A stretch of DNA of 64,000 nt, taken from positions 248,001 to 312,000 of the forward strand of contig NZ_JAINVZ010000005.1 of NCBI RefSeq assembly GCF_019890615.1, read 5' to 3'. The translations under genes were made by a program, and so were the position numbers. Under the pieces are notes generated by a model. That model had not been told where the DNA came from. It worked only from the letters and a program-made list of their open reading frames with translations, and searched no databases. Of this stretch, positions 1 to 64,000 are shown one piece after another; within the stretch, counting starts at the first letter, position 1; every line of letters starts with the position of its first letter. This DNA is from Streptantibioticus parmotrematis (lineage in GTDB: Bacteria; Actinomycetota; Actinomycetes; Streptomycetales; Streptomycetaceae).

Positions 1-7973
<7,973 letters not shown>

Positions 7974-7984
7974 GCACTCGTCCT

Positions 7985-8062
7985 GATCGTCCTGATCGAC
8001 TCGATCAACCCGATCGACTCGATCAACCTGATCAACCTGATCAATCTGATCAACCTGATCCC
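7985..8062. repeat. Tandem 9-bp GATC repeat between PKS genes
   Basis: Eight consecutive 9-nt units start with GATC (consensus GATCAACCT, variants GATCGACTC, GATCAACCC, GATCGTCCT, GATCAATCT), followed by a ninth partial unit. They fill most of the 104-bp gap between the stop of the first PKS gene and the start of the second. The period is three codons and stays in frame with the upstream gene past its TGA, so readthrough would give Leu-Ile-Asn-type repeats. The array ends just before the ribosome binding site (AAGGGGG) of the next gene. Confidence 0.9.
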
Positions 8063-8077
8063 AAGGGGGCACCCACG

Positions 8078-11000
8078 ATGGCGACCGAAGAACGGCTCCG
8101 CGAATACCTGAGACGAGCGACCGCCGACCTGGCCGACGCCCGGCACCGGCTGGCCGACGCCGAGGAGCGCGCGCACGAACCGATCGCCGTCGTCGGCATG
8201 GGATGCCGTTACCCCGGCGGGGTGACCGACCCGGACGGACTGTGGGACCTGGTGGACTCCGGCACGGACGCCACGAGTGCCTTCCCCGCCGAACGCGGCT
8301 GGGACGCCGAGGCGCTCTACGACCCCGACCCCGACACCCCCGGCCACACCTACTCGGCGCGCGGCGGGTTCCTCGACGACCCCGGAGCCTTCGACGCCCC
8401 GTTCTTCCGCATGAGCCCGCGCGGCGCCCAGGCCACCGACCCGCAGCACCGGCTGATGCTGGAGACCGCCTGGGAGGCGTTCGAACGCGCCGGCATCGAC
8501 CCGGCCACGCTGCGCGGCAGCCGCACCGGGGTGTGGGCGGGCCTGATGTACGAGTTCTACTCCGCGCAGCACCTCGGCGCGATCCCCGAAGAACTCGACG
8601 GTACCCTGCTCATCTCCAGCACCCCGAGCATGCTCTCGGGCCGTGTCTCCTACACCTTCGGCCTCGAAGGCCCCTCCGTCACGCTCGACACCGCCTGCTC
8701 GTCCTCGCTGGTCGCCGTCCACCAGGCGGTGCGCTCGCTGCGGGACGGGGAGTGCGCGTTGGCACTCGCGGGCGGGGTCACCGTGATGGCGGTGCCCGAC
8801 ATCTTCCTGGAGTTCTCCCGCCAGCGCGGACTGGCGCCGGACGGCCGCGTCAAGCCGTTCTCCGCCGACGCGGACGGCACCGTGTGGGCCGAGGGCTGCG
8901 GAGTGCTGCTGCTGGAGCGGCTGTCGGACGCGGTACGCGCCGGTCACCCCGTCCACGGCGTCATCCGGGGGACCGCCGTCAACCAGGACGGCGCGAGCAA
9001 CGGCCAGACCGCGCCCAGCGGCCCGGCCCAGGAGAAGGTCATCGCCCAGGCCCTCGCCGACGCCCGCCTGGAGGCCCGCGACATCGACGCGGTGGAGGCC
9101 CACGGAACCGGAACCCCGCTGGGCGATCCCATCGAGGCCAACGCCATCCTCGCCACCTACGGCAAGGGCAGGCCGCAGGACCGACCGCTGCTGCTGGGAT
9201 CGCTGAAGTCCAACATCGGCCACGCGCAGGCGGCTTCGGGCGTCGGCGGCATGATCAAGATGATGCTGGCGATGCGCCACGGCAAGCTGCCGCGCACCAT
9301 CAACATCAGCGCGCCGACCCCCCGGGTGGACTGGTCCTCCGGCGCGGTCGAGCTGCTGGACCGCGAACGGGAGTGGGCGCGCCGTGCGGACGGAACGCGT
9401 CGGGCGGCGGTGTCCTCGTTCGGCATCAGCGGCACCAACGCCCACGTCATCCTGGAGGAGCCGCCCGCCCCGGCCGGGTCGGAGACCTCGGACGATCCGC
9501 GGGCGACGGTGGTCAACGGCACCCCGGACACTCCCGTGAACGCGCCCGCCGCCTGGGTGCTCAGCGCCCGCGGCGACACCGCACTGCGCGGCCAGGCCCG
9601 CCGGCTCGCCGACCGGGTGAGCGCCGACCGGGGCCTGCGGCCGGTCGACGTGGCCTACTCGCTCGCGGCCACCCGCAGCCGCTTCGACGACCGCGCCGTG
9701 GTCGTCGGCCGCGACCGCGGCGAACTCCTCGACCGCCTGACCGCCTTCGCCGACGGCTCGGACGGCGCCTCCGTCATCACCGGGACCGCCTCCGGCACCA
9801 CACGCCCCGCGGTGGTGTTTTCGGGTCAGGGTGGTCAGCGGTTGGGGATGGGTCGGGGGTTGTATGAGGCGTTTCCGGTGTTCGCGGGGGCGTTCGATGG
9901 GGTGTGTGGGGTGGTTGACGGGTTGTTGGGTCGGTCGTTGAGGGAGGTGTTGTGGGCTGTGCCGGGGGGTGGGGCTGCGGGGTTGGTGGATGAGACGGGG
10001 TTTACGCAGCCGGGGTTGTTTGCGTTTGAGGTGGCGTTGTTCCGGTTGTTGGGGTCGTGGGGTGTGGTGCCGGGTGTGGTGGCGGGTCATTCGGTGGGGG
10101 AGTTCGCTGCGGCGTGTGTGGCGGGGTTGTGGGATGTGGGTGATGCGGCGCGGTTGGTGGTGGCGCGGGGTCGTTTGATGCAGGGGTTGCCGTCGGGTGG
10201 GGGGATGTTCGCGGTGGCGGCGGGTGAGGGGGAGGTGTTGGGGTCGCTGGCTGGTCTGGAGGGTCGGGTTGCTGTGGCGGCGGTCAACAGCCCTGTGGAT
10301 GTGGTGATTTCGGGTGAGGTGGAGGCGTGCCGGGCGGTTGCTGAGGTGTGGGTTTCTCGGGGGCGTCGGGTGTCGCGGTTGCCGGTGAGTCATGCGTTTC
10401 ATTCGCCGTTGATGGAGCCGATGCTTGAGGAGTTCCGGGCGGAGTTGGGTTCGGTGGAGTTTCGTGAGCCGGTGGTGGCGTATGAGCCGGCGGTGGGTGG
10501 GGGGCGTTCGTGGTCGGATCCGGAGTACTGGGTTGATCAGGTGCGGGGTGCGGTGCGGTTCGCTGATCTGGTCGGGCGGCTAGAAGCGTCCGGGACTGGT
10601 GTGTTTGTGGAGGTGGGTCCTCGGGCGGTGTTGTCGGGGATGGTGCGTTCCAGTCTGTCGCCGCAGTCCACGGCCACCGTCACCGCCACCGCACGCCGCG
10701 ACACCGAGGAACCCATGGCCCTGCTCACCGCACTCGCCCAGGCCCACGTCGCCGGGGCCGAGGTGGACTGGGCGGCCGTCGCGGAGGGCGGCCGGGCGGT
10801 TGAACTGCCCACGTACGCCTTCGACCACCAGCGCTACTGGCTCACCCGGTCCGCATCGCGCACCGACGCCGCCGACCTGGGCCTGACCGGTCTCGCCCAC
10901 CCGGTGCTGCGGGCCGCCGTCACCATGGCGGGCGGAGGCCTCGTGGCCACCGGGCGGCTCTCCGCGACCGACCTGCCCTGGCTCACCGACCACGCGGTGG

Positions 11001-13585
11001 CCGGACGGGTCGTGGTGCCCGGCGCCGCCCTGCTGGACCTCGTCCTGCGCGCTGGAGAACGCGCCGGATACGCCGCCGTCGCGGACCTCACGTTCGAGGC
11101 GCCGATGCTGCTCCCTTCGACCGGGGCGCTGGACGTCCAGGTGGCCGTGGACGCCGACGGTGCCGTGCGGGTGCACGCCCGCACCGACGCGGACGCCGAC
11201 TGGAGCCGGCACGCCTCCGGCACCCTGGCGGCCGACGCGGGCGGTGTCGATTCCTGCGCCTGGGCCGCCGCCTGGCCGCCGCCCGGCGCCGAGCCCGTCG
11301 AACTCCACGGCGCCTACGAGCGGTTGGCCGACCTCGGCTACGAGTACGGCCCCGCCTTCCGTGGTCTGCGCGCCGCGTGGCGTTCCGGCGGCGAGTTGTT
11401 CGCCGAGGTCGCGGTGCCCGAGGCCGCCGAGGAGAACGGGTTCGGGCTGCACCCGGTACTGCTGGACTCCGCCTTCCACCCCTACGTCGCGGACGGCGAC
11501 TCCACCGAACTGCGACTTCCCTTCGTCTTCCGGGGCGTGCGCCAGGTCGCCACCGGGGCCACCGCCCTGCGGCTGCGACTGGCCGCCACCGGCACCGACC
11601 GGCTTTCCGTCGAGGCAGTCGACGACGACGGCCGACTGGTGTTGTCAGCAGTCGAGTTGACGGTGCGCAAGGTCGCCGCTGAGGCGCTGGTGGCGTCGGG
11701 CGGCGGAAGCGCTCCGGCGGGCTACGGTCAGGTCGAGTGGACGCCCGTCGCGCCCGAGCCGGACGCCGACGCCACCTGGGCCCGGCTGGGCCACGGCGTC
11801 GACGCGCTGCCCGACTACGCCGATCCGGACGCACTGGCCGCCGCGGGCGGCGGCCCCGACTACGTGCTGATCGACTGCGACGCCCACGAGGCATCCCGCT
11901 CCGGTGACGTGCCCGCGGCGGTGCGCGGGATCACCGCGTACGTCCTCGGCCTGCTCCAGCGTGCCGCAGCCGACCCGGCGCTCGCGAAGGCACGGCTCGT
12001 CTTCCGGGCCGACCCCGACGCGCCGCGCACCGGTGCGGTGTGGGGACTGGTGCGGGCCGCGCAGCTCGAACACCCGGACCGGTTCGTCCTGTTCACCGGC
12101 GACGCCCCTGACCCGGCCACTCACGTCCCGGCTCTGCTCGCCGGTGCGGTCGCCGCGGGGGAGACGCAGCTGCGCGCTCGCGACGGTGCCCTGCTGGCTC
12201 CGCGCATCGCCCGGCGCGGTGTCGCGGCGACCGCCACCGCCCGGATCCCGGCCGACGGCACCGTGCTCGTCACCGGCGGGACCGGCGGTCTCGGCGCCCT
12301 GGTGGCCCGCCGCCTGGTCGAGCGCTTCGGCGTACGCCACCTGCTGCTGGTCTCGCGCAGTGGCCCGGACGCCGCGGGTGTGCCGCAACTCGTCGCGGAA
12401 ATAGAGGCGTCGGGCGCCACGGTACGCGTCGAGTCCTGTGACGTCGCCGACCGCGAGGCGTTGGCGGCGCTGCTCGACTCGGTGCCGGCCGACCACCCGC
12501 TGACCGGCGTCGTGCACGCGGCCGGAACGCTGGACGACGCGCCCCTGGGCAGCCTCACCCCCGAACGCCTGGAGCGCGTACTGCGGCCCAAGGCCGACGC
12601 CGCCTGGCTGCTGCACGAACTGACGCTGGATCAGCCACTACGGTTCTTCATCCTGTTCTCGTCGATCGCGGGCGCCCTGGGCAACGCCGGACAGGCCAAC
12701 TACGCCGCCGCCAACACCTTCCTCGACGCCCTCGCCCGCCACCGTGCCGCCGCCGGACTGCCCGCGCTCTCCATCGACTGGGGGCTGTGGAAGACCGCCG
12801 GAATGGGTGCGGGACTGACGCCCGCCGATGAGGCCAGGCTCGCCCGCATCGGTGTCGCCGCCCTCACCGAACAGCAGGGCCTCGACCTGTTCGACGCGGC
12901 CCTGGCGGACGACGGCTCGGGTGATCCCGTGGTCGTGGCCTCGCGCTGGACCCTCGACGGCCTGCGGGCCCGTGCGGAAAGCGGCGAGAGCGTGCCGCCG
13001 GTGCTGCGCGGCATGGTCCGCGGCGTACGGAAGGCGGCGCCCTCACGCACCACGGCGGGCGGACCGCGTGCCGTCACCCTCGGGGAGGCGCTGGCCGGGC
13101 TGACCGCGGCGGACGCCCGGCACAAGGTGGTCGAGACCCTGCGTTCCCACGTGGCGGCCGTGCTCGCGCACGGATCGGCCGATTCGGTGGCGGTCGACCG
13201 GGCCTTCATCGACCTCGGCTTCGACTCGCTGACCTCCGTCGAACTGCGCAACCGCGTCAACGCGGACACCGGCCTCGCGCTCCCGGCCACCTTGGTCTTC
13301 GACCACCCCACGGTCTCCGCCCTGGCCGACCACCTGCTCGCCGAGCTGGCGCCGCAGGCCCCCGACCCGGCGCAGGCGCTGGCCACCGCGCTCGACGCAC
13401 TCACCATCGAGGCACTGGACGCCGAACCAGGGCGCCACACGCATGTACTGACGCTGCTTCAGGAAGCCGTCGAGCGGCTGACGGTCACTGCGAACGGTTC
13501 CGACGGGGCGCCGGACGGGCTCACCGACGAGCTGGAGACCGCCTCCGACGAGGAGATCTTCGCCTTCATCGACGCCCAGTTGTGA
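8078..13585 (+). CDS. Type I PKS, one module KS-AT-DH-KR-ACP
   Basis: This 1835-residue single-module PKS starts with a coiled docking helix ([15 protein letters not shown]). The KS covers about residues 34-457 with Cys207 in DTACSSS. The AT is at about 578-874 (GHSVGE, HAFH: malonyl-CoA), the DH at about 938-1204 with intact HxxxGxxxxP and DSAFH, the KR at about 1393-1610 and the ACP at about 1681-1754 (LGFDSL). The KR has GGTGGLG, an LDD loop (B-type) and YAAAN. There is no ER, so the module should leave a double bond; together with module B upstream this predicts a conjugated diene. The tail [13 protein letters not shown] resembles that of the preceding gene. The AT lies in a G/T-rich block shared with the upstream gene. 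The ATG has AAGGGGG 8 nt upstream. Confidence 0.96.
9809..10705 (+). repeat. GRINS-like AT-domain repeat, copy 2
   Basis: This is the second copy of the skewed AT-coding block at 4038-4934. The junctions are sharp: at both ends the sequence returns within a few bases to C-ending codon use that differs between the two genes. A separate stretch of about 46 bp at the end of the preceding KS (3663-3709 and 9386-9432) is also identical, which suggests homologous exchange or gene conversion between the modules. Confidence 0.85.
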
Positions 13586-13726
13586 AGCGCTTCATCGACG
13601 CCCGGACGTGAACCGAGGGACGCCCGGCAGCCCACCGCCGCAGGGCCCCTCACCCGAACAACCGCTCCACCGGCACCACTTCACCGACTTCCCACATCCG
13701 ACAGGACCATGGCAGGGGTAGGCAGG

Positions 13727-18526
<4,800 letters not shown>

Positions 18527-18535
18527 AGGACGGAC

Positions 18536-27496
<8,961 letters not shown>

Positions 27497-27508
27497 GCCG
27501 GACCACCG

Positions 27509-27540
27509 GCGCGCACGGCCGCCACCGCAGCCGTGCGCGC
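27509..27540 (+). terminator. Inverted repeat after the PKS genes
   Basis: A perfect 11-bp stem (GCGCGCACGGC with GCCGTGCGCGC) encloses a 10-nt loop just after the stop codon at 27496. No T run follows. It may be a factor-independent terminator of the actinobacterial type or an mRNA 3'-end stabiliser that partly separates the PKS genes from the extender-unit genes. Confidence 0.5.
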
Positions 27541-27607
27541 CCGTACCACCGCAAGAGACATCACCGACCTGATCAGCAGTCACATCCCATATCCCACAGG
27601 AGAGATC

Positions 27608-28462
27608 ATGACCGTCGTAGGCGTTGTCGGAGCCGGTGTGATGGGCATCGGGGTCGCGCAGAACCTCGCCAGCTCCGGGTACGAGACCATCCTGGTGGAC
27701 GTCGAGGAGCGCATCCTCGACGACGCCAAGGCGGCCATCAACCGCAACTGCCGGCTCAGCCGCCTGATGGGCGGACCGGCGCTCGACCCCGACGAGGTGC
27801 TCGGCCGCATCACCACCGCGGTGGGCGTCGAGGCGCTGGCCAAGGCCGAGATCGTCATCGAGAACGTCACCGAGAACTGGGACGTCAAGCGCGAGGTGCA
27901 CGCCCGCCTGGACCAGGTCCTCACCCCCGAGGCCGTGGTCATCGTCAACACCTCCGCCATTCCCATCACCCGGGTCGCGGCGGTCGGCGACCACCCGGAG
28001 CGGGTCGTGGGCGTGCACTTCATGAACCCCGTCCCCGCCAAGCCCGTGGTCGAGCTGATCCCCGGCTTCCACACCGCGCCGGAGACCGTCGAGGTCACCC
28101 GCCAACTGCTCAGCGGCATGGGCAAGAAGGCGGTGGACGTCAAGGACGCCTCCGGCTTCGTCTCCAACCGCGTCCTGATGCTCACCGTCAACGAGGCCGC
28201 CTACCTCGTGCACGAGGGCGTGGCGACCGCCGAGTCCGTCGACGAGGTCTTCCGCGGCTGCTTCGGCCACCCGATGGGCCCGCTGGAGACCGCCGACCTC
28301 ATCGGCGTCGACACCATCCTCTACAGCGTCGAGGTGCTCTACGAGCACTACGCCGACAGCAAGTACCGCCCGTGCCCGCTGCTGAAGCAGATGACCGACG
28401 CGGGCCTGCACGGCCGCAAGACCGGCCGCGGCTTCTACACCTACGACAACGCCGGCCAGTGA
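27608..28462 (+). CDS. 3-hydroxyacyl-CoA dehydrogenase family (FkbK/ZmaG-like)
   Basis: This 284-residue NAD-dependent dehydrogenase starts at an ATG preceded by AGGAGA. The N-terminus has the Rossmann motif GVVGAGVMGIG. Conserved family features follow: HFMNPVP, KDASGFVSNRV and the C-terminal KTGRGFYTY. In methoxymalonyl-ACP (FkbK) and hydroxymalonyl/aminomalonyl-ACP (ZmaG) pathways the homologue oxidises the C3 hydroxyl of a glyceryl- or seryl-ACP to the aldehyde. The adjacent ACP, acyl-CoA dehydrogenase and FkbH genes make that role very likely here. Catabolic beta-oxidation is the alternative, but the context argues against it. Confidence 0.9.
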   Translation: MTVVGVVGAGVMGIGVAQNLASSGYETILVDVEERILDDAKAAINRNCRLSRLMGGPALDPDEVLGRITTAVGVEALAKAEIVIENVTENWDVKREVHARLDQVLTPEAVVIVNTSAIPITRVAAVGDHPERVVGVHFMNPVPAKPVVELIPGFHTAPETVEVTRQLLSGMGKKAVDVKDASGFVSNRVLMLTVNEAAYLVHEGVATAESVDEVFRGCFGHPMGPLETADLIGVDTILYSVEVLYEHYADSKYRPCPLLKQMTDAGLHGRKTGRGFYTYDNAGQ

Positions 28463-28524
28463 ACCCCTACGCCGCACCCCGGCTGCGCATCCGCTCGTAC
28501 CCACTACACCTGAGGGAGACCGTC

Positions 28525-28779
28525 ATGTCCGACACCACCGCCACCCAGATCCTGTCCTTCATCGAGGCCCGCTTCCCGCAGGCGCGCATCGACCGCACCC
28601 AGGACATCTTCTCCCTGGGCTTCATCAACTCGCTGTTCGCGATGGAGCTGGTGATGTTCATCGAGAAGACCTTCGGACTCACCGTCCCCAACGACGAGCT
28701 GAACATCAACAACTTCCGCACCGTCGACGCCATGACCGCCCTGGTCGACCGGCAGCGCGGCACCGTCGGCGTGGCCTGA
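28525..28779 (+). CDS. Discrete acyl carrier protein for extender unit (FkbJ/ZmaD-like)
   Basis: This 84-residue carrier protein has its phosphopantetheine Ser at position 36 in GFINSL, a signature of discrete ACPs that carry glycerate-derived extender units rather than the GxDSL of assembly-line ACPs. TGAGGGAG lies 5 nt before the ATG. It sits between the hydroxyacyl dehydrogenase and acyl-CoA dehydrogenase genes, as in FkbJ-type cassettes. It probably carries the glyceryl thioester through two oxidations to hydroxymalonyl-ACP. Confidence 0.9.
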   Translation: MSDTTATQILSFIEARFPQARIDRTQDIFSLGFINSLFAMELVMFIEKTFGLTVPNDELNINNFRTVDAMTALVDRQRGTVGVA

Positions 28780-28790
28780 GGGGGGCCGTC

Positions 28791-29948
28791 ATGACGAGCC
28801 TGACCACGGCGCCGCCGGCGCCGGAACGTACCCGGACCATCGACCGGACCACGGTGCGCGCGTTCGTCGACGAACACATCATGCCGCGAGCCGACGCGTA
28901 CGACCGCGAGGGCACCGTCCCGGAGGACATCCTGGAGCGGATCGCGGAGGCCGGACTGTGGGCCCCGTTCCTGCCCGCCGAACTCGGCGGGCAGGGGCTG
29001 GACCTGGTGACCCTCGGCGAGGTCCACGAGGAGGTCGGCCGCGGCTGCTCCTCGGTGCGCAGCCTGCTGACCGTCCACACCATGCTCTCCTGGGCCCTTC
29101 AACGCTGGGGCAGCGCCGAGCAGATCGAGCGCTGGGGCAGGGACCTGGCCGCGGGCCGCGTCCTGGGCTCCTTCTGCCTGTCGGAGGCGGGTGCCGGCAG
29201 CGACGCGGCCGGCATCCGCACCACCGCGGAACCGCACGGCGGTGGCTGGCTGCTCAACGGGCGCAAGAAGTGGATCACCGGCGGGCAGCGCTCCGACCTG
29301 TTCCTCGTCTTCGCCCGCACCGAGACCAGCATCATCGCGCTGCTCGTGCCCCGCGCCACCCCCGGCGTGGCGGTGCTGCCGATCGAGGACATGCTCGGCA
29401 CCCGCGCCTCCATGCTGGCGGAACTGGAGTTCACCGACGTACGGCTGGGCCCCGACGCGCTGCTCGGCCCCGCCTCGTTCGCCGCCGGAATGGTGCTCAG
29501 CGGCACACTCGACCTGGGCCGCTACAGCGTCGCCTCCGGCTCCACCGGCATCCTCCAGGCCTGCCTGGAGGCCTGCGCCCACTACACCGCCCGCCGCACC
29601 GTCGGCGGCAGTCCGTTGCGCGAACTCGCCCTGATCCGGGCGAAGTTGTCGGACATGGTGACCGACCTGAGGGCCGCCAGGCTGCTGTGCCACCAGGCGG
29701 GCGCGCTCAAGGACGCCGGGGACCCCGGCACGATCATGGCCACCTGGGTGGCCAAGTACTTCGCGTCCACCGCCGCCGCGCGGCACTCCACCGAGGCGGT
29801 CCAGGTGCACGGCGCCAACGGGTGCAGCACCGACTACCCCGTCGCCCGTCTGTACCGGGACGCGAAGGTCATGGAAATCATCGAGGGCAGCAACGAGATC
29901 CAGCGCATCACCATCGCTGACGAGGCGTACCGGGAGTGGTCACTGTGA
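28791..29948 (+). CDS. Acyl-CoA dehydrogenase family, extender oxidation (FkbI/ZmaE-like)
   Basis: This 385-residue flavoprotein is of normal length for the family. It has the FAD-binding middle region (CLSEAGAGSDAAG), KKWITGG, and the C-terminal IIEGSNEIQRI with the catalytic Glu in place. In FkbI-type pathways the enzyme oxidises the 3-oxo form of the ACP-bound unit to the carboxylate. It starts 11 nt after the ACP gene behind GAGGGGGG and overlaps the next gene through GTGA, so it is translationally coupled. Confidence 0.9.
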   Translation: MTSLTTAPPAPERTRTIDRTTVRAFVDEHIMPRADAYDREGTVPEDILERIAEAGLWAPFLPAELGGQGLDLVTLGEVHEEVGRGCSSVRSLLTVHTMLSWALQRWGSAEQIERWGRDLAAGRVLGSFCLSEAGAGSDAAGIRTTAEPHGGGWLLNGRKKWITGGQRSDLFLVFARTETSIIALLVPRATPGVAVLPIEDMLGTRASMLAELEFTDVRLGPDALLGPASFAAGMVLSGTLDLGRYSVASGSTGILQACLEACAHYTARRTVGGSPLRELALIRAKLSDMVTDLRAARLLCHQAGALKDAGDPGTIMATWVAKYFASTAAARHSTEAVQVHGANGCSTDYPVARLYRDAKVMEIIEGSNEIQRITIADEAYREWSL

Positions 29949-31027
29949 CAACGACGACCGAGGCCCCCGCACCGGCCGCGGCCCCGCCGGCGAAGCCGGT
30001 CCAGGGACGGATCAAGTGCGTGGTGTGGGACCTGGACAACACCCTGTGGGACGGGGTGCTGCTGGAGGACGGGGAGGTCACCGTGCGCCCCGGTGTGATC
30101 GAGCACATCAGACGCCTGGACGCGATGGGCGTGCTGCACTCGGTCGCCAGCAAGAACGACCACGAGACCGCCATGGCGAAGTTGCGCGAACTGGGCCTGG
30201 AGGAGATGTTCCTGGCCCCGCGCATCGGCTGGAACCCCAAGTCGGAGTCGCTGCGGCAGCTCGCGGAGAAACTCAACCTGGGCCTTGACGCCTTCGCCTT
30301 CGTCGACGACCAGGACTTCGAACTGGCCGAGATGGCCTACTCGTTGCCCCAGGTCACCCGGGTCAACGCGGCCGACATCGACACCGAGCTGGTCAAGCCC
30401 GACTACCGGCCGCGCTTCGTCTCCGACGAGTCCGCGCAGCGCCGGGAGATGTACCGCAGCCAGCTGGAGCGCGACGAGGTGCGCGAGGAGTTCACCGGCA
30501 CCAACGAGGAGTTCCTCGCGAGCCTGGAGATGGTCTTCACCATCGCCCCGGCCGCCCGCGAGGACCTCCAGCGGGCCGAGGAACTGACGATCCGCACCAA
30601 CCAGCTCAACTCCACCGGCCGCACCTACTCCTACGACGAGCTGGACGCCCTGCGCGAGTCGCCCGACCACCTGCTGCTGGTGGCCACCCTCACCGACCGC
30701 TTCGGCAGCTACGGCAAGATCGGCCTGGCACTGGTGGACCGCAGCGGCCCCGACTGGCGGCTCAACATGATGCTGATGTCGTGCCGGGTGATGTCCCGCG
30801 GCGTCGGCTCGGTGCTCCTCAACCACCTGATGGAACGAGCGAGGGAGGCGGGCGCGGGCCTGGTGGCCGACTTCGTGCCCACCGGACGCAACCGCATGAT
30901 GCAGATCACCTACGCCTTCAGCGGCTTCCGCGAGGTGGCCAAGGACGGCGACCGGCAACTGCTCGCCGCCGACCTGGACCGCGCGCAGGAGCAGCCCGGC
31001 TACGTCACCGTACGGGTGACGCGGTGA
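29945..31027 (+). CDS. FkbH-like D-glyceryl-ACP synthase (HAD superfamily)
   Basis: This protein of about 360 residues belongs to the FkbH family, which recruits D-1,3-bisphosphoglycerate, removes phosphate and loads glyceryl onto an ACP. The HAD motif VVWDLDNTLWDG lies near the N-terminus. The C-terminal part has a GNAT-like fold segment (RVMSRGVGSVLLNHL). The GTG at 29945 overlaps the preceding TGA; a GTG at 29936 is also in frame. With the three upstream genes it completes a glycerate-to-hydroxymalonyl-ACP set. No FkbG-type O-methyltransferase is present, which argues for hydroxymalonyl rather than methoxymalonyl. Confidence 0.92.
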   Translation: MTTTTEAPAPAAAPPAKPVQGRIKCVVWDLDNTLWDGVLLEDGEVTVRPGVIEHIRRLDAMGVLHSVASKNDHETAMAKLRELGLEEMFLAPRIGWNPKSESLRQLAEKLNLGLDAFAFVDDQDFELAEMAYSLPQVTRVNAADIDTELVKPDYRPRFVSDESAQRREMYRSQLERDEVREEFTGTNEEFLASLEMVFTIAPAAREDLQRAEELTIRTNQLNSTGRTYSYDELDALRESPDHLLLVATLTDRFGSYGKIGLALVDRSGPDWRLNMMLMSCRVMSRGVGSVLLNHLMERAREAGAGLVADFVPTGRNRMMQITYAFSGFREVAKDGDRQLLAADLDRAQEQPGYVTVRVTR

Positions 31028-31809
31028 CCACGGCCGTCTCGACGGGGGCGGCCATCACCGCCGCCCCCTGGCTGCCGTTCGCCGAGCACGAGCCCGACCG
31101 CGGCTCCTTGCGGCTGTACTGCCTGCCGCACGCGGGCGGCTCGGCGTCCGCGTACCGCTCCTGGTTCGGGCGGCTGCCCGGGGTGTCCGTGCGCCCCGTC
31201 CAGCCGCCCGGCCGGGAGACCCGGCTGCGCGAGACCCCGCACACCACGATGGCCGCCCTGGTCGCCGAACTCGCCGATGGCCTGCTGGCGGTGGAGGACG
31301 GCCCGTACGCCGTCTACGGGCACAGCCTGGGCGCGCTCGTCGGCTTCGAGCTGCTGCGCGAGGTACGCCGCCGCGGCGGGCCCGAGCCGGTGCACCTGTT
31401 CGTCTCCGGCAGCGCCGCGCCGGGCGACGACCCCGTGGACGACGGGCCGCCGGTCGCGGCGATGACGGACGCCGAGGTGGTCGCCCTGCTGCGGCGGATC
31501 GGCGGCACCCCGGAATGGATGCTGACCGATCCCACCGTGCTGCGGATGATCCTGCCGCCCTTCCGCGCCGACTTCACCGTCAAGGAGGGCTACGTCTGCC
31601 CGCCCGAGCCGCCGCTCACCGTGCCGGTGACCGCGCTGGCCGCCACCGACGACCCGCGCGCCGGGAGCGCGGACGTGGCCGGCTGGCGGGACCAGACCCT
31701 CGGGCGCTTCCGCCTCCACACCCTGACCGGCGGCCACTTCGCCGTACTCGAACAGCCCGGCGTCACCCACCGCCACATCACCGAGGCCCTGCGCGCCACC
31801 GCCCGGTGA
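31024..31809 (+). CDS. Type II thioesterase
   Basis: This alpha/beta hydrolase of 261 residues has the TEII motifs LPHAGGSA near the N-terminus, GHSLGA (nucleophile Ser) and GGHFAVL with the catalytic His. Such enzymes clear misacylated carrier domains in PKS and NRPS lines. The GTG start overlaps the stop of the FkbH gene (GTGA). It is the only thioesterase in the window; no PKS module carries a terminal TE. Confidence 0.93.
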   Translation: MTTAVSTGAAITAAPWLPFAEHEPDRGSLRLYCLPHAGGSASAYRSWFGRLPGVSVRPVQPPGRETRLRETPHTTMAALVAELADGLLAVEDGPYAVYGHSLGALVGFELLREVRRRGGPEPVHLFVSGSAAPGDDPVDDGPPVAAMTDAEVVALLRRIGGTPEWMLTDPTVLRMILPPFRADFTVKEGYVCPPEPPLTVPVTALAATDDPRAGSADVAGWRDQTLGRFRLHTLTGGHFAVLEQPGVTHRHITEALRATAR

Positions 31810-31837
31810 TCCACCCACCCCCACCGAGAGGCACGAG

Positions 31838-33382
31838 ATGACACCCACCGCCCTGCGCGACCGGACCGACGAGGCCACCGGAGCACCCGGAGCCCCGCCG
31901 CACCCGACCGGCCACAGCCTCGGCGCCTGGTTCGCACGCGGCATGGCCGTCGACCCGGACGCCGAAGCACTCCGCGTCGGCAACCACCACCTGACCTACC
32001 GTCAAGTTCATGATGAGGCACTGGCGTTGGCGGGCGCGCTGACCGGTGCCGTGCGCGGCCGGCCGCGGCGCGTCGGCCTGCTCGCCGCCCGCAGCGTGCG
32101 CGCCTACACGGGCCTGCTCGCCGCCACTTTCGCCGGTGCCGCCGTCGTCCCGCTCAACCCCGCCTTCCCGCCCGCCAGGACCGCGGCGATGGTCGAGGCC
32201 GCCGGGGTGGACGTGGTCATCGTGGACGACGACGGCGCGGCCCGGCTGCCGGACCTCGCCCATGCCCTGGCCGGCGTCCCGGTCGTGGACGCCCCCGCGG
32301 ACACCCCGGCCGCCGCGCCGCACCCCGCCGACCCGGACGAGATCGCGTACATCCTGTTCACCTCCGGCTCCACCGGGCGGCCCAAGGGCGTGCCGGTGCT
32401 CCACCGCAACGTCGACGCCTACTTGCGCTTCGTCCACGACCGCTACGGCTTCGGGCCCGACGACGTGTTCTCGCAGACCTTCGACCTCACCTTCGACCTG
32501 GCGATGTTCGACCTGTTCGCCGGGTGGGGGAGCGGCGGCACCGTGGTCAGCGTCCCGCAGGCCGCGTACGCCGGTCTGGAGCGGTTCCTGACCGAGCAGG
32601 GCGTCACCGTGTGGTTCTCCGCGCCCAGCCTGATCGCGCTGGCCCGCCGCAGAGGACTGGACGAGGACGCGATGCCCACCCTGCGCTGGAGCCTGTTCTG
32701 CGGCGAGCCGCTGCTCGACCGCGACGCGGCCGACTGGCAGCGCGCGGCGCCTCACTCCGTCGTGGAGAACCTCTACGGGCCCACCGAACTGACCATCTCG
32801 TGCAGCGTGCACCGCTGGGACCCCGACACCTCGCCCGCCCGCGCGGTCAACGGGGTCGTGCCGATCGGCGCGCTGCATCCGGGGATGAGCTCCATCCTGC
32901 TGGACGTGGACGAGGCGACCGGGGCGGGCGAACTGTGCGTCACCGGCCACCAGATGTTCCCCGGCTACCTCGACCCGGCCGACGACGAGGGCCGGTTCGT
33001 CAGCTGGGGCGGCAACTGCTGGTACCGCACCGGCGACCTGGTGCGCTGGGCCGACGGCGACGAACTCGTCTACCTGGGGCGGCGCGACCACCAGGTGCAG
33101 ATCCACGGCGTACGCGTGGAACTCGCCGAGGTCGAATGGGCACTGCGCGAGGTCGAGGGCGTGAACGACGCCGTGGTGGTCGCCGTCGACGGCGAACTCG
33201 TCGCCTACTGGCAGGGCACCTCCAGGACCGCCGCCGCCCTGGCCGCGCAACTCGCCGACATCCTGCCCAAGGCGCTCGTCCCGCGCCGCTTCGTGGAGGT
33301 CGAGGACTTCCCGCTCAACCCCAACCGCAAGATCGACCGCAAGGCGCTGGCCGCCCGCGCCGCCGGACCGGTCACCGCGTGA
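31838..33382 (+). CDS. Free-standing amino acid adenylation enzyme
   Basis: This 514-residue ANL-family enzyme has the P-loop core FTSGSTGRPKG, the A5 motif NLYGPTE, YRTGDLV and the C-terminal Lys motif NPNRKIDRKAL. There is no attached carrier domain. The A4 region reads FDLTFDLAMFDLF, so Asp for alpha-amine recognition is present. The closest pattern I know is the D-alanine ligase/ZmaJ type that loads small amino acids on a discrete carrier. Beside an FkbK/FkbI-like set, loading serine for aminomalonyl-ACP is an attractive guess, but the substrate cannot be read with certainty. The ATG has GAGAGG upstream, 28 nt after the thioesterase. Confidence 0.88.
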   Translation: MTPTALRDRTDEATGAPGAPPHPTGHSLGAWFARGMAVDPDAEALRVGNHHLTYRQVHDEALALAGALTGAVRGRPRRVGLLAARSVRAYTGLLAATFAGAAVVPLNPAFPPARTAAMVEAAGVDVVIVDDDGAARLPDLAHALAGVPVVDAPADTPAAAPHPADPDEIAYILFTSGSTGRPKGVPVLHRNVDAYLRFVHDRYGFGPDDVFSQTFDLTFDLAMFDLFAGWGSGGTVVSVPQAAYAGLERFLTEQGVTVWFSAPSLIALARRRGLDEDAMPTLRWSLFCGEPLLDRDAADWQRAAPHSVVENLYGPTELTISCSVHRWDPDTSPARAVNGVVPIGALHPGMSSILLDVDEATGAGELCVTGHQMFPGYLDPADDEGRFVSWGGNCWYRTGDLVRWADGDELVYLGRRDHQVQIHGVRVELAEVEWALREVEGVNDAVVVAVDGELVAYWQGTSRTAAALAAQLADILPKALVPRRFVEVEDFPLNPNRKIDRKALAARAAGPVTA

Positions 33383-33431
33383 CCGGCCGGGACGCGAGCG
33401 GCCCGGTAACGCGCCCGTCCGGGCGCCCGCC

Positions 33432-36400
33432 TCAGCCGCCGCCCCCGGCAGCGCCGCCGTCCAGCTCCGCGGCCAGCGACCGCACGGTCGGATGCCGCAC
33501 CAGCGTGGCCGCCGACACCTCGGCCGCCGGCAGGGCCGACCGGATCCGGGCGACCAGCTGGACCGCGAGCAGCGAATGACCGCCCAGCTCCAGGAAGTCG
33601 TCCAGCGCGCCCACCCGGTCCAGCCCGAGCGCCGCCGCCCAGGCCTGCGCCAGCACCCGTTCGGTGCCCGGGGCGGGCTCCTCGTAGGGCACGGACAGCT
33701 CACGCCGCGGGTGGCGCGGCGTGTCCGGCTCCTCGGGCCCGGCGCTGCCGGTCACCCAGCGGGTCAGTCGCGGCTCCAGCGGACCGGTGGAGACCACGAC
33801 CCGCGCCAGACGCTCCCGTTCGGCCGCGATCCGGTCGAAGACCACGGCGCCGTCGTGCGGGACGATGTCGTACTCCGCCCCGGCGCGGCCGTCACCGTCG
33901 CCGCTCCAGGCGTCCCAGTCGATCACCGTCCACCCGCCCGCGCCGAGCAGCCGGGCCCGCTGGGCGAACGCGTCGAGCGCCGCACCGCAGACCGCTTGCA
34001 CGCCCTGCCCCGGGCCGCCCAGGATGGACGCCAGGGAGGAGAAGGCGATCCGGAAGCCGAACGCCTCGTCCTCGAGCGCCTCCTGAAGCGCGTGGAAGCC
34101 GCCCACCCGCGCGGCCTCCCACGCCTCGGGGCCGTCCGCCGTCGCCGCGTGCACGACGGCGTCCAGGCCACCGAACCGGTCGCGGGCCGCGTCCACCACG
34201 GCGCGCAGCGCGTCCGCGTCCGCGGGGTCGGCGGTCCTCGCGAGCACGGCGGCGGCACCCCGGCGCTCCAGGTCCAGCACCTCGCGCGCGCACCGCGACG
34301 CCTCGTCGGCGCCGGACGGATCGCGTCGTCCCGGCGGGGGCAGCGGCACGGCCGTGGTGAGGACCAGACGGCATCCGTACGCCTCGGCCAGGTGCCGTGC
34401 GACCGCGAGCCCCGCGCCCTCCAGGCCACCGGTGACCAGCACGCGGTCCCCGGCGCGCAGTGCGGGCAGGGCCGTCGTGTCCGCCGCCCACCGCTCGTAA
34501 CGCGGCTCCCACAGCGCGCCGCCGCGCACCGCGACCGGGCCCGCCTGGGCGCGCACCACCGCGGCGAGCGCCCAGCCCGCCGCCTGCCCGGCCGCAGCGC
34601 GCGCCGCCCGGCCTTCCGGCGCGTCCGACTCGCTGCGCGGGTCGAGGTCGACGTGACGGCAGTCGAGCGCGGCGTGCTCCTGCGCCAGTACGGGGGCGAG
34701 ACCTGCGAGTCCGGCGTGCTCCGGGTGCCGCAGGTCCGTGCCGGACACCGCGGTCGCGCCCGCCGTGAGCAACACCAATCGCGTCGGCGGCAGTTCGGGG
34801 TCGCGGGCGAGCGCCTCGGCCAGCGCCGACGCCGACCGCGTGCCCCGCGACCGCTCGGCGGCGAAGTGCTCCGCGCCCTCGCCGACGGGCGTGGCCAGGG
34901 CGAAGGCGTGCACCACGGTGCGCGGTGCCACCACCGACTCGCCCAGCGCCCGCGCCAGATCGTCGGCCGAGTCCGGGCGCACGGTGACCTCGCCCGCCGC
35001 TCCGACGCCGAACGCCGATCCGGCGCGCACGGTCACCACCTCCGCGCCCGCCCGCAGCAGCCGCCCGGCCAGCGCCTCGCCGCGTTCCTCGGCGGCCAGC
35101 ACCAGCCACGGACCGGCGGCCCGCAGCCGGGCGTCCAAGTCGCCGTGCTCCGGCGGTAGTTGCCGCCAGACCGGCACGTGTGTCCAGTGTCCGGGGTCCG
35201 TGTACCGGCCCTCCGCGACCGGCGCGGCGGACGCGGAGGGGCGCGGTGTCAGCCAGTGCCGGGCCCGGCGGAAGGGATAGGTCGGCAGGGTCACGCGACG
35301 GCCGAGACCGCCGTGCAGCGCGCCCCAGTCCACCCGAGCCCCGGCCAGCCACACCCTACCGATGAGGGCGACCAGCCACGCCGCCGCGTCGTCACCGCGG
35401 GCGCCCGAGTCGTCCGGCGCCACCGTCACGGTCAGCGCGTCGTCGCCGACCGCCTGCGCCGCGTCGGCCACCCGCACGCCCAACTCCCGCAAGCCCTGGG
35501 CCAGGGCGCCGAGCACCGCGTCGGGGTCCGCACCCCGCACCGCCGCGCCGGGCAGCGACCGGGCCGCCGCCTCGCCGAGCGACGCCCACCACCCCTGCGG
35601 CACCTCCGCGCCCGCGACCAGGGCCACCGACGGGTCCTGACGGGACGTCATCCCGTCGATCCAGCGCGACGGATCGCGCAGCGCCGCCACCGCGTCCGCC
35701 CGGTCCCGGCAGACCACGAACCGCCGCGCCGCGAAGTGGCCGCGGGACACCTGGAGGGTGTAGGCCACGTCGGCCAGGTCGTCCGGCGCGCCCGACGGGC
35801 AGGCGGCGGTACCGGTCGGCTCCCGGCGCTCCAGGTGCGCCGCCAGGCGTTCCGCCACCGCGTCCAGCGTTCCGGGCTCGGCGGCGGAGAAGGCCAGCAG
35901 GTGCGGTCCGGGCCGTGGCGGACGTTCGGCACGCGGCGGTGCCTCCTCGATGACGACGTGCGCGTTGGTGCCGCCCAGGCCGAACGCGCTCACCCCGGCG
36001 CGGCGCGGCTCCGGTCCCTGCGGCCAGGGCCGGTCGGCGGTCAGCACCGTGAACCGGTCGGCGGCGGAGGCCAGAACGGGGTTGGGCCGCTCGTAGCCCG
36101 CCGTCGAGGGCAGCACGTGATGGCGTACGTTCAGCGCCGCCCGCATCAGCCCGGTGACCCCGGCGGCCCGGTCGAGGTGACCGACCTGGGGCTTGACCGA
36201 GCTGAGCACGCAAGGGCGCTGCCCCGCGCGCTGGAAGACCCGGGCGAGCGCGGCCACCTCGATGGAGTCGCCCAGCGGCGTGCCGTTGGCGTGGCACTCC
36301 ACGTAGCCCACGGACTCCGGCTTGACGTCGGCGACGGCGAGCGCGGTCTCGATGACCGCCGCCTGCCCGTCCACGCCCGGCGCCGCGTAACCCGCCCGCT

Positions 36401-37277
36401 GCGCGCCGTCGTTGGTGACCGCGGACCCGATGACGACCGCGTGCACCACGTCACCGTCGGCGAGCGCGTCCGCCATCCGCTTCAGCGCCACCACACCGAC
36501 CCCGGAACCGGTCACCGTGCCGTCGGCCGCCGCGTCGAAGGTCCGCACGCGCCCGGTCGGCGAGGTGATCCCGCCCTCGTGGTGCAGGTACCCGGCGGGC
36601 TGCGGCAGCGGCAGGCACGCCCCGCCCGCCAGCGCCATGTCGCACTCGAACGTCAGCAGGCTCTGCACGGCCAGGTGCACCGCGACCAGCGACGTCGAGC
36701 AGAACGTCTGCACGCTCAGGCTCGGCCCGCGCAGCCCCAGCTTGTACGCCACCAGCGAGGTCAGCGAGTCGCGCTCGTCGCCCACCGCCAGCAGCATCCC
36801 GCCGCCCGGCTCGTCCGCCACGTGCGCGGCGTTCGACAGAAGGTAGTCGGGGAAGGCGCTGCCGCCGAACACCCCGACCTGGCCGGGCGGCCCGACCGGC
36901 GGATAGCCCGCGGCCTCCAGCGCCTCCCAGCAGCACTCCAGGAAGAGCCGGTGCTGCGGCTCCATCGTCTCCGCTTCGCGCGGTGAGAAGCCGAACGCCG
37001 CCGCGTCGAAGAGCTCCAGCCCCTCGACCGGCCCGCCCACCCGCACGTAGTGGGGGTCGGCGCGGCGCGCGGGGTCGACACCCGCCGCGTCCAGCTCCGC
37101 GTCCGTGATCTCCCGCAGCCCCGGCACCCCGTCGAGCAGGTTGCGCCACAGGCCGTCCACGTCCCCGGCGCCCGGGAAGCGGCCGGACATCCCGACGATC
37201 GCCACCGCCGACTCGTAACGCGACGCGAGGTCCGGTTCCCCGCCGATGCCCCCGTGGGGCTCAGGCACGCTGTCCAT
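33432..37277 (-). CDS. AT-less PKS module KS-(KR dead)-ACP
   Basis: This single-module PKS of 1281 residues lies opposite to the main PKS genes. The KS (about 24-445) has Cys in TFCSTSLVAV, but HGTGT is HANGT; both active His residues remain. After the KS the AT is missing: only about 120-250 residues of linker separate it from the post-AT motif LPTYPFRRARHW. A KR scaffold follows (GGLEGAG). Where active KRs have YxxxN, this one reads QAVCG, so Tyr and Asn are both lost and it should not reduce. The C-terminal ACP (about 1195-1270) has LGGHSL. There is no TE. It starts 21 nt after the ABC permease gene. The module needs a trans-acting AT or direct loading from a discrete ACP. Confidence 0.93.
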   Translation of the reverse strand: MDSVPEPHGGIGGEPDLASRYESAVAIVGMSGRFPGAGDVDGLWRNLLDGVPGLREITDAELDAAGVDPARRADPHYVRVGGPVEGLELFDAAAFGFSPREAETMEPQHRLFLECCWEALEAAGYPPVGPPGQVGVFGGSAFPDYLLSNAAHVADEPGGGMLLAVGDERDSLTSLVAYKLGLRGPSLSVQTFCSTSLVAVHLAVQSLLTFECDMALAGGACLPLPQPAGYLHHEGGITSPTGRVRTFDAAADGTVTGSGVGVVALKRMADALADGDVVHAVVIGSAVTNDGAQRAGYAAPGVDGQAAVIETALAVADVKPESVGYVECHANGTPLGDSIEVAALARVFQRAGQRPCVLSSVKPQVGHLDRAAGVTGLMRAALNVRHHVLPSTAGYERPNPVLASAADRFTVLTADRPWPQGPEPRRAGVSAFGLGGTNAHVVIEEAPPRAERPPRPGPHLLAFSAAEPGTLDAVAERLAAHLERREPTGTAACPSGAPDDLADVAYTLQVSRGHFAARRFVVCRDRADAVAALRDPSRWIDGMTSRQDPSVALVAGAEVPQGWWASLGEAAARSLPGAAVRGADPDAVLGALAQGLRELGVRVADAAQAVGDDALTVTVAPDDSGARGDDAAAWLVALIGRVWLAGARVDWGALHGGLGRRVTLPTYPFRRARHWLTPRPSASAAPVAEGRYTDPGHWTHVPVWRQLPPEHGDLDARLRAAGPWLVLAAEERGEALAGRLLRAGAEVVTVRAGSAFGVGAAGEVTVRPDSADDLARALGESVVAPRTVVHAFALATPVGEGAEHFAAERSRGTRSASALAEALARDPELPPTRLVLLTAGATAVSGTDLRHPEHAGLAGLAPVLAQEHAALDCRHVDLDPRSESDAPEGRAARAAAGQAAGWALAAVVRAQAGPVAVRGGALWEPRYERWAADTTALPALRAGDRVLVTGGLEGAGLAVARHLAEAYGCRLVLTTAVPLPPPGRRDPSGADEASRCAREVLDLERRGAAAVLARTADPADADALRAVVDAARDRFGGLDAVVHAATADGPEAWEAARVGGFHALQEALEDEAFGFRIAFSSLASILGGPGQGVQAVCGAALDAFAQRARLLGAGGWTVIDWDAWSGDGDGRAGAEYDIVPHDGAVVFDRIAAERERLARVVVSTGPLEPRLTRWVTGSAGPEEPDTPRHPRRELSVPYEEPAPGTERVLAQAWAAALGLDRVGALDDFLELGGHSLLAVQLVARIRSALPAAEVSAATLVRHPTVRSLAAELDGGAAGGGG

Positions 37278-37298
37278 GAGGTCCTCTCGCTCTCTCGC

Positions 37299-38054
37299 TC
37301 ACAGCAGGTGGCTGCGGCCCCAGCCGCGGGCCAGCCGGTACGTGGCCACGGCGCCGCCGGCCAGCGCGATGGCCAGGCACACCAGCGCGGGACGCAGCAT
37401 CGCGCCGGCGTCGTCGGCGATGGCCGCGTGCAGCATCGACATCGCCCAGTAGCCCGGTGAGCAGGGCGCGATGTCCCGGGCCCACTGCGGCATCAGGCTC
37501 ACCGGCACCAGCGCCCCGCCGATCGCGCTCACCAGCATCGCGCCCAGGTCCGTCACCATGCCCAGGTCACCCCGGCTGCGCACCAGCGTGGCCAGCGCCG
37601 CGCCGAGCGACAGGAGGGTGACGCCCCAGATCGCGATGGCCAGCAGGAGCAGGCCCGCATCGACGGGCACGGCCATGCCGATCACCAGGCAGCCGAAGCA
37701 CAGCAGCACCGTCTGCTGGAGCACCAGGATGACCAGCGCGGGCACCGTCTTGCCCAGCAGCAGTTCGGCGCGGGCCGCCCGGCTGGCGCGCAGCCGGTCC
37801 CAGGTGCGCCACTCGCGCTCGACCATGATGGAGTTGCCGACGATGGCGAGCGCGAACACCGAGAACATCACCAGCGGCCCGGTGACCGCCTGGAGGGTGC
37901 CGGTGTCCAGCGACTTCATGTACAGCGGTTTGAAGACCACCATCAGCAGCATCGGCATCACGATGTAGCTGATCATCTGGCCCGGGTCGCGCAGCCGCAG
38001 CAGGGCGTTGTGCCGGATCAACAGGCCGGTGCGGCGCAGGGATTCAGTCGCCAT
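37299..38054 (-). CDS. ABC-2 type exporter membrane subunit
   Basis: This 251-residue protein has about six hydrophobic segments and the usual ABC-2/DrrB layout, with a charged N-terminus, QMISYIVMPMLL and a central loop carrying EREWRTWDRL. It overlaps the ATPase gene by 11 nt, so the two form one transporter. The likely role is export of the product or self-resistance. It is followed closely by the AT-less PKS gene in the same transcript. Confidence 0.92.
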   Translation of the reverse strand: MATESLRRTGLLIRHNALLRLRDPGQMISYIVMPMLLMVVFKPLYMKSLDTGTLQAVTGPLVMFSVFALAIVGNSIMVEREWRTWDRLRASRAARAELLLGKTVPALVILVLQQTVLLCFGCLVIGMAVPVDAGLLLLAIAIWGVTLLSLGAALATLVRSRGDLGMVTDLGAMLVSAIGGALVPVSLMPQWARDIAPCSPGYWAMSMLHAAIADDAGAMLRPALVCLAIALAGGAVATYRLARGWGRSHLL

Positions 38055-38979
38055 CGGTGACCGCCAGGGCTCGGTAGAGGTCGTCCAGGTCGGGGTTGCG
38101 CACGTCCACGTTGCTCACCGGGCGGGTCGCCTCGGCCAGCAGCCTGGCCAGGGCGGCGGTCGGATCGGTGGTGGAGACCCGCACGTGGCTGTCGTCGTCG
38201 AAGGAGACCCGCACCTCACCGGGCAGGCCCTCCAGCAGCTCCGCGCTGGTGCCCCGGGCGATCACCCGGCCGCGCCGGGCCACCGCGATCGTGGCCTGGA
38301 GTTCGGTGAGTTCGGTCAGGTAGTGCGTGGTGTAGACGACGGCGGCGCCCTCGGACGCGCGCTGCCTGACGGTGTCCAGCAGTGCCTGACGGGTCTCGGG
38401 GTCGGCGCCCGCGGTCGGCTCGTCGAGCAGCAGGAGCTTCGGGCGGTGGATCAGGGCCACCGCGGCCTGCGCCCGCCGCTGCTGCCCGCCGGAGAGCACC
38501 CCGACCGGGCGGTCGAGGAACTCGGTCAGCCGCAGCGCCGCCGCCAGCTCCCCGACCTCCTCGCCCAGCCGCGCCTTGCGCAGCCCCGACAGACCACCGA
38601 AGAGCCGCAGGTGCTCGCGGACCGTGACCGGCGGGTACAGGGCGATGTGCTGCGGGGAGATGCCGATCAGTTCGCGGGCCCTGGCCGGTTCGCGGCCGCT
38701 GACCGTGGCGGTGCCGGAGTCCTGCCGGATCAGACCCGAGACGACCTCCACGAACGTCGTCTTGCCGGCGCCGTTGTGGCCCACCAGCCCGACGATCTCC
38801 CCGGCGCGCACGGTCAGTTCGAAGCCGTCCAGGGCGCGCACGTCCCCGTAGCGCTTGTGCAGGCCGCGCACCTCCAGCACGGCGGGGCCGAAGGCGTCGG
38901 GCACGTGGTCCCGTTCCGGTTCTGGCGGCGCCTGGGTCGCCCGCCGGGCGCCCGCGGCGGCGGTCGGTGAGATGGTCAA
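38044..38979 (-). CDS. ABC exporter ATP-binding subunit (DrrA-like)
   Basis: This 311-residue ATPase has Walker A GHNGAGKTTF, signature LSGGQQRR, Walker B LLLLDEPTAGAD and a C-terminal extension typical of drug-resistance ATPases of the DrrA type. It overlaps the SARP gene by ATGA and the permease gene by 11 nt. The transporter is thus under the same control as the regulator. Confidence 0.94.
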   Translation of the reverse strand: MTISPTAAAGARRATQAPPEPERDHVPDAFGPAVLEVRGLHKRYGDVRALDGFELTVRAGEIVGLVGHNGAGKTTFVEVVSGLIRQDSGTATVSGREPARARELIGISPQHIALYPPVTVREHLRLFGGLSGLRKARLGEEVGELAAALRLTEFLDRPVGVLSGGQQRRAQAAVALIHRPKLLLLDEPTAGADPETRQALLDTVRQRASEGAAVVYTTHYLTELTELQATIAVARRGRVIARGTSAELLEGLPGEVRVSFDDDSHVRVSTTDPTAALARLLAEATRPVSNVDVRNPDLDDLYRALAVTDGD

Positions 38980-41756
38980 CGGTCCTCCCGGGACTCGATG
39001 CGGTGCCGGCTCGGGGCGTTCCCGGCCGGGCGGTGGATGTGGCGGACGGGGGCGCGTCGTTCGGCCGCGCCCTGGCGGTCGCCGTGCGCGGTGTCGAAGG
39101 CCTGCGGGGTCGCGCCGGCCAGTCCGTAACGGCTCTGCCGCGCGGGCCCCGACCAGCGGCCGGGCACGGCGGCCGGGCTCACGGGAGTCCCGCCGGGGAC
39201 GGCCGGACGGCGGGCGGTGCGCCGTCCGCGTTCCCGGGCCAGGCGTTCCAGGGCCGCCGACGCGAGCGACTGCCAGTGCGCCGTGCCCAGTTGCTCGAAG
39301 GCGGCGAGCGCCGCGCGCAGCCGGGCGGTCGCCTGGTCCCAGCGCCGCTCGTTGAGGTCGAGGACGCCCAGCGAGTGCAGCAGCGCCGCCTCGCCCAGCC
39401 GGTCACGGGTGCGGCGGACCGCCCACAGCGCGGTGGCGTGGCTCTCCCGCCAGTCCTCCCAGCGGTGTTGGGGTTCCGCGAGCGCCCCGATGGCGAGCGC
39501 CAGGTGCCAGCAGTGCGCGGTCTCGCCCGCCTCGGCGGCCTCGCGTACCGCGCCGGTCAGCGCCTTGCGCTCCTGTACGTACCAGCCCGCGGGATCGGTG
39601 GCGACCTCGTCGACCACCGAACGCTCCAGGCGTGAGCGGGTCGGGTCGCCGTGCTCGGCGAGCGGGACGCCGCCCAGCCGCAGCACCGCCTCGTCCGCCA
39701 GCGTCAGCCAGGCGCCGAGCATCCGCCGCCTTGCCTCGGGCCACGCCTCGCGCGCCTGCTCCGCCAGGCGTTCGGCCGCGAACAGCCGTACCAGGCCGCG
39801 CAGTCGGTAGCGCGCGGGACCCCGCTCGCCGTCGGCCACGTCCACCAGCCGGGCGTCCACCAGCGCCTCCAGCACGTCGCAGGCGGTGGCCGGGTCGACG
39901 TCCAGCAGCGGTGCGGCCGTCCACGCGGCGAAGTCCGCCTCGGGAAGCCCGCTGAGCCGGGCGAACAACACCCGTGCCAGGGACGGCAGCCGGTCGTGGG
40001 CGGCAGCGAGGGTGGCGCGGATGTCCAAGCCCTCGCAGGACAGTTCGTCCAGGCGCCGCGCCTCGTCGCGCAGCCGGTCGGTCAGCCGGCCCACGCTCCA
40101 GTGCGGCCGTGCCGACAGCCGCGCCGCCGCGATGCGCAGCGCCAGCGGCAGCCCGTCGCACAGCTCGACCAGGTCGATCGCCTCGCTCGGCTCGGCCGCG
40201 ATCCGTTCCGCGCCCGCCATCGCGGCCAGCATCTCCACGCCCTCGTGGGCGCTGGGCACGTCCAACTCGACCACGGCGGTGCCCGAGGGACCCGACAGCC
40301 TGGCGCGGCTGGTCACCAGCAGGCGGCAGGTGGGCGTGCCCGGCACCAGCGCCCGCAGCTGACCCGCGTCGGCCACGTTCTCGACCACGATCAGGGTGCG
40401 GCGCTTGGCGATGGCGCTGCGGTAGAGCGCCGCCCTGCTGTCCAGGCCCTCGGGGATCGCGGCGGCCGTGAAGCCCAGCGCCCGCAGGAACCGCTCCAGC
40501 ACCTCCGCGACCGGCTCGGGACCGGTCGCCCCGTGCGGCAGCTCCGCGTACAGCTGGCCGTCGGGGAAGGCGGCGGCCAGTTCGTGCGCGGTCTCGGCCG
40601 CGAACACCGACTTGCCCACCCCGGCCCGGCCGCTCACCACGGCGACCTGCATCGGCTCTCCGGACTCCACGTGGCCCGCCGGGTCCCCGGTGACCGTGCC
40701 CGCGAGGCTGCGGCACAGCCGCTCCAACGCGGCGTGGTCACCGGTGAAGTGCGCGACCCGTCCCGGCAGCATGCGCGGCACCGGCATCGGCGCCAGGGCC
40801 GTGGGGGCGGCGGGCGCCGCGGCCGGTTCGAGATCGGCGGAGCCGTTGAGGATCGCCAGGTGCAACCGGTGCAGCGCGGGCGAGGGTTCGAGCCCCAGCT
40901 CCTCCACGAACGTCCGGCGCACCGTGCGGTACGCGGCGAGCGCCTCCGCCTGCCGCCCGCACCGGTACAGCGCCAGCATCAACTGCCCGGCCGGACGCTC
41001 ACGCAACGGGAACTCCGAGACCAGGGCCTTGATCTCGCCCAGCACCTCGTGGTGGAGCCCGAGCCGCAGTTCCGCGTCCAGGCACTCCTCCAGCACCTCG
41101 AAGCGGCGCTCGGCGGCCCCGACCAGCTTGGCCTGCACGACGTCGCTGTCCGCTCCCGACAGCGGCTCGCCGCTCCACAGCGCCAGCGCCTCGCGGAACG
41201 CGGCCCTGGCACCGGCCGCACGCCCGTCGGCCAGCGCCTGGCGGCCTCGTGCCACCAGGTCGTCGAAGTGGTGCAGGTCCAGCTCCCCGTGGGCCAGGTC
41301 GATGGTGTAGCCGAGCCCCTGCATGCGGATGCGATGACCGAGCCCGGCCCGCTCCAGACCGCGCCGCAGCGCGGAGACGGCTGTCTGGATCTGCGCCCGG
41401 GCGGTGGTCGGGGGAGTGCTGCCCCACACCGCGTGCACCATCGTCTCCAGCGGCACCGGGTGGTTGTCGCCGAGCAGCAGCAGCGCGAGCACGATCTGCT
41501 GGCGGCGGGCGGTCACGGCCACCGGTCTCGGCCCGCGTACCTCCAGCGCCCCGAGCACGCGGAACAGCGGGAGGCCGCCGGTCCGTTCGGGATCCGCACC
41601 CGGAGGGGTTCTTCGCGTGGCGTCGGGAGAAGCCGGGCCGGAGGAGGCCGGGTCCGGGAAGGCGGGGTCCGGGGAAGCGGTGCGCTCCGCGTCGCCGTTC
41701 CCTTCGCCCGCGGGCGCGCCGGGGCCCCCGGGGGGCGGTGCGGTGTGGGTCGCCAT
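38976..41756 (-). CDS. SARP-family regulator with NB-ARC domain (AfsR-like)
   Basis: This 926-residue regulator has a low-complexity Pro/Ala/Ser N-terminus (about 1-60), an OmpR-type winged helix (about 65-160), a bacterial transcriptional activation domain (about 165-305), an NB-ARC ATPase with Walker A SGRAGVGKS (about 340-620) and a helical C-terminus. SARPs activate antibiotic clusters by binding direct heptamer repeats, and a TCGATAG pair 11 bp apart is present at 45362-45379. It is translated together with the exporter genes. It is probably the pathway-specific activator. Confidence 0.93.
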   Translation of the reverse strand: MATHTAPPPGGPGAPAGEGNGDAERTASPDPAFPDPASSGPASPDATRRTPPGADPERTGGLPLFRVLGALEVRGPRPVAVTARRQQIVLALLLLGDNHPVPLETMVHAVWGSTPPTTARAQIQTAVSALRRGLERAGLGHRIRMQGLGYTIDLAHGELDLHHFDDLVARGRQALADGRAAGARAAFREALALWSGEPLSGADSDVVQAKLVGAAERRFEVLEECLDAELRLGLHHEVLGEIKALVSEFPLRERPAGQLMLALYRCGRQAEALAAYRTVRRTFVEELGLEPSPALHRLHLAILNGSADLEPAAAPAAPTALAPMPVPRMLPGRVAHFTGDHAALERLCRSLAGTVTGDPAGHVESGEPMQVAVVSGRAGVGKSVFAAETAHELAAAFPDGQLYAELPHGATGPEPVAEVLERFLRALGFTAAAIPEGLDSRAALYRSAIAKRRTLIVVENVADAGQLRALVPGTPTCRLLVTSRARLSGPSGTAVVELDVPSAHEGVEMLAAMAGAERIAAEPSEAIDLVELCDGLPLALRIAAARLSARPHWSVGRLTDRLRDEARRLDELSCEGLDIRATLAAAHDRLPSLARVLFARLSGLPEADFAAWTAAPLLDVDPATACDVLEALVDARLVDVADGERGPARYRLRGLVRLFAAERLAEQAREAWPEARRRMLGAWLTLADEAVLRLGGVPLAEHGDPTRSRLERSVVDEVATDPAGWYVQERKALTGAVREAAEAGETAHCWHLALAIGALAEPQHRWEDWRESHATALWAVRRTRDRLGEAALLHSLGVLDLNERRWDQATARLRAALAAFEQLGTAHWQSLASAALERLARERGRRTARRPAVPGGTPVSPAAVPGRWSGPARQSRYGLAGATPQAFDTAHGDRQGAAERRAPVRHIHRPAGNAPSRHRIESREDR

Positions 41757-41849
41757 GTGCGTTCACCTTCCTGCTGTGTCGTGCCGGGGGACGCCGCGTT
41801 CACGGGCGGGGAGAGGGTGCGGTGCGGGGCAGGCGTGTTCAACGGATGC

Positions 41850-41880
41850 GGGCGGGCGGCGTCAGGGGCCGCCGTGCCCG
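41850..41880 (-). terminator. Possible weak hairpin after decarboxylase gene
   Basis: GGCGGC at 41855-41860 pairs with GCCGCC at 41868-41873, extended imperfectly by flanking GC pairs. It lies within the 126-bp gap between the decarboxylase stop and the SARP start. It could reduce readthrough into the regulator gene. The rest of the gap shows nothing clear. Confidence 0.3.
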
Positions 41881-41882
41881 CG

Positions 41883-43193
41883 TCAGACCAGGAGTTCGCG
41901 GGGTGCGGGATGGCCGAGGAACGCGGTCGGGCTGGCAGTGAGCCCGTACGCCCCGGCCTGGAAGACCGCGATGAGGTCGCCGACCCGCGCGGACGGCAGC
42001 TCGACCGCCTTGCCCAGCAGGTCCAGCGGGGTGCACAGGCAGCCGACGACGTCGACCGTCTCGGTCTCGGGTGGCGCGCCCGGTGCGCGGTGGGCGACGG
42101 CCATCGGGTAGTTGCGGCGGATGGCGCTACCGAAGTTGCCGGTGGCGGCGAGCTGGTGGTGCAGTCCGCCGTCGACCACGAGGAACGTGGTGCCGCGCGA
42201 CTCCTTGCGGTCCACGACGCGGGTCAGGTACACGCCCGCCTCGCCGACGAGATGGCGGCCGAGTTCGATCACCACGCGGGCTTGCGGCAGGCGCGGGCGG
42301 ATCGAGGTCTCCAGCAGTTCGGCCAGGTTCTCGCCGATCGGCGCCAGGTCCAGCGCCCGGTCGCGGCGCGCGTAGGGGATGCCGAAGCCGCCGCCGAGGT
42401 TGAGGTAGCGCACCGGGGCGGGCGCGAACCCGGCCAGCTTCAGCACCAGTTCGACGGTGGCCCGCTGGGCGGCGCGGATGCTGTCGGCGTCGAGGTTCTG
42501 GGAGCCGGCGAAGACGTGGAAGCCCAGGAAGTCCACCTCGGCGGTGGGGATCCGGCCCAGTAGTTCGGGCACCTGCTCGGAGTCCACGCCGAACTGCTGC
42601 GGTCCGCCGCCCAGCCGCATCCCCGAACCCCGCACCGCGAACGGCGGGTTGACGCGCAGCGCGACCCGGGCCCGTACGCCGAGCCGTCCCGCCACCTCCC
42701 GTACCCGTTCCAGCTCCAGGGCCGACTCCAGCTCGACGGTGACGCCCGCCGCGATCGCCTGTGTCAGCTCACCGGTCGTCTTGCCGGGTCCGGCGAAGCT
42801 GATGCGGGAGGCGGGCACGGTGGTGTCGAGCGCCCGCAGCAACTCGCCGCCGGACGCCACGTCCAGGCCGTCCATCAGCCCGGCCAGATGCGCCAGCAGG
42901 GCGGGCAGGGGATTGGCCTTCACCGCGTAACTCAGCTCCACGCCCTCCGGCAGCCCCGCCCGCACCCGCGCCACCCGGCGGGAGACCAGCGTGCGGTCGT
43001 AGACGAAGAACGGGGTGGACCCGGCGCGCGCCGCCAGCAGATCGGCCCGCACACCACCGATCGTGAGCGTGTCGCCGTCGAAGGGGAACGCGGTGGGATC
43101 GGGGTGCGGGAACGCCGTCCCGGTGACCGGGGCCACGACGCCCGCGACGCTAGTCGCACGCGCCGCCATCAGGCTTCCTCCCGTGTCCGGCAT
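41883..43193 (-). CDS. PLP-dependent decarboxylase (BtrK / exosortase-associated type)
   Basis: This 436-residue fold-type III PLP enzyme belongs to the DAP/ornithine decarboxylase family. The PLP Lys92 lies in SYAVKANP, followed by HVFAGSQ, NLGGGFGIPY, ELGRHLVGEAG, GCLCTPLD (active-site Cys) and FQAGAYG. The ATG overlaps the ligase stop by one base (TGATG). With the neighbouring ligase and ACP it forms a set like BtrI/BtrJ/BtrK of butirosin or VinL/VinN/VinO of vicenistatin, in which an amino acid is loaded on an ACP and then decarboxylated. The same trio occurs in exosortase A gene neighbourhoods. The substrate is unknown. Confidence 0.9.
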   Translation of the reverse strand: MPDTGGSLMAARATSVAGVVAPVTGTAFPHPDPTAFPFDGDTLTIGGVRADLLAARAGSTPFFVYDRTLVSRRVARVRAGLPEGVELSYAVKANPLPALLAHLAGLMDGLDVASGGELLRALDTTVPASRISFAGPGKTTGELTQAIAAGVTVELESALELERVREVAGRLGVRARVALRVNPPFAVRGSGMRLGGGPQQFGVDSEQVPELLGRIPTAEVDFLGFHVFAGSQNLDADSIRAAQRATVELVLKLAGFAPAPVRYLNLGGGFGIPYARRDRALDLAPIGENLAELLETSIRPRLPQARVVIELGRHLVGEAGVYLTRVVDRKESRGTTFLVVDGGLHHQLAATGNFGSAIRRNYPMAVAHRAPGAPPETETVDVVGCLCTPLDLLGKAVELPSARVGDLIAVFQAGAYGLTASPTAFLGHPAPRELLV

Positions 43194-44875
43194 CAGCCCT
43201 CCTCCAGCGTCCGGCGCAGCCCGGCCCGGTCGAACTTGCCGTTCACCGACCGCGGCAGCCGGTCCAGCACCACCGTGCGCCGCGGCAGCATGAACGCGGG
43301 CAGGTCGGCGGCGAGCGCCCGTTGCAGCGTCGCGGTGTCGCAGGGACCGGACACCACCAGGACGACGTGCTGGCCGAGCCGTTCGTCCGGCAGGCCCAGC
43401 GCCACCGCCTCCGTCACCAGACCGGTGGCGTACACCGCCTCCTCGACGTCGGTGGGGCTGATCCGGTAGCCGGAGGACTTGATCATCTCGTCGGAGCGCC
43501 CGACGAAGTACAGGTAACCCTCCTCGTCGCGGTAGACGGTGTCCCCCGACCACACCGCGATCTCGCGCGGCGACCCGCCCCACGCCGCGTCCACGCCCGG
43601 CGGGCGGTGCTCCGCGGCGGCCGGGACCGGGCGGAAGCGCTCGGCCGTGCGCTCCGGGTCGTTCCAGTACCCCAGCGACACCAGCGCCCCGCGGTGCACC
43701 AGCTCACCGTGCTCGCCCGGCCCGCACGGGGTGCCGTCGGGGCGGACCACCAGCACCTCCGCGTTCGGGATCGCCCGGCCGATCGAATCCGGCCTGCGGT
43801 CGACCTGACCCGGGTCGAGATAGGTGGAGCGGAACGCCTCCGTCAGCCCGTACATCAGATACGGCGCCGCCTTCGGGAACAGCTCCCGCAACCGCTCCAG
43901 GGTGGCCCCCGGCATGCGGCCCCCGGTGTTGGCGAAGTACCGCAGCCGCGCGGCCGCCTCCGCCGGCCACTGCTGGCCGGCCAACTGCATCCACAGCGGC
44001 GGCACGCAGGTCAGCCCCGTCACCTGATGGCGTGCGCACAACCGCACCACGTCGGCCGGTACCAGGTAGTTGGTGAGCACCACGTGGGCGCCCGCCGCCA
44101 GCGCCGTCGTCAACTGGCTGAAACCGGCGTCGAAGCTGAGCGGCAACGCGGCCAGGATCGTGTCGTCCGCGGTGTGCCCCAGATAGCCCGCCACGCTGTC
44201 GGCCCCCGCGACCAGGTTGCGGTGCGAGAGCATCACGCCCTTGGGCGCGCCGGTGCTGCCGGAGGTGTAGAAGACGGCCGCCAGATCCGCGTCGACCACC
44301 GCCTCCGCCCCGGGCACCGGGCCGCAGCCGCCGCCGGTCAGCGTCTCCCAGCCGACCGTCCGCCACGGCAGGCCCGCCGAGGCCACCGTGCCGGTGTCAC
44401 CGGCGACCACCACGTCCCGTACCGACGTCGTGGCGGGCAGCGCGGCGCGCACGGTCTCGTACCGCTCCGCCGTGGTCACCACCGTGACGGCCGCGCAGTC
44501 CGCCGTCACGTGTGCCAACTGCCGTGCCTTGAACAGCGGGTTGACGGGAACGAAGACTGCACCGGCCGCCGAGGCGGCGAGCATCGCGACGACGGTCTCG
44601 ACGCGTTTCTCCGCGTAGACCGCGATCCGGTCGCCGCGCCGCACCCCGAGCCGGTGCAGCCCGGTCGCCGCCGCGGCCACCTCCTCGGCCAGCGCCGCGT
44701 AGCCCACGGTCCGGGACCTGAAGGTGAGCGCGGGCCGGTCCGGGGCGCCGCGCAGCACCAGCCGGTCCACCCTGGGGGCGAGCGCCTCCCGCGCCGGGCC
44801 GGGATCGCGGGTCAGGTCGCTGCCCGCGGCGCTCGCCCCTGCGCTCGGCGGGGCGCCGACCACCACGTCAGTCAT
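43193..44875 (-). CDS. AMP-forming acyl/amino acid ligase (exosortase-A-associated type)
   Basis: This 560-residue ANL-family enzyme has P-loop YTSGSTGAPKG, YGLTEAFRSTY, the motif SGDTVYRDEEGYLYFVGR and the C-terminal Lys in RSVNGKFDR. It overlaps the upstream ACP gene by 8 nt and the downstream decarboxylase by 1 nt, so the three proteins are made together. It probably activates a carboxylic or amino acid and loads the discrete ACP next to it. It differs clearly in sequence from the other adenylating enzyme in the cluster. Confidence 0.9.
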   Translation of the reverse strand: MTDVVVGAPPSAGASAAGSDLTRDPGPAREALAPRVDRLVLRGAPDRPALTFRSRTVGYAALAEEVAAAATGLHRLGVRRGDRIAVYAEKRVETVVAMLAASAAGAVFVPVNPLFKARQLAHVTADCAAVTVVTTAERYETVRAALPATTSVRDVVVAGDTGTVASAGLPWRTVGWETLTGGGCGPVPGAEAVVDADLAAVFYTSGSTGAPKGVMLSHRNLVAGADSVAGYLGHTADDTILAALPLSFDAGFSQLTTALAAGAHVVLTNYLVPADVVRLCARHQVTGLTCVPPLWMQLAGQQWPAEAAARLRYFANTGGRMPGATLERLRELFPKAAPYLMYGLTEAFRSTYLDPGQVDRRPDSIGRAIPNAEVLVVRPDGTPCGPGEHGELVHRGALVSLGYWNDPERTAERFRPVPAAAEHRPPGVDAAWGGSPREIAVWSGDTVYRDEEGYLYFVGRSDEMIKSSGYRISPTDVEEAVYATGLVTEAVALGLPDERLGQHVVLVVSGPCDTATLQRALAADLPAFMLPRRTVVLDRLPRSVNGKFDRAGLRRTLEEG

Positions 44876-45134
44876 TCAGGGCCACCTGCGGCGTCACGAA
44901 CTCCTCGACCGCCGCCCACAGCGCGCCCACGGTGGAGAAGGTCTCCTCGGTCAGCAACTCGTCCGACAGCTCCACCCCGAAACCGTCCTCCAGGTCGGCG
45001 AGCAACTGCACGACGCCCATCGAGTCCAGGCCCAGGGCGGCCAGGTCGTCGTCCGCCCGCAGCTCGCCCCCCTCGGCGTACGGCAGATGGGGCAGCAGGG
45101 CGTCCTGGAAGGAGCGCGGTATGTCCATGGTCAT
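44868..45134 (-). CDS. Discrete acyl carrier protein of the ligase/decarboxylase set
   Basis: This 88-residue ACP has the phosphopantetheine Ser38 in LGLDSMGVVQLL. It is the first gene of the minus-strand transcript that runs through ligase, decarboxylase, SARP, exporter and AT-less PKS. Its role is to hold the activated acid while the PLP enzyme decarboxylates it. The product is then probably handed to a PKS module or to the condensation protein. Confidence 0.92.
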   Translation of the reverse strand: MTMDIPRSFQDALLPHLPYAEGGELRADDDLAALGLDSMGVVQLLADLEDGFGVELSDELLTEETFSTVGALWAAVEEFVTPQVALND

Positions 45135-45499
45135 CTCGTGAGTCCCTGTCCGTCGCGTCGGGTCGGCGCGAACCGGCCACCGGGGGCGACCGTCGCACCG
45201 GCCGTCCCGAGTCCTTCCGGAACGGCTCGCTGTCGGCTACGAATTCACAACCTCGCGCTCTCAACGCACCATCGTCACGCCATCGCCCTGCCCCGGCCGG
45301 GCCGTCCGCACCGGCCGCCCGGTCGCTTCCGGCCGCTCCACCGGGACGCGAGCGGGGCCCGTCGATAGCGCATCGATAGCGGCGCGGCCACCGGGCCGTC
45401 GGACCGGACAGCGCGACGGGCTCGCGGTGATGGCGGGCCCCAGCACGATGGGCCGTGTTCGCACCACGGCAGCTTGGTATTCCACAGGGGAGGCAGCCC
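45135..45499. promoter_or_regulatory. Divergent intergenic control region
   Basis: This 365-bp gap separates the minus-strand ACP operon from the plus-strand LuxR regulator. I see no gene in it. It holds the SARP-like direct repeat at 45362-45379 and should contain promoters for both directions. A good ribosome site (GGGGAGG, 45487-45493) precedes the regulator ATG. Confidence 0.6.
45362..45379. promoter_or_regulatory. SARP-like direct heptamer repeat
   Basis: TCGATAG occurs twice, separated by 4 bp (start-to-start 11 bp, one helical turn). This is the spacing of SARP operators, and the heptamer is close to the TCGAGnn consensus. It lies in the divergent gap next to a cluster that encodes a SARP. 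Confidence 0.55.
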
Positions 45500-46549
45500 A
45501 TGACCAGCGCGAGCGCGCCGGTGCCGCAGGAGGCACGGGACTTCGGGGCGGCGACGATCGACGGCGGCCCGGACGACGGACCCGTCGCCGCCGTCTACCG
45601 GTACGCGGCCCGGCGGGGAGCACTGGACACCGCCGCTTTCGGCATCGTGGCCGAGGAGTTGGGCCTGACCGTGCCGGAGGTCTTCTGCGCGGCCACCCGG
45701 CTGGTCGAGCTCCATCTGCTGCGCACCCAGGAGGGCCAGGACGACGGCGGGGTGCTGCTCCCGCTGGACTCGCGCTCGGCCGCGGCCCTGCTGGTCTCCC
45801 CGATCGAACGGGCCATCTTCCAGCAGCGCGAACTCGCCGACCGGCTGCGGGACCGGATCGCGTCCATCGCGGGAACGCCCGAGGGCGCGCCCGGCGCGGC
45901 CGACGCCGTCGAGGGGGTGGCCGAGATCCGCGGCATGCTGAAGCTGGCCGCCGGAGCCTGCCGCACCGAGGCCGCGATGCTGCGCCCTGGACACGGGGAC
46001 GACCCGGTGGTGGACGAGTTGTTCGACGCCTGCCACGGCTCGCTGGACCCCAGGGTGGGCGTACGGGTCGTCGCGCCGCACCGCGACCGGGCCGACTTCG
46101 GCTCGCGGGCCCGCGTGAAGCGGACCGCCGAGAGCGGCGCGTGGGTGCGCACCCTGCAACGCGTGCCGCAGACCGCCGTGGTCTTCGACCGCTCCCTCGC
46201 GGTGCTGGTCACGCTGCCGGAGGACGACGGGGTGCCGACCGCCCGTCAGGTGACCGACCCCGGTGTGGTGGCCTTCGTGATGGACGTCTTCGAGCTGCTG
46301 TGGGAGGGCGCGACCCCGTTCAGCGCCGAGGAGCACGGGTACGACGAGGGCATCGCCGACGACGTCCAGCAGTCGATCGCCCGGCTGATGGCACAGGGGC
46401 TGACCGACGAGGTGGTGGCCCGGCGGCTGGGCATGTCGGTGCGCACCTGCCGCCGCCACATCGCGGCGCTGCTGCGCAACCTCGACTCCGTCAGCCGCTT
46501 CCAGGCCGGCGTGCAGGCGGCGCAGCGGCTGGTGGCGGTGGTGGCCTGA
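45500..46549 (+). CDS. LuxR-type regulator with N-terminal TrmB-like helix-turn-helix
   Basis: This 349-residue protein has an N-terminal winged-helix-like region (ARRGALDTAAFGIVAEELGLTV spread over about 30-75) and a C-terminal LuxR HTH (LTDEVVARRLGMSVRTCRRHI). The central domain is typical of actinobacterial TrmB/LuxR regulators. The ATG at 45500 is preceded by GGGGAGG; the frame is open further upstream, but no better start exists. It is divergent from the ACP-ligase-decarboxylase operon and convergent with the condensation gene. It is likely a second pathway regulator. Confidence 0.88.
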   Translation: MTSASAPVPQEARDFGAATIDGGPDDGPVAAVYRYAARRGALDTAAFGIVAEELGLTVPEVFCAATRLVELHLLRTQEGQDDGGVLLPLDSRSAAALLVSPIERAIFQQRELADRLRDRIASIAGTPEGAPGAADAVEGVAEIRGMLKLAAGACRTEAAMLRPGHGDDPVVDELFDACHGSLDPRVGVRVVAPHRDRADFGSRARVKRTAESGAWVRTLQRVPQTAVVFDRSLAVLVTLPEDDGVPTARQVTDPGVVAFVMDVFELLWEGATPFSAEEHGYDEGIADDVQQSIARLMAQGLTDEVVARRLGMSVRTCRRHIAALLRNLDSVSRFQAGVQAAQRLVAVVA

Positions 46550-46569
46550 GGCGCTCCGGCGCGCGGGAC

Positions 46570-46614
46570 ACGGCGAGAGGGTGCCGGGCGAGCCGCCCGG
46601 CACCCTCTCGCCGT
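46570..46614. terminator. Bidirectional terminator hairpin
   Basis: A perfect 21-bp inverted repeat with a 3-nt loop (arms 46570-46590 and 46594-46614) lies between two convergent genes, 20 nt after the regulator stop and 16 nt before the end of the condensation gene. It is well placed to stop transcription from both sides. Confidence 0.85.
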
Positions 46615-46629
46615 CGTCCCGGGACCGGC

Positions 46630-48318
46630 TCATCCCACCGGGACCATCCGCCGGGCCAGCGCCGCCAGCGGCCGGGCACCGGTGAAGTCGGACACCTCCA
46701 GTCCCGTCCAGCCCGCGGCACGCAGTTCCGCCGCCACCCGCGGCAGCCGCAGCACCCGGCCGCCCGCTCCGGTGTATCCGCGTCCCGCGTCCACCGACGC
46801 CAGTCCGTTGACCCGGGCGACGACACCGGTGAGCGCGGTCAGGGAGGCGGGGTCGTCCGGGCGCTCGGGGGGATCGGCCGGCGCCCCGCCACGATCCGGT
46901 ACGGGCGGGAACCCGGGCAGCGCCGTCATCGCGGCGAAGTCGAGGTCCGCCGTCCCGTCCCGGTGCGCCTGGAGCAGCCGCGCGTAGCCGCGCAGGAAGC
47001 GTTCGGCGTCGGACGCCTCCATCACCTCGGCCAGGCAGTCCAGCGCCACGGTCACGCCGTCGTCCCACTCGTGGACGCGCAGGTACGCGTCGGTCGCCGA
47101 CCGCGCCCACGCCACCGGTTCCGCGTTGCGCACCAGCCGCTCCCTGCGGCTGCCGCACGAACGTCCGGCGTGCGTGAGGAAGTTGACCTCGGGTGCCGCC
47201 CGCAGCGTACGGCCGCGCCGCTCACCCTCCAGGGCCAGCGCCTCGATCACCTCGTCGTACGCGGCGTAGGCGTGCTGCTGGGCGAGGCGGGCCCGTTCGG
47301 CGACCCGGCGCACCACCTCGGAGAAGCGCGGCGTGCCGCCCAGGTCGACGCACACGAGCGCGGGGGAGAACATGCAGGTCAGCGCCGACGTCCTGGGCCC
47401 GGCGCCGCGATGGCTGGTCAGCTGGCGCAGCGCGATCCGCTCCTCGCCGCAGTACGCCGCCATGGTGACCGCGTACGCCGCCAGGTGCACCGCGGACGGC
47501 CACACGGCATGCCGCGCGGCGATCTCCCGTACCACGGGCAGCAGTTCGGGCGAGGTCAGCGAGACGCCGTACGCCACCGGCCCGCCGGAATCCACCTGCC
47601 CACCGGGCTCCGCGGGCCCGCACGACTGCGCAGGCCCACCGGAAGCAGTGGGCCGCTCTCCCGCGCCGCGAGGAACACGGCGGCGGGCGAACTGGTCGGC
47701 CGGGACCCGGGCGGCCTCCTCGCGCCAGTGCCGCAGCGCCGCTTCGCGTTCCGCCGCCGGGCGAGCCGCCTCCAGGGCCGCGAGGTCCGTGGGCTGGTGG
47801 GCGACCGCGGGCAGTCGCGCGGGACGGCCCGCGACGGCGGCGGTCAGCAGCTCCTCGAACTCGCCCTTGAAGACCTCCAGGCTGCCGTCGTCGAACGCGA
47901 CGTGGTTGAAGACCACGACCAGCCGCACCGGCACGCCCCCGGTCGTCACCGCGCACGCCCGCATCGGCCACTCGGTCGCCATGTCGAACTCGGTGCCGGC
48001 CAGCTCGGCCACCACCGCGGCGGGCCCGGCGGTGCCGTCCGCATCGGTGCTCGCCACCCGCAGTGGCAACGGGCCCGGCGGCTGCACCCGTTGGCGCGGC
48101 CAGGGCAGCGCGTCGGCGTCGTAGACCGTGCGCAGCGTCTCGTGCCGCAGCACCAGGTGGTCCAGGACCGCCCGCAGCCGGGACAGCGACAGCCCCTCCG
48201 GCAACGGGCAGTTGGCGACGATGTGCGCGTCGTGCCGGGCCCCGGGCGGCACCTGGTGGTAGCGCAGCCAGTGGTAGCGCTGCCCCCAGCACAGCTCGGA
48301 ACTCCTCACCTCGGGCAT
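46630..48318 (-). CDS. Free-standing condensation-domain protein with a degenerate carrier tail
   Basis: This 562-residue protein has an NRPS condensation-type domain (about 1-440). Its catalytic motif reads NHVAFDDG against HHxxxDG, so the second His and the Asp are kept. A variable linker with Gly/Pro/Ser repeats interrupts it near residue 215-240. The last 70 residues look like a carrier domain (LRLPRVAAEL, LEVSDF, LAALARRM), but the phosphopantetheine Ser region reads GAGGRVL, so it cannot be primed. It could form an amide or ester bond between an assembly-line acyl chain and an amine held elsewhere, and so act as a release enzyme. Alone and divergent from the ten-gene operon, its partner carrier is unknown. 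Confidence 0.85.
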   Translation of the reverse strand: MPEVRSSELCWGQRYHWLRYHQVPPGARHDAHIVANCPLPEGLSLSRLRAVLDHLVLRHETLRTVYDADALPWPRQRVQPPGPLPLRVASTDADGTAGPAAVVAELAGTEFDMATEWPMRACAVTTGGVPVRLVVVFNHVAFDDGSLEVFKGEFEELLTAAVAGRPARLPAVAHQPTDLAALEAARPAAEREAALRHWREEAARVPADQFARRRVPRGAGERPTASGGPAQSCGPAEPGGQVDSGGPVAYGVSLTSPELLPVVREIAARHAVWPSAVHLAAYAVTMAAYCGEERIALRQLTSHRGAGPRTSALTCMFSPALVCVDLGGTPRFSEVVRRVAERARLAQQHAYAAYDEVIEALALEGERRGRTLRAAPEVNFLTHAGRSCGSRRERLVRNAEPVAWARSATDAYLRVHEWDDGVTVALDCLAEVMEASDAERFLRGYARLLQAHRDGTADLDFAAMTALPGFPPVPDRGGAPADPPERPDDPASLTALTGVVARVNGLASVDAGRGYTGAGGRVLRLPRVAAELRAAGWTGLEVSDFTGARPLAALARRMVPVG

Positions 48319-48564
48319 CCCGCCCCTCCCTCCGGTCCGCGGTCAGGTACGAGCATCCCGCCGGAACGGAAAAAGGCGCAGCGTTGCGCGATGGCACAAT
48401 CCGGGCGGTCAAAAGCTGACACCGGGAAGGGCTCCGTAAAACCGCGCACCGGGTTGACGCGGCATTCCCCGATCCGTGAATCTCCTGGTGTCGGAGAAAT
48501 TCGGGTCCGACTCCCGCGACTCCGGCCGGAGTTCGGGACATCTTTCGATGACCAGGAGTGGTTC
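48319..48564. promoter_or_regulatory. Divergent control region before the lysine-repeat gene
   Basis: This gap of 246 bp holds no gene. On the plus strand, TTGACG (48454-48459), 17 nt and TGAATC (48477-48482) form a plausible sigma-70-type promoter. A perfect 14-bp palindrome ACTCCGGCCGGAGT lies at 48519-48532, between that promoter and the ribosome site, and could be an operator. AGGAG at 48554-48558 lies 6 nt before the ATG. Confidence 0.5.
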
Positions 48565-48858
48565 ATGTCGAAGATCGCCGCCAAGGAAGCCAGCAAGATC
48601 GCGTCCAAGGTCGCCGCCAAGTCGGCGAGCAAGTCCGCCTCGAAGGTGGCCTCGAAGGCCGCGAGCAAGGCCGCCAGCAAGGTGGCGTCCAAGGTGGCCG
48701 TGAAGGAGGCCAGCAAGGTCGCGTCGAAGGCCGCGTCCAAGGCTGCCTCCAAGGCCGCGTCGAAGGTGGCCTCCAAGGTCGCCGCCAAGTCGGCCTCCAA
48801 GGTCGCGTCGAAGGTCGCCGCCAAGAGCGCGTCCAAGGTCGCCTCGAAGGTCGCCTGA
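48565..48858 (+). CDS. 97-residue lysine-periodic tetrapeptide-repeat peptide
   Basis: I do not recognise this protein. After Met-Ser-Lys it consists of 23 consecutive four-residue units of form x-Ala-(Ser/Ala/Val)-Lys, plus a final Val-Ala. Lysine stands at every fourth position from 3 to 95 (24 in all). Only seven residue types occur (M, S, K, I, A, V, E); there is no Arg, Cys, His, Gly, Pro or aromatic residue. Such a sequence should be a cationic, helix-prone rod with lysines on a slowly rotating face. There is no signal peptide. AGGAG lies 6 nt before the ATG. It is the first gene of an operon with an ACP, dehydrogenases, four GNAT proteins and a protease, and a strong hairpin follows it. 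It may be a scaffold or precursor peptide; a histone-like or antimicrobial peptide is the alternative. Confidence 0.85.
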   Translation: MSKIAAKEASKIASKVAAKSASKSASKVASKAASKAASKVASKVAVKEASKVASKAASKAASKAASKVASKVAAKSASKVASKVAAKSASKVASKVA

Positions 48859-48865
48859 TTCACCG

Positions 48866-48918
48866 TCGGTGTGGCGCCGGACCGCGCACGCGGAAAAACG
48901 CGGCCGGCGCCACGCCGA
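48866..48918 (+). terminator. Long hairpin between the repeat-peptide gene and the ACP gene
   Basis: A 15-bp stem (48866-48880 with 48904-48918, one G-U pair) continues after a single bulged A into a further 5 bp (48882-48886 with 48899-48903). The loop contains AAAAA. It starts 8 nt after the peptide stop. No T run follows, so it may act as a partial terminator or RNA stabiliser that gives more peptide than downstream enzymes, as in many precursor-peptide operons. Confidence 0.65.
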
Positions 48919-48948
48919 AATCCGGAATTCACCAGGAAGGACCATCCG

Positions 48949-49215
48949 ATGGAACGCGCGGAAGTCATCGAGCACCTGCGGAACTCGCTTTCCGTGGTGC
49001 TGGACCGGCCGCTGCCGGAGTTCAATGCGGAAACGCGGATCCTGGAGGACCTGGGGCTGGACTCCATGCGTTTCATCGAACTCCTCATGAGCCTCGAGGA
49101 CACGATCGGCCTGGAAGTGGACCCGGAATCCCTCGAACCCGAGGTGTTCCGCGACGCCGGCTCCCTCGCCGACTACATCAGGACCCGGCTGGACCCGGCC
49201 CACGCCTCCGCCTGA
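48949..49215 (+). CDS. Discrete acyl carrier protein of the ten-gene operon
   Basis: This 88-residue ACP has the phosphopantetheine Ser39 in LGLDSMRFIELL. AGGAAGGA (48934-48941) lies 7 nt before the ATG; the frame is open for 78 nt upstream, but this is the only good start. It is followed by two acyl-CoA dehydrogenase-type genes. It probably presents an acyl or aminoacyl group to these flavoproteins and perhaps to the GNAT proteins. It is distinct from the other two discrete ACPs in the cluster. Confidence 0.92.
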   Translation: MERAEVIEHLRNSLSVVLDRPLPEFNAETRILEDLGLDSMRFIELLMSLEDTIGLEVDPESLEPEVFRDAGSLADYIRTRLDPAHASA

Positions 49216-49261
49216 GGCGCCGGGACCGCGTCACGCTCCCTCACCAAGGACGGAACCGACC

Positions 49262-49918
49262 ATGCGCGACACGATCGCACGATGCGAGACGACCGCCCAC
49301 GCGGAAGGACTCGCGGCCGGTCTGACGCAGGCGCTCGCCGCCGCGCGGGACGGCTTCAGCCCCCCGGGCCGCGTCGCCGCGCTGCCCGCCGACCGGGTCC
49401 CGCCCGGCGCCGCGGCGGTGCGCAACCGGCTCGCCGAGCGCGAGGGCATCGGCTGCTTCGTCTGGCCCGGCCGCGAGGCGGAACGACCCCATCACGTCCG
49501 GCCCGGCCACGAGACCGAACGACCGCATCACGACGGCGCGTCGGACGACACGACGACGGAGTTCGCCGTGCTGCTCGGCGCGGTCCGGCTCGGCGCGACC
49601 CGGCGACTGCTCGAACACGCCGTCACCCACCTGTCCGGCCGCACCGTCGGCGGCGAACCGACGCTGCGCAAGCAACTCGTCCTGGGCACCGTCGCCGACG
49701 TGATGACCGGTGTCGAGGCCGCCCGCCACGCCCTGCTGACCGGCGCGAGCGTGCCGGACGCGGTGGCCGACACCCACGAACGGCTCACGGAACTCGACTG
49801 GGAGACCACCAAACTGCTCGGCGCCAGCGGCTATCTGGCCGACGGCCCGGCCCGCACGGCCCACGTCTCCCGCCTGCTGGCCGACTGCTGGGTGGCCGCG
49901 CCGGGAGGCACCCCGTGA
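49262..49918 (+). CDS. Half-size acyl-CoA dehydrogenase-like subunit
   Basis: The C-terminal part of this 218-residue protein (about 100-215) resembles the helical C-terminal domain of acyl-CoA dehydrogenases (RLGATRRLLEHAV, TLRKQLVLGTVADVMTGVEAA, TKLLGASGYL). The N-terminal and beta-barrel FAD domains are absent. A His-rich stretch with two ERPHH copies lies near residue 77-95. It is joined by GTGA-type spacing to the next, full-length dehydrogenase gene, so the two may form a heteromeric enzyme like the alpha-beta pairs known from actinobacterial steroid catabolism. It starts at an ATG behind AAGGA. It may be only structural, or it may complete the active site. Confidence 0.7.
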   Translation: MRDTIARCETTAHAEGLAAGLTQALAAARDGFSPPGRVAALPADRVPPGAAAVRNRLAEREGIGCFVWPGREAERPHHVRPGHETERPHHDGASDDTTTEFAVLLGAVRLGATRRLLEHAVTHLSGRTVGGEPTLRKQLVLGTVADVMTGVEAARHALLTGASVPDAVADTHERLTELDWETTKLLGASGYLADGPARTAHVSRLLADCWVAAPGGTP

Positions 49919-49944
49919 CCGGCACCGTACTGCGAGGAGCACCG

Positions 49945-51150
49945 ATGACCGAGCTCGACGCCCCTTTGCGGGAGTTGCGGGGCATGTGCCGCGAGGCGGC
50001 GCGCGACCTGCGCACCCGGGCCCTGGCCGTCGACGCCGACCCCGCCGACGTCGAACGCCACCTCGACTCGCCCACGCTCACCCTGATCCGGGTGGCCAGC
50101 ACGCCCAAGCGCTTCCGGGCCGACGGCTCGGTGGACGACGGCGGATACTCCGGCAGCTGTCTGGCCCGGGTGATCGCCGGGGTCGAACTCGCCCGTGGCG
50201 ACGCCGGGTTGATCTGCGCCAACACCGGCCCGTCGCTGGCCGGAGTGGCCGTCGACGCGCTCGGCAGCGAGGCGCAGCAGGAGGCGTTCTACGACGCCAT
50301 CGCCGACGGCCGCACCTGGACCTTCTTCGGCATGACGGAACCGGACCGCGGCAGCGACGCCACCGCTATGGAGACCCGGCTGGAGGCGGCCCCCGACCCG
50401 GCCGACGGCATGCTGCTGACCGGCGCCAAGCGCTACGTCGGCAACGCCTCACGCGGCCGGATCGGCGTGGTCTTCGCCCGCACCGGCCGCACCGCGCTGT
50501 CCGTCCGCGGCGCCGTCGTCCGCATACCCGCCGCGGGGTACGAGGCCACGCCGCTGGACATGATCGGGCTGCGCGGCGCCCGGATCTGCGCGATCGACCT
50601 GAACGGGGTACGGGTGCCCCGCGAGGACGTGCTCGGCGCCCACCTGCCCGCCTCCCGGCGCGGCCTGTGGGGCATCGGCCGCACCTTCAACGTCATGCGC
50701 ACCCAGATCGCCTCCATGGCCCTGGGCGTCGCCCTCGCCGCCCGCGACCTCGTGCGCGAGGAGCGCCCCGGGTGGAGCGGCCACGAACGGGTCTCCGCCC
50801 GACTGGATGCGGCGCTCGCCCTGCTCCACGACGCAGCCGTCCAGGTCGACCACGACCCCGACGCCCGGCGCCCGCCGTCCGTCGCCAAGCTGCACATCAC
50901 CGACCTCGCGGTGCGCACCACCCGCTGGGCCGCGCACGCCCTCGGGCCCGGCGCGATGCTGGAGCACCCACTGCTGGAGAAGTGGTGTCGTGACGTCGCC
51001 GCGTTCGAGTTCATGGACGGCACCAGCAACATCCAGCGCCTCCACATCACCCACGACGTCGCCACCCGCGCGACGGCACCACGGCCGTCGGCCGGCCGCG
51101 TGACGACCCCGACCGCCGACCGCGTGACGGCACCTCAGGGGGCGGCATGA
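49945..51150 (+). CDS. Acyl-CoA dehydrogenase family protein
   Basis: This 401-residue flavoprotein has GMTEPDRGSDATA in the FAD/substrate region, KRYVGNASRGRIG, and the C-terminal motif EFMDGTSNIQRLHI. The last has Asp where the catalytic Glu of most family members (YEGTSEIQR) stands. The ATG at 49945 has GAGGAG upstream; a GTG at 49915 overlapping the previous stop is the alternative start. A low-complexity tail with repeated RVTxPTAD-like units ends the protein. With the half-size subunit and the adjacent ACP it may desaturate or oxidise an ACP-bound acyl group, by analogy with ZmaI-type aminomalonyl-ACP formation, or desaturate another acid. Confidence 0.85.
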   Translation: MTELDAPLRELRGMCREAARDLRTRALAVDADPADVERHLDSPTLTLIRVASTPKRFRADGSVDDGGYSGSCLARVIAGVELARGDAGLICANTGPSLAGVAVDALGSEAQQEAFYDAIADGRTWTFFGMTEPDRGSDATAMETRLEAAPDPADGMLLTGAKRYVGNASRGRIGVVFARTGRTALSVRGAVVRIPAAGYEATPLDMIGLRGARICAIDLNGVRVPREDVLGAHLPASRRGLWGIGRTFNVMRTQIASMALGVALAARDLVREERPGWSGHERVSARLDAALALLHDAAVQVDHDPDARRPPSVAKLHITDLAVRTTRWAAHALGPGAMLEHPLLEKWCRDVAAFEFMDGTSNIQRLHITHDVATRATAPRPSAGRVTTPTADRVTAPQGAA

Positions 51151-51683
51151 CCGCCGCCGCCGCACCCTCGTGCCGCCGGGTCGAGGCGCGCGAGTCGTGG
51201 CCGCACTCCTGGGCGGCCCGCCCGCCGCGCGACGAGGACCACGCCGCGCTGCTCGCCCTGTTCACCGAGCCGGACTTCCACTTCCGCACCCATCAGCCGG
51301 ACCTGCTGCCCGAGTGGCAGGTGCTGGAGCTGATCGCCGAGGACCGCACCCACGTGCTGCTGGACGGCGGCGAGGTGGTGGGCCTCTACGCCTTCGAGGA
51401 GATGGGCGGCGACCACGCCGGACACGACCTGCTCCACCTGCGCCTGACCGCGCGGCTGCCGCTGACCGCGTGGACCTCCGCGTTCGAGGCGATCGTCGCG
51501 GGTGAGCTGTTCCACCGCGAACTGGTGCGACTGGAGCTGCGCGTGGGGCAGTTCGACGCCCGCGGACTCGACGCCGCCCGCACCTTCGGCCTCACCGAGG
51601 AAGGCACCCTCGCCCACCTCGTCGTCCACGACGGCGAGCGCGCCGGGTACGTCTTCTTCTCGCGGATCTGGGAGCCGTCATGA
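51147..51683 (+). CDS. GNAT-fold acyltransferase-like protein 1
   Basis: This 178-residue protein shows GNAT-like order (HVLLDGGEVVGLYAFEEM as beta strands 2-4, then AFEAIVAGELF, LELRVGQFDARGLDAARTFGLTEEG). The acyl-CoA pyrophosphate-binding motif R/QxxGxG/A is not visible. It overlaps the dehydrogenase gene by ATGA and the next GNAT gene by ATGA. Its acyl donor and acceptor are unknown; with an ACP in the operon, an acyl-ACP donor is possible. Confidence 0.7.
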   Translation: MTAAAAPSCRRVEARESWPHSWAARPPRDEDHAALLALFTEPDFHFRTHQPDLLPEWQVLELIAEDRTHVLLDGGEVVGLYAFEEMGGDHAGHDLLHLRLTARLPLTAWTSAFEAIVAGELFHRELVRLELRVGQFDARGLDAARTFGLTEEGTLAHLVVHDGERAGYVFFSRIWEPS

Positions 51684-52141
51684 GACTGCGTGGATACCGC
51701 GGCGACGACCTGCCGCTGCTGAGCGGCCCGTGGCTGCCCGGCGAACTGCTGGGCCTGCCCGCCCCCGGCCGCCCCGCCCTGGCCCCCGAGGCCCGCTTCG
51801 CACCGCCCGCCGACACCTCCGTCGACCTGTGCGTGGCGCCGGAGGCCGGCTGCGTGCGCTACACCGAGCTGGACTGGGTCAACCGCCGCGCCCGGCTGGA
51901 GATCGGCGTACGGCCGGACGCCACCGACTCCGCCGCCGAACTGCTGCACGCCGCCCTCGTCCACGGCTTCCGCACGCTCAACCTGCACCGCGTCTACGGC
52001 TGGGTGACCCCGTACGCCGAGGACCGCACCGGACTGCTGGAGCACGCCGGGCTGCGCCTGGAGGCCGAACTCCCGCAGGCGCTCTGGCTCGACGGGCGCC
52101 CGGCGACCCGGCAGATCTGGGGGAGGGTCCACCATGGCTGA
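51680..52141 (+). CDS. GNAT-fold acyltransferase-like protein 2
   Basis: This 153-residue protein has the typical GNAT middle ARLEIGVRPDATDSAAELLHAAL and C-terminal half (NLHRVYGWVTPYAEDRTGLLEHAGLRLEAEL). The CoA-binding loop is degenerate: where RGxGxG is expected, the sequence reads DATDSAA. It starts within ATGA of the preceding gene and overlaps the next by 8 nt. Confidence 0.75.
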   Translation: MRLRGYRGDDLPLLSGPWLPGELLGLPAPGRPALAPEARFAPPADTSVDLCVAPEAGCVRYTELDWVNRRARLEIGVRPDATDSAAELLHAALVHGFRTLNLHRVYGWVTPYAEDRTGLLEHAGLRLEAELPQALWLDGRPATRQIWGRVHHG

Positions 52142-52574
52142 CATCGCACGGCTGAGCCTGCCGCAGGCCGCCCGGTTGCTGGCGGCGACCGACCCGGCCG
52201 CCGCCCGCGGCTTCCTCGGCCTCGACCCCGTCACGCAGAACGGCGCCCTGCTGGTTAAGGAGATGACGCTGCGTCAGATCTCGGTGCACCAGGTCGGTGA
52301 CGCGCTGTACGGCCACGCGCCCAACCCGCACCAGCCGCGCCAGGCGTTCGTGGCCGCCACCGAGGCCGATCCCACGGCGCTGCGCGCCTTCCTCGGCTAC
52401 CTCGCCGCCTACCGACGCCACACCTCCTACGTGGCGCTGCTGCCCGAGGGATCCCCGGTCACCGCCGGGTTCGAGGCCGGCGGCTTCGTCCGCTCCGGCA
52501 CCCTGCCCGACCACGCCTACCGCTCCGGCCGGTACGGCGACGTCGCGGTCTACTACGCGGCACGGGAGGACTGA
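52134..52574 (+). CDS. GNAT-fold acyltransferase-like protein 3, reduced
   Basis: This 146-residue protein has the C-terminal GNAT hallmark EAGGFVRSGTLPDHAYRSGRYGDVAVYY. The first part (TLRQISVHQVGDALYGHAP, AAYRRHTSYVALLPEGS) is short and lacks a recognisable CoA-binding loop. It is coupled to both neighbours (8-nt overlap before, TGATG after). It may be a non-catalytic partner of another GNAT protein in the operon. Confidence 0.6.
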   Translation: MADIARLSLPQAARLLAATDPAAARGFLGLDPVTQNGALLVKEMTLRQISVHQVGDALYGHAPNPHQPRQAFVAATEADPTALRAFLGYLAAYRRHTSYVALLPEGSPVTAGFEAGGFVRSGTLPDHAYRSGRYGDVAVYYAARED

Positions 52575-53164
52575 TGTCGTTCGTCACCGTCAGGCACTTC
52601 ACCGAGGACGACGTGCCGACCCGCATCGCACTGCTGCGCGAGTCCCGCTTCCAGGCGAACCTCACCGACTTCGCCGTCGTCAGCTCCGACGACGACCTGA
52701 CGGCAGGTCAGTTTCGGACCATCGCGGAGGAGCACGACACCAAGCGCATCCTCACCCTGTGCGCCCCCGGCGGCGAGACGGTCGGGTTCGCCTGGATCAC
52801 CTCCATCGACTGGCGCGCCCAGACCTGCGAGCTGTCCTTCGGCGTCCTGCCGCGCTACCGCGGCGCGTTCGGCGCCAAGGCGGTCATCGCCGCCCACACC
52901 CACATCCGCCGCGAACTCAACATGCGCGTCGTCATCAACCAGGTGCTGGAGCACAACACCATGCTGGTCTCCGCCGGCGACCTCACCGACCGCCGCCGCG
53001 TGCGCTGCGCCTACGACTCGTACACCGTGGGGGAGTGGCGCACCGCCTGCTACTGGACCGAGACCCAGGAGGAGGCGCAGCGCACCCTGGACGCCCTCGA
53101 CGAGCGTCGCCGCGAGATCGCCGAGCGCATCCGGGCCACGTCGGCGAAGGCGTCCGCGTCATGA
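52574..53164 (+). CDS. GNAT-family N-acyltransferase 4
   Basis: This 196-residue protein is the best-preserved GNAT of the four. It has VGFAWITSIDWRAQTCELSFGVL, the donor-binding loop RYRGAFGAK, then IRRELNMRVVINQVLEHNTMLVSAG. A charged C-terminal helix follows (DALDERRREIAERI). Its ATG overlaps the TGA of the preceding gene by one base. It probably transfers an acyl group from CoA or ACP to an amine. The lysine-rich peptide of the same operon, an amino starter unit or a small amine could be the acceptor. Confidence 0.8.
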   Translation: MSFVTVRHFTEDDVPTRIALLRESRFQANLTDFAVVSSDDDLTAGQFRTIAEEHDTKRILTLCAPGGETVGFAWITSIDWRAQTCELSFGVLPRYRGAFGAKAVIAAHTHIRRELNMRVVINQVLEHNTMLVSAGDLTDRRRVRCAYDSYTVGEWRTACYWTETQEEAQRTLDALDERRREIAERIRATSAKASAS

Positions 53165-56100
53165 CCGGGCCCGCCGCGTCCGGCGGCTACCTGCGCCACC
53201 CCACCCTGCGGGGCGACACCGTCGTCTTCTGCTGCGAGGACGACCTGTGGACGGTGTCCGCCGACGGCGGCGCCGCGAGCCGCCTGACCGCCGACGGCGT
53301 CCCCGTCAGCCACCCGAGGCTCTCCCTGGACGGCACCCTGATCGCCTACGTCGGCACCCGCGAGGGCCCGCACGAGGTGTACGTGGTCCCGCTCGCGGGC
53401 GGCCCCGCGCGGCGGCTCACCCACCAGGCGGCCCGCTGCGCGGTCACCGGATGGCACCCGGTCACCGGCGAGATCGTCTACGCGAGCACTGCCGGGCAGC
53501 CCGAGGGCTTCGGCCACCGGCTCTTCGCGGTCGCCCCGGACGGAGGACCGCCCCGACTGCTGTACGAAGGCCCGGGCGCGGCACTGTCGTTCGGCCCGGG
53601 CGGCGGCGTGGTGTTGGGCCGCAGCATGGCCGACCCGGCCCGCCGCAAGCGCTATCTCGGCGGCGCGGCAGGCCAGTTGTGGACCGACACGGCGGGCAGC
53701 GGAGTCTTCGAACGCCTGCCGCTGCCCGGCGGCAACCCGGCCGATCCCTGCTGGGTGGGCGACCGGATCCACTTCACCGGCGACCACGAGGGCAACGGCG
53801 AGGTGTACTCCTGCCGCTCCGACGGCACCGACCTCGTCCGCCACACCGACCACGGCGACGCCTACGTGCGCGCGCTGTCCACCGACGGCAGACGGCTCGT
53901 CTACCAGTGCGCCGGCGCCCTCCACCTGCTCGACCCGGCGCTCGGCACCCCGCGCCGCGTCCCGGTGCGCCTCGCGGTCTCCGGCGCGCAGCACCGCCGC
54001 AGGATCGTCACCGCCGCGGGCTTCCTCGACCACGCGCGCCTGAGCCCCGACGCCGACCGGCTCGCGGTCGTGGCGCGCGGCAAGGCGTTCACCATGGCGC
54101 CGTGGTCCGGCCCGGTGCGGCGGCACGGTGTCGCGGAGGGCACCCGCTACCGGCTGCTGGAATGGCTGTCCGACGCCCGTCGCCTGGTCGCCGTCGCCGC
54201 GGACGAAGGCCCGGACGAGCGACTGGCGCTGCTGTCCGCCGAGGGCGGCGCCGAAGTGGCCGTGCTTCCGCTCGGCGGGCACGGCGTCGTCACCGCGCTG
54301 GCCGCCGCACCCGTCGGCGGGCGCATCGCCTTCACCACCAGCCGCCAGCAGTTGTGGCTGGTCGACGCCGACGACGCGGGCAGCGACCGCGCCGACGGCT
54401 GGCGCACGCCCCGGCTGCTGGACGCCAGCGCCCACGAACGCATCGAGGACCTCGCCTGGTCCCCGGACGGCCGCTGGCTCGCCTACGCCTTCCCCGGCAC
54501 CGCCCGCACCACCGCCATCAAGGTCGCGGAAGCCGCCACGGGCCGCACCTTCCCCGTCACCGCACCGGTCCTGCGCGACACCCTGCCCGCCTTCGACCCG
54601 GCCGGCCGCTACCTGTACTTCGTCGGACAGCGCGACCTGACCCCCGAGCACGACCAGGTCGAGTTCGAGGTGGGCTTCCCGTTCGGCGCCCGCCCGTACG
54701 CCATCACCCTGCGCGCGGACGAACCCCCGCCGTTCACCGGCGCGTTCGGCCCCGAGCGCGAACCGGGGCCGGACGGCCGCGTCCAGGTGGAGATCGACGC
54801 CGAGGGCATCGAACGCCGCGTGGTGCCGTTTCCGGTCCGCGAGGGCCGCTACGCCGCCGTCGTCGGACTGCCCGAATCCGTCCTGCTGCTGACCGTGCCG
54901 GTCGCCGCGCCGGACCCGGCCAGACCGCGCGCCGTCCCCGAGGGCACCGTGGCGACGGTGGAACTCGACACCGGCGAGGTGACCGACGAATACCTGGGCC
55001 CGGTCGACGAGTTGAGCACCGACCCGGACGGCGAGCTGCTGCTCTACCGTCACGACCACCGGCTGCGCGTGGTCCGCGCCGGGGCACCCGCCGAGGCGCT
55101 GGCCGAGTACGACCACCCGCAGGCGCCGCCCGGACGCCAGACCGGCTGGATCGACCTGGAGCGGGTCACCGTGCCGTTCCGCCCGGCCGCCGAGTGGCGG
55201 CAGATGTTCCGGGAGGCGTGGCGGCTCCAGCGCGAGGGCTTCTGGAACGCGGCCATGTCCGGCGTCGACTGGCCGGCCGTGCACGACCGCTACCTGCCGG
55301 TGCTCGACCTGGTGGCCACCCGCTCCGAACTGTCCGACCTGCTCTGGGAGATGCAGGGCGAACTCGCCACCTCGCACGCCTACGAACGCGGCGGCGACTA
55401 CGGGCTGCCCGAAGGCCACCAGCAGGGCTTCCTCGGCGTGGACTGGGACCCGGCGCAGGACGCGGACGACCACTGGCGCGTCGCCCGCGTCCTGCGCGGT
55501 GACCCGTGGGACCCCCGGGCCACCTCCCCGTTGGACCGTCCGGGCGTGTGCGTGCTGCCCGGCGACCGCATCGTCGCGGTCGACGGCCGCCCGGTCGGCG
55601 CCGCGGGCCCCGGCGAGCTGCTCACCGGTCTCGCCGACCGTGAGGTGGAGCTGACGGTACGGCGCGACGGCGCGGCCCCGCGCCGGATCGTGGTCCGGGC
55701 CGCCCGCGACGAGGCCCGCGCCCGCTATCTCGACTGGCTCGCCGCCAACGCCGCCCACGTCCACGACGCCTCGCACGGACGGCTCGGCTACCTCCACGTG
55801 CCCGACATGTTCCGCACCGGATACGCCGACTTCGTACGGCAGTTCCTCGCCGGACTCGACCGCGAGGGACTGGTGGTCGACGTGCGGTTCAACGGCGGCG
55901 GGCACGTCTCCCCGCTGCTGCTCGACCGGCTCGCCCGGCGCCGCGTCGGCGAGGAGCACGGCCGCTGGAGCGGCGCGCTGCCCTACCCGCTGGAGTCGCC
56001 GCGCGGACCGATGGCCGTACTCGTCAACGACCAGACCGGGTCCGACGGCGAGATCTTCGCCCACGCCTTCCGCGCCCGCCGCCTCGGCGCGCTCGTCGGG

Positions 56101-56379
56101 ACCCGCACCTGGGGCGGCACGATCGCCACCTGGCCACGGCACGAACTCGTCGACGGCACGGTCACCACCCAGCCGGAGTTCTGCTACTCCTTCCGTGACG
56201 TCGGCGCGGGCCTGGAGAACCGTGGCGTCGAGCCCGACATCGAGGTCGACGTCCCTCCAGTGCGGTCCGGTCCCGGCGAGGACCCCCAACTCGCCGCAGC
56301 GGTCGCCCACTTGCTCGGTGTCCTCGCCACCCGCGACGAACCGGCGGCGGTCCCCCTCACCGTGGGCAGCCCCGGATGA
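53161..56379 (+). CDS. Tricorn-type protease
   Basis: This 1072-residue protein is the usual length of the tricorn core protease. The N-terminal part has beta-propeller WD40/TolB-like blades (repeated SPDGxxLAY-type motifs) to about residue 660, followed by a PDZ-like region (GDRIVAVDGRPV) and a C-terminal S41-type catalytic domain. The proposed catalytic residues, by analogy with Thermoplasma tricorn H746/S965/E1023, are His739 (ATSHAYERGG), Ser961-Asp962 (GSDGE) and Glu1019 (GLENRGVEPDIEV). No signal peptide is seen, so it is cytoplasmic. It overlaps the GNAT gene by ATGA and the transferase gene by ATGA. A protease tightly coupled to PKS-type genes is unusual; it could trim or recycle the lysine-repeat peptide. 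Confidence 0.9.
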   Translation: MTGPAASGGYLRHPTLRGDTVVFCCEDDLWTVSADGGAASRLTADGVPVSHPRLSLDGTLIAYVGTREGPHEVYVVPLAGGPARRLTHQAARCAVTGWHPVTGEIVYASTAGQPEGFGHRLFAVAPDGGPPRLLYEGPGAALSFGPGGGVVLGRSMADPARRKRYLGGAAGQLWTDTAGSGVFERLPLPGGNPADPCWVGDRIHFTGDHEGNGEVYSCRSDGTDLVRHTDHGDAYVRALSTDGRRLVYQCAGALHLLDPALGTPRRVPVRLAVSGAQHRRRIVTAAGFLDHARLSPDADRLAVVARGKAFTMAPWSGPVRRHGVAEGTRYRLLEWLSDARRLVAVAADEGPDERLALLSAEGGAEVAVLPLGGHGVVTALAAAPVGGRIAFTTSRQQLWLVDADDAGSDRADGWRTPRLLDASAHERIEDLAWSPDGRWLAYAFPGTARTTAIKVAEAATGRTFPVTAPVLRDTLPAFDPAGRYLYFVGQRDLTPEHDQVEFEVGFPFGARPYAITLRADEPPPFTGAFGPEREPGPDGRVQVEIDAEGIERRVVPFPVREGRYAAVVGLPESVLLLTVPVAAPDPARPRAVPEGTVATVELDTGEVTDEYLGPVDELSTDPDGELLLYRHDHRLRVVRAGAPAEALAEYDHPQAPPGRQTGWIDLERVTVPFRPAAEWRQMFREAWRLQREGFWNAAMSGVDWPAVHDRYLPVLDLVATRSELSDLLWEMQGELATSHAYERGGDYGLPEGHQQGFLGVDWDPAQDADDHWRVARVLRGDPWDPRATSPLDRPGVCVLPGDRIVAVDGRPVGAAGPGELLTGLADREVELTVRRDGAAPRRIVVRAARDEARARYLDWLAANAAHVHDASHGRLGYLHVPDMFRTGYADFVRQFLAGLDREGLVVDVRFNGGGHVSPLLLDRLARRRVGEEHGRWSGALPYPLESPRGPMAVLVNDQTGSDGEIFAHAFRARRLGALVGTRTWGGTIATWPRHELVDGTVTTQPEFCYSFRDVGAGLENRGVEPDIEVDVPPVRSGPGEDPQLAAAVAHLLGVLATRDEPAAVPLTVGSPG

Positions 56380-57098
56380 CGCCGACCACGGCCCCCGCGC
56401 CGCCGCTGGCGCGCCCGCGCCCGGGGGAGTGCCACGTGTGGACGCTCCCGGTGCGCCACCGCCCCGAATGGCTCGACGTGCTGACCGCCGCCGAACGCGC
56501 CCGTCTCGACACCCTCGGCGACGGCCCGGCCGCCGCGACCCACCTCACCTCGCGCGCGGTCCAGCGCCTGATCGGATCGGGCTACCTGGGCGTGCCGCCC
56601 GCCGAGATACGCATCGGCCGCCGGTGCGAACACTGCGGGGCCGGACACGGCCGCCCGCGCTGGACGGGCTCCACGCTCGACTACTCCGTCTCGCACGCCC
56701 GCGAATGGCTGGTGATGGCGGTCGTGGGCGACGGACGCGTAGGCGTCGACATCGACCGGCTCGACCCCGGCCAGAACCCCACCGCGCTGGCCGCGCACAC
56801 CCTCACCGCCGCCGAGGCCCGCGACTTCGCGGCGCTGCCCGCCCACCGCAGGCCGCAGGCGTTCCTGACCGCGTGGACCCGCAAGGAGGCCGCGATGAAA
56901 CTCACCGGCCACGGCCTGGCCGCGCCCCCGTCCCGCATCGACGTCACCGGCCCCACCGCGCACGCCCCCGCCGTCCCCGCCTGGCCCCGCGACCCCGTCC
57001 ACCTGCGCCCCCTGCCCGCACCGCCCGGACACACGGCGGCCCTGGCGACCACGCACCCGGTCACGTCGATCAGCCCGTCGGGCCTGCCCTGGGCATGA
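56376..57098 (+). CDS. Sfp-type 4'-phosphopantetheinyl transferase
   Basis: This 240-residue transferase has the Sfp/AcpT motifs GVDIDRLDP near residue 125 and WTRKEAAMKLTGHGLA near 168, which bind Mg and CoA. It activates carrier proteins by adding the phosphopantetheine arm. It overlaps the protease gene by ATGA and ends the ten-gene operon. It probably primes the PKS ACPs and the three discrete carriers. Confidence 0.94.
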   Translation: MTPTTAPAPPLARPRPGECHVWTLPVRHRPEWLDVLTAAERARLDTLGDGPAAATHLTSRAVQRLIGSGYLGVPPAEIRIGRRCEHCGAGHGRPRWTGSTLDYSVSHAREWLVMAVVGDGRVGVDIDRLDPGQNPTALAAHTLTAAEARDFAALPAHRRPQAFLTAWTRKEAAMKLTGHGLAAPPSRIDVTGPTAHAPAVPAWPRDPVHLRPLPAPPGHTAALATTHPVTSISPSGLPWA

Positions 57099-57261
57099 AG
57101 GCGCGCGGACGCCCGCGCCCGGTAGATGGCCTCAGCCGGTCGGGCAACGCGGCGGCCACACCGAATTCGCCTGGCGGAGGCCGCCGTTGTCAGTGCCCTG
57201 CGGCAGGATCGGCGACGACACGGGGACGTACCCCGTGCGCGGCCGACCACTGGAGATCCTG

Positions 57262-58161
57262 ATGACGTCGTACCCGACGCTGCCCGCCACCGCTCACGAC
57301 GAGGTCGTGCTCGTCTGCGTGTGCTACGAGGACCACGCGCCCAAGTGGGGCGGTGTCCTGGAGCGCCTCGGCGCCGGGCCCGAGGACGCGACGATACCCC
57401 TGGACGGCGGCGTGACCCTGCGCGTCGCCCACGACGTGGCCTGGGACCAGGTGCCCGGCGGCGCCCTGCCCGCGCTGCTGCCCGTCGGGACCACCGCCGC
57501 GCCCGTCGTCGCCGTCGCGGACATCTCCGCCGTCTACGGCGATTCGGGCCTGTTGCTGGTCGACGCGCGGGACATGCCGGGCCGTGGCGTGCGGGTGGCC
57601 GACGGGCGGCTCGCCTCCGTGCTGCGTCAACTCGTCGAAGGCAAGCTGGAGTTCGCGGACCTCGTGCGCGGCATGGACCGGTGGGGTACGTACGAGGGCG
57701 ACGGCGGGGACCAGGCCACGCCGACGCCGACCGACGTGGTGCGCACCGGCTTCCCGCCCCTTCCGGCCGCCGAGGACCTGACGTTGCTGGTGCGCACCGA
57801 CTTCCACGACGAGGAGGGCTGGCGGGCGGTCCTGGACTCGGTCGCGGCCTACGACGACGAAGGAATCGACGACGAAGGGGACGAGGAGGAGGACGTCATC
57901 GCGCTGCGCGCCGTGGTCGTGGACGACCGCGCCTACGAAGGGCTGATGCCCGGTCAGGTGCCCGCGCTGGTGCCGGCGGGGCCCTCGACCGTCATGGTGG
58001 CCCTCGCCGACGCCGTCACGATGAGCGAACCCGACCGCCCGCTGTACGCCGTGGACCTGCACGACACCCCGGGCCAGGCGGCGCGCGTCGCTCTGGACGA
58101 GGCCGGCTCGATGGCGGCCAACCTGGAGATCGCCAACATGGACTTCGCCGACTTCGCCTGA
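57262..58161 (+). CDS. Duplicated DUF6924 protein
   Basis: This 299-residue protein has two related halves, each starting with a LLVRTDF-like strand and ending near LLVDARDMPGRGVRV or LYAVDLHDTPGQAARV. The second ends IANMDFADFA, as DUF6924 proteins do. An acidic stretch (DDEGIDDEGDEEEDV) lies near residue 200. The ATG has TGGAG 6 nt upstream; the 163-nt gap before it has no clear feature. Function is unknown. It probably lies outside the cluster. Confidence 0.8.
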   Translation: MTSYPTLPATAHDEVVLVCVCYEDHAPKWGGVLERLGAGPEDATIPLDGGVTLRVAHDVAWDQVPGGALPALLPVGTTAAPVVAVADISAVYGDSGLLLVDARDMPGRGVRVADGRLASVLRQLVEGKLEFADLVRGMDRWGTYEGDGGDQATPTPTDVVRTGFPPLPAAEDLTLLVRTDFHDEEGWRAVLDSVAAYDDEGIDDEGDEEEDVIALRAVVVDDRAYEGLMPGQVPALVPAGPSTVMVALADAVTMSEPDRPLYAVDLHDTPGQAARVALDEAGSMAANLEIANMDFADFA

Positions 58162-58191
58162 TCGCCGCCGGTCCCGGGCCCGCGGCGGACC

Positions 58192-59178
58192 TCACTTCTC
58201 GACGCCGACGCAGATCCCGTCGCAGTCGTAGAGCCAGTAGCTTCCGCAACCACCGTTGGTCACCGTGCAGTTGTCGTACTTGAAAGAGCACGGATTCCAG
58301 TTGTCGCACCAGTTGCTCTCGGTCGTGCAGGTGCACGTCTCGTCGGGGCTCACGGTGCCCTCGGTGCGGTCCGCGGGGCCGAGGGTGGCGAACAGGGCGC
58401 CGGCCTTCGCGGGACCGAAGGCGGCCAGCGCCTTCCGGTGGAACGCTTCGAGCCGTGCGCTCACGGCCGGGGTGCGCGGGATCGCGAGGACGGCCGGTGT
58501 CGACAGCATCGCCTTCGCCGAGTCCAGCACGGCCCGCTGGTCGCCCGTCACGTCGCGGGGCCGGTTGCGCTCCAGGTGTTCGGTCCAGCACTGGGCCCTG
58601 GCGTTCGTGGGCAGTTGGGCGTAGACGGCCCTGCGGTAGGCCATGGGGTAGGTGATGATGTCGTCGTAGCGTTGCGGCAGGTGGTCCTTGTTGCGGGCGG
58701 CCCAGGCGGCCGCGGTGGCGCAGCGTTGTTCGGCGATGGCCGGGGTACGGCCCAGCAGGACGACGCCCGCCGCGACCCCGGCGCCGACCGCCAGCTGGAG
58801 GAACCGGCCACGACCCAGGCCATCAACCGCCTCTCGTGAGACGGCTGTCGGAACGCGTCGGGCTTCCTGCCGCAGCCGCCCGAGCGCGCGCAGCACCCGC
58901 ACACCGGTCCGCGCGCCCAGCCGCCGGGACAGCGGAACGAGCATCGCCGTCCCGTGCCAGGCCCGGACCTGATCCCCCGTCACCCGCAGCAGCGTCGGCG
59001 CCCACGGCGGCCGTGGCCCGAGGGCCTCTTCGCGCCACTCCCGCACCTGATGGTGGCTGAGCGGCAGAGCCTCCAGCCTGCCCGCACAGGCCCGGGTCAC
59101 CGTGGCCGAGATCTCCCGGCAGGTGGCACACGAGGCGTCGAAGGACAGGACCCAGCGGTCCCCTGACTCATCCGGCAT
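58192..59178 (-). CDS. Fulvocin C-related Cys-rich protein, copy 1
   Basis: This 328-residue protein belongs to the family named for the myxobacterial bacteriocin fulvocin C. The N-terminus has a thioredoxin-like CATC pair, then a linker, a hydrophobic segment (GVAAGVVLLGR, near 135-150) that may be a membrane anchor, and a Cys-rich C-terminus (about 288-325) with Cys in CTC, WC, PC, NC, GGC, DC and IC positions. The C-terminal 40 residues resemble mature fulvocin C in Cys spacing. A close paralogue lies 78 nt upstream. Whether it is processed is unknown. Confidence 0.85.
   Translation of the reverse strand: MPDESGDRWVLSFDASCATCREISATVTRACAGRLEALPLSHHQVREWREEALGPRPPWAPTLLRVTGDQVRAWHGTAMLVPLSRRLGARTGVRVLRALGRLRQEARRVPTAVSREAVDGLGRGRFLQLAVGAGVAAGVVLLGRTPAIAEQRCATAAAWAARNKDHLPQRYDDIITYPMAYRRAVYAQLPTNARAQCWTEHLERNRPRDVTGDQRAVLDSAKAMLSTPAVLAIPRTPAVSARLEAFHRKALAAFGPAKAGALFATLGPADRTEGTVSPDETCTCTTESNWCDNWNPCSFKYDNCTVTNGGCGSYWLYDCDGICVGVEK
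58573..58758. repeat. Gene-conversion tract shared by two fulvocin-like genes, copy 1
   Basis: This 186-bp stretch matches 59632-59817 with a single base difference, while the DNA on both sides differs much more. It covers the membrane segment and following helix region of both paralogues. This is the pattern of recent gene conversion or a recent local duplication under uneven divergence. Confidence 0.85.
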
Positions 59179-59256
59179 GGCAATCGTCCCTTCCGTCGTC
59201 GCGCAGTCGTCCCGTCATCGCGCAGCCGTCGCGGACCGTGTCCCGGACCGGACCGG

Positions 59257-60225
59257 CTACGAGTTCCAGCACAGCCCGTCACACGACTTGCTCCAGAACG
59301 ATCCGCACCCGCTGCTCAGTGGGGAACAGGGGTGGTACTCGCACTGCGTCGCGTTGTCGCACCAGGAGTCGGCCACGCTGCACGTGCAGGTGTTCCGCGG
59401 GCTCACGACGCCGTCGGTCCCCTCGGCGGGGCCGAGGGTCGCGAACAGCGCCCCCGCTCGTGCCGCGCCGAAAGCGGCGACGGCCTCCCGGTGGAACGCC
59501 TCCAGCCTCGCGTCGGTGCGCGCCGCGCCGCCGTCGCCGTCGCCGAGAAACGCCGGTGCCGCGAGGATCGCCGCGGCCGAACCCATGACCGCACGCTGAC
59601 GCGACGTCAACTCCGTTGTCCGGTAGCGCTTCAGGTGTTCGGTCCAGCACTGGGCCCTGGCGTTCGTGGGCAGTTGGGCGTAGACGGCCCTGCGGTAGGC
59701 CATGGGGTAGGTGATGATGTCGTCGTAGCGTTGCGGCAGGCGGTCCTTGTTGCGGGCGGCCCAGGCGGCCGCGGTGGCGCAGCGTTGTTCGGCGATGGCC
59801 GGGGTACGGCCCAGCAGCACCACGCCCGCCGCCACTCCGGCACCGGCCGCCAGCTGGAGGAACCGCCCGCGCCCCACTCCTGAGGCCGCCCGCCGGGATT
59901 CCTCGAACGGCACGCGTTTCGCGTCCTGACGGAGACGGCCGAGCGCCCGCAGGACGCTCACGCTGCGGCGCACCCCCAGTCGGCGGGCCAGCGGCGCGGC
60001 CATCCGCACACCCGTCCGCACCCGGGCGTCCGTGCCGCCGACCCGTAGCAGGGCCGGTCGGGACGGCTCCCCGTCCTTCTGTCGTCCCGCGAGCGTCCCG
60101 CGCACCTCGGGGTGCGACAGCGGCAGGGTCTCCAGGCGTCCCCCGCACGCCTCGGAGACGGCTGCGGAGATCTCCCCGCACGTCGCGCACGAACTGTCGA
60201 AGGCCAGAATCCAGCGCTCTTCCAC
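59257..60225 (-). CDS. Fulvocin C-related Cys-rich protein, copy 2
   Basis: This 322-residue paralogue of the following minus-strand gene has the same layout: CATC near residue 17-20, a hydrophobic segment GVAAGVVLLGR, and a Cys-rich C-terminal domain of about 40 residues (CTC, WC, QC, PC, GC, SC, LC). The C-terminal Cys domains of the two copies differ in sequence, although their middle parts are almost identical, so they could be two different peptides or a matched pair. It starts behind GGGAGGTT and is divergent from the small membrane protein gene. Confidence 0.85.
   Translation of the reverse strand: MEERWILAFDSSCATCGEISAAVSEACGGRLETLPLSHPEVRGTLAGRQKDGEPSRPALLRVGGTDARVRTGVRMAAPLARRLGVRRSVSVLRALGRLRQDAKRVPFEESRRAASGVGRGRFLQLAAGAGVAAGVVLLGRTPAIAEQRCATAAAWAARNKDRLPQRYDDIITYPMAYRRAVYAQLPTNARAQCWTEHLKRYRTTELTSRQRAVMGSAAAILAAPAFLGDGDGGAARTDARLEAFHREAVAAFGAARAGALFATLGPAEGTDGVVSPRNTCTCSVADSWCDNATQCEYHPCSPLSSGCGSFWSKSCDGLCWNS
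59632..59817. repeat. Gene-conversion tract shared by two fulvocin-like genes, copy 2
   Basis: This is the partner of 58573-58758 (offset 1059, one mismatch). It encodes the membrane segment and downstream helical part of the second paralogue. Confidence 0.85.
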
Positions 60226-60559
60226 GGCAACCTCCCGTACGTGCCGATGGCGTCGACCTGCTCTGGGCCGGCCGCTCCCAACGCGATTGTGGGAGGCCGC
60301 CGCCCCGGCCGCCTAGTAAAAATGCGAACAGGAACGACATTCCGCACGGGGGGTGTTGGGCGGTGCGGGCCCACCACGCGGCGGCTCGCGGTTCGATCCG
60401 GGCGGTGCGACGCGGCCGGGAACACGTGCTCTCGATCACGGCACCGTTTCCCGGTGTCGTGCGCGGGCAGCCGTACCGACGCCCCCCCGTTGACCGATCA
60501 CACGACACGCGAACCCGCACGATGCCGGAAGAACACGACGCCAGAAGAAGGGGAGATCC
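60226..60559. other. Gene-free divergent spacer
   Basis: These 334 bp separate the second fulvocin-like gene from the small membrane protein gene. I see no gene. An AT-richer spot (TAGTAAAAATG near 60314) may be part of a minus-strand promoter, but I find no clear -35/-10 pair. Confidence 0.4.
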
Positions 60560-60718
60560 ATGCTGTTCCTCATGGTCGCGTTCCTGTTGCTGGGAGTGCT
60601 GCTCGGCGCCGTGACGCACCTGCCGCTCCCGGTGACGGCCGTCACCGCGGTCGTCATCCTCGGATGGCTCGCCGTCTACGGAGTACGCCACCGGCGGCAC
60701 GCGGACGACCGGCGCTGA
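60560..60718 (+). CDS. Small two-helix membrane protein
   Basis: This 52-residue protein starts at an ATG behind AGGGGAG. It has two hydrophobic segments (LFLMVAFLLLGVLLGAV and VTAVVILGWLAVYGV) and a basic C-terminus (RHRRHADDRR). Function is unknown. The next gene also encodes a small membrane protein. Confidence 0.65.
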   Translation: MLFLMVAFLLLGVLLGAVTHLPLPVTAVTAVVILGWLAVYGVRHRRHADDRR

Positions 60719-60827
60719 ACCGACCCCCGCGCGGCGCGTGACGACCTCCGCGGCGCGCGTCCCGTCCGATGCGGTACGCGCATCCCATCCGACGCGTACG
60801 CGTCCCGTCCGACCCAAGGAGAGGAAG

Positions 60828-61100
60828 ATGACGACCACCACCGCCCGACGAGGTGCCCGTGAGCGGGCCGCCCGCGACGCCTACGGCATGGCCGCCGCGT
60901 CGTTCATCCTCGGGCTCGTCGGCCTCCTGGTCTTCAACGTGTTCCTGGGCCCCGCCGCGGTGATCCTGGCCGCCCTCGCGCTCCACCGCGGTACCAGCCA
61001 CCGCAACCGCGCCTACCTCGGCATGGCGCTGGGCGTCGCCGACGTGATCGTCTTCCTCGTCCTGACCGGCGCGCAGCACAACGTCACCTGGTCCTTCTGA
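60828..61100 (+). CDS. DUF4190-like small membrane protein
   Basis: This 90-residue protein has a basic N-terminus and two membrane segments (SFILGLVGLLVFNVFLGPAAV and MALGVADVIVFLVL), the DUF4190 pattern. The ATG at 60828 is behind AAGGAGAGGA. Function is unknown. The 100 nt upstream contain short imperfect repeats of CGTCCCGTCCGA. Confidence 0.75.
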   Translation: MTTTTARRGARERAARDAYGMAAASFILGLVGLLVFNVFLGPAAVILAALALHRGTSHRNRAYLGMALGVADVIVFLVLTGAQHNVTWSF

Positions 61101-61158
61101 ACGAGGGGACCGGGACAGGAAGGGACTGCGCCGGACCCACCGTGGGCACATTGGGTGC

Positions 61159-62079
61159 ATGAACGACAGCCGGGACACGGATGCCCACCAGACCGCGCCG
61201 GACCACCCCACGTCCGAGGCCGACCCCCGACCTCCCGCCCGCGCCTTCGTGCTCGGCGGAGGCGGTGCCCTCGGGGCACACCAGGTCGGCATGCTGAAGG
61301 CACTGCTGGAGGCCGGGATCCGGCCCGAACTGGTGGTGGGCACGTCCGTCGGAGCGATCAACGGCGTCGTGGTGGCCGCCGATCCCGCACCCTCCAGCGT
61401 CGCCCGGCTCGCCGATCTGTGGTCGGGCCTGGGCGACGCGGGCGTCTTCTCCGGCTCGCTGCTGGGACGGATCGGCACCGCCGTGCGCAGCGGAACGCAC
61501 ATCCACTCCGCCGAGCCATTGCGCACCCTGCTCACCTCCCACCTGCCCGTCGACCGCATCGAGGACCTGAGCGTGCCGTTCCAGTGCGTGGCGGCGAGCA
61601 TCGAACGGGCCGCCGAGCACTGGTTCACCGAAGGGCCCGTCGCCGACGCCGTGCTCGCCTCCAGCGCGGTGCCGGGACTGCTTCCGCCGGTACGGGTGGA
61701 CGAGGAACACTTCGTGGACGGCGGCCTCGTCAACAGCATCCCGGTCAGCCGCGCGGTGGCGCTCGGGGCACGGGAGATCTACGTGCTCCAGGTCGGCCGC
61801 ATCGAGTCCCCGCTGAGCCCGCCGAGGCTGCCGTGGCAGGTCGCCATGGTCTCGTTCGAGATCGCCCGGCGCCACCGCTTCGCCCGCGACATGGCCGACC
61901 TGCCGCCCGAGGTGACGGTGCACGTGCTCCCGAGCGGCGCCCCGGCCGCCGAGGTCAACGGGACGTTGCAGCAACTGCGGTACAAGACGTTCGGCCAGAC
62001 CGCCGAACGCATCGAACGCGCCTACGAGGCGTCGGCGCGCTACCTCGCCGGCCTCGGCCAGGACGGCGGCACGCGGTGA
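61159..62079 (+). CDS. Patatin-like phospholipase
   Basis: This 306-residue protein has the oxyanion motif GGGGALGAHQ, the nucleophile GTSVGA and the catalytic Asp in DGGLVNSIP, as in patatin/RssA-type lipid hydrolases. There is no signal peptide. It is coupled through GTGA to an acyltransferase gene, so it probably takes part in membrane lipid turnover. It appears unrelated to the PKS cluster. Confidence 0.92.
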   Translation: MNDSRDTDAHQTAPDHPTSEADPRPPARAFVLGGGGALGAHQVGMLKALLEAGIRPELVVGTSVGAINGVVVAADPAPSSVARLADLWSGLGDAGVFSGSLLGRIGTAVRSGTHIHSAEPLRTLLTSHLPVDRIEDLSVPFQCVAASIERAAEHWFTEGPVADAVLASSAVPGLLPPVRVDEEHFVDGGLVNSIPVSRAVALGAREIYVLQVGRIESPLSPPRLPWQVAMVSFEIARRHRFARDMADLPPEVTVHVLPSGAPAAEVNGTLQQLRYKTFGQTAERIERAYEASARYLAGLGQDGGTR

Positions 62080-63110
62080 CCGGGACCCGGGGCGACGGCA
62101 TCGGCAGAGCCGTGGCCGCCGCGGTCCTCACCGGCATACGAAGGATCGTGACCGTCGCGGTGGAGCTGGCACTGATCCCGGTGGCGGCCGCCCTGCTGGT
62201 CGTGGTCACCGTGCTCACCGCACCGTTCTCCGCGCTGCGCGGCGGACGGTGGCGGCTGGTCAGGGTCTTCGCCTTCGCGGCGCTGTACCTCGTCGTGGAC
62301 TTCGGCGGCTTCGTGAGGGCCGGACTGATCTGGCTGAGGTATCCGCCGCTCGCCCCCGAGGCCGTCGCCCGGCGCACGAACGCCACCTACGCCTTGCTGG
62401 ACGGTTTGCTGCGGTTGCTGGTGGGCGTCTCCGAGCGGTTGTTCGGGCTGTCGTTGCGGGTGACACCTCCGGTGCGGGCCGTACCGGACGGCACCGCGCC
62501 CCTGATCGTCCTGGCCCGCCACGCCGGGCCCGGCGACTCGTTCCTCCTCGTCCATGTGCTGCTGTCGCGGGCCGAGACGCTGCCGCGGATCGTCCTGAAG
62601 CGGGTGCTGCGGCTGGACCCGTGCCTCGACGTGATCATGGGCAGGCTGCCCCACTGCTTCGTGCCCGCCCGCCGGGGAAGGACGACGGAGGACGCGATGG
62701 CCGACCTCGCCCGTGACATGCGCCCGGGCGACGCGCTCGTGATCTTCCCCGAAGGGGCCAACTACACCGAACGGCGGCACCGCCGGGCCATAGCGTCGCT
62801 GCGTCGCAGGAACGAAGCCCGTGCCGCCGCCCGGGCGGAGCGCCTTCACCACGTGCTGCCGCCGCACGCCACCGGCACGCTGGCGGCACTGGCGGCGGCG
62901 CCCGGGGCGGACGTGGTGTTCGTCGCCCACACGGGTCTCGACGCGATCGACTCGGTAAGCACGGCGTGGTCGGGCGTACCGCTGCGCGAACAGGTGCGGG
63001 CGCGGTGGTGGCGCGTTCCGGCGGCCGAGGTGCCACGGGACGACGAGGCGCGCAAGGAATGGCTCACGGCACAGTGGTCCCGCGTCGACAGGTGGATCGA
63101 GGGGCATTGA
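62076..63110 (+). CDS. PlsC-type acyltransferase
   Basis: This 344-residue protein starts at a GTG that overlaps the patatin stop. Two hydrophobic N-terminal segments (about 28-50 and 60-85) precede the acyltransferase motifs: HAGPGD (H-x4-D) and IFPEGANYTE (FPEG). It is a 1-acylglycerol-3-phosphate acyltransferase family member, located at the membrane. With the patatin it could remodel phospholipids. Confidence 0.88.
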   Translation: MTGTRGDGIGRAVAAAVLTGIRRIVTVAVELALIPVAAALLVVVTVLTAPFSALRGGRWRLVRVFAFAALYLVVDFGGFVRAGLIWLRYPPLAPEAVARRTNATYALLDGLLRLLVGVSERLFGLSLRVTPPVRAVPDGTAPLIVLARHAGPGDSFLLVHVLLSRAETLPRIVLKRVLRLDPCLDVIMGRLPHCFVPARRGRTTEDAMADLARDMRPGDALVIFPEGANYTERRHRRAIASLRRRNEARAAARAERLHHVLPPHATGTLAALAAAPGADVVFVAHTGLDAIDSVSTAWSGVPLREQVRARWWRVPAAEVPRDDEARKEWLTAQWSRVDRWIEGH

Positions 63111-63144
63111 GCGAGGAGGCGCCGGGCACTCTCCCCGGCAACGC

Positions 63145-63179
63145 GCTGCGGCTGGGGGTCGACGACCCCCAGCCGCAGC
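63145..63179. terminator. Bidirectional terminator hairpin
   Basis: A perfect 16-bp inverted repeat with a 3-nt loop (arms 63145-63160 and 63164-63179) lies between the convergent acyltransferase and CsbD genes. Confidence 0.85.
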
Positions 63180-63191
63180 AGTGCGTCACGG

Positions 63192-63365
63192 TCAGCGCTT
63201 GAGGGCGTCCTTGACGTGTTCGGCCGCCTGCTTCAGATCACCCCTGGCCTGTTCCGCCTTGCCCTCGACCTCCAACTCCTCGTCTCCGACCGCCTTGCCC
63301 GCGACCTCCTTGGCCTTGCCCTTCGCCTTGTCGACGCTGTTCTTCGTCTTGTCCCGACCGCTCAA
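63192..63365 (-). CDS. CsbD-family stress protein
   Basis: This 57-residue hydrophilic protein (SGRDKTKNSVDKAKGKAKEV at the start, EGKAEQARGDLKQAAEHVKDAL at the end) has the Lys/Glu/Ala-rich pattern of CsbD general-stress proteins. It starts at TTG with GAGGAG 9 nt upstream; no ATG or GTG lies in a better place. The gene is too short for most ORF length limits. Confidence 0.85.
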   Translation of the reverse strand: MSGRDKTKNSVDKAKGKAKEVAGKAVGDEELEVEGKAEQARGDLKQAAEHVKDALKR

Positions 63366-63516
63366 CGCAACCGTCTCCTCGTCAGACGCCAGGCCACCGG
63401 TCCGCGGGTCCGTCCAGGTTCGTGCCCGAACCCGTCATCCGCCCGCGGACGTTCACACAGGACGCGTACCCGGCGGAACCGCTGCCACGCGCGGCGTCAC
63501 CGACCGATGCCGCCCG

Positions 63517-64000
63517 TCAGCGGGCCAACGACACCGCGAACGGCCGCAGGCCGTGTTGGCGTACGACGTGGGGGACCAGGAGGATCAGCGCCTCCGTGGC
63601 CCCGGCCGTGGTGACGTCGCCGAGGTCCTCGATCCACTCCTCGCGCCAGCCGAGGTCGCCGAGGAGCGACGCCACCGTCCTCTTGGCCTCCGTGTCGTCG
63701 CCGGACAGGAACGCGGTGGGCGGCGTGGTGAGCGCGCCGGGGTCGGTCACGACGGTGAAGAGCATGGTGTTGAGGGTCTTGACCACGTGGGTGCCGGGCA
63801 GCGCCCGCTGAAGGTGTTCCGCGAGGCTGGCGTCGGTGTGGAGCGGCCGCATCGTCGGTGCACCGGTCGTGGCGTTGGCGATGTCGACCAGGACCTTGCC
63901 TCTCAACTCTGCGCTCAATTCAGCCAGTTGGTCCAGCGCGACGTGGCCGGGGAGCGCGCTGATGACGATGTCGGACGTCCGGGCGGCGTCGCGCGGGCCG
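63517..64000 (-). CDS. F420/NADP-dependent oxidoreductase-like protein, N-terminus outside window
   Basis: The frame is open from the right edge of the window to a stop at 63517 and encodes at least 160 residues. It contains DIVISALPGH, GKVLVDIANATT, VVKTLNTMLF and a C-terminal domain (EDLGDVTTAGATEALILL), the arrangement of NADPH:F420 reductase-like dinucleotide-binding proteins. The Rossmann glycine motif would lie beyond the window. An internal TTG at 63918 is not the true start. Confidence 0.8.
   Translation of the reverse strand, partial: GPRDAARTSDIVISALPGHVALDQLAELSAELRGKVLVDIANATTGAPTMRPLHTDASLAEHLQRALPGTHVVKTLNTMLFTVVTDPGALTTPPTAFLSGDDTEAKRTVASLLGDLGWREEWIEDLGDVTTAGATEALILLVPHVVRQHGLRPFAVSLAR

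Follow-up and report, generated by a model that had tools for sequence, protein, structure and literature searches.

Among the small proteins that hold biosynthetic intermediates by an amide bond, the LysW carriers are marked by zinc-binding cysteines and an acidic C-terminus, and the pearlin carriers by a single loading site. In starter biosynthesis, a ligase, an ACP and a PLP decarboxylase work together as BtrJ/BtrI/BtrK in butirosin and as VinN/VinL/VinO in the vicenistatin/fluvirucin systems. Pearlins are amide-linked carrier peptides with proteolytic release (PMC9303977), GNATs acylate lysine or ornithine side chains of ribosomal peptides (PMC13060382, PMC9505594), and precursors of the selidamide type bear a leader of NHLP or Nif11 type (PMC13060382).

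The locus described here belongs to Streptantibioticus parmotrematis and was analysed in a stretch of 64,000 nucleotides, hereafter the window. It is built around a ribosomal peptide with lysine at every fourth residue, which stands beside genes for acyl carriers, an adenylating ligase, a decarboxylase, GNAT-type proteins and a protease:

31838..33382, + strand: stand-alone amino-acid adenylation enzyme (AA-adenyl/DltA-like, under the models' cut-offs)
41883..43193, - strand: PLP decarboxylase (passes TIGR03099; start inferred)
43193..44875, - strand: adenylating ligase (passes TIGR03098)
44868..45134, - strand: second acyl carrier protein, ACPb
45455..46549, + strand: LuxR/HTH-type regulator (Pfam matches at or slightly under cut-off)
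46630..48318, - strand: stand-alone condensation domain, divergent from the peptide gene (HxxxD retained, NHVAFDD)
48565..48858, + strand: lysine-repeat peptide (97 aa, 24 Lys, period 4, without leader)
48949..49215, + strand: acyl carrier protein (ACP, PF00550), beginning 90 bp after the peptide stop codon
49262..49918, + strand: acad1, short, matching the acyl-CoA dehydrogenase C-terminal domain only
49945..51150, + strand: acad2, acyl-CoA dehydrogenase (N, M and C domains matched; start inferred)
51147..51683, + strand: u1, GNAT fold by structure prediction, without canonical P-loop
51680..52141, + strand: u2, GNAT by weak sub-cut-off matches, without canonical P-loop
52134..52574, + strand: u3, GNAT fold by structure prediction, without canonical P-loop
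52574..53164, + strand: gnat4, GNAT (PF13302)
53161..56379, + strand: tricorn-type S41 protease
56376..57098, + strand: 4'-phosphopantetheinyl transferase (PPTase)

From acad2 through the PPTase, consecutive genes overlap by 1 to 8 bases, and with the ACP gene following the peptide so closely, the first-pass annotation of this DNA was right to place the peptide first in an operon of biosynthetic genes. The decarboxylase has its best PDB match in BtrK, the L-glutamyl-[BtrI acyl-carrier protein] decarboxylase (E 2e-77); the ligase matches linear gramicidin synthase best, and next after those entries comes 3wvn, which we take to be VinN. Farther from the peptide than the decarboxylase come a SARP-type regulator, then an ABC transporter, and a modular PKS whose associated genes we read as methoxymalonyl-type. 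On the other side of the cassette, two adjoining proteins (58192-59178 and 59257-60225, both on the - strand) pass NF033852, the model for fulvocin C-related bacteriocins, and by our reading of the DNA both end in Cys-rich tails.

The peptide gene runs from an ATG at 48565 to a TGA ending at 48858, and its product consists of MS, 23 K-x-A-[SAV] tetrapeptides and KVA, reading MSKIAAK...KVASKVA, with the composition A 33, K 24, S 23, V 12, I 2, E 2 and M 1. Lysine occupies positions 3, 7, ... 95, and 23 of 23 Lys-to-Lys spacings equal 4, which is exactly the array described at first pass from the letters alone: lysine at every fourth residue, 24 times, without phase slip and with seven residue types. 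When the residues were shuffled 200,000 times, the longest period-4 lysine run was 10, as against the 24 observed, and a run of 8 was reached in 59 of the 200,000 shuffles. At the DNA level 20 of the 23 units of 12 nt are distinct, serine is written as TCG, TCC and AGC and lysine as AAG throughout, and TRF reports 23.8 copies with 68% matches. The gene of the nearest relative, in Streptomyces sp. ICBB 8177, differs by 8 synonymous and 1 non-synonymous codons, together with one in-phase indel of 4 residues. The lysine repeat is thus preserved at the protein level while its DNA units have drifted, and with so many distinct units a DNA-level tandem duplication as the sole origin of the pattern is ruled out. 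Against Pfam the peptide gives nothing above cut-off (best, a sub-cut-off Cornifin match at E 0.11), against NCBIfam it has no match, and a search of its own genome returns a single match.

Further clusters were sought by the neighbouring enzymes u3 or gnat4, without the peptide itself as a query. The u3 search of 297 family genomes matched in 9, strongly in 7 (the genome of the window among them), and a gnat4 profile run against genome_contigs, a collection described as covering 84,980 species, found 9 loci, among them 3 already known from u3. Including the window there are 13 distinct loci, of which 12 are assessable; the one left out, L025 of Streptomyces sp. XM83C, is a contig starting just before gnat4, in which the peptide region is absent. 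Two weak u3 matches, L009 and L010 (E 7e-4 and 9e-4), were left out of the counts, and L017, L018 and L019, being contigs of G016, G129 and G031, were each counted once. Some loci span only 15-21 kb, and partner absences there are to be read accordingly; in G090 and G123 (L015 and L016) the peptide lies outside the first 20 kb and was seen after extension of the flanks. The cassette is rare and patchily distributed. In the genus to which G081 belongs, 5 of 35 genomes match gnat4 at E<=1e-40, and a class-wide survey at E<=1e-25 gives at least 1 of 394 genomes (that of the window), with 8 first-look candidates scored per listed genome; no gnat4 relatives were found in viral contigs or in plasmids.

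In all 12 assessable actinomycete clusters, that is, the window and 11 further ones, a lysine-repeat peptide stands at the operon head. Homologues lying mainly outside biosynthetic clusters had been named at first pass as adverse to a scaffold role, and this is not what is found: the peptide is in 11 of 11 further assessable clusters, and of the 297 family genomes only the 7 with the cassette were seen to have such a peptide as a free-standing protein. The latter result comes from a search with the peptide as query, a period-4 query that may miss period-5 forms, which gave matches in 14 genomes at E<=1e-4; the top seven coincide with the seven cassette genomes and have runs of 12 to 24 lysines at period 4. 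In the other seven (eight matches, both strands read), five have no lysine array, G051 has a Pro/Gln-rich stretch with lysine roughly every 7 residues, and G218, which has no u3 match, has a Pro-rich period-4 run of 10 lysines. The G218 run is a Lys-Pro-Ala linker inside a 523-residue cell-wall enzyme frame (L064, frame 3-1571) with transglycosylase-like, LysM and M23 domains. Hence free-standing lysine arrays are restricted to cassette genomes among the 297, and period-4 lysine runs are not; and since such a run occurs in an unrelated enzyme, the periodicity by itself does not prove a carrier.

The 12 peptides have 29-97 residues and 7-24 lysines, and no leader/core division is present in any of them, the array being the whole protein. 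Their N-termini read M-x-K in 11 and M-S-S-K in one (two with inferred TTG start codons), their C-termini K-[VA]-A or KVIA in every case, and none contains Cys, Phe, Tyr or Trp. Out of 161 Lys-to-Lys spacings 124 equal 4, 31 equal 5 and six equal 1 or 3, the last six all in the Gly/Gln-rich peptide of L024, which has additional lysines inside a period-4 frame. Spacing 4 is kept throughout in 8 of 12 peptides, 5 is used in a clade of three (in two of which the first spacing is 4), and L024 is irregular. The exact every-fourth spacing emphasised at first pass therefore holds in the window and is not a requirement of the family; that spacings of 4 or 5 are tolerated with the lysines kept suits independent sites rather than the face of a fixed fold.

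What the family keeps is lysine itself. Summed over the 12 peptides, 725 residues include 173 Lys and 0 Arg, in comparison with 29 Lys and 464 Arg in 14 neighbouring proteins, and 177 Lys and 1356 Arg in 34 flanking ORFs chosen by codon composition. Because these genomes are Arg-rich, selection in the family seems to be for a primary amine and not for mere positive charge, with the caveat that the Lys-rich tails of nucleoid proteins likewise avoid Arg. We also considered whether the cassette enzymes themselves avoid lysine, their K/(K+R) being 0.059, and dropped this because flanking ORFs have similarly low ratios (pooled 0.115, median 0.071) and those of the PKS proteins lie between 0.034 and 0.114. 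That the lysine-repeat family is conserved and functional we regard as practically certain.

The partners of the peptide are equally constant. The decarboxylase, acad1 with acad2, the four GNATs and the tricorn are each present in 12 of 12 clusters, as is the PPTase, which in G090 and G123 is fused with an ACP. The ACP and the condensation domain are each seen in 10 of 12, and the LuxR/HTH-type regulator (45455..46549) is co-conserved with the clusters whose ligase is of A type. Six clusters have such a ligase, five have one of ATP-grasp type and one has none seen, the weak A-type matches in G090 and G123 being assigned to the other adenylating enzyme and not to the ligase. Relatives of the 48949..49215 ACP adjoin the decarboxylase in G090, G123, palsa_506 and NBRC 109706, and a relative of the 31838..33382 adenylation enzyme adjoins the tricorn in both type-II-like PKS clusters (G090 and G123). 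The condensation-domain gene of G081 matches as two adjacent pieces (L014:14214-15904), perhaps by a frameshift or an assembly error, and L020:490-1107 and L021:1-592 encode a further short protein in which only the C-terminal domain of acyl-CoA dehydrogenases is matched.

Regarding the four GNAT-type proteins, u1 and u3 have no match in Pfam, and their assignment comes from AlphaFold2 models (pLDDT 83 and 88) which Foldseek aligns with GNAT structures at best E 3e-9 and 2e-7, polyamine acetyltransferases being among the matches; u2 is matched below cut-off by the NCBIfam spermidine N1-acetyltransferase (E 2e-5) and by Pfam (E 0.03). The canonical CoA P-loop of GNATs is [QR]xxGx[GA], as given in PMC13060382. 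No match to it is present in u1, u2, u3 or gnat4 of the window, and across the 12 clusters it occurs anywhere in the sequence of 1 gnat4, 4 u1, 1 u2 and 4 u3. The four u3 matches all fall at one N-terminal site (RAAG..), which the window model places in the first helix, and two of the u1 matches share another (RLTGEA); by our reading no match sits at the P-loop place. In gnat4, the best conserved of the four, that place reads R-G-x-[FY]-G-[AP] in 7 aligned sequences. The missing P-loop in the window GNATs would fit an acyl donor that is not free CoA; alternatively, some of the four proteins could be inactive.

The protease aligns nearly full-length with the tricorn of Thermoplasma (1k32), having propeller repeats, PDZ, C1 and S41 domains with the Ser-His, Ser and Glu all present, and Ser738-His739, Ser961 and Glu1019 are invariant in the 12 tricorn-type proteases. 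At the position of the basic-P1 pocket, presumably that of tricorn Asp936, the residue is Glu in 9 of 12 and Gln in 3 of 12, and the loop corresponding to the anchor of tricorn, which we take to be Arg131/Arg132, falls in a gap when the protease is aligned to 1k32.

In contrast to these constant parts, the assembly line beside them changes. A modular PKS accompanies the cassette in five clusters (the window, ICBB 8177, CBMA29, A. alni and G081). Two others, G090 and G123, have genes for a KS and a KAS III-like protein, by our reading a type-II-like PKS including the KS partner. In three more the cassette stands next to a LanM, the class II lanthipeptide synthetase: those of NBRC 109706 and S. 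aidingensis pass TIGR03897, and that of YIM 98790 is called by 55% identity to the LanM of L021. A KAS III-like gene is present in palsa_506, and part of a KS on the TBY4 contig. The three LanM clusters are the same three that use period 5, and a tree built from u2, gnat4 and tricorn joins them with support 100. Parts that are kept while the assembly line changes are what is expected of a cassette that makes a building block or introduces a modification, and this one looks portable across assembly systems.

Two direct links between the cassette and its neighbours were considered and set aside. The first PKS protein of the window starts, before the window itself, with a KS whose active-site Cys is Gln (..VDSGQSSSL..). 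A KS with this replacement is the mark of a self-loading module, and with a KSQ-type loading domain opening the PKS, an aminoacyl-ACP as its starter in the window is ruled out. Another PKS protein (33432-37277, - strand), opposite to the other PKS genes, has KS, KR and ACP and no acyltransferase domain matched. As for LanM, the lysine-repeat peptide is an unlikely substrate, since LanM is in 3 of 12 clusters (some loci being short), several units of the NBRC 109706 peptide have no Ser/Thr, and LanM has a candidate precursor ORF of its own; in the two loci examined its substrate is probably a separate ORF of 96-99 aa. These candidates, L021:17763-18053 and L023:18398-18697, follow LanM and end in NTSVSII and DTTVSIV; the former has no Cys and the latter one, and LanM may there dehydrate without the usual lanthionines.

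Taken together, these features lead us to propose that the peptide is a leaderless ribosomal carrier, whose lysine amines would be acylated from the ACP by the GNATs and which would then be digested by the tricorn. In the proposed scheme, a ligase of A or ATP-grasp type, the ACP armed by the PPTase, and the BtrK-like decarboxylase would, as their homologies suggest, give an aminoacyl-ACP, and the split acyl-CoA dehydrogenase would act on the ACP-bound acyl group. The four GNAT-type proteins, probably in a complex, would move the acyl group to many lysine epsilon-amines on each peptide molecule, the stand-alone condensation domain perhaps sharing in this transfer, and the amide-bound group may undergo further alteration on the peptide. 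The tricorn-type protease would finally digest the loaded peptide into small acyl-lysine fragments, for use by the neighbouring modular PKS, type-II-like PKS or lanthipeptide synthetase pathway. Our confidence declines along this chain: the lysine amines are probably modified chemically; their acylation by the cassette GNATs we favour by a small margin; carrier use with release by the tricorn we hold as a tentative proposal, falling a little short of even chances, and the complete scheme stands no higher. The scaffold suggested at first pass, in which regularly spaced lysines would suit repeated acylation, survives and is strengthened in that the cassette contains the acyl-carrier, acyltransferase-fold and protease genes which a lysine-acylation scaffold would need, and has to be altered as to the exact spacing of 4, which is inessential. 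Counting against the carrier proposal are the KSQ loading in the window, by which the aminoacyl unit would not be the PKS starter there; the ACP unseen in 2 of 12 loci and the ligase in one (some loci being short); and, in the tricorn, whose substrate is assumed, the Gln at the presumed basic-P1 position in 3 of 12 and the gapped anchor loop.

Other readings of the same peptide have to be weighed against the lysine carrier. It might be the end product, a leaderless polyacylated RiPP for which the tricorn would serve turnover or self-protection; Lys-acylating GNATs do occur in RiPP clusters (PMC13060382, PMC9505594), and transporters are at hand: the window has ABC transporter genes near by, and G090 and G123 each have one of the MatE type. 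However, 29 to 97 residues with 7 to 24 lysines would be odd for a bioactive product with a target, and a cassette common to three different assembly systems looks auxiliary, so we judge an end product unlikely. Much the same low standing is given to an unmodified comb which, as a non-covalent polycation, would organise the acidic ACPs and the enzymes or tune the pathway. The window ACPs are acidic indeed (Asp+Glu 20 and 19 against Lys+Arg 8 and 2), and the comb is of low complexity with a spacing that is not strict, but Arg should then serve equally, and it is entirely missing from the peptides of these Arg-dominated genomes.

Activity on membranes as a leaderless bacteriocin, or a role as a reserve of lysine or as an amine sink capturing a reactive intermediate for self-protection, is less probable still. 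Lys-rich peptides can act on membranes, and the acyl-CoA dehydrogenases could yield amine-reactive enoyl intermediates for a sink; yet the period-5 peptides and that of L024, retaining their lysines, would seem to have no common amphipathic pattern, and a bacteriocin leaves the constant GNATs and tricorn unexplained. The weakest candidate is the one that the first-pass annotation had named as a competitor, a protein like histone H1 or the HU tail, or another nucleic-acid-binding protein. Its Ala/Lys/Ser/Val composition resembles the basic tails of actinobacterial nucleoid proteins, which are Lys- rather than Arg-rich. Nevertheless all 12 peptides are inside the same biosynthetic cassette, the searches yield no DNA-binding domain (in Pfam only the sub-cut-off Cornifin match, in NCBIfam none), and the array has a single match in its own genome and is free-standing in only 7 of 297 genomes, all with the cassette; a histone or nucleoid role is therefore unsupported, and we have set it aside as highly improbable.

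Should the lysines carry intermediates as we propose, this would be a new carrier principle in natural-product biosynthesis with a high loading capacity; the signature of lysine array, four GNATs, split dehydrogenase and tricorn could serve for finding unknown pathways, and the system might become a tool for multi-site peptide acylation. Whatever the mechanism, the peptides form a family that is defined and can be tested, found in 12 of 12 clusters beside three unlike assembly systems and unrecognised here by Pfam and NCBIfam. In the open-licence literature we found no published description of such a cassette or peptide design.

Among known systems, the selidamides and nostolysamides are alike in having GNAT-type enzymes beside a small ribosomal peptide with lysine as the proposed acyl acceptor: u1-u3 and gnat4 lie near the peptide in all 12 clusters, and one clade here has LanM too. 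Selidamide precursors are built of leader and core, whereas the peptide here is the array alone with up to 24 sites, and four separate GNAT genes are accompanied by a dedicated ACP, PPTase, dehydrogenase pair, decarboxylase and tricorn. With the pearlins (PEARL systems such as those of ammosamide and 3-thiaglutamate) the proposal shares the idea of a ribosomal amide carrier cut by a protease; a tricorn gene is present in 12 of 12 clusters, and the peptide is its assumed substrate. The proposed attachment is at many side chains and not at the C-terminus, and no PEARL (LanB-like) ligase is present among those window ORFs that were scanned with Pfam. To the LysW-type amino-group carriers it is likened by small size and by the amide-held intermediates proposed here, and it differs in having no Cys or Trp in 12 peptides and C-termini of KVA, KAA or KVIA. 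The butirosin, vicenistatin and fluvirucin starter systems likewise combine ligase, ACP and PLP decarboxylase, and BtrK is the solved structure nearest to the decarboxylase, but here a lysine peptide, four GNATs, a dehydrogenase pair and a tricorn are joined to them, and the window PKS has its own KSQ-type loading domain. The Lys/Pro/Ala linker of the G218 cell-wall enzyme has a similar period-4 run of 10 lysines, with Pro in most units and Arg around it, as part of a multidomain frame. Class II lanthipeptide clusters are resembled by the period-5 clade only, in which LanM is beside the cassette, and the tricorn of Thermoplasma (1k32) by the nearly full-length match and the kept catalytic residues of a copy that here belongs to a gene cluster and has the Arg131/Arg132 loop gapped. 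We know of no precedent for a comb of up to 24 loading sites. The peptide has the defining features of no known family tested here. We suggest, as a possibility which we place somewhat below the carrier proposal itself, that it represents a third kind of chemical carrier: a gene-encoded comb bearing many copies of a building block as side-chain amides, in contrast to the single thioester of an ACP and the single attachment at a peptide C-terminus, loaded from ACP by a complex of four GNATs, unloaded by a dedicated tricorn and portable among three pathway types.
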